A stretch of DNA of 64,000 nucleotides. It comes from Climacium dendroides (lineage: Eukaryota > Streptophyta > Bryopsida > Hypnales > Climaciaceae). Under the pieces are notes generated by a model. That model was not told where the DNA came from and ran no database searches. It saw only the letters and a program-made list of their open reading frames with translations. The translations under genes were made by a program, and so were the position numbers. Location: assembly GCA_950106755.1 (NCBI GenBank), contig OX467082.1, positions 2,232,001 to 2,296,000 on the forward strand, in the 5' to 3' direction. Below, piece by piece: positions 1 through 64,000 of this stretch. Position 1 is the first letter of the stretch; every line of letters begins with the position of its first letter.

Positions 1-455
1 TCCTTACTTACTATTATATCTATCATAAATACTACGTAGATACTCTCTTAAAACACTCCCAATTATTCTTATCCTTATTGCCAATTGTTATCATGTTATT
101 TCATTTTATCCTATTGGCTATAAGTCTTTATCACTCTTTATACTAATTATTATCATGTTTTATTTATTTATTTAGTTAGTTTTAATATATATTTTCTCAC
201 TCATTAGTTTAACCCTCTTAATTTACTTTGAGAATTACCAAAATTTTCTAATTAATACTACAAAATGAAAATCCATTTATGCCTATTATGTTAAATTCAC
301 TCTCCTTACAATTATAATTATTTTAGATATCTAATTTTATTTTTAATTATATATATATATTTTTTCTTTCTTTTTCTTTTGTATGAAATATTATTATTAT
401 TATTATTATTATTTAGTTTCACCTATACTATTATTAATGCCATAGATTAATATCA
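1..455 (-). repeat. Putative start of the 3' LTR of element 1 (cut by window edge)
   Basis: Directly after the polypurine tract the minus strand begins with TGATATT, as expected for an LTR starting in TG. The sequence is very AT-rich with a (TAA)n-like stretch near 395-413. It holds three CCAAT/ATTGG words, including one CCTATTGG near 110. I could not align it with the proposed 5' LTR, possibly because only its first 455 bp are visible. Confidence 0.4.
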
Positions 456-472
456 TTCTCCCCCCCCAACCA
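456..472 (-). other. Polypurine tract of element 1
   Basis: A run of eight G residues within a purine-rich stretch on the minus strand lies about 10 bp after the end of the integrase frame and immediately before a TG dinucleotide. This is the expected place for the plus-strand primer of an LTR retrotransposon. Confidence 0.6.
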
Positions 473-482
473 CCGATTGAAT

Positions 483-2066
483 TTACACCTCCCCCACGCC
501 ATCATTGAAGCTGGCCCCGGCTGAACTATGATATAGGCGCAACCGATAGCCATTGATACGAGTAGGAAGAAGTTTACCTTCAAAATCTTGCAATTGGGCA
601 GATCCATTGGGATTCATATTTACAATAACATAGGGACCCAACCAATGGATTTGAAATTTCCCAGGGAATTTAAGAAATCTACTATCATATAATAATACTA
701 AATCGCCCTCTTTAAATTGCTTAGGATGGAGCTTACTATCATAAAATGATTTACGTTTTTGTTGAGCAACAAAAGTATTATACACAGCCTCTCGTCTCTC
801 CTCATCCAAATGTTCCAATTGGCTAAGCCTAGCTTCTAAACTAGGAACATCTCCTAACCTATTGGCAATTGCTATTCTTAAGGAAGGTATCTCAAATTCA
901 ATTGGAAGAATAGCTTCCTGCCCATATACCAATTGGAATGGTGTAAACTTAGTAGTGACTTTATAGGCAGTACGATAAGCCCAAAGAGCTCCCCATAATT
1001 TTTCATCTTAATCGGTTCCAGATCCCGAAATTGTTTTAGTTAAAATATTACATAATAAACCATTTGTTTTTTCTGTCTGCCCATTGGCTCGAGGATGGTA
1101 AGGGCTAGTTTTACGATGTTTAATCATGAATTTATTGGTTAATGTTTCAATTGTTTCATTCAAAAAGTGAGTACCCCTATCACTTATTAACTCAATTGGA
1201 CAACCAAATCTTGAAATTATATTTTCGTATAAAAACCTAGCTACCGATTGAGCATCATTATTTTTAGTGGCCATGGCCTCTGCCCATTTAGTGGCGTAGT
1301 CCGTTGCAACTAAAATATAACGCTTTCTACCACGTTTACTAGGTGGAGCTATTGGACCAACAAAGTCAATCCCCCACTTCTCAAATGGTGCTAAAGCCAA
1401 TAGGGGATGTAATGGCATGGCTTTAGTGGGTGTAGGACGGCCCACACGTTGGCACGGATCACAAGTCCGGGCAAAATGGTGTGCGTCTTTAAAAAGTGTT
1501 GGCCACCAATAGCCAGCCATTAAAACTTTACGGGTGGTAAGTTCTCCCGCAAAATGTCCCCCACACCCATTGGTATGACATCCCTCTAAAATTAAAGGTA
1601 TTTCATTAGAAAATATACAACGTCTTAATATCCCATCGGTGCCTTTTTTATATAAAACATCATCAATTAAAGTATAAGGAGCACATTGATGTAAAAGATG
1701 TTTAATTTGTTTATCACTTAATTGACTTGGGATTTGGTTTGTTTTTAAATATTCTAATATATTTTTATATTCCGATTGGACTACCTCAACCACAAACAAT
1801 TGACCATCAGGTAATTCATCATCAATTGGTACAATGTTAGAGTTAGGTGTTGGTTCCAATCGGGATAAATGATCGGCATTGGCATGTGTTTTGCCAGGCC
1901 TAACTACAATTGAAAATTTAAACTCTTGTAAGAGTAATACCCAACGAGCCAATCGGCCACTTAAATCTGGCTTATTAATTAAATATTTTAATGCATCGTG
2001 ATCAACATAAAATGTAAATGGATATCCCAATAGGTAATGACGAAACTTTTTAACAGCGAAAATCAT
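483..2066 (-). pseudogene. pol of element 1: RNase H end and integrase
   Basis: The first part (from 2066) completes RNase H with the family pattern F-R-H-Y-L-L-G and D-H-D-A-L. It continues into integrase with a zinc-binding H-x-H-type start (H-T-N-G-C-G-G-H) and C-D-P-C, then the catalytic core. The catalytic acidic residues are visible in A-T-D-Y-A, S-D-R-G-T and N-G-Q-T-E-K. An in-frame TAA at 1008-1010 cuts the C-terminal region from the last 150 residues (483-932 reads on in the same frame and ends in the usual basic/beta-rich tail, L-Y-D-S-R...G-P-Y-V-I). The frame also differs from the upstream RT/RNase H part, indicating a single-base slip near 2055. Integrase would insert the cDNA into host chromatin; this copy cannot make it in one piece. 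Confidence 0.9.
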
Positions 2067-2748
2067 TCCTTAGTGCCTCACGTTCAGTAGTAGTATAATT
2101 TTTCTCTGCCGCTATCAATTGTCTACTTGCAAAATAAATTGGGTGGTCCATATTCTTTTTATCCTTTTGACTTAGGACACAACCCAATGCTATGTTGGAA
2201 GCATCCACATAAACATGGAATGGTTCATTCCAATTGGGAGGAATTAATACTGGAGCAGTACTTAAACGTTCTTTTAGAGTAATAAATGCTTTGGTACACT
2301 CTAGTGTCCATATAGGACTAGCACCTTTTTCTAATTTTTTTAATAAATTTGTTAAAGGAGCTGCATGGGTAGCAAAATCCTTAACCGCTCTCCTATAATA
2401 ACTCCCAAGACTAACAAAACTTCTAACATCCGTTATAGTTTTAGGTTGTGGAGTATTTACAATTAAATCAATTTTATCAGGGTCAGTACTTATTCCCTCT
2501 TTACTCACAATATGTCCCAATAGTTTACCATATGGCACCGCAAATTGACATTTGGCCGCATTAAGAGAAATGCCATATTTATTACATTGACTAAAACAAA
2601 GAGCTAATTGGGCTGAATGGTCCTCTTTAGTACCAAAAACACAAAAGTCATCCAAGAAAATCTCCATGAATTTGCGGAGAAATTCTTGGAAGGCTACCGT
2701 GACTATTCTTTGAAAAGTGGCCAGTCCATTACAAACCCCAAATGGCAT
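2050..2748 (-). pseudogene. pol of element 1: reverse transcriptase C-part and RNase H
   Basis: The frame opens at M-P-F-G-V-C-N, the conserved RT block before the active site. It carries the active-site motif as F-L-D-D-F, then the connection region and RNase H (Y-V-D-A-S-N with the first catalytic Asp, and the E of T-E-R-E-A). It is in the same frame as the upstream protease/RT part but separated from it by a TAA at 2770-2772. It ends at 2050 through a one-base slip relative to the integrase frame. In the family the enzyme copies element RNA into DNA in cytoplasmic particles and degrades the template. Here the break lies between the fingers and palm of RT, so the copy is inactive in cis. 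Confidence 0.9.
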
Positions 2749-2769
2749 TCTTCTATGAGCATACGTACC

Positions 2770-4815
2770 TTAATCGGTAGTAAAAGTAGTCAACAATTGG
2801 TCTTTTAATGCTATACTAATTTGATTGTATCCGGAGAAATCGTCTAAAAATGAATACATTTCATGACCCGCTACCGAATCCAAAACACTATCGGTAAATG
2901 GCAATGGAAAATAGTCTTTTTTAGTGGCTGCGTTTAATTTCCGATAATCCTGACATATACAAATTTTCCCATTTTTCTTAGGAACCACAACAATTGGACT
3001 CACCCATTTGCTAAATGGAACGGGATAGATAAATCCTATTTCCAGAAGTTTATCTATCTCTTCCTTCACCAATAGTGAATACTTAGGATTTAATCGATGT
3101 TGCCTTTGGCGAACCAGCTTAGCGTTTTCCTCTAAGGTTATGTGGTGTTCACACACCTCGGGGGGTACACCCTTTAAATCCTTATAGGAAAAAACAAAAG
3201 TCCCTAAATAAGCCTTAAAGAAATTTAACCATTGATTTAATTCCTCTACTTTTAATTCCCGACTTATTTGTATTATTTTTGGATCATCTTCGGTACCAAT
3301 ATTTAAATCCATACATAAATCTTTAGGAACATGTTTTTCAATTGGGATAGACTCAGAAGAATAATCCCATTGATCTTCTGTTTCCCAAGTAGGTTCTAAC
3401 TCCGATTGGTTATCAGATATCCCATAGACAGCCTTATCCATTAACCAATAGGCAATGGCCTGATCGGAATCCTCACTGTCTTTACAAGGCAGTAAGTATT
3501 CCCCAGGCCCAATTTCTTTAAAGGTTCTACCAATTGGTGATTTGGTTGGTTTTATTACCCTATGAAATTGTACCCGATTGGCATCTACATTTTCCTCATC
3601 TCCTAAACTATAATCAAAATCACTAGTATGTTCAAAAGATTCCCATTGTGTTTCCCCATGATATTTTTTTGAATACATTTGTAATTTAACCTTAGATGAA
3701 CCAGAACCAATTGTCAATAAACCCCTACCCCAATCATCTTTAGCTTTGGCTTGATAGAGCCAAGGCCGACCCAGTAATATAGGATATGACGTATTAAGAG
3801 ACAATTGTTGGAACACAATATAATCTATATAATAAATGATACCGGATATCATGGTTTTTAATTTAGGTAAAATACCTTTTGGAATTATCCTACTCTGGTC
3901 AGCCATACGTAGGACTAATTTAGTCTCTTGTAACCCATTTAATTGTAAACTAGTCATAGTATCCCAATTCATTAAATTTACACTCGACCCTCCATCAACT
4001 TGTACACCACTTATTAGAACCCCATCAATTGTTACATCAATCATAGGAGCGCCAGGATCTAGACTAATAGCAACTTCATTTACCATTTTTCTAGTTCTTT
4101 TTCTAATTAAATTTTCCCGAAGTGTAGCCCTACATTGAGGTGCTACTCCCAACAATTGTTTTATGGATATGTCAGCTTTTAAATTTCCTAGATCTTCTAA
4201 AATGTCATAACCAATTGTTCCATGCATAATACCAATTGGTTTTGCATTTCTATTCCGCCTAAACCGATTGGTCTTATTCGGTAGTACTTGACTTCCGATC
4301 GGTACTGATTGCTGACCTATTGGTACTGTTTGCTTTTTCCAATTGGGATGATCTGGTGCTATATCCAATGCATCACCAATTGGTTTAGCCATATTTATTA
4401 AACTCGGATCTAAAGATGGATTTTCTTCGATGGGATGTTTAAAAATTTCAAGAGCTGGTTGATACTCTTGAAATTTCCCATTGGCCACAGGATTTAAAGT
4501 CCTCAAATTTGACATCACAGGGTCTACCAATGGGACTGGTTGACTCAATGGAATATTTTGAGGTACCCAATGGGTTTCTTTCTACACTATAACTCCATTG
4601 TTTTGATTTCCTAACAATTTATGTTCATTATTAACAATTGGTAAGGTAGTGGTCCCTGATTGAATCAGTGGTGCCACCTCTTGTATTTGAGTTTCTACAT
4701 TCCCATTGGAACTTTTATTCCCTATTGGTAAGCTCACATCTGCATTAATTATAAACTGACCTCCCCATTGGTAATTGTTTATTAGCCCTTGCTCTAGTAG
4801 TAACTTGTTTGACAT
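2770..4815 (-). pseudogene. pol of element 1: protease and reverse transcriptase N-part
   Basis: This frame overlaps the end of gag by about 70 bp in a different frame, a layout that needs ribosomal frameshifting. It contains one in-frame TAG at 4582-4584, so the recognisable pol starts after 4581. A retropepsin-like site is seen as V-D-G-G-S-S-V-N-L (Asp followed by Gly-Gly-Ser, as in many plant Ty3 proteases). RT follows, with P-I-V-V-V-P-K-K-N-G-K, C-Q-D-Y-R-K-L-N and Y-S-F-L-D-D-F-S-G-Y-N-Q-I. It stops at a TAA at 2770-2772. The tripeptide P-I-G recurs many times because the DNA word CCNATTGG is read in that frame. Confidence 0.88.
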
Positions 4816-6913
4816 TTTTCATACTATCATTAGATTTCAATTGTTCTTTTAAGTCTGAATTATCACAATCACTCGATGACCCCACTTCATTTATTGAAAC
4901 ATGGTGAACTACTCTATCTTCAGCGAGCACTACTAATTTTGAACCGGTATTATTTTCCCGCACCATCCCATCATTATTACGTGGATTTTCCCTTTTTGGC
5001 CCATTACATTCCTCTGCAGTGTGGCCTGCTTGGTTGCAATTGCCACACAATAGAACATATGGAATGCTAGCCTTAGGATTTGGGCAATTCCTAGCGTAAT
5101 GTCCCATTTCTCTACAATTATAACATTGCACATTAGGATTTTCTTGCCAACTTGGATTATTTCCCCCATAGGTAGGATTTCCTTGACTAGGATTGCCATA
5201 AGGCATTTGATTCCACCCTTGGTTTTGACTCGTAGGATTTTGAGGAATATACTTATTGGGATTTGCATTAAACCCGCCATTGTTAAAATTCTTTGGGTTG
5301 AAATTTGGGTTAAAGTTAGAATTAAAAATCCTATTCTTGGGCACAAAATTGGGATTAAAATTATTTCCTTTATAATTGAATTGTTGAGTAAACCTATTGG
5401 GATTATTACTGTTATCATAATTGTTATTATTATTATCCACTACATATACTTGACCCATTTGGGCACGTAAATTTGCATCATTAATTAGACTCTTTTGCAA
5501 GTTGCGACAAGATTCTGTCTCATGTTTCCCATTACAAAATCTACACTTGGAAGATAAATTAGGTGGCGAGGGACAATTGTTCAACATATGGCCCTGACCT
5601 CTACAATTGTTACACCAAATATTGGCTCTATCATTTGGGCGTTGACCTTTCTTTTCTATTGCATTATTTAAATGAACGGCCAAATCCTCAAATTTATGAG
5701 TTAAGTTTAACAATTGGGATTCCATTTTATTGGTCTCTATTGGTATTGGTTTAACCACTGTTGTACCAATAGGCAAAGTTTGTACTGGTCCCGCATTGAC
5801 TGGCACTATTGGTGGTATTGACACTTGTACGGTAGAATTTGGAGGAACATAGGTAGTAGGTGGATATGGAGTTTGGTAGGGAACTACCGGTACCATCCTA
5901 TCATTAATATTAGGTCTCAATTGAGGTTGAGATTGTATAGCTATCCCATAGTTATCCTCAAAATTCACCTCCTCCCATAATTTTGCTCTTCTATATGCAT
6001 CGTTTAAGGTTCCCGGAACAATTTCTTTCACATACGTTTTTAATCTATGTGGAACTAATCCCCTTATAAAAAACCTCGTTTGCATTTGATCATTATAACC
6101 ATGACCGGCTGGAAGTCTTAAAACCAAATCTTCCAATCGGCCATAGTAAGAATCAATAGATTCTCCTAAAGACATTGTAATATCTTGTAATTGTTCACTC
6201 AACCTTTCTTCATAAGCTATTGGTCTAAATTGAGCTAAGAACTCATCTTTTAAAGTAGTCCAATTGGCAAAATGACCGGGTGCTTGGCATTGAAACCATT
6301 GTTTAGCATGGGCTTGCAACGTAACCGGAAAAATACTAAGCCAATGGGCTTCCGTTCTAGCATTATTAGCATTACATACGGTTAAAAATTCATGAATATG
6401 CCTATCGGGATCACTACCAATTTGTCCATAAAAATTTGGAAATTGCACTAAGGAATATGGCCGATCGGCTTCTTCCCCAGCCCTCATGGCCACAAGTAAG
6501 ACTTGTCGTCTAGGTTCTGCTTCACACTCCATATCTGAACAATCACTCTCAAACCAATTGATTTCTACTTCTGGTTCAGGATCTAATGGATTTAAATCAC
6601 TATTCAAGTGATGTTCAGTTTCAAAATTATCCCCACTTCCAATTGGTTCACTGTCCCGCTCAGGACTATTGGGATGTGCCGATCCGGTTATATCCACTGG
6701 ACCAATTGGTGGAAACCACTGATTATCTGGCTCCTCGTCAGAGGTGGTGTCAGACTCTACGTTATAATTTTCCCAATTGGGACTATTAGGTAATGAAACA
6801 GTCCGATTGTGTTCAAATTGATTGATACACCATTGATATCGGGAACGTGAACGTCTACGAGCCCTTGTCTCTCGAGCACTTACACTAGACTCGGATTCCC
6901 CATTATAACTCAT
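4745..6913 (-). CDS. gag: gag polyprotein of element 1, 722 aa, four zinc knuckles
   Basis: Open over 722 codons with an ATG at 6913. An acidic, Ser/Arg-rich N-terminus is followed by a capsid-like retrotransposon gag domain (about residues 150-300, with the typical W-F-x(n)-W..L..F-L..F and L-R-L-P-A-G blocks). An Asn-rich linker comes next. Four nucleocapsid-type knuckles are visible: near residue 432 (C-x2-C-x4-H-x4-C), near 459 (C-x2-C-x3-H-x4-C, a shortened form), near 594 and near 622 (both C-x2-C-x4-H-x4-C). Gag packages element RNA into virus-like particles. The stretch between the second and third knuckles is a low-complexity N/F/P repeat. This is the only undamaged element 1 frame. 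Confidence 0.88.
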   Translation of the reverse strand: MSYNGESESSVSARETRARRRSRSRYQWCINQFEHNRTVSLPNSPNWENYNVESDTTSDEEPDNQWFPPIGPVDITGSAHPNSPERDSEPIGSGDNFETEHHLNSDLNPLDPEPEVEINWFESDCSDMECEAEPRRQVLLVAMRAGEEADRPYSLVQFPNFYGQIGSDPDRHIHEFLTVCNANNARTEAHWLSIFPVTLQAHAKQWFQCQAPGHFANWTTLKDEFLAQFRPIAYEERLSEQLQDITMSLGESIDSYYGRLEDLVLRLPAGHGYNDQMQTRFFIRGLVPHRLKTYVKEIVPGTLNDAYRRAKLWEEVNFEDNYGIAIQSQPQLRPNINDRMVPVVPYQTPYPPTTYVPPNSTVQVSIPPIVPVNAGPVQTLPIGTTVVKPIPIETNKMESQLLNLTHKFEDLAVHLNNAIEKKGQRPNDRANIWCNNCRGQGHMLNNCPSPPNLSSKCRFCNGKHETESCRNLQKSLINDANLRAQMGQVYVVDNNNNNYDNSNNPNRFTQQFNYKGNNFNPNFVPKNRIFNSNFNPNFNPKNFNNGGFNANPNKYIPQNPTSQNQGWNQMPYGNPSQGNPTYGGNNPSWQENPNVQCYNCREMGHYARNCPNPKASIPYVLLCGNCNQAGHTAEECNGPKRENPRNNDGMVRENNTGSKLVVLAEDRVVHHVSINEVGSSSDCDNSDLKEQLKSNDSMKNVKQVTTRARANKQLPMGRSVYN

Positions 6914-7002
6914 GAGCTATCATCATTATCCCATATACAACCATTCCAATTAACAATTTAGGTTGAATAAATTTGATTCTTCCAATTGAAATATGAAAAT
7001 TA

Positions 7003-7025
7003 CCTCCCCAACATGGTCGCCAAAA
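7003..7025 (-). other. Putative primer-binding site of element 1
   Basis: About 90 bp upstream of the gag ATG the minus strand reads TTTTGGCGACCATGTTGGGG. The TTTGGCG start just inside the LTR resembles the primer-binding region of Athila/Tat-type elements, which commonly read TTGGCGCC there. I did not match it to a particular tRNA 3' end. Confidence 0.45.
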
Positions 7026-8100
7026 TGTAGAAGGATTTTTATTTCTTCTATAAAAATAAACCCTATTGTAGGATTCGAACACTAGGAGGTAAAATATCCC
7101 GATTGAATTGTAAAATTTATTCCCCAAAAGAAATCACCAATTGCAAGTTTATGTTTGTACAAATTTTCCTATCGTTATCCCAACAGCCAATCGGTCAGTC
7201 CCACTTATCATATCAATTGGGCTTGCATCTTTATTTTAGCCGATGGTCTTTTCTCCAATTGTTGTCTCGCTCCCAGTCCACTCCCAATTGGTTATCTTTC
7301 ACAGCACTCCAGCATCTCCCATCGGTATTCAGACTCCCGCATAACACCAATCGGTATTCTCTCTTAAAATGAATTCTCTAAATTAACTCAATTGTAAATA
7401 ATATTATTAATTCTCCCTCAATTGGTTAAGCTCTCCAGTTTCTCCAATTATATCAATTTTCTCATTTCTTGATTTACACATTTAATTCATATACTTCTCC
7501 CAATTGGTATTTTATTCATCAATAAACCATTTAATCCCAATTGGTGGTTCTTCACTCAGTTACTCAAACAATCCCAATTGGTATTTCTTGATCGACCAAC
7601 ACAACTCCCAATCGGTATATAACTCACACAGATATTCAATACAATTACAATCAACCATTAACATTCCATAGCATCCATAACCCACAATTTCCAATCGGTT
7701 TCAAACTCACACATACACAGTCACACAAAATCGCACACAAAGACAAACACAGACTCCAGAATCACTCACAATTGGCAAAACACAACTTCATATTACTCAA
7801 ACAAAACAACACAAACACACAATCGTTTTTACTTCCAAACTCTGGAAGGAGCGCTTCTTTCTCTCTTGAAGTCAACTGAGAATAACAATCGGGAAAAACC
7901 CAATACATACCAGCCAGCCAGCCACAGTTCAAAACCGCCAATGGGAAATACCTCCCCGAATCTCCTCAGCGTACCCTATCGGCAAATACAACGTACATAC
8001 CCAGTATACCCCTCCTAACTACCCTCCCGATTGATAAAACTACAATTATAACATGAAAAACTACCAATCGGCCAAACTAAAAATTGGAATTCAGTCCACA
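7026..8100 (-). repeat. Putative 5' LTR/leader of element 1
   Basis: Non-coding sequence between the primer-binding-like site and the point where CCAATTGG-type words disappear. It holds at least 15 such words in about 1.1 kb, including several exact CCAATTGG copies near 7260-7570, so word enrichment is not confined to protein-coding DNA. It ends in CTACA on the minus strand just before the primer site. The outer boundary is uncertain. Confidence 0.5.
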
Positions 8101-8415
8101 ATGGTCAGCATGAGATTAAACACTTTGACAATTAACAATTTAATGTGTATAAAAATAGGGTAAATAAACTTTGATAACATTAAAAGTTGGCAATAGTTGT
8201 GATAACTATATGGTAGAAGAATTGACGCACTTAAAGCTATTTAAAGATTCAAATCACCATAGTATATAATTTTTAAGTTAATTTATTAATTTGTCATTTT
8301 TGTGGACAATAACGTCTTGTTGACTTCTACATTCTTTGCTAAGTAATTAGTTACAATTGCCAAATTAAATTCAAAAAATGATTCAAAATAAGAATGGAAC
8401 ATTTGTCACTCTTAC
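8101..8415. other. AT-rich spacer, no gene seen
   Basis: Between the last element 1 word and the next reading frame. No repeat, RNA gene or splice-like structure was recognised. Confidence 0.4.
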
Positions 8416-9579
8416 ATGTACATATATTTAAACCCTACAATGCCAGAAGGTGGAAAAGCACAAAAGAACTTTTCTTCAATAAAGCAGTCCCCTTCAAAAA
8501 AACCACGTCTTCCGCAACGTGATGACAACCCAATTGACGAGGCTGCATCACAAGGGGTACATGCTTACACCCATTCTGAATTTTCAGAACCCTTTAAATT
8601 GGGACGCATAAGCCCATCGTTGAAGGCGGTGATGATAGAACTTGCCCCAGTTCTTCTCGGTCGCAACGCCGTTTACAAAGAGGAATTCTTCATTGAGGTG
8701 GTTGGACTTTGCGCGATAGGACTATCTCTCAGCAAAGTGCCAGCAACTCATGATGATGACATTCTCATGAAATGGCCTCCCAAAAATAGTCGGCACGAGA
8801 TAGCAGATTGTCTAGACATTGCTCAAGCTGCGCTTTTTTGCAATCACTGGTTCAAAGTGTACGGGGAGACTCCTGACAATTCGTACTTCTCTTTGAAGTA
8901 CTTGCGGGGGTGCTTTGCTACGTATGAGCTCAAAATTGAAGTGAATTGGGTGGAGGAGGCATTACAACGGCGTCAATCGCGGAAAGGCCATGCTGCACGC
9001 AACCCTAAGAAACTTTGAGCAGTGGCGTTGCGGCAGCAGATACAAACGCTATGCCATATCATTGAAACCGTCGAAGCAGACAAGGGGCCTGTTCAGAATG
9101 CTTTGAATGCCGCCAAAGCAAGCTTGCGGACATGCGAAGTGAATGAAGACCGCGCCTTGAAGATCGAGAATACTCTTGTTTCAGAGCTTGAAAATGCCAA
9201 AAAAGGCTTGGCGGATTTATTCTCAGACGACGATTCTGAGAATTTGACTTCCCTCTTTAGCAAGGCAATTGCTGAAGCCAAATCTCTACAACGCGAAGGG
9301 AAGGCAAGAGAGGCAGCAGCCAAAAAAGTAGAAGCCGGAGCTGTGCTTGCAAGTATAAATGAGACGACCAAAAAAACTTTGCGCTTTGAAGATTCTATTT
9401 CAGAGTTGCAAGACTCTAAAATACCGCAAGCACGACTGGAGGTTGAAAATGCACATCAAGCAACGGCTGCGGCTAAGGAAAATTTAAGGCAGCTAACTCT
9501 TTGTCCAGGAAATGTTTCCAGAAATCCATCATCATTTGTTACTAATAGAGTTATATTGACCCAAAATTGTGTGTATTAA
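8416..9579 (+). pseudogene. Coiled-coil protein of unknown function, split by one TGA
   Basis: Two collinear frames in the same phase are separated by a single TGA at about 9016-9018. The first part (200 aa) is basic and Ser/Pro-rich at the N-terminus, then has a globular region with a W-rich segment. The second part (about 185 aa) is a long Ala/Lys/Glu-rich coiled coil. I recognise no family. GC content is higher than the spacer on both sides, which supports past coding use. Its position beside the decayed transposase gene on the opposite strand suggests it is an accessory gene of the same DNA transposon, but nothing in the sequence proves that link. Confidence 0.45.
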
Positions 9580-10020
9580 ATCCAAATTTAACAAGCTTGT
9601 ACTGTGTCGCTATGCCTGATGCAGGGTGCCTTCAAGCTACTAAATAACCACAACCCACTGGTGAAGGTTCTTGCTACAGCATGTAATGGAGGCCAACAAT
9701 GTGCTGTGAGATGATGCCAATGTACATTTTGGGATGATGCCAAATGAATGTAATTAGAGGCTTTGAGTAGTTCAGCAATGTAGTGCATTGGCCTAGTTTT
9801 GTCATGGAAAGTATGCACATAACTTATCAATACTTTGTCTTTATGTATAGTATTCATGATATGAAGCTTTACATGCATGTAGTAATTTTCCTTGTATATT
9901 GAATGAAAAATAGTACTACCTTATATCTGTAACATGCTCTATATCATACGTTGTTTCTTCACTGTCTTCTGTACTGCTGGATACATAGGTGGTTGCACTT
10001 GAACCAACTTCGTGAGATGA
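9580..10020. other. Spacer between convergent genes
   Basis: No convincing gene. It lies between the 3' ends of the coiled-coil frame (+) and the transposase-like gene (-), so it would hold both 3' untranslated regions. Confidence 0.35.
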
Positions 10021-13000
10021 TTATGATGCATCCTGATTTTGTACCAAAGGAACATTCTCTTCATTGGTTTCTCTTAGCACCCACCTCTGTCCTTGACGCA
10101 CACGCCCTTCCCGCCACTGACGGAGCTTTACTGCAGCCTCAGATGTGTTCCACGCTTGTCGTCGACGTTGCGCCAATTCCACATCTTCAACTACACTCAC
10201 AGTTTCACTTGCTTCTGCTTCAACAATCTTCCTAGCATACCTATGCTGAATATTCATGTACCAATGTTGGTATTGCTATACCACAATACTAGTTCGATCT
10301 TTGCTGCCTTCATGTTGCGTATGTGCTTAACTTGCTGCTTTAGCAACATGATGGGATTTCTCCATCCCTTGGCAACTCCAAACTGACAAACTTCCATATT
10401 TCTCCACAAACCATGCTCTGTGCCTTACAATTACATGCTGCAAAAGCAATGAAGTGAAATGAACACTACCAAGATGAATCATAAACTTGCTTTCAAAAAT
10501 TGACAAAGAGCTTGAAGAAACTAGCACAATGTTTTCATTGGATTTGAACTTACCATGTAATGTGTAACATGATTTTCTCCAAATGCTTTCAAGAAAGCTT
10601 TTCCAAATTGATCCATCTTAGCCTTGCAAGCACGTCTTTGCTCCTCTGTTAGCACAAGCCCAGTTAGGTAGGGCTGTAGTTCTTCTAATGCTTCCCATAC
10701 ATAAAAGCGATTTCTTCGTGCTTGTCCATTCTCCAAATTGTTACCCTCAGACATTACCACATCTTTCCATACTTTGTCTTGGTTTGACCAGGAACTAGGC
10801 TGGAACAACCTACTTGCCACAACTCCACTTAAGCTGGGCTTCATCACCACGTTACCTAATTTTCCTGACAGTTTTTCATCCTTTTTTAATTGGCAATTTC
10901 CTCCTTCCACTCCAATAGCAGATAGAGACTTCTCCATGGACTCAATTACCAAGGCCCTCCTCTGTTCATCTTGCATATTCCAAATAAAAACAAAGTGAAG
11001 ATGAAGAATTTTCTCAATCATTCGAACCTGTGCATGTAAAGTACACATGTGTGTCCAGGACAAGGGAATTGGCAGCACCATTTTCCACCGAGGGTGAGTG
11101 GCAGCATCACACGGTTCTTCTTCAATCCCTGTCGCAAATAGTCCACCTTGCCACTTGCCTTTCTCTCAGTTTGCATGCTCACGATGGGCACTGGAAGCTG
11201 TAGCACACCTCCTTGGTTGTTCTCTTACTTGTTCACAGTATATGCAATTCATCTTGCTGGAAGGGCCATGTTGAAGCCCGTGCATGCATTTGATGGTTTT
11301 CATGTTTGCACTCATGTGCCATTCCACCCTAAATCGTCCAACACCATTGACAAGGAGTTCTTGGCCGTTGCTTTGTGCTGCAATTACCTCTGGAAATTTG
11401 TTTTTTTTTAAAACCCAGTCAAGCACATCGTATGACTCTTTACCAACTTGAAAGCATGCAATTGGCCATATCTCCTGCTCTGATTGCATTGAGAAATATC
11501 TATCATCATTCTTCTGAATCTCAGGATCCAATGCCCGATTCATCAATGTCAAGCTAACACGCTCATATTTCTTGCCTTGCTGTACTTCCGCTTCATCCAG
11601 CTTCAGCACAAAGATTAACGGTCCCCCGTTGCACTCTGCGATCGCATATTATTTTTTTGACAGCAGAACCAGTAGTTGTAGTTGGAAAATAATATAGCAG
11701 GAGTTTTGATGCAAGTTGCACAAAACTTCCAATGTCAAAATAGACTTACAAGTCGAAATTAATTAATTGCAAGTGGGTGATTGCAAGAAAGACTTAACGT
11801 GTTTTGTCACACTCTACTTTTTTATTTTTGTTTTGGCCATAACTTCTACGTTTTGGCTCCAAATGACTCAAAATTTATAGGAAAGCTACTGATAACCACT
11901 ATACACCTTTCACTATTTTTTGAGATTTTTCAAAAATAATTTACTATTTTTAAACAGCCCCGATAATTTCTCACAATGGCTGATTTAGGGTTTTTTTGCA
12001 CTATGTTACAAAGGAAAAAATCGAATTTTGATCTGAAATTTGGAGAGGATGGTCTTCTAGTAGACTTATAGCTACTGTACAAAGTATTTTGAAAAATTCT
12101 TATTTTTATGTGGTGTACAAGTCCACAAAGAGAGCTCCTTTTTGCAATTTTTTTCAAAGGTAAGAAACATTATTTTGGTGAGTTTTTTGGTCAAAACCCA
12201 TCACCAAAAAGTTTTCTCACATGATTGATTTTTTATATATTTTTAAAAAGAAAATCCTATTTTTTACAAATTAAAATGTCAGAAGTGGTATTTTCTTCAC
12301 CGGTTTTAGGATTTCAAAAAACCGGTGAAGAAAATACCACTTCTGACATTTTAATTTGTAAAAAATAGGATTTTCTTTTTAAAAATATATAAAAAATCAA
12401 TCATGTGAGAAAACTTTTTGGTGATGGGTTTTGACTAAAAAACTCACCAAAATAATGTTTCTTACCTTTGAAAAAAATTGCAAAAAGGAGCTCTCTTTGT
12501 GGACTTGTACACCACATAAAAATAAGAATTTTTCAAAATACTTTGTACAGTAGCTATAAGTCTACTAGAAGACCATCCTCTCCAAATTTCAGATCAAAAT
12601 TCGATTTTTTCCTTTGTAACATAGTGCAAAAGAACCCTAAATCAGCCATTGTGAGAAATTATCGGGGCTGTTTAAAAATAGTAAATTATTTTTGAAAAAT
12701 CTCAAAAAATAGGGAAAGGTGTATAATGGTTATCAGTAGCTTTCCTATAAATTTTGAGTCATTTGGAGCCAAAACGTAGAAGTTATGGCCAAAACAAAAA
12801 TAAAAAAGTAGAGTGTGACAAAAACGCAACAAATAGTACAAGTGTTTCTTGCAATCACCCAAGTAGAAAGGATGGAGTAATTACCTTCAACTGTGATGTT
12901 GTAAAATAGCACCATTGATTGTTGAACAACTTCAAGATCCACAAACAAATTGTTCTTGCTGTGAAGAATCACCTCTTTCTCTGGCTTAATCTCCTTCCTA

Positions 13001-14248
13001 CCCTGACGAATTGCTGGAATTACCCGTCTACCTTCAAGATGGTAGTACTCACCAATAAATTGAGGCAGCTTAGCATTCATATTCTGTCGCAAGGTAGCTA
13101 GTCGATGTGGAGGAGGTAGAATGCTTGAAGTCACACCAGGAGCAATCAATCCAATCCAATTTTTTAGTGTTCGATAGATTGCCCGGTACCCTCGATGAGT
13201 CACCCCTGCTCCATCACAAGCATCTAGCATTGTATCAGGCCCCACAATGTCACCAATCTTTTGGAGCACCTTCTTTGTTATGTTCCCGCTTGCTTGATTC
13301 ATTCTCGGCTAGTCAATAAGTGCATTGGCCTCACCTACAGATAAAATACTAGCAACTGCTGCAGCAGTTTCACTTTGAGCTTCAAAATCTTCCATCAACC
13401 GTTTCTGTGACCCACAAAGTCTATTACACATTTGCACGGTCTCCACTAGAGATGGTTGCAATTGTGCTCTAAGCATGGTCCTTCGTCGCTTAGCATGTCC
13501 AGATCCACTAGCAAGCTCATGTAGACTCTTCATTCTCCCTCGGACCCGTTGCCGAAAGCCCAATGGGGTCTTCACCATCGACCTGCACTTTGTTTCCAGT
13601 CTTCCATAATCAGCTTGGCACTTCTGTAATTTCTCTTCTAACACCCATACCTCTTCTTTATATTGTAAGTCTTTTGAAGCCACACTATTTTCTACATGAG
13701 TTAACAACCCCTTCAAATCTAAGCATGTGCTTTCTAAAGCTCTCACATCGCTTTTTAGTTGCTTGCACTCCTCTACGTGATATAGTCGATGCGGTCCAAA
13801 CTTCTGCGTTCAGTTCACAATATTGGCTTTGCAACTTTTGTATTTCATTCTCATAAGCCCTCACTTTCTCTTCTAGCAACTGAATGCTACTCTGCAATGA
13901 TTCAGCAATTGGCTTCCATTGTACATCTAAATCACTGTCAGGTGGCGCACATTTCAAGCGTTTTGTATAACCCAGCATCCCACCCTCACCATGGCACAAG
14001 AACTCTAAATATTGCTTGGTAGTTGTGAATTGCGGTGTGGAATTGGTGGCAGGGTCAATAGGATACAAGCTGCCATCAACCCACAGATCAATGTGTGTTT
14101 GGCCTTCTATTCTTCGTGCAGGGAAACTTGAACGACTCGCTTGTTCTTCAATAATCTTCCTCTTCCGAATGATAGGAGCATACTTCTTATCCATCTGAAT
14201 TTGAGCCACATAACTACCTATCGTGTTTGTCACATCTCGCAAAGCCAT
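10021..14248 (-). pseudogene. KDZ-like (RNase H-fold) transposase gene, multi-exon, decayed
   Basis: The start (14248) leads into about 190 residues ending in a coiled coil that continues after a one-base slip near 13800. A TAG at about 13316-13318 precedes the block at 13302. The frame there ends at a clean donor (...ACAGTTGAAG|GTAATT, minus strand) near 12885 and resumes after an acceptor (GATCGCAG) near 11640, in phase. The exon from 11640 carries V-L-K-L-D-E-A-E-V (candidate catalytic Asp) and a C-x2-C pair (N-C-I-Y-C-E-Q-V). After a TGA near 11187 it runs to another intron at 10557. The next exon holds H-V-I-V-R-H-R-A and Y-G-S-L-S-V-W-S-C-Q-G-M-E-K, a block I associate with Kyakuja-Dileera-Zisupton-type transposases (candidate catalytic Glu). 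Two further frame breaks follow near 10310. Family assignment is from motif memory only. Confidence 0.55.
11774..12861. mobile_element. 1.09-kb foldback (hairpin) element in a transposase intron
   Basis: Two arms of about 530 bp are near-identical reverse complements around a 10-bp loop (12308-12317, AGGATTTCAA). The ends are TGGGTGATTGCAAGAAA at 11774 and its complement ending at 12861. The identical 75-codon frames on the two strands (11930-12157 and 12468-12695) are a by-product of arm identity, not genes. The right arm has about 10 extra bases near its outer end. The arms contain the phrase GAAGTTATGGCCAAAAC, similar in style to other hairpins here. It sits wholly within an intron of the transposase-like gene. 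I saw no terminal gene and no clear target duplication. Confidence 0.9.
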
Positions 14249-14715
14249 GCTGAAGCATCCTAAACCTCTCTCTCCAATTTCATGCGGCCAACTAATAGTA
14301 TCATGTCATAACTGTTTGAAGTCCACGCAAGCAAGGGCAACATAGAACAAAAGGTGTCCCGCCAAAATTCCTCGAGGTGGCAACTTTGGCGCCATTTTCT
14401 TGACTCCAACAAATGCATAAAAAATTACTAGTACCTCCTTTTTGGAACATCATTGGACATACAAGACTCTTGGCCTCTTTCGAAAGCTTACAGCACGGCT
14501 AAGATACACGTCAACCTAGTTCTAGCACAGTTGTTTCCACGTCAACCCACTTCCGGATGCAAATGTACTTACTGCCTTACTGATTATGACCAATTCCTTT
14601 ACTGCCCATGGTATCCAAGCCTTGCTGGCCACATGCCCTTCTTGAAAAGTCAATGCTAAACTGCTGCCCATCGGAGGCTTATAGGGCCCTTCCTTGACCC
14701 CAAACTGTCTCTAAT
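14249..14715. other. Spacer upstream of the transposase-like gene and 5' junction of element 2
   Basis: Presumed promoter side of the minus-strand transposase gene. No coding block recognised. Element 2 begins abruptly at about 14715 inside its reverse-transcriptase region. Confidence 0.35.
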
Positions 14716-14723
14716 GAGGACAT

Positions 14724-16696
14724 GTGGTGAGCCGAAGAGGGTTAGAGGTAGACCTAGACAAGGTCAAAGCCATACTCACCTTGTTCGCTCCAACCTATGT
14801 ACGGGAAATCCGAGGGTTCCTTGGATGTGTGGGGTATTATTGGAGGTTCATAGATGGGTATGCCCGGAAAGCTACTCCGCTCACGGAACTGCTAAAGAGG
14901 GAGACCGAGTATTTGTGGAGTACGGAACGGCAAGAAGCGTTTGAAGCCTTGAAATCAGTTCTAGTCAAAGCCCCTATTTTGTCTTCGCCGGATTGGTCCA
15001 AGGAGTTTTATGTTACCTGAGATGCTTCTGGATGGTGTCTAGGAGCAATCCTCTGGCAATACAATAGTAATTAGAGAGAATGCCCCATCTACTACTCCAG
15101 CAAGCAAATGAGTTTGGCGGAAAGATAGTACACCACCACGGAATGGGAGACGTTAGCAGTGGTCTATGCATGCAGGAAGTTCCGGCATTACCTACTTGGG
15201 TATTGGGTGGTGTTCCATACGAATCATGATTCGCTCAAGTATCTAGTAAACAAACCTGACCTTTCCGGAAGAATAGCAAGATGGGTGTTATTACTTCAAG
15301 AATTCAATTATGAGGTGAAGGTGAAATCTAGAAAGTCTAATGCAAATGCAAACTACCTCTCTAGATTTCGGAGACATAATTCATTGGAGGACATTTCTAC
15401 AGAATTTCCGGATGACTTTCTGGAAGTTCTGGAAGAACCTGTGTTCTATCTCGAGGGAGGGACCAGATCGGATTATCAGGACATCATCGATTTTCTTGTA
15501 GACGGAAGATACCCGGAGGAATTAAATAGGGAGGAGAAAGTCATGTTCTACCACAAGGTTGGCCCTTACTCACTAATCAAGGGGACCCTATTCAAAATGG
15601 GAGCGGATGACCAGCTGAGGCGATGCGTAGAAACCAAGGATCAGAAGAAGATAATGCGAGCCTTGCATTCCAGAATTTCTGGAGGACATTTCGCAACCAT
15701 CACCACAGTAAACCGGATCCGAGCAGCCGGATATTGGTGGCCAACCATTGGCCACTCGTCCCTATCATACCTATCGCCCCATTTGAGAAGTGGAGAATAG
15801 ATTTCATAGGCCCCCTTTCTCCTGTTACGACTAGGAGGAAGAAATACATCATCTTGGCAACGGATTATGCTACCAAATGGGTGGAAGCATGGGCCACACG
15901 GAACAATTCCGCCCCGACTACGGTATCGTTCCTATTTATAGAAATCCTGATAAGGTTTGGACACTCACTGGAGTTAGTCAGTGATCGAGGATTCCATTTC
16001 TTGAATGATATCATTCAGAATATCACTAAGAGATATCTGATCACCCACCGGAAGACCACTCCTTACAACCCAAGGGCAAATGGTTTGACGGAACGAGCCA
16101 ATGGAATAGTTGAAAAGGTTTTGAATAAAACCATCTCCGAGCACAAGACGGATTGGGATCTTAAACTTCCGTCTGCTGTCCACGCGTACAACACCTTACA
16201 GAAGACTACCACTGGAAGAAGTCCATTTTTTCTTGTATTTGGACAGGAGACCACCCATGGGATCGAATTAGAGGTAGAGTCGCATCGGGTAATGACGATC
16301 CAGAATGCTATCCGGACCAGCGATCCGGACATCCAACTGATGGCTATTGAAGACTTGGAAGAAGCAAGACTGGTGGCCCTCGGCAACACAAGGAAGGTAC
16401 AAGAAAGGAGAAAGGTAGATCATGACAAGAAACTGCCAGCCAATCATGGGATCAAGGAAGGAGAGTTAATTTTGTTATATGACAGCCATTACCGGATTTT
16501 TCCAGGTAAACTCCACACCAAATGGATGGGTCCATATAGAGTACGACAGTTATTCCCTAATGGATCCATACAGCTGGAAGATCTTCAAGGGGTTTGGTTG
16601 GACACGAGGGTGAACAAATCTCGAGTCAAGAAGTACGAACAGGAGTCGGATTCCCAAGAAAAAGCCAAGGATGTTTGCGGGGACTCTCACAGTTGA
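14724..16696 (+). pseudogene. pol fragment of element 2: RT end, RNase H, integrase
   Basis: Begins at the post-active-site RT block (G-F-L-G..Y-Y-W-R-F-I), then RNase H with a TGA just before the first catalytic Asp block (about 15018) and further stops near 15075-15130. It is open again from 15159 with F-R-H-Y-L-L-G and N-H-D-S-L-K-Y-L. The integrase zinc domain is incomplete: after A-G-Y-W-W-P-T the C-x2-C half is missing and the frame shifts near 15745. The core is intact, with acidic residues in A-T-D-Y-A, S-D-R-G-F and N-G-L-T-E-R, and continues to 16696. At 16149-16160 this copy reads GAT TGG GAT, which serves as an internal reference for the TAA in element 1. Confidence 0.85.
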
Positions 16697-17136
16697 AAAA
16701 GGGGTAATGTGGGAATCCGGAATCCAGAGATGGATCAAGATTAAGGGAGCTAGGTGAGAAAAATAGAGAAAAATTTTAAAAATTATAGTTAGAACGTGAT
16801 TTTCATGTGAGAAAATCCAAACTAGAAAATAGGCGTTCCGGCAAAATCTGGAACCGGAACTTATCCGGAATCCGGAATTACCCAGAACGCAGGAACCTAC
16901 CGTATAGACCCTGGAGCTACGGGAATAGGATACCGTTAGTATAACTGACCTGTAGCCGTTATCCTAATTACCATAGGGAGACGGTTTAGTATTTAAGTTG
17001 TTTGCCGAGGATTTTCATTTCCACCTTTCTGTTTTGTTTTTCTGAGACTGTCCACGTGAGTAGTTGAGAGAAAGAGTGGTGAGTTAGCGACTGAATTAGG
17101 GTTACTTTTCTCTCCTCTCATTCTTACTTAGGTCTT
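16695..17136 (+). promoter_or_regulatory. Polypurine tract, LTR-like start and promoter-like segment of element 2
   Basis: GAAAAAGGGGTAA at 16695-16707 directly follows the integrase stop and precedes TGTGGGAATCCGG, the expected pattern for a polypurine tract and LTR start. Four TCCGGA-type words lie within the next 170 bp. A TATTTAAG box near 16993 and a pyrimidine-rich segment precede the ATG at 17137. If the LTR truly starts at 16708, the ORF below lies inside or beyond the LTR rather than between pol and the tract. Confidence 0.55.
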
Positions 17137-19005
17137 ATGGCATCAGGAGCGGTACAGAAGGTAGTTGTATTTGTCCGGAATATCTCTCCGGCTATTCCAG
17201 ACAATCCGGAACTACACAAACAGTTAGAGGAGGATTTGACCAAGTTAGGGTGTGTCGGTTTGTTACACCGACCATGGAACCTTAAGAGTGAGGATATGAT
17301 CCAGAAACTACTTCATGGGGTTCCGAATCAATATGAGCTCACTCTGAGAGGACGGCCAGTCACGTGGACGGAGGACATCTGGGCAGATGTCTATCAGTTC
17401 CGGAAGAGTGGAAACGGGTTAGCGTCGAGGACGGACCGTTTTGTAGCCGGTAAGTTCACAGGGTCTGCAAACCCTGAAGACGGATTCACTATTAGCGAAT
17501 GCAAGGACGAGAGACATAGGCAAGTACTAGAGTTCCTCATTCCCATACTGTACCCGGAAAAACCTACACAGGTCACCGTTACGATGGCCAATACCATTTT
17601 CGGGGCTATGGAGAACCGAGCCGTGCATTGGGGTAGAGTCATAGCCGAGTTAGTTTCTAAACTAGCAGAGCATGTAACCCGCGCAAAGGCAAGTCTAGTT
17701 AGCACCTACTTGTTCCATTTATACCACCAACAGGAATTTTTGAGCGCTGCAGAAATAATCCAGTACGACACCGGAAAGGCTATTGTCATACGGATTTTTT
17801 GGAGAAGAAGCGGAAGATCCAGTCGAGTCGGAACCCGAAGAGCGCCCCGAGGAACCCTTGACCGATCCAAGGAATAAGAAGAGGAAGTCAACCGATCCGG
17901 GGTCGTGAACCAAACCACCGGCGATGGAGAGGGGGGAGTCAAGTAAAGGACCGGAAGTAGAATCCGAATCAGCATTTTTCAATGATGGGTTCGAATGGAT
18001 ACGCGAGGCCAAGGTACTCCACGATAGTCTGGCGGATCTGATGATAGACACGGCGGAAGTTTTGAAGGTGGAACCGGATCAGATTGTGGAAGCCGTCAAG
18101 CAACTGTCCAAACCGAAAGATCTAAAGTGAAGGGAGGACCGGATTCAGGAGTTGGAGGCGGAACGGAACCAACTCCAGGCCCAACTAAATTGGGCGGAAG
18201 GGGAGATGGCAACTTCAAAGGAGAAAGAGAAGGAGGTCCTCTCTCTTGTGAAGAACCTATCCGAAGCAATCGACATCAAGGCCGACGTCATCATGAAAGC
18301 GGCTTTGTTCGATTCAAAGATGATATCGGAGAGCCACATCATTGGGACCAAGATAGTGACCATCCTCGTAGACTTCACTGCAAGGATAGAGCGGGTCTTA
18401 AAGAGCTACAACAGCTACTGGCGGCCATCGATCCAAATTAGGGGATGGATTTCTCAACCTTTCCAAAACTCCCTTTTGTCTTAGGTACTTCAGGGAGACC
18501 AGTAGCAGATCGAGTAGCTTGAATGGAGGGACTGAGAGGAATACTCACGCCAGTTGAGCCTACTTCCAGCAAGATACGAATGACGGAGTTAAATTTGAGG
18601 CCAACTTCGGAACTGGAACATGAGTCTAGTGTGAAATTGGTTCCGATACCATCCAAAGTCTCAACTCCGGAAATTCCTAGGGTGCAAACAGTACCCAACC
18701 TATTGAGGGGATCGTTCAAAGTTCTAGGGCAGTAGGTTAGAGGAGATTTCATCAACCGGATCGATGGAATGACCAATCCGGCCCGGATGAATCCGGAAGG
18801 ATTCTCGCATATGCAAGAGTTTACACCCGAAAAGAGGAGCGAATCCACAATACTGGAGAAGACACCGTCAGAGAAGGAGAAGGAAGTTCAAGTCATTAAA
18901 GATTCCGAAGAAGAAAGTGCACATTCCACTTCCGGAACGGAGGAAGATAGTGATCCGTCTCCCACTCTCCCACAGCGCGCCACATCCAGACTCGAGCGGC
19001 AATGA
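17137..19005 (+). pseudogene. Extra ORF of element 2, unknown family
   Basis: Starts with ATG at 17137 and is open for about 210 residues before a frame slip near 17790. Collinear pieces then follow in other frames: an acidic region, a helical segment around 17940-18130 and a coiled coil around 18150-18440, with more Ser/Glu-rich pieces to 19005. The N-terminal domain (W-T-E-D-I-W, G-K-F, I-L-Y-P-E-K-P-T-Q-V-T-V-T) is clearly homologous to that at 28828-29196, and the coiled-coil part to 29740-30216. This defines a protein of roughly 450 residues: globular N-domain, acidic linker, coiled-coil C-region. I cannot name the fold. Being restricted to the TCCGGA-rich elements, it is a candidate for an element-encoded regulatory or DNA-binding protein. 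Confidence 0.6.
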
Positions 19006-19609
19006 AAACGACTCCAGCCAGAAGCGTGAAGGGAACGCCAACCAGTCAAGTAGGCGGCCGCTTAAAGAAGGGTCAAAGGCCAAAGCATTAGAACTCTTAG
19101 GAAGTATAGTATTGGATCTGGAACGGGTTTCCGAGCGTAGGCCCAGGTTCCAGAATTTTAGGCAAGTAGTTCGGGAAATTCCGACATTCTCGGGACAACA
19201 GTAACTGGCCTTTCCGGATATCTCAGGGGTTCAGTGATTGGTTGTCTGGATTTCCGAGTTCCCTTTTCAGGCTTTTAGGAGTTGACTTTAGGTTTTCAAT
19301 TAGTATTTTAATGGCAGGCAAGTTAATGGTCTGTCATTCCATCCTAATCCCATCTTAGTACTTTCACGTATGTATTTCAATTTTCTTTCTTAATCTAAGT
19401 TAGCCAATGTGCCTCTAGCTGCACTTTGCTTACAAAGTTTTTGGCTAAGTGTATGCGTTTGTATTGTATCCTTGTACTAGAGTGAGAGAGGGGAGGGAGA
19501 GGAGGAATCCGGATCTTGAGCTACGGATCTCTTGGGTGTTAAACAAATCAGGAGGGGATGCAAGCTGAGTAAGGGAGTGTGAGCGTTACGTGCCTTTAAA
19601 TTGCCGGAA

Positions 19610-20255
19610 CAGCAATCCGGATAAGAAGGTCGAGGTCTCTACGAGTCCAGAACTAGAAAGGTTCTGTGCGGAGATAAGCAACCACCAGAGGAAAAGAACT
19701 TCCGCTACTCCGGAAGGTCTACCAACCTCCCCCTTTGTACATTGTCTTCTCCTTGAAAACCTACTCCTTTGAATCTATAAGTTCGGATCCGTCGTTGTAG
19801 TAAGAGAGGTGTGAGAATTTCTTTGTGTGACCTGCTTATGGATCGGCCAATCCGGAAGCTGTGAGAGAATACTCCTCCCTCCTCATACAACTACGTTGTC
19901 TAGGGTGTGTTGTTTATTTAAAAATGCAGAGAGGTTAGTTACACAAGTGGTGAGTCCCCACCCCTTTCTAGACCAAGGGCGGACCCTCTGAGGGTAAAAT
20001 AGAGGTAACAAAAACCGGGAGTTAAAAAAGACGGAACTAGGTTCCGGAGGTGGTCCAGATCCGGATCCAATTCTGGAACGTACTAAGTTTCCAGAACGAG
20101 GTAAGGAAGTGAAACAAGGAGAATTAAGGGTCTAGTTAAGATCTGGATACTTCTAATTCAAACAATATCATACTAGAGCTCCCTGGAACGATAATTTGTG
20201 TCATCTTGCAACAATTTGTCGTTGTAAGGATACTTACGGCTAACTGCGCGTACGA
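19610..20255 (+). repeat. Left arm of a large inverted repeat (3' region of element 2)
   Basis: Reverse complement of 30590-31140. Matching landmarks are the GGTCTACCAACCTCC block near 19715, GTGGTGAGTCCCCACCCC near 19949, GGGCGGACCCTCTGAGGGT near 19978 and TTACGGCTAACTGCGCGTACGAC at the end (20232-20254). The arms differ by substitutions and short indels, so they are not recent duplicates. Inverted position relative to the second copy is unexpected, because both adjoining extra ORFs are on the plus strand. Confidence 0.8.
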
Positions 20256-20259
20256 CACT

Positions 20260-21853
20260 TCTCCTCACTTCTCTCACAAGATAAAAGCGATGGATTCATA
20301 TATGAAAATGCTTATTGCTATGACAGGCATGATTGCTTACGGTCATGGCGATGTTTGTTATGCTCACTATGGCTTAGAGATTTTTCCCACAGACTCGAAT
20401 CATACTGTTGGGTCCATTGCGAAGTTGTTGCGTGATCTCGAAGGACCGCCAAAAAATTCATCGCGCATATTATTTTTTGCGAAGAACGGCCAATCTACTT
20501 TAACTCAGGCATTGTTAGAGGGTTCAGACATTTGCTTGGATTCCCTCCTTCCTCCCCCAAATGATCCTCTTCCAACTAAACCTCTACCGCCCATATTGAC
20601 TCTACAGTTAGATAATGCGTCAAGGGACAATAAGAATCGATGGGTTTTTGCTTTTTGCTCTCTACTTGTATTCAAAGGCATTTTTCGCAAAATATACATC
20701 AACTTCCTCATTGTTGACCACACCCATGAAGACATTGATGCCCTTTTCAGTCGTTGGAGTATGCAATTGAAGAGCAAGGATTATCCGACACTTTCAAAGC
20801 TCATGAAATCCTTCATGGATTGTGAATCCCACCCCGTCATTCTTCATTTTATTGAAGAAGTTCCAGATTTCAAGCGTTTTGTACAGGGCTACTTGGACAC
20901 AGGTGGGGATTTCTTGGAAGGTCATTCTACATCCCAACAATTCAAAGTTCTTCATGGATTCAAGTGGATGGCCATTGATAAAGTACAAGAACTTGTGTAT
21001 AGAGAAGAATTGGTTGCCAACGGACGACAAAGGAATTTGCTTATGGTCTGAGACTGAAGATGGGCGTCCTCTCGTGCCAAGCGATAGCCTGCCACCTCTG
21101 CCTCCACAACAAATGAAATCGTTTGGTGAGATCAAAAAGGGTTTGGATAGTTTCATTGCACATTGGACCAAAATGGCGAACAACGAAGACTCTGGATCTT
21201 TTGGACTCAGGATTGATCCCATCAAAGATTATTAGAAGGGTGTTAGAAGCACTCTCGATGAACCTCTAGTGATGCGTCAAACATTGAAGGATGGATTTTG
21301 GCCAACTTCAAGGATCAGGGAAGAACTAGAAGACACAAGGCGACAGGATGGTACATTGGGAGAAGAGTTTGCAGAGGATCTACCCTTCGTAAGGCATAGG
21401 CGTGACTGTCCACGTCCTTCATTTCGAGTTCGTCGTGATGTTTTTGCAGGTTATTTTGTTGTAGTGCGTCCCACCGATGACGACCCGAAGCCCTTCTGGC
21501 TTGCTAGAGTGCTTACAAATCCGAATCCGGATCCTGGCCATATTGATCAGATCCAAATCCAGTATTGGACGCCTGTTTCAAGTCGTCACATCAATTTGGA
21601 TACATATGTTGGTTGGGACACAAAAGCAAGGAATGTTTGGTGCAAGGACCGTGTAATTCCTCCATGTTGGTCAAATATAGACTGTATTATGACAACTTTT
21701 AAGGCGCGTGGCAAAAAGGGGGCCGAAGATCAACCTCAAATTCTTACAAAAGTTACAATTTCCAAACTACATATCAACATCATCAAATCATCAGTGGCGG
21801 CCTTTGAATCTAATTCTAATGAAGATGCGTCCATGGCTGAAGGCGAGGAATAG
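20260..21853 (+). pseudogene. DUF7869-like transposon-associated protein, decayed
   Basis: Open from the junction at about 20260 to 21051, then shifted by one base near 21000-21050, with a TAG at about 21233-21235 before the last 195 residues. The signature is the pair L-T-L-Q-L-D-N-A-S-R-D-N-K-N-R followed by V-D-H-T-H-E-D-I-D-A-L-F-S-R, two Asp-containing blocks typical of DUF7869 proteins, which are widespread in transposons of plants and some animals. The spacing resembles an RNase H-fold nuclease core (inference). The N-terminal part is missing because the reading frame is cut at the junction with element 2. The C-terminal part has several Trp and may be a chromatin- or DNA-facing domain; I could not assign it. 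Confidence 0.6.
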
Positions 21854-22517
21854 ATTTTAGTTCGTTCTATTAGTGAACCATCATTTCAGAGTCTAAGGTA
21901 CAATCTCTTTCACATTTAGATGTTTTGAAAAGTTTTGAAAAGTTTCTACTACAGTAGGTAAATGTTTTGTTGTTTTTTATCATGACATTCTGGCCATCTA
22001 ATAGTCTTGATTTCTATAAATAGTATATTATTTTTTTTATTATTGTGTCTTCATACAATGTATTTGAATTTCTCTTCAAATGTTTTTTGGATGAAGGGTA
22101 TTTTCATGCAAAATGCTTCGTTTTACATTTATGTACATTAGTGTTTTGACTTGGGCAAGTGTCAATCAAAAGAAATGTCTCATTTTATAACCTCTGACTT
22201 CATACCGTACATTTTTATAAAGTTTCTCATGAATTAAAAATTGAATTACGTAATAGTTGATTTGAACTCCTTCTATTAGTACTAGCCAAATATATAAATT
22301 AGTATTTTAACATTTTTGGGTCTCAATTTATTCGAAAGTCTCAATTTAATGAACACTAATTTTTATTTGAATATAGAATAAATTAAAATGAGACCCAACT
22401 TGTGTCATTTCAATGATAATTAATCTTAGTCTAAATATAGAATGAATTAAAATGAGACCACAACTTGTCTCATTTTAATGAATAAGGCCTTATTAGAGCT
22501 CCAATGAGGTCCCCGAG
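21854..22517. other. AT-rich spacer with a short direct repeat
   Basis: No gene. The phrase ATGAGACC(C/A)CAACTTGT occurs twice (near 22389 and 22453) within otherwise AT-rich sequence, suggesting a small tandem duplication. Confidence 0.35.
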
Positions 22518-25500
22518 ATGACTCTCGAGAAGCTGCAAATGGTGGCCACCTGCAATACCACTGTAGCTCATAAGATCAAATTTCTCAAGTGGTGGAACTC
22601 GTCTACACCATCCAGAGAAGCTAGACGCTTTCCGCCGAGGCCAATGTCAGAGACATTGTTGGGTCCTTCCTTGAATCGTTGCGTCTGGTACGTTGGGGTA
22701 AGTGCATCTGTCTATTCCTTCTTCTGAGTTCAAAGCCACTGAACTGAAAATTCAGAAGAATTTTAAGTTATTCAAATTCTTAAAGAATACTCCATTCATA
22801 CGATTGTTAATTCTTTTCTGTTTCCACACATTGAAGATGGAGTTGTGCAATACTTTGAAGATGTTGTCAACAAAGACAACATCGTCATCAACATGAACGT
22901 CCCACTACAGCCGGAAACCCTATCGGAGTACCTTGAGGGCTGGAGGCGGAAAATATGGGATCAGGGCTTCTTGACTCACCTCAAAGGAGCTAAATATCTC
23001 AAGAAAAGTGACAACTTCAATACATATGAGGGCTCCCAACATGCAATTAGAAGAGTGCTTTTCCGGTATGTATTCAATAACTGCTTTTATATTTTTTTGG
23101 AAAGTAGAATTTGAGCCAAACTTGTCTTCTTGTTTTCTTAGGAATCACATGATTAAGCAATTAAGCATGATGTAGGAAGAAGAACAAAGAACATGAAGAA
23201 GGCTCCGTAGTCTACCTCTAGTGCAAGCCTCAAAGTGAAGGCATGTTCTCAAGGGAGTCAAAGGACCCTTTTGTTCACTCTGCAAATGCTAGAAGTTTGG
23301 TTTCTGAACTCAAAATTTTGGGTCCACTCCATTTTTTTGACTTCTGATTACAAAACGGGGGCTCTAAATTTGTCCTTCATCTTTCTAACCTCTTCTTAAT
23401 TTTTCTGTATTTCTTGTATCAGATATTTCAAGTTCGAATTGGAAGGGAAAGGAGCAATCAAGAGGGCAAACCTCCCCCCTTTCCTTTCGGTCTTCCTTGA
23501 TCGCAATAGTGCCAGCTGCATGTATACCCTCAATCAACTTCGGACGTACACAACGGCTCATCTCAATGGGGGAGGATGGTACCTAGACTGCCCAATTGCG
23601 TACACGCATCCATCAGAGTTACAACTCCGAGATTCACTAAAGGACATTGAGGTGGTGGACATGGATGTGGATGAGTTTGTAGGCCTCACCGAAGAGCAAT
23701 GGAGGAAGGAAATTGACAAGAGGGATAAAGCTAACAAAAAGAAAGCGGCAAAACTTCAAACTATGCTAGACGAGAAGCAGAAGAAGGAGGTGGAGCGTCT
23801 GGCAAAGCAGGAAGAGAGGGAGAAGGAGAAGCAACGGGAGAAGGAAGAGAAAGCGAAGGCTAAGGGAAAGAAGATGGTAACATTGGCGTCCCAGCAACAT
23901 CAACAATTGATCAGAGTTCGCAGATGGTCAAGGGAACTTAAAGCAGGATGAAGAGGAAAGTTGTCCTTCCCGAGTGGATGGAGGACATGGTCATGCAAAG
24001 CACGCAGGTTGTGGTGATAGATGATGACGATGTGAAGACAAAGGAGATCATCTTGAACGTCTCCATCGTTGACATCATCGACAATTCAGAAAGTTCACCA
24101 TCGAATTGTCATGTTGAAGTCATGGACTTCATTGAAAAGGTATGGTGTTTCTTGCAATTCATTTGGAATCTGCACTGTGTTTCTTGATGAGGAAGTTGTT
24201 TAACTTGTAGTTGACTTGACCCGTGAAGGTGTACTTCATCGCAGGTGAGTGTGGGAAAAGTTTGCTCCCTCAACCAGAAGGTTACCCGAGACCCTTTGGT
24301 AGATCTCATTATCTTTGATTGCCAAGAGAACCTACCCGTGCCACTCGTCTCAGAGAACCGTGTTCCGTCCTGGAACTCCGATCCCACCTATGAGGGAATA
24401 AAAAATGCATTCCAGTTCGCGGAGGACTACTTACAAGACAATGGCCGTCTTCTAGTTTTCCATTCCTACAGCGTTCAATCACAGAGTATGTTTTTGGGGT
24501 TGAAAAAAGTTTTCAAGAAGTTGAAGATGAAGAAAGAGTGGTTAGCATTCAACCAATTGGACCTAGCATCGGGTAGCAATCCTAATCAGATGGTAAGTTT
24601 TAGTTACATGTATCATATGAATGTCAATTGCCTTGCTAGCATTCTTCGGTGTACTAAACATAATTTGTCTGCAAACCGTGAAGTTCGGAGTCACCCTTTT
24701 TATAAAAGATCTGGGTGACAAAGGGATGTTGCTCTTCCAATTCAGACAGACCACAGCCATGACGAAAGCAAAGTAGAATCTCCAGAAGAGGGACATGGTG
24801 ATCAATTACACCACGGAGGAGACAATGATGGTGAACGAAGAAACCAAACAGCCGTGGCATGGGCCGCGAAAGAAGAATGCAAGGTTCCTCCAATTCTTCA
24901 TCAAAGGCTTAACCAATGAGGAAGATCTGGTTCTCGATTGCACCGTTGCCACAAGTTACTTAACACTTTGAAATGACAGTACCGAAGTGATATGTTCAAT
25001 TGTGTATAGATGTATAGAAATTTTAATTTCTACATATTTGTACTGCAGGTGCTTCAATTATTGCATGTCGTGGCACGGGACGGCATATTGTGGCTTTGGA
25101 GAAGGACAAGAATATCTTCAACAAGGTCCTCTTGCCCATGAAGAAAGCAACTCCACTGACAACAGAGACACAAGCTCCAATAGAAGTTATTGCTGCTTTT
25201 GATTTAGATGCCGTGCACGTGGAGCCCATGCTCTTCACATGCAACACCAAACCTAGTAAGTAAGTTTTTTTTGTTAAAGATGTGTAGTTTTTTAATATTC
25301 AATACGTACTATATGACATGATTTGAAAGGATCTAAAATTTGGATTTGTTGTATCTGAAGGAAAGAAGTAGTGACGAACACACACCGAATGAAGAAGATA
25401 CGAAGACTTCTCTTGAGTCTGGAGAAGTCTTACGATCTTTCGGTGCATGCGGAGAAGATGGCATTACAGTATGAGCGATATGGTTGCAAAGAACTCAAAC

Positions 25501-25622
25501 CTCGCACACACAAGCATGTTGCAAACGTAGTTCACTTTTTAGACGTTTCAGCTTCTGAGGGTGAAGAGACTCCGGAGTCATCTTCGAGTGAGGCTTCTAT
25601 GACCGAGTCCACCGCGACCTAG
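22518..25622 (+). pseudogene. Beta-class DNA methyltransferase-like gene of a transposon, decayed
   Basis: Exons deduced from frame and splice signals: about 22518-22696, about 22830-23065, 23423-24139, 24245-24592, about 24684-24957, 25049-25255 and 25361-25622. A basic, charged helix (K/E-rich, about 23690-23880) precedes the catalytic part. There V-D-L-I-I-F-D occupies the place of motif IV, followed by L-Q-D-N-G-R-L-L-V-F-H. Later K-K-N-A-R-F-L-Q-F-F (motif X-like) leads to D-L-V-L-D-C-T-V-A-T-S | G-A-S-I-I-A-C-R-G-T-G-R-H-I-V-A-L-E-K-D, the motif I region of N4/N6-amino DNA methyltransferases. The order IV-X-I is that of the beta class. The usual D-P-P-Y is not present (F-D-C-Q instead) and the first Gly of motif I is lost across an imperfect intron. 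A frame slip near 23945 and a TAG near 24776 show decay. It ends in an acidic Ser/Glu tail. Confidence 0.5.
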
Positions 25623-26640
25623 ATTTATAAGATTGACATATCTTATGAGTTGAACTAAGTGTATTTCTTTTTATGTTGATTTGATTTGAGTGCTTTATGG
25701 CTACAAGTTGGATGCAACGTACTTGTTATTTGCCATTATACTTACATTAAAAAATATGATATGAGAAACTAAAACCAATGATAAAGAGTGGCTATTGGAC
25801 AAATGTAGAGGTATAAAATCATTTTGTAATATGAAACTCCAACAATAAGAAAAATGGATCTACAATGAAAATGGAAAAAAATAATAGCTCCTTCCATTCG
25901 TAAGTTCTCCATATTAGGGAAAAAATGGAATGTGAAAAAATGGGGTTCACCATAAACTATTCTGGAAATTATTTAGTAGTAAGAAAAAAATGGATTGAAA
26001 TGCGGTTATAGTAGTTCCTTCAATTAGTAATAAGTAATAAAAAAAGAGAGAGATAAAACTGGAATGGACCCTATACTACAATGATTAATTACCACTATCT
26101 ATGGAAAAAGTGGAGGTTTTATTTCTTGGGCTCAATTATTTTCTTGTACCTTCATAGACCACTAGATGTGCAATAAATCAAATTAGTTTTGCTTTATGTG
26201 GTTAATATTTACCTTAAACATCGAAGTGCCCCTCATTGTCTCCAAAAGACCCTAAAATTATCTAACCGCAATTGTTTACTAAATCCATGGTTATAGAACC
26301 CTCGGTCCACCCAATGTCCGCGGTCATGGGTACCTCACTGAATTATTCGTCAATTACCAAATTCTGCATAAAATTTTTCATCAAAAAAACTTCCCGTTCA
26401 TAGGCTCACAGGCTCATAGGCCCCTGCTCCCAAGCTCGCATGCTAGCAACCCTACAAATGGAAGCTCTCTCAAGGTCGGGACAACTTGCGCCATTGATTC
26501 CATTGAGGATCACTTCACAAGGCAAATCACTGGCATGAATTTCTAAGCAATTTGTAGAGGGCAACCAGGTCAACTAAAGAATAAATTGCTATCCAATTGT
26601 TGCAACGTGAATTTTTTATTTTCTTTAGCTTACTTAAAAA
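25623..26640. other. AT-rich intergenic sequence
   Basis: No coding or RNA gene recognised. Contains short direct repeats (AGGCTCACAGGCTCATAGGC near 26402). Confidence 0.35.
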
Positions 26641-27298
26641 ATGGAGCGGAAACCAGTGACAAAGGAACCGGATCGGATTAGAAGGTGTAAGAAAACTAAA
26701 AATATACAAAGAAAATGAAATAGTAGGTGAACCGGATCTAATCTAGTCCAAAGTTTCAAATTGGATGGGAACGGATATCCATCTGAATTTAGTTTAAGAA
26801 CCGGATTAGGGTTAAACCGGATGTCAAGCCATCAGAACCAGGAAAGTTCATAATGACCAGTATGGGATCCTAAGACTATTTAAGACCTGGCCTTACCAGT
26901 CACACCTTTTTTCATTTTTTTCGCAGGTTAGGCGCTCTTTGCGTTCCTCTTTTGTTTTTAGCACCTTATTTTTCTGCGTAGGATTTGTGTGTAAGATTAA
27001 GGTAGGGGTACAAGAATATATCCGTGGACCTTGGGAGCGTGTCACTACTAGAAAATCATGGCCAGATCAACAAAAAATCAACAATTCTTTGTTTATTTTT
27101 GTTGTTTTGGGCACTGTAATGACCATTTGAACAGATTTTTGAATTTTTGTAAAAATCAACAGAAATGGACAACAGTTTTTTATTGATTTGAGTAGTGCAA
27201 TGACCAAATCAACAGTTTTGTGCTGAATTTGGAATCTTTTGGAATCTTTTGGAATCTTTTGGAAAACTTTTGGAGTTTTATTAAATCTTTATTAGTAC

Positions 27299-27650
27299 TC
27301 TGGAAAAACACTTCAAAATATTAAAATAGCACCTTAAAACACCCAGAAAACACTTCAAAGTATTGAAACAGCACCTTAAAACACTCAAAAAAACACTTCA
27401 AAATATTGAAACAGCACCTTAAAACACTCAAAAAACACTTCAAAATATTGAAACAGCACCTTATAACACCCCAAAAAACACTTCAAAATATGAAAACAGC
27501 ACCTTAAAACTCCCCAAAAACACTTCAAAATATTGAAACAGCACCTTATAACACCCCAAAAAACACTTCAAAATACGAAAACAGCACCTTAAAACTCCCC
27601 AAAAACACTTCGAAATATGAAAACAGCACTTTTAAAGACCAAAAAAACAC
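27299..27650. repeat. Minisatellite of about 40-45-bp units inside the CACTA element
   Basis: About eight imperfect copies of a unit reading roughly AACACTTCAAAATATTGAAAC then AGCACCTTAAAACACCC. The last copies degrade near 27640. Units alternate between ATATTGAAAC and ATA(T/C)GAAAAC, hinting at a higher-order two-unit period. Confidence 0.85.
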
Positions 27651-27759
27651 TCAAAAAAATAAAAGTATTAATTTGTGAGTGAATAAGTAAAAGAAATTAT
27701 ATCCAATAGACATGGAGATCCAACCATGTAGTGGTTGGAGCCTCTTGTTCTATGTAAAG

Positions 27760-28205
27760 TGGATTTTTTTTTCTTAACTTAAACATTCACAATTCGGAAT
27801 TTCTTAAACTCAGCAGATTTTGACGGCCATTTCAGCATACTAATTTAACTTTGTTCAAAAAACTTTGAACAAAGAAAAGTTAGAGATTGAAGTCAAATTT
27901 CATCTCCAAAAAACGGTTTGTGATTTCAAGCCTCCAATCAAAAGTTATAGATAAAATTCAAAGAGAGGTAGGAGGGGACATTTTGTTTAACATTTTCAAA
28001 CATCCTCTCTGAATTTTGTCTATAACTTTTGATTGGAGGCTTGAAATCACAAACAGTTTTTTGGAGATGAAAGTTAACTTCAATCTTCAACTTTTTTTAG
28101 TTCAAAGTTTTTTGAAAAAGGTTCATTTACCATGCCGAAATGACCGCCAAAGTCTGATGAGTTTAAAAACACCAAACCGTAAATGGATAAGTGAAAAAAA
28201 AATTC
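27760..28205. repeat. Imperfect hairpin repeat (family H), copy 1
   Basis: Inverted repeat with arms of about 200 bp. The core CCTCCAATCAAAAGTTATAGA (27931-27951) pairs with its complement near 28019-28040, and the outer parts TTAAACTCAGCAGATTTTGACGG and CCGCCAAAGTCTGATGAGTTTAA also pair. The family recurs at 59840-60178 with the same core and arm order. Confidence 0.85.
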
Positions 28206-28689
28206 AAATTGTACATTAAGTTGTGAGGTAGTTTAGTGGTTGGAGCCTTGTGCCATTGGGCATGAGGTCTCTAGTTTGAACCCCATAGGCGACCGTGGGT
28301 CGAGCATGCGATTGCACAAAAATTCCGGAAAATTTTTCTGCCCGAAATTTTCGGGCACCCAAAAAATATCTGGATTTTTTTTTTTTTTTTTTTTAAATTT
28401 TTATTTGACCAAATCAACAGAAAAAAACAACAGATTTCAGTTAGATTTTGTCCAGGACAACGCGACCGAAACAACAGAAGCGAACAACAGGTTCCTGTTG
28501 TTTTGGACACAATTTTTTCTACTAGTGTGTGTTGCAGATGTCATTTCCAGTTGAGATCGGAGAGAAAAAATGAAGATCGGGACGTGCAGCTAGGAGAGAG
28601 TAAGGTAGAACTGGAAAGGGTTTGGAGTGATACAATCTATGTCCATGCTACTATTACGTAGAAAAAGAGCGAGATTAGTTGGCTCCGTT

Positions 28690-30216
28690 TCGGTTGAGGT
28701 GAAGCCCCGGAAAGTAATTTTGGTTATTCCCTCTGAGGAGTTGGAAAAGGCCCAACTCATGGAAGATCTGACTTTCATAGGTTGTTAAGGGGTTGTAGGA
28801 AAAACCTGGGGATTTAGAGAGGAACGGATGGTGAAGGAAGTCTTGGAGAAGTTGTCCAATGAGTTCAACAACACTTTGCGAGGAAATCCGGCCCTATGGA
28901 CTGAGGACGTATGGAGAGCAATTTACGATTTCCGGGTAGGTGGTCTAGAAATGGTAAGCCGGAAGGATGAGTTCATCCGGGGCAAGTTCCAAAGTACCCC
29001 CAATCTGAAGGAAGGATATGCAATTAAGGATTGTACAAACGACTACTACCGCCGCCTTTTTAAGTTCTTAATTCTGATCCTCCATCCGGAAAAGCCAACA
29101 AAGGTGACAATCACCCTTGGCAATATTATTTTTGGTGCTTTATGTGGGACCCGGAAAGTTGACCGAGCTTGGATTATTTTTGATCTGATAGCCTAGCTCA
29201 TTGATAGAACGGGGAAGAATAGGGCCACTCCAGTATGTCCCTATCTCTTCTACTTATAACATGACCACCAACTCCTCACCAACATGGAAGAAAAGGAATG
29301 GCGGACCTACGAAGTCCTCTAAAAATACGAAGAGTTGGAGACGGACGATGAGGTGGAATCTATTCCCGGATCGGATCCGGAAACTGAGGAGGAGGAAGAG
29401 AAAACTACGCTACCGCCAATCAAGCAACAGAAGACACTTCCTCCCCACAAGCGAGTGACGCCACCGAGTCACAACAAGCCAGCTCTTGAAGGAAGACCAG
29501 AAGAGGGGAAGACCGTCTCGGCAGAGGAAATGGATCCCCGGAATCCATTCAACAACTTCATAGCCATCCTCTGCAGCGTCAGGGCGGACTAGGAAATCAA
29601 GAATAGGACCTTGGCTGTGATTGGATAGTTGGTGGATGCGCCACCAGATAGCACGCTGCCGAGGAAGGTGGCAGATTGTATCACCGATCTAGTTGAGGCC
29701 CGAAAACAAGAAGAGGAGATCATCTGGTTGTAGAAGGAGGTGGATACCTTGAAGGCGGAAATCTTTGCCTTGAAGGAAGATGTGACCACCACCCGAAAAA
29801 TGGCGGAGGAAACTTGGAAGACAGCTGAGTGGGTAAAGGACACCTTGGGAGTATCCGGAATGGCCGCCACTAAGGCTAAGTTTTTTGACAAGGAAGTACA
29901 GAAGGAGAAGAAACTATCTGATTCCAAGATAGTTAGAATTTTCACAAACTATACCAAACGGGTCAAAGCAGTAATGACGGAGGCACAGATATTTGCAGAT
30001 TTGATTGAAGAGAGTAGCCAGAAACTAACTGGGGCTATATGCTCCAAGGGAATCCAGTTCTTGGATCTCTATCTATCGGAATCGTTTCTAGATGAGTTAG
30101 TTCTAGGAAAAGGAAAAGATAGGACTTCCAAGTCCAAGAAGTCCGAACGAGCACCAGTATCGGCCAACACGCTTGAGTCTGCGATTGACTTGGAGTCTAC
30201 GTCCAATTTCGGCTAA
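28690..30216 (+). pseudogene. Extra ORF of element 3, homologous to that of element 2
   Basis: Begins near 28695 with a segment matching the N-terminus of the 17137 protein (K-V-I-L-V-I-P...E-D-L-T-F-I-G-C), then a TAA at about 28786. From 28828 it runs in the same order: W-T-E-D-V-W, R-G-K-F, H-P-E-K-P-T-K-V-T-I-T. It is broken near 29196, continues as an acidic linker (29335-29592), then a coiled-coil C-region from 29740 to 30216 ending in a Ser/Lys-rich tail. Divergence from the element 2 copy is high at the protein level while domain order is kept, consistent with the ORF having been under selection in earlier copies. No known family recognised. Confidence 0.6.
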
Positions 30217-30589
30217 GGCGACCCGGCCCTTAAACCTACGAATAGAGAAAGGAATTGAAATTTAAGCAAGGTTTTTGAGCAGATGGAACCCGATCCGAAG
30301 AGTCCCACCATAGGATCCAAGTTGTAAACTAGTTAAGATTGTACATACTAAAGAGGTTTAACACGGATCCGGATCCTGTTCCAATCTAGTTAGCAGTAGA
30401 TAGGAACGGAAGTCCGGCCCGAATGGTAGCGGAATTCCATGACACTTTTTGCCTTTTTGTACTTTAGGGTTTTTGTATATAAACTAATCCCTACAAAGAG
30501 AATTGGGAGAGAGAAAGTCTTCTTTTGTAACCTTCTTGAGTTTTCTATTCACTTGTTGTATGTCTCTTGTCGTACGCGCAGTTAGCCGT

Positions 30590-31140
30590 AAGTATCTTTA
30601 CAACAACAAATTGTTGCAAGATGCCACGAATTATTGTTCTAGGAATCTCTAGTATGAATTAGGAGGTTTCCAGATCGTAACTACACCCTTAATTCACTTC
30701 GTATTACTTCTTCACCTCGTTCCAGAAACTTAGTATTTTCCGGATTTTGTTCCGGATCCGAACCACACTCGGAACCTAGTTCCGTCTCCCCTTGTTGATG
30801 GTTTTTGTTGCCTCTGTTTTACCCTCAGAGGGTCCGCCCTTGATCTAAAAAGGGGTGGGGACTCACCACTTGTTTAACTAACCTCTCTGCACTTTAACTC
30901 TAAGTAACAACGCACCCAGACAACATAGTTGTATTATGAGGAGGGAAAAGTATTCCGGATTGGCCGATCCGGAGACAGGTCACACAAAGAAACTCTCACA
31001 CCCCTCTAACTACAACGACGGATCCGAACTTCCAGACTCAAGGGAGTAGAATGCCAAGGGAAGAATAGCGTACTCATGTGGAGGTTGGTAGACCTTCCGG
31101 AGTAGCAGGACCAACCTTAGTCTCTTTGGACAGAACCAAT
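30590..31140 (-). repeat. Right arm of the large inverted repeat
   Basis: Reverse complement of 19610-20255, beginning GTCGTACGCGCAGTTAGCCG at 30570-30590 and passing through ACCCTCAGAGGGTCCGCCC and GGGGTGGGGACTCACCAC. Together the arms enclose about 10.3 kb containing the DUF7869-like and methyltransferase-like genes and most of element 3. Confidence 0.8.
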
Positions 31141-32390
31141 AAGAAAATGAAAGTGTTAGGTGAATGAAATCACGGGACATTCATCCGATCGATGAATTTA
31201 TCATTGACGAACTTAGGGTTTCAAGTTCCGCATCGTCACTGCAGTCCCTTCAGTCTGGCATCACTCTGCTTTGTGCTCTTCCTTATCCATGTCGTGGACA
31301 TCTCTCGGTTGTTATATGCAGGCTCAATATTCTTCTGAAGTCGTCCACAGCAATTAGTAATGCTTCACGTGAGCAAGCAGCTGTGGAGGCCTTGGAGTTT
31401 CAAGCACCTTTTGGTGTCCCCTCATTTGTGTCCAGGCGTTGGACACCGATCGTTCCTCTCTGTCTCCTGCTCTCTGGACTCCGCGAATTCCTCGTCACCC
31501 GAATGGGGAAGCTTGTTCCGGCCGAGCACCTTGTCATGGAGCATTAGGTGATTCCTTTGGCACAATTTCAGTGGAATTTGATTCCGAATTCAGTGAGGAT
31601 GTTACTCAGACATTTTGATTTTGCACAATGGCTCAAATGCGCGTACTCGATACACCCTGACAAGTGAAGACGAAGATGCCGATTATCCTTAGTGTCTGGG
31701 TTTAGAATTGGTATGCGCATTTTAGAGATTTCACTCTTAAAATTTAGAAGGTCTTATCTCAATTTTTGAGGGTCATTTTCAACTCCTTGATTTTTTATTT
31801 TGGAGATTTAAAAATTATAATGATTTAGTTAATGTTTTTGGTAATAGTAGACACCAAAAGCTGAATTTGTAAGACCAAATCATTATTTTTGCAATCTCTG
31901 CAGAGTAGATTTTCAAACAGTGCTTCCCTTTTGATTATTTGTTTTTGCTATCTTTGAAGGATGGGATCCAACTAAACTTATACTTTTCTTCTTTATGAAT
32001 ATGGAAGTATACATTTGATTATCTGTGCATTTTGGAAAAGCAAGAGTGATATTAATTCTAAACATTGACTAGAAATGTCATTAACTGCTACAAAATTCAA
32101 GATATATGAATTAGAAAGCACAGAGTGATCATCGGGGGCTTAAGAGTAAATGAAGGATGTCAGGGTTTAGAATTGGTTTGTACATTTGAGGAGTTTGATG
32201 ATTGAATCAGTTTTGTAACATTCTTGCTAATTCTGCAAGGTTTGTCTTTCAAGATTTTTGGTTTTAGTTTCTGGTTAATTGTCTTTTGTATGGCTTAAAC
32301 CGATGTGAATGATCATCCTCTCGATCTGCTCTTTTTGATTAACATTGATAGTCAAAATCATATGGTCATTGAGTATGTTTCTGTGTTCAG
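31141..32390 (+). other. Probable 5' exon(s) and intron of the DarP-like gene
   Basis: GC-rich coding-like stretch at 31164-31700, with pieces such as F-D-S-E-F-S-E-D-V-T-Q-T and R-Y-T-L-T-S-E-D-E-D-A-D-Y that look genuine but fall in different frames. A plastid or mitochondrial transit peptide would be expected here. I could not build one uninterrupted exon joined in phase to 32391. The rest is an AT-rich, intron-like sequence. Confidence 0.35.
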
Positions 32391-34703
32391 GGAAGCACAC
32401 TCAGGAACTGCAGGCAAGAGCCATGGAAGAAGGAAGAAGAGTATCCAGCCGAGCTCGTTACAGTATACGAAACGTGGGGATGCCCTGGAAGAGAGAACCG
32501 GGGAAGAGTTATCAGAGGATTATGAAGAGAAGGATAGCAAGGGACAAAGTAAGAGGAAATCTCTGAGAGCTCTAAAGTGGGGCAATCAACTTGCTTCACT
32601 GTCTCCTTCCCAGCTTCGGCAAGCTATCAGGTGGAACTTTGTTATTGCAATCAGTGCCGGAGCTGTGGGAAAGTAGACTAAGCCCCAGATTTTGGCACCT
32701 GTTTCCTCATATTGACGGTGGAAATGGCATTGAATTGGAGTGCCAGATTTTGTAATTTTGAGCATGGTGTTGGATAGGAGGCAAATAAGAGTCTGTCGTT
32801 CACCACGTTGTTCTTAAACGAACTCTGCAGGTGGGCATCGCTTGATGGGGAAGTCTACGACGCAGTCATGCTGGTCAAGGTAAAGTGGCATCCGCAATGT
32901 GCTTACTTCTGTTTACTTATATTTGACTGTGCCGGATTATGAATTATCAATAATTTTTCTATCAAGCTCTGTTCCTGGTTGTTGATGCGTTTCACTTTCG
33001 ATTGTTGGTGCGCAGTCACTGGGTCCTAACGTGCGAAATGGGAAGAGGCGGCAATTTAACTTCATAGGTAAAGACTTTTAACCCCGCATGGGAATTGGTT
33101 ACTAACGATGTGGTCTGTTTCCATTTGGAATCGAATGCGGATGCTGAATGTTATTGGAAACGTACACATATATACTTTTGGTTCGGTTACCTGCAAAGGT
33201 ACGTTAGTTTAAGGTAGAGAATTATGTTTGCGTCACTTTTAATGCATACTAACCCACGAAGGATTGCGATTTTGAGAGATGAACAGAGCTATGGGGAAAT
33301 GTTTGGGGTATAAGACCCAAATATATAGAGATTTGTTTTTATCACCATGTATGAATTTCCTATGCAATTTCAAAGTGGGAGGTTGTAGACCGCTATTGAA
33401 GGGACAACGGGCAACCCCATTTCTATGCAAAACTAATTGGTCAGAAATATTTAGCCAAGTCAAACTTACATCACGAGTTGTTGTTGGTAACCTGAGGTCA
33501 GTTTAGAAGACGGAATCAGGTCTCTAAATGATTTAGTATCCTCTACCTTACTCGACGAATTTTCCAGGCAGACACTCATGATTGTGTATGGTCCTCAGGG
33601 GGACTACTTCGAGAAGCTGATCCTGAATTAATGGAACAGGTCCTGACGGCGTGCCAAGATGGTGACCTTTCAGGCTTGATGGCAAGAACGAAACCAGAAT
33701 CAAGTGGTGATGAAATTGACGAGACTGAGACCAGTGATGAGAAGACAGAATATCTGTCTGAGGTGTGATATGGAATGTGAACTCGAATTTGAGATGGTTG
33801 ATATGATTTTCACTGCTGTAGTAAAAAACGCACCCTCAGCAGAAAGCCTAGCCATGTTACAGTTTGGCATGGTCTATGGTAGAATCTGCCATACGTGGCG
33901 TTACAATTGGCAGAGTCTAACGTAGCTAGGTTTCTTGAATACGTCTTGGAGGCGGGGTTTTCTACTAGTATGTACTTGAAGCGAATTGCTACTTGAAATA
34001 GTGACCTGTGACAGAGCGTTAGCGGTAGAAGCTAATCTGTTTCTAGCATTGCAACCCTTTTATCATAAAACCACGAAATGCTGATGAAGAGTTCATATTG
34101 GGTTGTCCTACTTGCAGGAGGAAAAGCTAGCCACACAGTGGCTGCAAGGCCTTTTGGGTGGTGATGAGGCTGTCAACAACGATGTCTTTTCAAGCACAAG
34201 TGATGTCTACTTTGACCGGCAGGTATGTTTGTTCGTCAACAAATATTTTATCCTCTCGTACCTGTTGTTGTGCTTTATACTGGTTGTTAAAATGATGAAT
34301 GGTTCATTTTAGTTTCATCAACTAACGAAACGCAAGAGGTCCAAATATACTTGATCATTATTCAGTCGCATTCCGATGATATCTGTTGACAAATAGAATG
34401 GAAGCTTAGGAATGATAAGATAAATGGCATCTCTGGGGATACCTTGACAGTGTAGATGGCAACTCGGACTTCAGGAAAAAATGCGAATCCTCTCCAGTAC
34501 AGTCCGGTTAGACTCATTGTAGTACACTAATAATTTCTTCAATGTTTTTTTTTCTTCTTCAGGAACTAAAGAAGCTATTGCGAATGGCGAAAGGAACCCA
34601 AAATTTACAGTCGACTGATAGATCAGTAGAAGCCACGAAGGCACACAACTCATTGTTTGAATTTTTATACGATCTTGCCCAGAGACGGCAAAATGGCGCT
34701 TGA
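32391..34703 (+). CDS. DarP/YjgA-like (DUF615) ribosome-associated protein, 5' end unresolved
   Basis: Six exons join in phase: 32391-32630, 32831-32879, 33016-33067, 33599-33762, 34118-34222 and 34563-34703 (TGA), all with GT-AG introns. The product has a charged Lys/Glu-rich lead, then W-G-N-Q-L-A-S-L-S-P-S-Q-L and A-I-R-W-A. R-R-Q-F-N-F-I-G-G-L-L-R follows across an exon junction, then D-P-E-L-M. The C-part has W-L-Q-G-L-L-G-G-D and F-D-R-Q-E-L-K-K-L-L-R-M-A, then L-F-E-F-L-Y-D-L-A. This order matches DUF615, the bacterial YjgA/DarP family that acts late in 50S ribosomal subunit assembly. A plant nuclear copy would probably serve the plastid ribosome (inference). An acidic Glu/Thr/Ser insert in the fourth exon is unlike the compact bacterial proteins. 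The first visible exon needs an upstream exon ending with two bases of a codon. Confidence 0.7.
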
Positions 34704-35673
34704 TCATTTGATTTTTTTTATTCGTGTCTTCTCATTTAGATATCACGTTTCAATTGTTTGATGGGTTATTACTGATATGGTATTGTGTTAATCCTATTTT
34801 AATGTTTTCTTAGTACTGAAATGGCTTTGCTTGAAAGTTTAATATTGAAACAATTGATAATCACATGGTGAGGGACTTTTGGGATGAAGATTGTGTTCGC
34901 ATAGGGTCAAGTGGCTCTTAGAATGTGTGGAGTGGCTACTTTGGCAATTTGGGCATTTAGGGGTTTATGCCAAGGAATGGACACACAAACATTAATCCAT
35001 CCATTAAATTAGGTTGTTTGTTTGTTTGTTTGTTTTTAATATAAGAAATTAGAGTTTTTCAATGTCTAAGTTGATGAATTTTAAGTGATGTTGAAATTAA
35101 CAACTCTTGTTTTTATATCAATAATGATGTTCAATGTAACATTGATCAAGATGTTTATGTTACATTGATGTTCAATGTAACATATTGATCAGGATTTTGG
35201 GAGACCTACAATCACAAATAGATGCCTATGCCTCAAATCTTTGAAAATTTATAAGTAATTCAAAAATGCTTGGAAAAATATAAATTCACTTGTGTTGAGT
35301 TCCACATCTATTTTTCTTTCTCTGAAAAATGGTGTAAAAATGTTTCTATTCACAAAAACCTATGAAAAAAATGGACCAACCCTTAAAAAGTTGCTTTTAG
35401 AGCCTCCTACCTTACAGCATTTAGTCATGAGAGCTTAAGTTGATATGGGCACATCTATTTTTAGCACTTTGAAAATCTATAATTTATTCATTCAATGTCC
35501 AAAAAATACATGCTAAGAAAACTTGGAATGCCTTCTTAACTCCCAAGATTTCTCAAGAATAGCTTCGACAAGATAATAATATGAACCATGTTTGAATGCT
35601 TATAGAAATGATTTTAGGTGTAAGTACCTTCACCAGATTTTCATTCACTAGCGGACTATCTAATGACACCCTT
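34704..35673. other. AT-rich spacer between convergent genes
   Basis: Both neighbouring genes end toward this stretch. Near 35105-35195 the phrase TGTTCAATGTAACATTGATCA and its complement form a short inverted/direct repeat. A fragment at 35384-35415 (TTTTAGAGCCTCCTACCTTA) matches the end of the MITE at 52942-53275. Confidence 0.4.
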
Positions 35674-38600
35674 TCAGGCTAAGAGTCCGATACTTTGAGA
35701 AGAAACTGAAGAAGATGGAGATGCGGAAGAAGACGAAGTTGACCTGCAAACATTGTTCCAAGAGTTGGAATCGACCCAGTCAAACGCAATGGGGCCAAGG
35801 AATGGCGGCGGAATGCCGAAGGAGTCCACCAAATGAAGTGTTTGTGGCCGCAACTCAGCACACAGGGCAGCAACTTCTGCCTGAATCTTTTGTGACTGTT
35901 CTGGTGAGAGAATTCCATACCTGCCAATTCATCGAAAGTATTAATTAATAATGTACAATTATGAAGACTTACAAATCCACAAGTGGCATGCAAAATTGAA
36001 GAAGAGATGTGGAGTGATAAGCTTTTACAGTAACCACTTCCTTCTTCCTAGTTTTTGTTATGATTCTTATTTAGTTCTCCAAGATTTGACTGCTTCGCCA
36101 TCGTATCACCAAGATCATAGCCTTCTTTCTTAAGTCAAGTCCAACATCGCTTATTTTACGTGCACAATGTCACACAATCCTGTCTCGTTTTCATCCTTCA
36201 TGGTCACATGCTCATTCATTCACTAATTTGTCTGGAACTGAGATGGATGCAGTGGGGGAACCAACCAATCTTCAGTTCAAACCTCCTTATTCGCTGTCGA
36301 AACTGAACGTATTCTTTGAAAAAGGATTGTTGCAAATTTTGGAATGGGATACAGAATAACAGCATATCTGCAGAATTTAATTGAATTTTATTGGCAGAGA
36401 ATGCCTGAATCTTCCTAATAAGAAAGCGTACCGCAAGAAGACGGCCTCCTCGTCTGCAACTGACAACACGAACAGCGTTCGCAGCAATCCCAGCACCTGC
36501 TTCATGGAGCCAGCTTCCGCTTGTTGCTCTGCAGCCAGAGTACTTTCCAGAACTAGCCTCTCTGAGAATGCCTTCCCCAAATCCTCCGCCAGCTGATAGC
36601 TCTGTACATGATCCCAACAACAACAAAATTGACCTTATAATTGCCGGGAGTCCAGATATGGGCGTTCTTGATTGAGAACAACTTGGTGTTATCTCCAACA
36701 ATGCTCTGGAGCATTATCTAATCCATATTTGTGATCTTTGTTTTTTCGTGCTATTGACACTCAACTTGTACCTTGGGTCTCAAATGGGCTCCTTGAACAT
36801 GTGTTCACTAGTCAACCTTTGAAGTCGTCCAATCGAATGTTTGCTTTGTCAAAATATACAAGTAATGTGCAATTTCACTGCTTGCATTGGGTGAAAATCA
36901 AGGTGGGAAGCTAATCTGAAAACTTACCAACAGAAGCGCTTCGGTGGTAGACAGTCCCTTTGATATGAGTTCCTTGACCTGTAAGTCTAACCGTTCCAGT
37001 AAACCTCGCTCCCTCAGCCGGAACAGCGCCAGCTTTTCAATCAATTCAAGAACCAAAGTGATTCATTAATAACAGCTCAACCATAAATCATGAACTAGCG
37101 GAGCATAAATAGGACTTCCCAGTTCATTCTTTATCATGAATCTCCATCTCCTTACAACAACGTTTCTTATTTGGCGATACGAGCACACTACCAGATCAAA
37201 AAGTTGGCAGTCCCTCCAAATTTATTCACATTCGTTGGCCCTTGCTGCAGGTGGAATAATTTTTTTTTAAAATGGACACATGTTCAACATGAGATGCAGC
37301 GCCAAACGTCTAGCACGATGTTGGGTACAGAAAATGTGTCGAACAAGACAACCCTGAGTTCAATGTCAAGATCTGTAATGTTCCGCACAGGCTAGAAGGA
37401 TTAGAAGTGTTGGATGCTCTCAACGTCAATTTCGCTAAGAAATTTGTTTATTAAGAAGAAACGTTGCCGTAAGGTTAGGTTTAGGGTTTACGGCTTTCTT
37501 GCTTAACGAATTATGAAGCCTTACCTGAAAGTTGGAATCGCGGAGCGTCGAACTGTTTGCGTCGGGCAGGACAGGAGCAGGGTGATTGAAATGCTCAAGG
37601 CCCATGCCCTTCATGGGCCTGCCTTTCATGCGAGCCACAAAGTAATCCCCCAGCAATGCCTTGCTCACCTGCTGCATCAGCACATTGTTGTCTCCCTCAA
37701 ATGTCGACTGCACGTCATGCTCGGCTTTGAGCTGGCCTATACGATTCTCCGACTTCAAGCCTTGCCCTCCACATGCTTCCCGGCATTCCTGAAACCCACA
37801 TAACCGTGGTAGGGCTCATTTGCTTTTGCTGGTAAACGAAAGAAGATTCTAATGCACCAGATAATGTGTTGTTTCGGGGGAAATATTATCTAGATAGATG
37901 TACACCGTCGGGAAATTTGACTGACTGGCACTTTGGGGAACTTGGCAGGTTGGGTGCGTCATTCAATCAAATTTTCCCAAAACATGTCCAATCCAAATCT
38001 TGGTTGATTATTATTCAAAGGTTGACAACTAAAGAATGTAAAGAAGGAATGTGTGAAGAATAAGACATTCATACTGATTTGGGGGATCATAGAAATATGA
38101 GACAAACCTGAAGGGTGCGCATGGAGTGCCATGTAAACATGGCCTTGAACCCACTAGACATGACGTGAACAATCTTGATGTCGTTGGGATTTTTGTTGAA
38201 GTGCAATTTCTTCAAATCCAGTGCGGCAAAGTTCATAGCATATCTGCAGTTTCATCAAACATGCAATAGCGTCTCGTGAACATTTTCGTAACACACGAAA
38301 CATTGAACTTACATGGAAGGTTGAGCCTCACAAAAGCCCCTCCCACACCGATTATCAATTGTATTAATAAAAAAAATTAGAACTATTAAACCAATGCCAT
38401 TTCAATACTAAGAAAATCACTAAAACAATAAGAAAATCATGCTACGTCAATACTGCACAAAGACATTCAATTTCCACTAAAACAATTTCATTTCAGTATC
38501 AATCCATCAACAAGTTGAAACAACACCATTTCAGTACTAAAAAGACATTCAAAACATACCACAAGAGATATCAATTAAGTAGTGCAAACATAATACGAGG

Positions 38601-41600
38601 AGGATATGAGATTTGAAACTGCACGGAGCTTGTAATTGGTAGAAAAACTCTGCATAAAACTCATTGACTACTTAACGGATACTCGAACGAATAGAGAGAT
38701 TCTTTCGTGATGAGGATCACCGACATTATGAGCAAGTGGAGTTATCAAATTATTAATGTACATGAGAGTGTCGAAAGTCCTTACGTTTTGGCCAGAAGAG
38801 GCAGCAAGCGATGTTGGTGACTGGGGTAGTCCAGCAGGAGGACCTCAGGCTGGTGAATGGATTGAGAGAAGGCTCGCCTGGTCAAAGCATAGCGCAGGGC
38901 TGTTGCCAGACCCAGCTTGGCTTGGTTGATGGCACTCATGGCGATCGTCACTCGACCTGATGTGAGGGGAGCCATGAAAACACCGAATCTCTGTGTAGCA
39001 GCAACAACAAGATTAAAATACAAAAGGTAAAACAAATATAAAGCTACAAAACCTGGAAAAAAATAAAAATAAAAATAAAAAATAAACGAGAAAAACAAGT
39101 AGCACGGACCTTGAAGATCTCAGTCACGAGAATCCAAGCATGTTTGCTACTAATTGAGTAATAAGTGTCATAACATTCTATGATCTAGAGATTCCATGTC
39201 TTGAACCGGCCATGACACCTCACTGGAGGATGGAATGTAGTATTCCTTGTGGAGGAATTCGCGCCAGCTTATTACGCCAATTTATCTACTGTGATCTTGT
39301 TTGCTCATTTGTGGGCGGGTGTTAGGATGAGAATGGCTTGGAGGGTGACTTGAATGAATCCAACAAAGGTGAAAAAGAGACACAACAAATAAAAAGATGG
39401 CACCACAGCTTCTCAATCAGCAATCAAAATCTACCTCCTTATGGTGGATGAAATGAAAAAGCAAGCTAGAGTATCAAATCATACACTACCTGATCCGGAT
39501 TCTCGATTGAACACACGTATTGCCCATCTGGGGTGACATCGGCAACAGAGTTGAGCAAATTCTCTCGAGGAATCCTCACTTTGTCAAACCTGGTACGCAA
39601 TCATCCATCAATTCCGAGCTTGTTGCTCAGACTTCCAAAACAAGCCAACCCCTTTTTTAATATCAACTTCTCAGATCTGATCGCCTCTCTGTAGTAGTGC
39701 TTGCTCTTAGTCAAATTTTGAACTTGAAATGAATGAGGAGAATTCACTCACCAAATGCGCCCATTGTCAACACCATTCAATCCAGTTTTGTGACCACAGT
39801 CAGCAATTCGTACGCCCGGGCAGCAACGTCCTTGGGCATCACGGATTTGGCATACGAAGGCATGAACTCCTTCATTTCTCCCATTAATGAGGAGCTGGGA
39901 GAATACAACTGTGTGGGTAGCGTGCTGCAGGGATGCAAAAGAACAACAAAAATAATTTAAAAAATGCGTGTAAACCAACAGATTCAAGAAAGCACGCCGA
40001 ACACCCAACATGAAAAAAGAGTCCATTGGGGTAGTTCTAGTAATCCAATCACACGGGCGTAGGTAGAGAAAGCTTCTCGTTTAAGGTAAACTCCATGACA
40101 GACTTGTATAAGAAGCCACTAACAAGAAGCCAATGACCAATGGTTTAAACCCAAATTTGATCTTGTACAAGTTTTCAAAGAAACAATATCATTGTGGTTT
40201 GCAGCAGAACGACGGTCATGTTCATTAAGTTCGCTACAGGAAGTGCACCCAATTGCAACCTTTACCCCAAGCAATACCTAGAAATTCTTGCCTAAAATTT
40301 ATATATTAATTACAAGAACATACCCAATTTGAACATAAAAAGTCTATTATTGATTACAGGTACATTAAACTTTGGAAACTTTGCAAACGTTTAAGGTCAT
40401 AGAGCTCACCTTTGCAGCACCTCCTATCCAGTACTTTTGAGCTGATTCACAAGGAGTGTCGATAATAAACTCTTGGGTGGATGAATCATACGTGGTTAAC
40501 GTCTCAATTCCACGCACCTGATCATCAGCACCACATTCACTTCCATCACAACAAAGCTTCTCTACAGACATTCAAGATTAGCCATTCAATAGAATTAGAA
40601 TATTTCAGAAAATTTTAGGTCAAAATTTTTTGACCATGCATAGAGAGCCAGGGGAGCCCAGTGCCATTTCTGATACACCTCCAGACAATCAGCTTAGAAA
40701 CTTCATAACTTATTCATAAGGTGTCCAAAACACTACATGCTGAAGTGCGTTGGAATCCCTCTTTCGCAAAATTTTCAGAAAGTGAGCTTCCCAACTTACA
40801 TTACTGCCGTGTCCCAGCTCCGTCATTGCGAAGCACCCCATGACCTCCAGTTCCTCCGTCTTCTTCCCCCACCTCGCCCGATGCCTCTCCGTGCCCAGAA
40901 ACAGAATGGAGCCTCCCCAGAGATGGAAGTGCACGCCCAGCTTGATCACCAACGAGTGGTCAAATATCCCCAAAGTCTCGAAGAGCGCCGTCTGCTCCAA
41001 CGACTTCTCCAAAGAAGGTGGGGAGAACGAGTCCTTGAATAGTCCCTGTTGAACCAGAAAGTGGACGCGCTCCATAGTCTTCTCGCGCTGCTCGTCCATG
41101 GAAACGTTCAAATCTGGGCTAGCGAACACTTGGTCTTTGAGTGATCGCGAGATGAATAAGTTGGAGGTGAGCATTAAGTTGAAGGCATAGTCTCGGGTGG
41201 AGACGTCGTGGCCGTCGAGGAGCTGACGCATGGCCACTTTGTCGAAGGATGGGAGCCCTGTGCAGGCAGTGCAGGAGGTTTGGTGAGATTGAAGACTTAG
41301 AGGTTTTAAGAGAATTAGTTATGGAAACTTATGCTTCCTGTAGAAAACAAGCAATCTAAGTATGAGGTATTAACGGAAACGTCTATTCTGTTAAATTGGC
41401 GGTATTAATTATTCCATGGGATCATTCTGATAGTTAGACTACATTTGTTTGCAGTGCGGGTAGATATGCGAATTCATACGTATGCAAATTGCATTTCATC
41501 CACAATATTCTGCTCTGAACTCTCTGCGGGTGCCGGAAGTTTGTTGAGATTGGAGACTTGCGGGTTTGAAAGAGTGTTCTAGAAAGACAGGTCTAGGTCA

Positions 41601-42337
41601 ATCTCGTTAAATTGCCAAAATTTCAGCGAAATGGCGAGATTGATCCTCAAGATAGGAAGCAAATGAAATGATTTCGGGAGCTCGGAGGGGGCGAGGGTGG
41701 AAATCCTAGTTAGCGGTGCACAATGTTGAGTGGATTTGTAAATCTATTGGCACAGCAAGCTGCTGTAAATGTCAAAAATGGCACATAGAATACTGCCAAT
41801 TATACAGAACTGACGTTGATAAATGCTTGTTTCCCCTGCAGGAATGTCACTCAGTAGTTTCCCAGATGATTATTCCCACAAGGAAGGGGGAAATCGGGGA
41901 ACTTGAGTGGCACAACATTTCCTTGTGAACTGGGAATGGCAATTCGGGAGCCAGAAGCAGTCTCCTTGTGAGAAAAATGAGAAAGATTGAAATTTACATT
42001 GTGACACCCCTTACTGAATTGATCTGTACTTTCAGTCCCAGGGACAATGCGTTGGGAACATGGTTGAATTGAGTCTAAATTGATTTTGAACAAGTGAAGC
42101 TAGAATGTATCTGAATTAGACACTCGTACAAACCTCTTGTTGAACAACTTTGAGAAAAAGTTCTACAAAATCAGAATCAGAGCTGTTGTAGGATTATTTA
42201 CCAGAATTCGCCTCCGGGGGCTCGTAGGCCAAGCATTCCGAAGCTTGGACTGAAGACGCAGCAGGAACAGACTCCGCCAAGTGCTTGGTAAGAACTTGTA
42301 TCCGCCATGGCGCCCTATTGCTTCGGCACTCCGCCAT
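35674..42337 (-). CDS. ACX3: Peroxisomal acyl-CoA oxidase, ACX3-like, 700 aa, 11 exons
   Basis: Exons: 42337-42202, 41257-40800, 40517-40410, 39924-39752, 39589-39490, 38990-38785, 38243-38108, 37788-37525, 37032-36928, 36601-36432, 35920-35674. All junctions keep phase, introns are GT-AG and the total is 2103 nt. The enzyme makes the first, FAD-dependent step of peroxisomal beta-oxidation, passing electrons to oxygen as H2O2. The N-terminus carries a type-2 peroxisome signal R12-I-x5-H19-L20. The C-terminus (G-L-L-A) is not a type-1 signal. Family blocks seen: M-T-E-L-G-H-G-S-N in the FAD/substrate domain; [22 protein letters not shown]; and T-F-E-G-D-N-N holding the catalytic Glu. The N-terminal resemblance and type-2 signal point to the medium-chain ACX3 group rather than ACX1/ACX4. 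No break or missing key residue was seen. Confidence 0.93.
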
Positions 42338-43342
42338 TTCCACAAAAATTCTCCCAACACGGGCGCGGCACTCGCCTCACAGTTTGAGTACACAGGAGTA
42401 TCAGAACTTTCCCAGATAGTTTTGCAATACGAATGGGGGAATCAGAGAAGCTTGGTTGGAGCCACAAATTTCCCTATTGACTCACTGTAAACCGAATGGC
42501 AATCCGGAAACCAGAGATCATCTCCCTCTGTAGTTAATATCACCACAGCAAGAAGTATGAATTCAACTACCACCACCAGTCTCGTAACGCATCCAGCAAC
42601 TATTAAGCTATCGCCCCCTTGCACTCAGAAGCTTTCCCTAGCCTGTGATCGATCTCTACAAAACTTGCAACTAATCAAACATGTTGTTGACTGGAACCCA
42701 ATTCAATTGCATCGACGTCAGGCAACCGAACTAAACTACTGGCCACCAATTAATTCCTCACGACCTGGGATTCCATAGCCGGCGAAAGGGATTGGAATTT
42801 CAACATACTGATCAGCTGCTTGCCTAACTTATAAATCTCGGTCTAGAAATCACGCATGAATATCTGGGGTCCAGGATTTATGCTCCCGTTGACTACATCT
42901 GAGCTCTGACTTGCTAAAGATAGTCGATCATTCACCATCGAAAATCCGAATCACTAGAATTTCTAGCCACAACAATTGCGACAAATTCCTGCAAACGTGA
43001 GAAAACAATGAGAGAGGAGTACGTCAATGGGACGGAGGCAAGAGTAAGTAGTACGTTCGGTGGGCGTGCGGCCGGCAAATCGGACGTTCTTGTTGAATGG
43101 AATTTTTTACTTTCGGTATTGTAGAGTTCAGAATCTTGGGCAGCTACAGTTGACGAGCATTACACTCTACAGTCGTCAACACTGGTCAAAAGCTACTGTT
43201 GAATTTCGAAGCTGACACTTGGTTGATGTACGTACCAGTAATTTGATTCGGGATTGTAACGGCTACTTTTACAAGCTTCGGTTCCGTCTTATAACCAGCA
43301 GAAACGTGTGGAATTTGCGACAGTTACAAGGTTGGGCAGGGC
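42338..43342. promoter_or_regulatory. Upstream region of the ACX3-like gene
   Basis: No further gene assigned. It should contain the 5' untranslated region and promoter, but I see no unambiguous TATA box close to the start codon. Confidence 0.3.
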
Positions 43343-43550
43343 CTTCTCCTCATTGCCCCGTTTTGCCGGAAAACGCTGTGGAAATTTTTATTTGCAATCA
43401 GATGAATTCTTTTGCAAATTCTGAATTCAGATTTGCAATCAGCGGCCCCAAATTCACTGGGGGCAGTGTAGAAATATAAAAAATCATGGCAAAAAAAATA
43501 CGGGGGGGCTTTTTTTCACAATTAACCCTGGCTGGGGCAATGAAGGGGTC
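43343..43550. mobile_element. MITE family M1, copy 1
   Basis: The start CTTCTCCTCATTGCCCCGTTTT and end GGGGCAATGAAGGGGTC are imperfect inverted ends. The interior (GCAATCAGATGAATTC, CTGAATTCAGATTTGCAATC, CACAATTAACCCTGG) is shared almost base for base with 47136-47326. Confidence 0.75.
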
Positions 43551-43629
43551 CCTGGTCCTTCTTGGGCACCCAAGAAGAAATATAGATGAGAATTCTGTTA
43601 GAAATGGCAAAGTTTTGCATGATCTATAC

Positions 43630-44575
43630 ATGTAGGATGTTTGTTTTGTTTTGTTTGTTTGTTTGTCATGTTGAGATTTCTCGGACTGTGCGTCTTGGTA
43701 CCGTTGAAAAGCCCTCGGCGAGGAGGGGTGCACTGGCTTGGTTTCGTGGTGTTCCGACGTACGGTATGAAAGTTATGCATTTTGAGCTTTTGGGGTTCTA
43801 AAAAATTAGAAAATTACTTTTTCTTATATTTTGGTCACAATCTTGGTGCCTTCGGAAAGCTCTTAGCGAGGAGGGGTGTAGGAGCTTTGTTTTGTGGCTT
43901 GGCCTTCACACATACAATGTGAAAGTTATGCATTTTTGAGTTATTTTTTGTTCTAAAAAATTAGAAAATTACTTTTACTTATATTCTGGTCCCAATCTTG
44001 GTACCGTTGGAAAGCCCTCGGTGAGGAAGGGTGCACAAGTTTGGTTTCGTGGCATTCCAACTCACGGTGTGAAAGTTATTGAATTTTGAAGTATTTTTAT
44101 GAACTAAGTAATTAGAAAATTAGTTTTACTTTTGTTTTAATTGTGGCAATGGCACAGGGCTCTATACATTAAGACATGATGTTTGTTTTGTTTGTTTTGT
44201 TTGTTGTTTGTCACATTGAGATCTCCCAGACCGTGCATCCCCTAGTCATGTGCTTGGTACTATCAAAAAACCCTTAGTGAAGAGGGGTGCACTGACTTGG
44301 TTTCATGGTGTTTGGATGTACAGTATGAAAGTTATGCATTTTGAGTTATTTTTTATTCTAAAAAATTAGAAAATTACTTTTTCTTATATTTTGGTCACAA
44401 TCTTAGTACCGTCGGAAAGCTTTTGGCGAGGAGGGGTGCACAAGCTTCATTTTGTGGCATTCCGACTCATGGTGAGAAAGTTATGCATTTTCGAGTTGTT
44501 TTTGGTTCTAAAAAATTAGAAAATTAGTTTTACTTTTGTTTTGACTGTGGCATCGTCACAAGGCACACTAGTACA
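43630..44575. repeat. Array A of a ~150-bp tandem repeat (five units)
   Basis: Each unit carries GGTACCGTCGGAAAGCCC-like, GGCGAGGAGGGGTGCAC, GTGTGAAAGTTATGCATTTT and AAAAAATTAGAAAATTACTTTT in that order. Unit starts (GGTACCG or variant) lie near 43698, 43848, 44000, 44258 and 44406. A TGTTTGTTTTGTTTG leader followed by GTTGAGATCTC precedes the first unit and recurs near 44180. The same repeat with the same leader forms array B at 53640-54925. Confidence 0.88.
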
Positions 44576-47135
44576 CATTATATTATAGCAACTGTGTGCA
44601 GCCCTCTATGGTTGATCGGTTGACAACCACCAGTGCAATATAAACTTAGTTTGATCAACAATGCCCAAGACTAACTTGGAACACAAGGTAAGTATACCCC
44701 AAATAGTCCCAACTCAATTGCAACTCCCATTGTTGGGTCCCCTTGCATTCTTGTATAGTGAAAATAGTAATGGAGTGGAATTGGGGTTGAAAGTGTTGAA
44801 ATTGGCCTAAAAAGTCATGATTTTATAACTTAACCCCTGTAGTTCCAAGATCATTTTTATGCCAAAACCACTCAAAACTGCTACTTCTACTATGTTCACC
44901 TACAAAATAAAGTTCAAAAAATATTTTTTTAAATCTAACCATAGGATCTTATTCTACACTTGTCTTAGATCATGTGATAATTTTTTTTGTGATTTTGAAC
45001 TGTATAGATTGAAAGATATTAGCATTCAAAGTGAAAGAAAAAAAATTCTTCCAAGAAGTTGCTATGGTTGCCCGCAAAACAAGAAGCTCCATAACTTTCA
45101 CATCTCTAATCCAAATGGAATGAATCAAATCTTCTCATTTACAAAATTTATAATCTACAAGATAATTTCAAAATGTAATATGTCCGATAGTCTTATGAGT
45201 TTTGTTCCCAAGAACATTCAAGAAAAAATATTAAAAAATTTATTTCAATTTTTTGTGAATTTTTTTTGCTACCCCCATTTTGAGGTTATTGCAGCATAAC
45301 TTTTGCTCCTGGGCACCGATTGAAATAAAAATTATATTCTCAAAAAGCTCATAAGGTTTTCTATATTATGAAAAAGTTTCAAAAAATCCAGTAAAAATTG
45401 AGATCATTATAGGAGCTTGCCCACAATCCATTCTATCACCCGTAGGGACACTGGAACTTTAGGGGTTAAAAGAACATCACCATGCAATTTAGACACATAC
45501 CAAAAGGTTCATTCAATATTACACATGTTGAAGGGACAGGTTTGGAGTCCAAAGAACCACATTAGAATTCAAATGGCTGAGAATAATCCCCCTAAAAATA
45601 ACAATGGAAAGCTATATATTCTCTTATTTGTCATTCTATTCTAAAACCAATCAATCTAAATATGTATAGTGACCATAGGGACCACAATGGGTATACTTAC
45701 CATTTTACTCATATGTTTTTCAATCCTATTTCAAAGATGAACAATCGCAATCCAAAAAGGTTTGAGTCAATCAAAGTCACCAATTTGTTGAACAATTTTA
45801 GATTGACATAGAATAAATGACACCATTATTTGGAACAAGCAAGGGCCTATTCCTCTCAATTTTATATACGGTTGTCTCCTCTTTTCGTTTGTTATCTTTT
45901 GTCCAACTTTATGGCTTAGCCATCTTGTATTGTTCATTTTTTGCAATGGAATTTCATTTGATTAAATTAAAAATAATAATTAAAAAAAATAGGTTGAACT
46001 ATACTTTGACACCCCCATTTTGACTCAATTTAAGAATGTCGCAAATCAAGAACTGAAACTTTGTGTGAATGGTGCAGCTATGTCATTCAAACATTCAAAC
46101 CTGAGAGAAATGGCCGCTATAGAAACTTTCCATACTAGAGAACATGCCCTAGAGGGCACATTCCCTAGCGTTAAGAGCAAGTTCATGTGTAGAATCAGCA
46201 GTTCCCACTCCTACGGCGGATTTTGCAAACTAATCGAGCTACGAAACAACCTGAATCGGCCACACCCGATCTTAATAGTAAAGTGACTTGACTAGAAGGT
46301 ATGAGCACCCCCACCAATGCAATTCCCGATCCCGATCCCGATGAAAATCATCCGTTTTAGGGAAGAACCCCTCCCACCAAGGTACTCTATCCCTAAAATT
46401 TTAGGGAAGAGGGGTCCCAATTCCCCAAACTCCATGCTGAATAGGGAACTCAATTTTGGTCACCTGCATCCCCTTTTCATTAGAAAGTGAGTGCTTTTCT
46501 GCTGAATTCAGCAGTACAAGTAGCTGGCTTCCTTTTGCAGCTGTGTTCTTGTTACAGCTGCGGTGGTGAAGGTCTGTTGAGCTTGAATTTTGTTCACTGC
46601 AGACTGATGAGACCCCCGGCCTGCCTGGCTGCCGTCATTCGTCAACAAGGTTCTGTATTTATGAGCTTGCTCCCCTCGCGTTGGAGCTTTCACTATTACA
46701 GTAAGGTGGGTACACCTAAAACCGCCACTAATTGCTACTGAGCTTAATTCCTAATATTGGATTGGTAAAATTTTCATATGTTCTTGTTGGCAAGTGAAAG
46801 GAGGTTCCAATGCACCAGAGAACGTGGCATTTGGATATTGTATGCAAAAGTTATTAAGGAATAAAGTTTGGTTCTGAAAGCGTTTCTTCCACATAGGTAC
46901 AGAACTGATTTTGGAGATGTACGTACGGTATAGATGGCTGTTTAAGGTCAGTGGCACATTTGGGTGTACCTACCTTAAGTTACTGCGCCAGCCAGTCTCC
47001 CAGCTGGTTCTGCTCCACGTTTCGCCCGGCATGCGAAAAGTAGTGTCCACGCAACGCTCCCCTTTTCACACTCCGCGGACGGGACAAGCCAGTTGCTGAC
47101 TGAGGGGTACGGGTTTTGTAAGTCCAGGTTGAACT
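44576..47135. other. Repeat-like intergenic region, no convincing gene
   Basis: Open frames at 44859-45299 and 46020-46286 lack recognisable domains and have AT-biased composition; I regard them as chance frames. The region contains (GATCCC)n near 46327 and a small inverted repeat CCCTAAAATTTTAGGG near 46391. Confidence 0.4.
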
Positions 47136-47326
47136 GACCCCCTCATTGCCCCGTTTTACCCCTGGGGAAAACGCTGTGGAATTGTTAATTTGCAATCAGA
47201 TGAATTTTTTTTTTTCAAATTCTGAATTCAGATTTGCAATCAGCAGACCCAAATTAGCAAGGGGCATGGCAAAAAAATGGGGGACTTTTTTTCACAATTA
47301 ACCCTGGATGGGACAATGAGGGGGTC
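47136..47326. mobile_element. MITE family M1, copy 2
   Basis: Ends GACCCCCTCATTGCC at 47136 and GGACAATGAGGGGGTC at 47326, inverted and differing by one or two bases. Interior shared with 43343-43550. No matching target duplication was seen (left GAACT, right AATTC). Confidence 0.82.
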
Positions 47327-47436
47327 AATTCTCCCTGGCTGGTTTTTTAATGCCTAACGACTGGGTGCAGGTATGTTTTGAATCTGAATTTTTGAATGCA
47401 CCCCCTAGCCAGCATCAGTGGGGTTAAAAAAGGGCA

Positions 47437-47786
47437 CACTACACTAATGATGGTATTTAGTGTTGGCAACTCTAATTACGAAGCACAACACTAAATGTCA
47501 ACAATCCGGTTAATGCTACCAATACTAAATGTCAACATAGACACTATTTGTCAACTATTGGGTATAAATTTTTTACAAGTTTACATTTAGTGTTACCTAA
47601 CTATTTCATCAAAATGCAAAGAAAAACGTAAGAACCCAAGAAACCTATGACATGCTCAAAAAAGTTACTACTTAGAAAAGTGAACACAACACTAAATGCC
47701 AATTAATTGACATTTAGAGTGAGTAGGGTAAAAGCTCAAGTAACACTATTAGTAACATAACACTAAATACCATCATTAGTGTAGTG
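47437..47786. mobile_element. 350-bp MITE with 28-bp perfect CACTA-starting ends
   Basis: The left end starts CACTACACTAATGATGGTAT and continues TTAGTGTT; the right end is its exact complement over 28 bp. The interior repeats AACACTAAATGTCAAC several times (47488, 47522, 47690). The CACTA start would suggest En/Spm, but the flanks (GCA left, GGG right) give no 3-bp duplication. Confidence 0.85.
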
Positions 47787-47898
47787 GGGAGGAGGTTCTT
47801 CATTCCTATCCTCCTGGATGAATAAAGGGATAGGGATAGGGAACTGGTTGGTAGGCTTGCTCTAAACCCACCATTCTACAAATATTCGGCAAACCATT

Positions 47899-48205
47899 AG
47901 GAGGTTCTAAAAGTACACAACCTCTACATTTGTCCACCTCCTCAAATGTACACTATTCATAGATGTTGTTCTTTCATAGTCTTCAACACTGTACAATACA
48001 AGTGGAGGTGGGCGATTGTAAAGCCCTATGCCATTTCAACTTCAAAATTCCATAACTAATTCCACAAAGCTCCAACAAATGTGAAACGACTTGGGTTAGA
48101 TGCCAATTCCATTTGTTTTTCAAGAAAAATTTACTGATAAATATTTTTCAAGAAGCTTCACCTCCCCGAAAGTCAGTTTCAGCTCTTAGGTAGGCGATTT
48201 TCAGG
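47899..48205 (-). mobile_element. MITE family M2, inverted and diverged copy
   Basis: Reverse-complement match of 52942-53275. Shared landmarks are TAGGAGGTTCTAAAAGT, CCTCAAATGTACA, AAGCCCTATGCCATTTCA, GGGTTAGATGCCAATTC and TTCACCTCCCC. The outer ends are eroded compared with the other copy. Confidence 0.8.
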
Positions 48206-48701
48206 AGTCTCACTGGCGAATAGGAATAGGAATATTGAATTAGCTGCAATTCCCATTGTATCCAAAATAATGCATCAAATGGATACCTAAGTACGCATTC
48301 CTGAGGAGGGACGCTTTGGATGGCATTGTTTCTCACAACATCATAGACAAAACAGTACCGTCTTACAAAATTGAATATTTCCCTGCTTTCTTTTCTGACC
48401 TCTTTTCATACACAAACAAAATACATCGTTATTATACCATTGAGTAATCACAACACACACAAAAAGCATGTCAAAGAGAGTTAGTGTCCCTGCTTTGGTT
48501 ACTGCGTTGATATCCTCTCCCAAACCTTTTCCGCCCTCCTTTCTTAAACAAACAAAATACATCATTATTTTTCCATTAAGTAATCACAACACACACCCAA
48601 AAACCATGTTTTGTCCCTGCTTTGATTACTGAATTGATTTCCCCTTCCTAACCTGCTGTACAACATAGCTTTCTCCACGAAGGCAGCCGTAAGTAGAGGA
48701 G
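48206..48701. other. Downstream region of the conserved gene
   Basis: 3' side of the minus-strand gene. A ~55-bp phrase (CAAACAAAATACATC.TTATT...CATTAAGTAATCACAACACACAC) occurs twice, near 48412-48460 and 48548-48598, together with TTTTGTCCCTGCTTTG-like sequence: a direct duplication of about 135-bp period. Confidence 0.45.
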
Positions 48702-51700
48702 CTACGCCCATACCCCCTCAAACAGAGGCCTGATAAGCTTCTCATGGTCCTTCGAACTAACAACGAGCTCCATTAAATCAGGAACCTCCTCAGACAAAGA
48801 GTCCGATGTTTCGAGCTCAGCGTCTACCTCTGAATCCACAAGTTCGTCTCGTGTAGAAATGAGCAAAAATTCCACACCTTCGTAATTCAGAAGGTCAGGC
48901 GGGTCGAGTGGCACAAACCGCTTCGACCCCATCCCGCCGAGTAAGTGAGCAGGGAGGAGGGCAGGTCGCTTGGTTTGTGCATTGGCTGATGCTGGCGTTG
49001 GCTGCTTCGGGTTCTTCACCTGCCAAAATTAATTTGAAAATTATTTACTTACTCTATTTGGTCATTGGCAAGGGAAAAGGGAAGTCAAAGCAAGTCGTTT
49101 CGTAAGTATTGGAGATGTATTGAATTAATTATGAATTTTTCAAGTTACAATAGTATGTTTCCTGAAACGAAGCATTCATTGGCAATGTTTAATTTGACCT
49201 TCCTAACTCCGTAAAGTTAATGCATGAGAAAGTTAAAACCAAGGCTCTTTATAGAAAAAAATCTTAGAATGTGGCAGTTTCTAGTCAATTAAGGTTGCTA
49301 CATGAATAACTGAGAAATTATAAAGGCATGGTAGAATTGAGACACATACATTCAACGACCTGAAATGATGTGGGATTTAGGGGTTTAGGGTACCTGGATG
49401 ACGAAGGATGCGTGAGGCTCAATGTTCATAACATCTTGCGGGTCATGCTTCTTATGCGGTCCAGGGTGCTCCAGCTTGTAAACCAGATGAGTGCTTGCTT
49501 GCTTGTCTCCTCTATGATGTTGAACAATGCTATACCTGCCTTCACCCACAGGCCTTGCCGCTGGGTTCACCCTATGACCACGTGTTTTGGTGTCGTACTC
49601 CTCTACAAGGTTTCAAATCATTAGTTAGTAAAATTTCAATATCTGTATCAATTAAGTCTGATTCCTACTGATTCCTACTGAACTTGTAAAGCATGGGACT
49701 GTATAAGGTTCATATTAAATGGTACCACAAATGAATGTCATGCTTAATTCCCCAACAGATGTTGCCCAGTTACTTACCCTCAGAGAGCATTTGTTTGAGG
49801 TCTTCAGGGTTGGTGGTGACAAGCTCCACAAACCCCCAATAAGGTCTGGACTTTCCCTTGGCCACATCGGGAAGGCTCTTCCGTCCCATCACTATGTATC
49901 GGAACAACGGCTTCTCTCCAATCTCGATTCTCTGGTAATTGCCCAATCAACAAATCAACTATTTGAACCCATACATAATACTCTTTGCAAATCATCTCTA
50001 CATAAAATTAGAAAGATGAGAGACCCTTTAACCCCTGAGCGCCCCAGTGCCTCAAATATGGCCTCTCAAAACTCAAAGATCTCCTTGTTTGATCATTATA
50101 ATCTTTTTAATGGTACGGTAAAAGGACGTGTCTTATAGCTCCGGCCCTGTCTTATAGCTCCGGCCCTATCTCTACTATCAATCGGTACAGTCAATTTATG
50201 TGGATCTCATTTTACATGATAGTTTGATTGGAATGAATTGAGAAGGGTCTGAATTTTGGCAAATACAGTCTGGGCGCTCAGGGGTTAAGAGCCACTTGCA
50301 ACATTAAATAACGTTCTGAGTAAAGTTAGACTGTTTCAAGAAATTTTAGAGAGACTCTTCTCCAAAATTCATTTTGGGGAGGTCTCCCAATAAGTAGAGC
50401 AAAGCACTGAGGCCACCCTATGATACCCAACAGTACGTGCTGTAGAGGCCTACGTATGTTCGTTCATCATCGGAAGACCATAAACTATGAAAAGATTCTT
50501 GTTACAATGTTGTCCAAACTTTCATGAAACGAGCTAATGTGCCGGAAGCTCATTTGTTGTGCCAATGAGATGGTTAGATACACTACCTCTGTGTCTTCGC
50601 CTTCCTCTGTTTTAGTAGCATTCTCTGCCTTAGTTCCATTTTTCTCTTCGCCTGTAATCTCCTGGGACTTTGATTTCTCATCACCATCACCTCCTTCTGG
50701 TTTTGTTTCTTCCTCGTTCACAGCATCAGGTTTCTTCAAGTCGGTTGGGTTGCTTTCTTCCTCGTCGTGAGCTTCTTTCAATTGCCCCTCCTTCCCTGGC
50801 AACATTTGACAAATAGGGAATATTTCAATTGACACAATTAACTCAACTTCGATCTCATCTAGTCATTCCACGCATGCACTGAGTTTGGGAACATCATGCC
50901 CAAAACCCTAAATATGACGTGCAATGAAACGAAACCCTAAGGGTATTGTTCCTTGAAATTTTTCGATGCTCCAAGTGGCGACTATCGGTTCTCAATTGAG
51001 TAGCATGGAATTGAAAAGTCGCTCGTTTGCAGTGCAGGTGACATGTATGAAATGAGATACATCTATTATTGTTAAATTCTGTTTCAGTCATACATCATAG
51101 ATGTAATAATTGCAGTTCAAGGTAGTCTAGACTTGTGACTGGGACCCTCCAACTTCAAACTCCAACAGCTCACAACCAATTCGTTCAGCCTCCAAATAAT
51201 GCACTCTTTAGTACATTGGAATCCACTCAAAAATGGGAAAATGCAGACAAGATCCACCACAAGAATTGGAAACTATTTGAAGTTATGGGAACCACTTAAA
51301 ACAGCTGAAAGCCACTGGAACAAAGGATCCCTACATTATGCCACAATGTTACCTGCTTCTGAGCTTTGCTTCTCCTCGACTGGATTTTCAGCAGCCTGAG
51401 GTCGAAGCACAAACAACAAACGCTGGACTTCATCCTCACCGTGCGGCTTGTCAACCCCCACTTTAGGTTTGAAGAAGAAATAAATTTCGCCTTTCTCCTG
51501 CTCGATTCCCCACAAATAGATCTATTTTAATCAGTTCTTGGAAATTAAAGTTCATCGAAATGAAATATCAAATACTACAAATATCAAAACCCTGAAAAAA
51601 CAACATCATTGTGATACTCCGTTCCAAAGCATCCACCGACAAATAACCTAAAAGTTGCATGACCGAAGGCTTACTGATTGCTGCCATATACGACTAGCAT

Positions 51701-52394
51701 AAAGTGGGATGTCAAATAGTACGTGATGAAAAACCAATGCTTGCGGCTACCTCAGGTGAACTTCATTGTTTCCATAGCACAAAACTCTGACACTGCATTA
51801 TGTCGCAGGCCCAATGTCCCGCTAATCATTTGCTCTGACACTCACGTTTCCAAGACCGATGTACTTTCCAAGCTCACCAAAAGATGATCTTGAACAAGAA
51901 GAAGGAAATTTCAATTAAAAGTTCATCCTGTGCAGCATGTACCATTTTCCAAATCCAGCACCAAATTTGACTAACCTTACACAATGACATACCCCTAATC
52001 GCAGAAAAATGGTATTTTCATCTGTCAGTGTACCCAACTTGTACGCCCAACACAGGAGAAATCCAAAATAGAAATTGGACAAATGACCTTTCATGCCCAA
52101 AATCATTGCCTATAAAAAAATTTCAAAAATTCCATAGACGGACATTTTGGATTTCTTTTGTGAACGCCTACTCCTTGCGCCCCTCATATCAAACCCTCAC
52201 AACACACAATCTCTCTGGCTTAACTCAAAACCCACCCATACCAAATCCTATTCCCAATATCCAAGAAAGTTAGTACCAAAACACAGTGAGTCACCTCTAA
52301 TTCTGACCCTTGACAACCGTAAGAGAGGAAACAACACATGCATTACCTGGACTGTGAACGACACGGACTGATCCTTGCCCGAAGCTCGACCCAT
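48702..52394 (-). CDS. Conserved protein of unknown function, 368 aa, six exons
   Basis: Exons: 52394-52347, 51521-51353, 50795-50587, 49931-49778, 49602-49394, 49019-48702. All join in phase with GT-AG introns and the total is exactly 1107 nt. The first exon gives the short start M-G-R-A-S-G-K-D-Q-S-V. The second exon has I-Y-F-F-F-K-P-K-V-G. The third is a Glu/Lys/Asp-rich low-complexity insert of about 70 residues. The core follows: Y-I-V-M-G-R-K-S-L-P-D, P-Y-W-G-F-V-E-L-V, Y-D-T-K-T-R-G-H-R, A-A-R-P-V-G-E-G-R-Y, T-H-L-V-Y-K-L-E-H-P, then F-V-I-Q-V-K-N-P and R-F-V-P-L-D-P-P-D-L-L-N-Y-E-G in the last exon. I believe similar core blocks occur in bacteria, but I cannot name the family or a function. 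No transit peptide or membrane segment is evident. Confidence 0.85.
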
Positions 52395-52941
52395 CACTAC
52401 TAAGTCGGGTACTACAGTAAGTTAGCTGATTTGATGATCACCGATCGAGACTGAGTGACCTCCTTCACACAAAACTTTACAACAACAACAATGTGAGTTT
52501 CGCAAGAGACTCGAAAGTGAGAAATTTTTTTATTCGGGGGGAGAATAGGGAATTTGCATGACAAGTGGATAGCGATTTAGAGTCGAGGATGAAGGACAAA
52601 CAGGCGGCGCCGTTCATGGTGGTCGCCACCTGCAGTGCAGATGGTTCGCCTTCGGGCTTGCATGCTGGGTGGAGTCGACACCTGGATGGACGTGGATGGG
52701 GCAGGGTTTTGTCATCCGTTGGATGTACGACTTTCGTTGGTCCGATTTGAATTGTATTTTTTCATTCATGACGCATATGGCAGTAAATCATACGTTGGGT
52801 AAATGCGGTAACTTACTGGAACCTGAGTGGGCTTGTTCAGTGTACGTAAATAATTAGCCCTGGTCCGTACATGCTCAAATATTCAAATATGCAGTGGGTG
52901 GATGATGGATGCTTTTAAAAGTGCATTTTATCTGATTACTA

Positions 52942-53275
52942 TTAAGGTAGAAGGTCCATAAATCACCTATTTAAGAGCTAAAATTGAATTTTGGGGAGGT
53001 GAAACTTCTTGAAATATTTTTTTAGTAAATTTTTCTCAAAAGATAAGTAGAATTGGCATCTAACCCAATTTGTTTCATATTTTTTGGAGCTTTTTTGAGT
53101 TAGTTATGAAATTTTGAAGCTGAAATGGCATAGGGCTTTAAAATTGCCCACTTCCTCAAATGTACATTGTTTGCATATTGTTGAAGGCTATGAAAAAATG
53201 ACATGTAAAAATAGTGCACATTTCAAGAGGTGGGCAATTTTAGAGCTTGTGCACTTTTAGAACCTCCTACCTTAA
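52942..53275. mobile_element. MITE family M2, intact copy (~334 bp)
   Basis: Inverted ends TTAAGGTAG at 52942 and CTACCTTAA at 53275, extending imperfectly through AAGGT(C) / (G)AACCT. Non-coding and AT-rich. A diverged copy in the opposite orientation lies at 47899-48205 and an end fragment at about 35384-35415. Confidence 0.82.
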
Positions 53276-53639
53276 AGTGAGTAACATTGAGTTGATGCAT
53301 CAAGAAAAATCACATACAATATAAAAGGGAATGATAAAAAAAATGTTTTTAGAGACAAAGAAAAAGGAGCCAAATCATCCACCCACTTAATAAATTAAGT
53401 GAATGAATTACCCCCTAAAGGTATAGAGTGTTCACTAGAATTGATGATTTGGGAAAATTATCATAAAGTATTATTTGGAAGAATATTTTGGAATTGATAT
53501 ATTAATAAAAATTATTGATTTAGATTTTTAGATTCACCAATGCTATCATCAATATTTTTAGATGCTAAACAAAAAATATTGATGATAGCATATGGTGATT
53601 TTTAGATTCCATATGCTATCATCTCTTCTATTAAGATAG
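53276..53639. repeat. Spacer with a short perfect hairpin
   Basis: ATGCTATCATCAATATTTTT (about 53540) pairs with AAAAATATTGATGATAGCAT (about 53572). The phrase ATATTGATGATAGCATATGGTGATTTTT returns near 54352 inside array B, just before a new leader, so it probably marks a segment boundary of the array. Confidence 0.6.
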
Positions 53640-54925
53640 CATGTTTGTTTTGTTTTGTTTTGTTTGTCACGTTGAGATCTCTTGGACCATGCGTCCCCTA
53701 GTCGTATGCTTGGTACCGCCAGAAAGCCCTCGGCGAGGAGGGGTGCACCGGCTTGGTTTCGTGGCGTTCGGATGTACAGTGTGGAAGTTGTGCATTTTTG
53801 AGTTATTTTTGGTTCTGAAAAATGAGAAAATTACTTTTACTTATATTTTGGTCACAATCTTGGTACAGCCGGAAAATCCTCGGCAAGGAAGGGTGCACCG
53901 GCTTGGTTTTGTGGTATTTCGACTCACGGTGTGAAAGTTATTGAATTTTGAAGTATTTTTTGGTTTTAGAAAATTAGAAAATTACTTTTACTTTTGTTTT
54001 GACTGTAGCATAGGCACAAGACACATGTACTTAGTATCGTCGGGAAGCCCTCGGCGAGGAGGGGTGCACGGGCTTCGTTTCATGGCATTTGGAAGTACGG
54101 CATGAAAGTTATGCATTTTTGAGTTATTTTTTGTTCTAAAAAATGAGAAAATTACTTTTTCTTATATTTTGGTCACAATTTTAGTACCGTTAGAAAGCTC
54201 TTGGCGAGGAGGGGTGCACAGGCTTGGTTTCATGGCATTCCAACTCACGGTGAGAAAGTTATGGATTTTTGAGTTGTTTTTGGTTCTAAAAAAATTAGAA
54301 AATTACTTTTACTTTTGTTTTAATTGTGGCAACGCCACAAAGCACTCTAGTCAATATTGATGATAGCGTTGGTGATTTTTTGTTTTGTTTGTCACGTTGA
54401 GATCTCCTAGACTATGCATCCCCCGGTCGTATACTTGGTACCGTTGGAAAGCCCTTGGCGAGGAGGGGTGCACCAACTTTGTTTCGTGGCATTCCGATGC
54501 ACGGTGAGAAAGTTATGCATTTTTTTAGTTGTTTCTTATTCTAAAAAATTAGAAAATTACTTTTACTTATATTTTGGTTACAATCTTGGTATCGTTGGAA
54601 AGCTCTTGGTGAGGAAGGGTGCACCGGCTTTGTTTCATGGTATTCAGACGTACAGTGTGAAAATTATGCATTTTTGAGTTATTTTTGGTTCTATTATATT
54701 AGAAACTTACTTTTACTTTTGTTTTGACTGTGGCAATGACATAGGGCACATGTGCTTGGTACCGTCAGAAAGCCCTAGGTGAGGAGGGGTGCACCGGCTT
54801 AGTTTCGTGGCATTTGGATGTATGGTGTGAAAGTTATTAAATTTTGAAGTTTTTATGAACTAAAAAATTAGAAAATTACTTTTACTTTTGTTTTGACTGT
54901 AGCAATGGCACATGGCACATGTAAA
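53640..54925. repeat. Array B of the ~150-bp tandem repeat (seven units)
   Basis: Same unit as array A: GGTACCG-type starts near 53712, 53862, 54034, 54183, 54437, 54590 and 54761, each followed by GGCGAGGAGGGGTGCAC-like and GTGAAAGTTATG(C/G)ATTTTT-like blocks. The TTTGTTTTGTTTTGTTTGTCACGTTGAGATCTC leader occurs at 53641 and again near 54378, so the array consists of two higher-order blocks. Confidence 0.88.
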
Positions 54926-56284
54926 CTATAAAACAACATCTTCATTTAATTTTTTGGGGTTGACCCTAAACCATTATTCTTAAACCTTGAACCTTCAATC
55001 ATAGTTTGTAGGCTATATAGTTTTTCAAAAGCTATAATGGTAGATAAATCTCCTTTGAAAAAATATTTGATATTTATTAGGAGGGTGCTTTGTCCCTTAT
55101 AAATATCTTATAACATATTATTATCCTATATGTTGTAATAAACAAGGGCTAGTGTATACATATTTGGTAGATTTTTGGATTTTTTTACTTATACCCCCAC
55201 CAAAGTTTTAGTTACCTAATTGCTAGGTAAGGATTTTTTAAGGACCTTGGATGGAATTTTTATTCACCATTCATGGTTTGATAGTTCCTCCCTCCCTCCC
55301 TTGTATTCTTCTAAAAAACTTACCTTCTGCTTAGATCATATAGCCACATATATTTTCTTTCCATTTTTTAGAAATATTGGCACCGATTTATGTAATTTGT
55401 CCATTATTGGATACCATATTTATAATTTAAATGAACTTTGGTGTGAGATTGGAGCTATACACTATAGTTAGTTTATTTTTGTGGTCCTAATTACACCCAT
55501 AGGGTGTAAATTAGTTCTTACCACTTGATTAGACAATGTGGGTTTTAGAAGTTAAATCAACTAATCCCACATAAATATTAGCCAAGAAGTGACATGGTGG
55601 TGCCATCACATGTCTATGCCATTCATGCCATGTAATTTGCCCTAATGCAAAGCCAACAATCCAAACCTCCAATAGATTTTTTTGCACTATATAAAGGAGA
55701 AGAAAGATTCTACACTAAATAATGACTTTTCATGCAAAAAAGGGAAGTTCAATTTATTAGCACACGAACGAGGTTGAAAAGGTATGACTTTTGTTATTGT
55801 GTGCCACCTTACAAACTCTTCAAATTTTCTACGATTGCCAAACAATGGATGGAATTTGGCGGGTCTGGTAATAAAAAAAGATCCATGCTATGTGCATTAG
55901 GGTTGTGTTTATTTTGTTACATGGGTATCCTATAGGTTGTTGACTTTTTATTTTTGGATTTTTATTTGACCTACTTCTCCCATTTTGGGAGTCTACAAAT
56001 CCAATGGTGGTATTTAGAACCTATAGAAATTTGTAGATTGTGAGATATGGAAGGTTTGACTTTAGGGTGTTTTGGTTTGATTTCTCTTTTGCAGATTGAA
56101 TATCTTGAATCTAAAAAATAGAATGATGGTTTCAGAATGGGGTTTGTATGAGGTTTCCAAAAATGTCTTGTTGGGCTAAAAATAGAAACTTTGGATTTTG
56201 ACCCTAGACTTTGATTTAAGGGGTGTTTGACTTTCATATAGGATTTGGTCTTTCATTTTGGATGGATTCTAGTCATAGATATTT
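54926..56284. other. AT-rich sequence, no gene recognised
   Basis: Frames at 55220-55471, 55732-55935 and 55971-56237 (-) have no recognisable domain. Nothing else was seen. Confidence 0.35.
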
Positions 56285-56798
56285 TTCATGGGATTATAAG
56301 ATGACATGTCACTCTTGGATTGGACATCGTATGGATGAATTATAAGCAGATGAAGTTTTGTTTTTCAAACTTCATCCATCTATTGCGACTATTTTAAAAA
56401 TTGGATGATAAAGTGAAGGATGTTTTGGGGAAGCGTTTGCAAGCATCTACAAGGTGGTACTTTCACTTTAGGCCAAAAATAGATATTTATTGGGGTCAAA
56501 ATATGAGGGGGGTCCATTTTAGGCTTTCAGCGTTTATATAGAGAAGGGCAATTGAATTTGGATTGGAACGATGTTGGTCTTTTTTATAGGATCACATGAT
56601 GATGTGGCACTTTTGGATTGGACATTGTATGGATGAGTTATGAGTGGATGAAGTTTTATTTTTCAAACTTCATCCATCTATTGCTGCTATTTTAAGAATT
56701 GGATGATAAAATAAAAGATTTTTTTAGAAAGTGTTTGCAAGCATCTACAAGGTGGTGCTTTTACTTGGAGCCAAAAATAGATATTTATTGGGATCAAT
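56285..56798. repeat. Diverged direct duplication, ~210-bp units, ~300-bp period
   Basis: GGATTGGACATCGTATGGATGAATTA, CAAACTTCATCCATCTATTG, TTTGCAAGCATCTACAAGGTGGT and CCAAAAATAGATATTTATTGGG occur in order at 56313-56490 and again at 56617-56791, with scattered substitutions. Confidence 0.85.
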
Positions 56799-56839
56799 AC
56801 AATTTAGTTTTTATATCATTAGAAGAAAAATATGTCTGC

Positions 56840-57360
56840 CGTAATCAACTGCTATGCAACTATGTGTCCTATACAACTATCTTGCAGTTGTAATCTTTTG
56901 TATTTGCACCAAATTTGACCTCTATGTTGTTGTAGTTGCAAAGTAGTTGTAGAATGAAGTGTAGGGTTACTAAAGTGCAACCACAAAGCAACATGAAACA
57001 TTCTACATCCTATATTGATCACAGACATCAACGAGGACAACTTTTTGCTTTGTAAAGTCCATTGTGTCAAATCACAATTGCATTAATGTAAATTCAATTA
57101 CAACTCAATTGAAAACAACAACACTCAAACTAGAACACAACTAGAATACAACTACAAAGCGATTAGAAAACTACAACTGCAATTAGAAAACTAGAGAGTG
57201 AATGGAATGCAACTATAGAGCGACTAGAATGCAACTAGAGAACCACTCAAATGCAACTAGAGAGCAACTAGAATGCAACTAGAAAACGACTAGAATTTGA
57301 ATAGTAAACAATTAGAATTTGACTACAAAACATCTAGAATATAACTACATAACAAATACA
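56840..57360. repeat. Degenerate CAACTA-type short repeats (CACTA subterminal-like)
   Basis: Words such as CAACTAGAA, CAACTAGAG and CAACTACA recur every 10-20 bp, most densely at 57120-57300. The complement (TAGTTGCATGTTAGTTG) is dense at 58500-58615. Clusters of short repeats near transposon ends are typical of CACTA elements and fit the transposase remnant next to them. 57361-58500 between the clusters shows no gene. Confidence 0.6.
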
Positions 57361-58659
57361 GTTAAAGTTCTTTATTGGGATGCTAGGGAACTTGTTTATG
57401 AATTTCAATTACAACCTCATTTTGCTAAACAATTATGATTGTAAGCTATTCCTATGAATTCATTGTGGAATGCAATCAAACATTTTTGTACATCAAGAAG
57501 GTTTGATGCTAGTCAAGATACACACTTCAGAAGATTAAATAAGTATGCTTTACAATATTATTCATCCATAGTCTACCAAGAAATACTTCATTTCTAATTG
57601 CCTATTTTTTATGGAAGGTAGATACTTGGATGTAGTTGTCCATTAAGTCTTTGAATTAAAAAACATTACAAAGGTAGTTTCAAAGTTGAAAACAACAAAC
57701 TAATATTTTCAATGGATGGTCTCAATATCTTACAGATGCTAGGAGATTGTCCTCTGCAAATAACTTTATGGCTCCAACTAGAGACAGGACACTAGATAGA
57801 AGAGGCACATCGTTAGAGTAGCTAAACTAGAAGCTTATACAGTGGTACTTACAAACACATCTGATGTGTCCAGAAATTCTTATCAAGCACAAGCTTGTTT
57901 ATGCAATACTACTTTCCAACCATCTTTCCTTACATCATCATAAAGAACACTTGGGTTGCTTGGCTTGAAAATATAAATGGATCAAGCATCTTGCACATTT
58001 TATAGCAAAAATTCACTAGAAGGAAACTAAATCATCTCTAATATACATTGGATTTCCTTGATTGTTTGTTTGTTTTCTTTATCCATTCACATTACATTAG
58101 AATCATAGGATTGCTTAGAGACCTGTAATCTAGTTTCAATACTGCAACATAGTGTTTTGACATGTCTTGAAGGTCAGAAGCTGGAATTTAGAACACTAAT
58201 GCAATACTACAATCATATGTTTGCAATCTATTGGAGGCATCATCACCCACTTTAAAATGGTTTTTACAAGCTTTCATACTAGAATATCAATGTGCCTTCT
58301 GGAATGGTTTCTTAGATAATAACATCCTATCTTTGTCCTCTAGAATATGTGCATGAGCATTATTGTTGCAAACAACCGTTTTTATCCACACATCGAGCAG
58401 TGTTGTACTCAGATCTATTTGACACTCTTTCTTCCACTTCCTGCACGTGCATGGCAAAAGTTAAAACCACCAATGTTCAAATTTCCTAACTAGCAACTAC
58501 TGTAGTTGTTTACTTTTGACTACTTCAAGCATTTTGTAGTCACAATAGTTGCATGTTAGTTGTATATCAATTGCATATTAGTTACATGTTAGTTGCATGC
58601 TAGTTGTAGGCATTAAGAATTGCCGACCCGCACCCTCAAAAACCTCTTTAGCATCACCA

Positions 58660-59470
58660 AATTTCTCCTATGCATCCCATATATGCTTCTTGACAATGTC
58701 AAATCTTTGCAGATACTCTATTACAAAGCCAAGGCATTCTTCCTTCAAATACCCTTTTGCTATGCAAGCCTCTAGTTTAGCCATGCTACAGATATAGTTC
58801 TTCAATGTCTTCATATACCATTCAACTGGATACATCCACCTTGTGCTAACAGGACTACACAAGTCAATTTCTCATGTACTAGGTGATATGGAAGATGTGT
58901 CATCATGTCAAAAAATGAAGGTGGGAATTCCACCTCTAATAGTGCCATATTTTCAACCACATCTAATTGAAGAGACTTAAACTCTATTGGATCATAAACT
59001 TTTGTGCATATTCTCCTAAATACCTTGCACATTAGCATGACGGCCATACGTGGAATAAGCTTCAATAGACCCCTCAATGCCAACGGCATCAACCGTTGGA
59101 TTAATACGTGATAATTGTACGGTTTGAGGCTTCCAAATTATTTTGACTTTATATGCTCGTTTATATGCTTTTCAAATGAAGAGGAGTACCTTGAAGGAAG
59201 TTTCACAAAGGCAATAATGTATACAAATTACTTATACTTTTTCTTAGAGAGTACGTATCCAACAACTAGTTTCAACATCTTTCAAGCTTTGTGAGGGTTT
59301 GGTGTCAACCACAAATGCTTTTATATGCCTTTTTTTTGTAGATCTCGTCGCACCTTCATTATATCTTTTTTCCGCTTACTGTTTTAAAAAAATTCTTGGC
59401 AAGATTCATCTCGCAATGCATAACATCCAACATATAGCAGATAACATCACAATGTTTCCCTATCACGAAT
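58660..59470 (-). pseudogene. En/Spm (CACTA) transposase remnant, TNP2/DUF4218 region
   Basis: Read on the minus strand from about 59440: L-D-V-M-H-C-E-M-N-L-A-K-N, the hallmark block of TNP2-type transposases. A basic stretch with a frame slip near 59375 follows, then from 59092 the DUF4218 order: L-P-x-A-L-R-G-L-L, V-F-R-R-I-C, F-P-P-S-F-F-D-M-M-T-H-L-P-Y-H-L. After another slip near 58850 come S-T-R-W-M-Y-P-V-E and A-K-G-Y-L-K-E-E. The TNP2 N-terminal catalytic part was not found upstream. It is a broken fragment with no function expected. Confidence 0.8.
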
Positions 59471-59839
59471 TGTCAATAGCAATCGTACAATTATCATCGG
59501 GCATTGTTTTCATGTTACATTCATTCATTTGGAAATATCGTTACAATACAAAATTGTCATTTATGATTATAGTGTAGTTTAGGCATATCATTCATATTTG
59601 AGTTTGAGGTGTTACAGTTGCATGATAACTATGCTTGACAAAACATGTACGATTTTAGTGGTTTAGTGATGGGCTACTAACTTCGTGCAACATTCGTACT
59701 TATTTAAGACATATGAAGTTAATGCAATAACCACACAACATCAAGTCCATGCATAGTTATTGCACTAACATTGCATTTTTTTATCTTTTACAATTTTAGT
59801 ACTAAGTCAATTGAAAAGTAGGAATTGTATTCAAAATAA

Positions 59840-60178
59840 AAATTCAGACCTCATTTAAGTATAGTATAAGATTTTTTTTTTAAACTTTAAACTAAGAAAA
59901 TTTGGGAAATTAAGCCATATTTCATCTCCAAAAATCCGTTTGACATTTCAAGTCTCCAATCAAAAGTTATAGACAAATTTCAGAGAGGCGTTGGAAGGGA
60001 ATTTTTTTTTACAATTTCTAATGCCTCTCTAAAATTTGTCCATAACTTTTGATTGAAGACTTGAAATGTTAAAAGGATTTTTGGGGATGAAATATGGCTT
60101 AATTCACCACCTTTTTATAATTCAAAGTTTTTTATAAAAAGTTATTCTACTATGCCTAAATGAGGTTTGAAATTATGG
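59840..60178. repeat. Imperfect hairpin repeat (family H), copy 2
   Basis: Arms of about 150 bp. CTCCAATCAAAAGTTATAGAC near 59953 pairs with CCATAACTTTTGATTGAAGAC near 60040, and the outer CAGACCTCATTTAAGTATAG pairs with TGCCTAAATGAGGTTTG. Same core and arm order as 27760-28205, so the two are members of one family, one of them carried inside a CACTA element. Confidence 0.82.
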
Positions 60179-60335
60179 TTTTAACACATTTCTTGTGTTT
60201 TCAAGCTAACAATGAATGGTCAACCAAGCCTCTCATCCTTAAGTTATCACATATCCTTTGAGTGGTCATGACAAACAATGAATTTCAGTATAAAAAAACC
60301 TCTCCACTCTCCATTCTCACCAAGTGCCAGTAGAG

Positions 60336-60488
60336 TGAATTTATCATTATGCCATCAAGTTTCATGTTGGTCTAGTGATGGATTTAATTCAAACATTTGG
60401 TGCAATTATACATTTCTATCACTACGTCATCAAGTTTCTTGTTGGTCTAGTTATGGATTCATTTCAAACATTTGGTGCAATTATGTAG
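60336..60488. repeat. Tandem duplication of a 75-bp unit
   Basis: CATCAAGTTTCATGTTGGTCTAGTGATGG...CAAACATTTGGTGCAATTAT occurs at 60353 and 60428 with few differences. The frame through it repeats the peptide H-Q-V-S-C-W-S-S, but I see no sign that it is coding. Confidence 0.8.
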
Positions 60489-60619
60489 ATGTAAATTATA
60501 ATTTATGAGATTATACTAATCAGTTGTTAATAAACATAATAAAATAAGTTTAATTAAAAAAAAGATTACTGCTAACTAGAAGGGTGATCAACAATTTAAC
60601 ATTGACAATACTTTTTCAA

Positions 60620-61355
60620 ACATTGATAACATTTAATAAAGGTTATCCAAGTACAAATAGCAATGACGTTATTGTCATGAATTTTTCGTGTACTTCAACG
60701 TAGATAAAATGCATGACAAAGATAATAATTTTTTGTGCATAATTTGTGTCATTAGCGCACTTGTGATTAATGTATAGAGGTCACATAGTTGATACAGATG
60801 ACCAAATAGTGCTACTTCTTTGCAGTAACCGTGTGCATTGTAACGATGCGATAACTTACAAATTAACGTACGCACCCATGAAACAATAGTAATTGCATGG
60901 TAATTGCTAACAATTTATTGGGCCAGAACTTTGAAATGAAGAAGCCTCTAGTCACATAAATAGTCTTCTCAAGTTAGTATGAGATTGACAAAGGACAATT
61001 TAGGAAGACACTACATACACAAATTCACTTATACATCTTCTTTCCATCTCAAAGTTCAGGACCAACGAATTGTTAGCAATTCTCATGTAGTTGCTATTAT
61101 TTCATGGATGCGTACATTAATTTGCAACTTATCGCATCATTATAATGCATACGGGAACTATAAAGAATTGGCACTATTTTATAATCTGTATTAACAATGT
61201 GACTTCTTTATAGTAATTACAAATGTGAAAAAGACACAAATAATGCACAAAAATGGATTATCTTTGTCATGCATTCTATGTGTGTTAAAGTATATGAAAA
61301 ATTCATGGCAATAATATTATTGCTACTTGTAGTACAATAGCACTTATTAAATATT
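60620..61355. repeat. Large imperfect inverted repeat, arms ~270 bp
   Basis: The left arm 60620-60905 and right arm about 61085-61355 pair over most of their length. Examples are GATGCGATAACTTACAAATTAACGTACGC with GCGTACATTAATTTGCAACTTATCGCATC, and AAATGCATGACAAAGATAAT with ATTATCTTTGTCATGCATTC. The spacer is about 180 bp. No terminal duplication or gene recognised. Confidence 0.85.
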
Positions 61356-64000
61356 AAGATATAAACTAAAATTGATTTGAGTGTATATTAATTAGTTGCT
61401 TGTAATTTGAAAATTAAGTTTGTATATTTATTATTGTAGCTTCAAAACAAATAACAAGAACAATGCACATCATGAACACCTGTTGTAATCTGTACGGTAC
61501 AATAGTTGTGAATTGTACATGATACCAAAATCTTTGAAATACATTCAATTGCCACTCAATTGATACTATTGATTGATAAATGAAATCATAACATTTTGAA
61601 ATTATAATTCAAAAAGAATTTCAAAAGAAAACTTTGGAAGAATTGAAAGTGAATAATATGCAAAATTCTCATGTACATCATGGTGGTGAAAACGAAAACT
61701 ACATTGGTATTGAAAGATAGTTTGACACTTACACCACGTTTTACAATAGTCATGTTACAACTACAAGTATCACACTATATATTATACAACAGATTGTGAT
61801 AAAAACTTAGACAAAGATAATGTCACTATCAAAATTCACAACAATAAAGTACTTGAACTAGCAAGTGAGATGCTTTTGATTTTAGAAAGACAGCTTCTAC
61901 TAGCTCTAAATGCTCCCTAATTTCAATTGGCTCCAACACATGCATACATAGGTTTTTCTACACAAAATTCAAGAAAACACAAGGCAATTAGATATTAACT
62001 ATAATCATAAAAAAAAATCACAACAATAACGAAGAGATTGGTAGTCAACAATTGATGTTGGAATTAAATTACTTACTCAACAATGATCTTTTATTTACAA
62101 ACTAAACCTTCAAAGGACCTAACTATAAAAAAAACTTCACTGTTGATATTTTGTTTGGATGCCTAACATTTCATACACCTCCAGAAGAAAATATGCATCA
62201 TTCTTCCCTAACATCAAATGCAAATGAATAGACTTTCTTGAATTACAAGCAAATGTGTAGCATACTTGCCTCTATCTGAGAAGGATTCGATAGAATAGTA
62301 TAGTTGCTCACCTCGATAACCACACCACCATATCTTCCGAATATGGTTCTAAAACAAACCAAGCCATGGATGTCATTGACCAATAAAGAAGGTAGAGACC
62401 TTGACTCCATGTACCTCCTTCACTATGAATCAACAATGTTGCTCAATACTAGCAAGTAGCAATTTGAAAACTATGGAAGATGGTACATGTTGGAATATGG
62501 GGTCGTACCTTACTTTTATCCTTCTTATGTATATGGTCCAAATGTGCTTACTCAAGTGTAAGGTCTTCAAAAAAATTGCACAATGATTTAGAAATTCATA
62601 ATTAGTTCAATAAATGATAAAAGAAAATATGAAACAACTCTTATCTTGTTCATGTGCCCAAGGTCATAGTCAACATTACTTCCCACCTAGTGAAAATATA
62701 ACATCTCCATACTTCAATAGTTTTTCTACCACAGTTACCTTGGAAACATTGTTGTCTACAATTACAATTAAAATCAATATTGCATGACCAAACATTCAAT
62801 GAAACATGGCTAAACGTAGGGAGTACAAAGAATCATTATAAAGTGTACCTATTACAAAGTTCAGGTACAGAACTCACCAGCATTTTCTTCTATTCCATCT
62901 TTTTCAACAACAAGGATTTTCTGCATTTGCCCACTTGAATGGATTATGGTTTATTCCAGCATCTTCATTTGCTGATAATGCCACATTTGATTTCCAGGAT
63001 CAAACAACCTCCCCTCCATGGCTAGTTCCAACTGCAATATATAATCAAGTATATTAAAATTATTACCACATATGATGAAGTCATTGGAAACAGTTTGGAA
63101 ATATGCTATAAACACATGACAATCTAAGGAAAATCTCAAAATGCACCTTCAATATAGCATTTGAAGTTCCTCATTTTTTCATAAGCCATTCAAAGAATAT
63201 ACAATAAAAAACCATGGACATTTGATTTTGTCAATAGTCAATTAGACATGTAGAAATTAATACATCTTTGTAATAGAAACCATTTTGAAATGTCAATTAC
63301 TATGCTTCTAGGTGTACTTACCTTGCAACCAAAATCCATTGAAGTATTTGATCAGCGGCATGCCTTCAATCATAGGCAAAGTTGCACTACTCAATTTCTA
63401 TTTATAGTTGAATCAATTATTTATATTGTAATGAACTGTAAAGGGAATAATATTGCACTCATTGGCCACAACAAAATCAATGAAAATGCCAACAACTACA
63501 CAATGAGAAGAACAATTACAAAAACTTACCACATGGAAAAAAAACCCGCTTGCTCGATGCTAACCTCAATTGGTTCAAATGGATCAAAGTGTGAACCTTT
63601 CATCACCAATGCAATTGCAGCATGAACTGCCTCACTTCCAAATGGATCATCTTCATTCATTCGCCAAACATCATTGTCTTTGAGGTCCTTCAACTTCAAC
63701 TACCAAACATCAACCTCATCACCTCTTCCACGTTGAGCAATAGCTAGCATTTTATGCTGCAAATCCAAAGCAATGGCCATAGCTATTGTTAGTTTTTTGA
63801 GGACCATATATTGCCAACCAAAACGTGCATAGCAAAAGTGAACATTCATATTTCTCGGACAATGTGACAAGTAAATAACCATAGTTGTTTAGTTTCATCA
63901 CATGCAATGACATGGATATTTGCTTTTAAATTAGGTATTTTATAATATAAGTCCATAATATACATGTATGATAAAAATAAAAATAAATAAAAAATTGGCT
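61356..64000. other. AT-rich sequence with possible transposon ORF remnants
   Basis: On the minus strand 63882-63540 reads as short coding-like pieces (for example D-N-D-V-W-R-M-N-E-D-D-P-F-G) interrupted by stops, and 63139-62951 likewise. They may belong to the 5' part of the same CACTA-type element as the 58.7-59.5 kb remnant, but I could not identify a domain. Nothing else was recognised. Confidence 0.3.

What the first reader, a model, noticed from the sequence alone, without database searches (positions are those of the whole stretch)
483..8100. A retrotransposon saturated with one palindromic word, CCAATTGG (CCNATTGG/CCAATNGG)
By hand I count about 44 sites of the 8-bp class CCNATTGG/CCAATNGG in about 7.6 kb and about 90 of the core ATTGG/CCAAT. 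At the local base composition I would expect fewer than one and about 16. The word appears in gag, pol and the non-coding 5' region. Within the proteins it is read in different frames, giving P-I-G in some places and N-W or Q-L in others, so it cannot be a codon or peptide preference. It stops sharply at the element end near 8.1 kb. The variants keep one half-site ATTGG and one flanking CC, as a binding site for a dimeric protein would. Established parallel: VANC proteins of Arabidopsis VANDAL transposons bind short words dispersed in their own elements and lift silencing. I know of no such case for a Ty3/gypsy element.
Basis: partly seen in the sequence, partly recalled or inferred. Interest (0 to 1): 0.93.

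Follow-up and report, generated by a model that had tools for sequence, protein, structure and literature searches.

The report
Retrotransposons carrying family-specific DNA address words
A jumping gene in a moss-like plant genome is peppered from end to end with one short mirror-image DNA word, and its sister families carry different words that appear to be kept by natural selection, which suggests that each family is recognised by its own matching protein.

Summary
Confirmed, and larger than claimed. The window copy is part of a 12.8-kb Ty3/gypsy element with 1,075-bp LTRs (window 8100 to about 4.7 kb beyond the left edge). It holds 98 CCNATNGG sites, against 0 in 0.9 kb and 1 in 6.8 kb of flank. 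The excess survives dinucleotide and synonymous-codon nulls, uses all three frames and is nearly strand-symmetric.
All eight family loci typed carry it. Sister clades in the same genome carry other palindromes: CTATAG (6 of 6 loci), CCNANTNGG (16 of 16), GNCNANTNGNC or a reduced form (4 of 7), TCCGGA (5 of 5). Eight copia loci show none. Words are conserved between relatives, also at fourfold-degenerate sites, and in four of five clades rarely lie within 20 bp of each other.
Best reading: binding sites of dimeric, family-specific proteins, working like VANC/VANDAL but in retrotransposons, in coding DNA and without tandem arrays. The candidate reader is a fast-evolving third ORF (about 1,000 codons) between pol and the 3' LTR. 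No binding or anti-silencing was shown. Three loci of one clade have this ORF but no detectable word.

The parts
1..8100 (-). Part of the 12.8-kb Ty3/gypsy element that lies in the window; the rest, including ORF3 and the 3' LTR, lies left of the window (to about -4699, contig C1:2227301)
   Evidence: alignment with a second copy and LTR self-match
7026..8100 (-). 5' LTR, 1075 bp, 99.4% identical to the 3' LTR outside the window; 12 CCNATNGG sites
2773..4581 (-). protease region and first part of reverse transcriptase; 12 sites
2053..2769 (-). rest of reverse transcriptase and RNase H (stop before it, other frame after it in this copy); 1 site in 2071-2769
1011..2069 (-). end of RNase H, integrase zinc-binding and core domains; 7 sites
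486..1007 (-). end of pol after the integrase core, no Pfam match; 3 sites
110..8071 (.). the 45 sites of CCNATTGG/CCAATNGG (52 of CCNATNGG in 1-8100)
14718..16696 (+). pol remnant of a second, related Ty3/gypsy element (clade 5), whose word is TCCGGA
   Evidence: blastn about 67% to L047 at 14788-16715 and word profile
17095..17877 (+). 260-codon ORF after the clade-5 pol, in the place of ORF3 but with no detected homology to ORF3 of clades 1-4
   Evidence: the L051 relative gave no BLAST hit to the other ORF3s; no Pfam match

Best explanation
The word is a binding site on double-stranded DNA for a dimeric, family-specific protein that sits all along the element. Shown: the word is strongly enriched, family-specific, palindromic, nearly strand-symmetric, conserved beyond expectation, and in four of five clades spaced as if each site were occupied. 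Each family has changed word and reader together, so that it helps only itself. Odds by step: selected dsDNA dimer site 0.85; reader is ORF3 0.45; purpose is anti-silencing 0.4.
For: Enrichment against dinucleotide and synonymous nulls. Word by clade: CCNATNGG in 8 of 8, CTATAG in 6 of 6, CCNANTNGG in 16 of 16, TCCGGA in 5 of 5 loci typed; in the integrase tree clades 1, 2, 3 and 5 each keep to their own word. No word in 8 of 8 copia loci. Conservation: clade-3 words kept in 57-79% of cases against 13-17% for the same letters in other orders at 72-75% identity; fourfold sites inside words identical 8 of 8 v 130 of 297. Close pairs depleted in clades 1-4. ORF3: homologous in clades 1-4, 20-33% identical against 58-61% for pol and 44-46% for gag in the pairs compared; a hit to it downstream of 36 of 37 typed clade 1-4 loci; invariant Cys and His in its C-terminal part.
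Against: No binding data. L041, L043 and L044 have an ORF3 hit but no detectable word, and L045 has a word but no ORF3 hit. The clade-5 protein in that place is not detectably related and clade 5 shows no shortage of close pairs (12 v 8.5). No known DNA-binding domain in ORF3: only sub-threshold Pfam hits. Word conservation is small or absent in some pairs (L014/L016 15 of 25 v 45 of 87; L014 to L020 10 of 24 v 42 of 84; L016 to L020 14 of 26 v 66 of 95; ratio 0.98 for clade-3 pairs at 85-92% identity) and absent among the eight near-identical clade-1 copies (11 v 11.9). Nothing here measures methylation or expression.
Confidence: 0.42

Rival explanations
1. One reading: each element clade has adapted its sequence to a different host transcription or chromatin factor that helps it.
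For: Explains ORF3 without a word and a word without ORF3. Palindromes of this length suit plant factors that bind as dimers (recalled). ORF3 has no recognised DNA-binding domain.
Against: Five related words in one genome, each confined to one branch, would need several host readers, each followed by one clade only. Clades 1 and 3 share half-sites CCnA/TnGG and differ by one base of spacing, which looks like divergence of one reader lineage. The rest of the window does not lack or favour CCNATNGG (8 v 7.9).
Confidence: 0.3
2. The reader is Gag or integrase, and the word serves packaging, nuclear import or protection of the element's cDNA or integration complex.
For: Both are made by the element and differ between clades (gag 44-46%, pol 58-61% identity). 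A use on cDNA would need sites along the whole molecule, as found.
Against: Copia elements with the same needs show no word (8 of 8), nor do three related gypsy loci with gag and pol (L041, L043, L044). Two insertion sites looked at are not words.
Confidence: 0.12
3. An RNA-level signal in the genomic RNA (dimerisation, packaging or translation).
For: Palindromes can pair between RNA copies; a few variants are strand-biased (CAATCG 19 v 35 in the window copy and 20 v 43 in a second copy; CCAACT 4 v 26 in clade 3).
Against: Most non-palindromic variants are equally frequent on both strands (for example CCAAT 95 v ATTGG 105; CAATAG 31 v CTATTG 36; CCAAAT 31 v ATTTGG 31). The clade-3 and clade-4 words have free positions between the half-sites.
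Confidence: 0.06
4. Mutation bias, biased repair or repeat expansion in this lineage, without function.
For: Some palindromes can arise by biased processes (general knowledge). Near-identical copies show no extra conservation.
Against: Different words in sister clades living in the same nuclei, no word in copia loci, conservation at fourfold sites, shortage of close pairs, no tandem arrangement (gaps).
Confidence: 0.04

Closest known systems
VANC/VANDAL anti-silencing system of Arabidopsis (PMC5735166: outline, section 5 part 1 of 2 and section 11 read; PMC10398659: passages read)
   Same: Related transposon families in one genome each have their own short motif; in VANDAL an element-encoded protein binds it and removes methylation from its own family, and protein and target evolve together
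   Different: VANDAL is a DNA transposon; VANC21's motif YAGTATTAY lies in noncoding regions and targets form tandem repeats. Here: LTR retrotransposons, palindromes in coding and noncoding DNA in all frames, no tandem arrays, reader not proven
Plant Ty3/gypsy elements with extra ORFs between pol and 3' LTR, such as Athila, Grande, RIRE2, Retand (PMC7264820: part 1 of 3 of the text read; PMC11963269: passages read)
   Same: A long extra coding region between pol and the 3' LTR, of unknown function; the TRP28 domain of Retand is predicted by its author to bind DNA
   Different: In Retand the ORF is antisense and other; ORF3 here is in sense. No family-specific palindromic word is mentioned in the passages that I saw
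Transposase_32 (PF20167), putative plant transposon protein
   Same: Weak similarity of the N-terminal part of clade-4 ORF3 (E 0.0005)
   Different: Far below the curated cut-off; no match for the clade-1 ORF3
DNA uptake sequences of bacteria (recalled)
   Same: A short word spread through coding DNA in several frames because a protein reads it
   Different: Genome-wide, bacterial and used for DNA uptake

Membership tests
Ty3/gypsy LTR retrotransposon | LTRs and the order gag, RT, RNase H, integrase | tested here: met
   (5-bp flank repeat ACCAT in the window copy)
VANC/VANDAL system | Carrier is a VANDAL (MULE) DNA transposon | tested here: not met
   it is an LTR retrotransposon
VANC/VANDAL system | Family-specific short motifs that differ between related families | tested here: met
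VANC/VANDAL system | Motifs concentrated in noncoding DNA, often as tandem repeats | tested here: not met
   sites in gag, pol, ORF3 and LTR at 4.6-9.3 per kb; close pairs depleted
VANC/VANDAL system | Element-encoded protein related to VANC | not tested
   no VANC sequence was compared; ORF3 has no Pfam match above cut-off
VANC/VANDAL system | Protein binds the motif and causes loss of DNA methylation | not testable with these tools
   needs binding and methylation data
Transposase_32 (PF20167) | Pfam match above the curated cut-off | tested here: not met
   L053, L055, L054 pieces 20.5, 19.3, 17.9 bits against 45
Retand lineage | Antisense ORF with TRP28 domain between pol and 3' LTR | tested here: not met
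   main ORF is in sense; no such domain among Pfam hits of the ORF3 pieces scanned; antisense frames were listed but not scanned

The most novel reading that the evidence does not exclude
A lineage of plant retrotransposons has an address system: each family writes its own palindromic word across its whole length, coding parts included, and encodes in its third ORF a fast-evolving dimeric reader of that word. This would give a function to long unexplained extra ORFs between pol and the 3' LTR, and would be a second, independent origin of sequence-specific self-recognition by transposons.
Probability: 0.4. Interest if true: 0.96.

Novelty: new variant of a known kind. Interest (0 to 1): 0.91.

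Why it matters
A DNA-level signal strong enough to shape gag and pol proteins, and replaced as a unit between sister families in one genome, is unusual.

Tried and rejected
Codon or peptide preference: rejected by synonymous shuffles and frame use. RNA motif: disfavoured by strand counts. Chance or composition: rejected. Self-targeted integration: two insertion sites looked at, neither a word. Extra conservation among the eight near-identical copies: none. A word in L041/L043/L044: nothing clear. One search used patterns that could not contain the known word and was replaced, which stopped with a script error after printing six of eight sets (shuffled controls for five); one search covered the other two. 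In some searches joined clade-4 and clade-5 stretches counted a 1.5-kb overlap twice; one search repeats the gap test and main counts without it (clade 4 close pairs 1 v 4.3 instead of 1 v 6.5; clade 5 12 v 8.5 instead of 14 v 10.5). Structure of the clade-5 ORF piece from one sequence: mean pLDDT 38.7, not usable. Viral contigs: no relative of the integrase. Gag homologs: 6 proteins, without DNA. Of 66 homologous proteins only P0012 has three or more P-I-G. A chromovirus control was asked for and not answered.

Full report
OBSERVATION. In 483-8100 there are 44 against 1.37 in dinucleotide shuffles (maximum 6 of 400), and 107 ATTGG/CCAAT against 32.7. A blind count of k-mers puts the same word on top: CAATTG 47 v 4.2, CCAATTG 48 v 2.4, CCAATCGG 12 v 0.16. 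In the coding parts 32 sites stand against 9.2 in synonymous shuffles (maximum 17 of 1000), in frames 8/14/10.

THE ELEMENT. Pfam finds gag, RT, RNase H and integrase in Ty3/gypsy order on the minus strand. The genome that holds the window (412.6 Mb, 123 contigs, unnamed) let me follow the copy past the window's edge. Relatives of its pol include a Physcomitrium patens and a Riccia protein, and weaker Silene and Tanacetum ones, so the host looks like a bryophyte. The copy is 12.8 kb long with 1,075-bp LTRs 99.4% identical, from window 8100 to about -4699, with ACCAT on both sides. It holds 98 CCNATNGG sites; the 900 bp and 6.8 kb beside it hold 0 and 1. Density (slightly wider class): LTR 9.3 per kb, gag 4.6, RT part 6.0, integrase part 6.3, spacer 5.8, ORF3 8.6; the 108-bp leader has none. 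pol of this copy has stops and a frame break; I only describe it.

FAMILY AND SISTERS. The integrase query gave 115 places. Per 4 kb: CCNATNGG 19-24 against about 1 in 8 of 8 clade-1 loci; CTATAG 13-21 against about 1 in 6 of 6 clade-2 loci (three of these lie close together on one contig and are near-identical, so not independent); CCNANTNGG 14-30 against about 1.2 in 16 of 16 clade-3 loci; TCCGGA 13-16 against about 1.9 in 5 of 5 clade-5 loci. Of 7 clade-4 loci, L039 has GNCNANTNGNC 16 v 0.4, L040, L042 and L045 have CAANTTG 12-18 against about 2.4 with fewer full words, and L041, L043 and L044 show nothing clear. On an integrase tree clades 1, 2, 3 and 5 each keep to their word; clades 1 and 2 are sisters with support 0.975; inside clade 4 the branching is weakly supported, and the three loci without a word are not one branch. 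The EM matrices are partly symmetric by method, so I rest palindromy on exact counts of palindromic words.

CONTROLS. With one search over palindromic patterns, the 39 loci with a word reach z 7.3-25.3 (L039 15.6, where wider patterns were allowed). The 8 best of 150 copia hits reach 3.9-5.1. Window blocks outside the two gypsy elements reach 7.3 at most, which touches the low end of the word loci, except a GTGCAC block (12.0 and 8.5) explained by tandem-like repeats. Synonymous shuffles in open frames: clade-1 copy CCNATNGG 31 v 9.7, clade 2 CWATWG 72 v 28.3 and CTATAG 23 v 6.7, clade 3 CCNANTNGG 24 v 8.0 (500 shuffles each, no shuffle reaching the observed count). The chromovirus control did not complete.

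SELECTION. Between L021 and its clade-3 relatives at 72-75% identity, words are kept in 15 of 19, 13 of 18, 15 of 26, 13 of 23 and 10 of 14 cases, against 13-17% for the same six letters in other orders. The pairs share loci and are not independent. At 78-89% identity the picture is mixed: 15 of 25 v 45 of 87 and v 45 of 95, 10 of 14 v 42 of 84, but 10 of 24 v 42 of 84 and 14 of 26 v 66 of 95 for words lost in L020. Clade 2: 33 of 54 v 98 of 230, 33 of 44 v 99 of 197. Clade 1: 22 of 23 v 46 of 61. With nearby windows as control, word conservation exceeds expectation in all identity bands but one (clade 3, 85-92%: 614 v 627). Fourfold-degenerate sites inside words are more often identical than outside in all 10 comparisons, best 8 of 8 v 130 of 297, p=0.0016; four of ten reach p<0.05. 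Among eight near-identical clade-1 copies word cores vary as much as the rest (11 v 11.9), as expected if most of those changes came after insertion. Words of different clades lie at different places, except clades 1 and 3, 7 of 23 v 1.9 (1 of 1000 shifts).

WHAT IT LOOKS LIKE. Most non-palindromic variants are equally common on both strands, which speaks for double-stranded DNA; exceptions are CAATCG (19 v 35; 20 v 43 in a second copy), CCAATTGA (12 v 3) and, in clade 3, CCAACT (4 v 26). Start-to-start gaps under 20 bp are depleted in clade 1 (1 v 8.4), clade 2 (12 v 25.9), clade 3 (1 v 5.2) and clade 4 (1 v 4.3, P 0.04), not in clade 5 (12 v 8.5). Gaps of 20-49 bp are in excess in clades 1 and 2. 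This is what bulky proteins side by side would select. Clades 1 and 3 have the same half-sites CCnA and TnGG with spacer 0 and 1.

THE CANDIDATE READER. Between pol and the 3' LTR lies a sense ORF of 830-1,010 codons, with 1-3 stops in the four copies read. It is homologous in clades 1-4 (BLAST E 3e-36 to 1e-115) at 20-33% identity; in the pairs compared pol has 58-61% and gag 44-46%. It has an N-terminal part (not found in the clade-2 copy read), a heptad-rich middle and a C-terminal part in which three Cys and two His are invariant. The genome search gave 147 hits to the C-terminal part (a lower bound). Pfam gives only sub-threshold hits: HALZ leucine zipper 0.0045, Transposase_32 0.0005. 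Against it: L041, L043 and L044 carry it without a word, and clade 5 has another protein in its place.

A HINT FROM ELSEWHERE. In frame 0 the clade-1 word reads P-I-G. Among 66 homologous proteins one, P0012 (JGI source, 60% identical), has six P-I-G against 0.3 expected, mostly at other places than the window copy, as a clade-1-like word in another sample would leave.

MECHANISM. Selected, family-specific dimer sites along the whole element, an element-encoded accessory protein that diverges with them, and the published VANC precedent make self-recognition against silencing the most likely use. Shown: the sites, their specificity and their conservation. Inferred: binding, reader and purpose. 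Rivals are a host reader, Gag or integrase, an RNA signal, and mutation bias.

LITERATURE. Eight searches of open PubMed Central papers showed in their listings no report of a family-specific palindromic word in a retrotransposon; CCAATTGG with retrotransposon gave one unrelated paper (listing only). Papers in subscription journals and preprints are not covered. PMC12859917 (passages) reports a 2025 lecture on unpublished VANC-DNA structures suggesting coevolution.

VERDICT. Real, strong, and not found described. It works most likely like VANC/VANDAL but is not a member of that system. New variant of a known kind, with an unproven reader.

Noticed in passing
window 14718-17877 and 28695-30216: Remnants of a second, related Ty3/gypsy element (clade 5) with its own word TCCGGA/CCGGA, and ORF3-like reading frames after pol in both stretches.
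   Followed up: partly
window 11802-12823: Inverted repeat with two 506-nt arms, 99% complementary, only 10 nt apart.
   Followed up: no
window 19704-20257 and 30568-31106: Inverted arms 81-94% complementary about 10-11 kb apart, perhaps the ends of a DNA transposon or two inverted copies.
   Followed up: no
window 43694-44551 and 53621-54854: Two clusters of irregular repeats of about 150-400 bp holding GGTGCAC, which explain the GTGCAC peak.
   Followed up: no
window 8392-9579 (+) and 13309-14305 (-): Reading frames with coiled-coil-like stretches beside the element; no significant match to ORF3 for 8392-9018.
   Followed up: partly
genome G000: C1 49.76-49.83 Mb, C2 4.02-4.22, C3 47.58-47.70, C16 0.67-1.06, C34 28.61-28.69, C35 2.30-2.45, C37 3.35-3.43, C38 2.65-2.82, C39 15.15-15.34, C40 2.44-2.55, C41 26.22-26.25: Copia hits crowd in one interval on each of 11 contigs, many with 1330-codon open frames: candidate centromeres.
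   Followed up: no
genome G000: C34:27725098/27734078, C1:32101874/32110583, C40:3872429/3879012, C1:10712962/10703666, C38:22309628/22302241: ORF3 hits in pairs 6-10 kb apart with no integrase hit listed nearby, perhaps non-autonomous relatives; not examined for words.
   Followed up: no
genome G000: C1:226632, C35:215356, C37:260044, C40:228810, C44:39657: ORF3 relatives with an open 717-codon frame about 215-260 kb from the start of four large contigs (and on a small one), alike in score, perhaps a chromosome-end repeat.
   Followed up: no
L020 and L024: A clade-3 subgroup with about half as many words (14-15) as its relatives, as if losing them.
   Followed up: partly
L011, L012, L013 (G000:C40 12.25-12.39 Mb): Three near-identical clade-2 copies spaced about 66.8 kb apart, as in a tandem segmental duplication.
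   Followed up: no
P0012: A JGI-source protein 60% identical to the pol query with six P-I-G against 0.3 expected, the imprint of a clade-1-like word elsewhere.
   Followed up: partly
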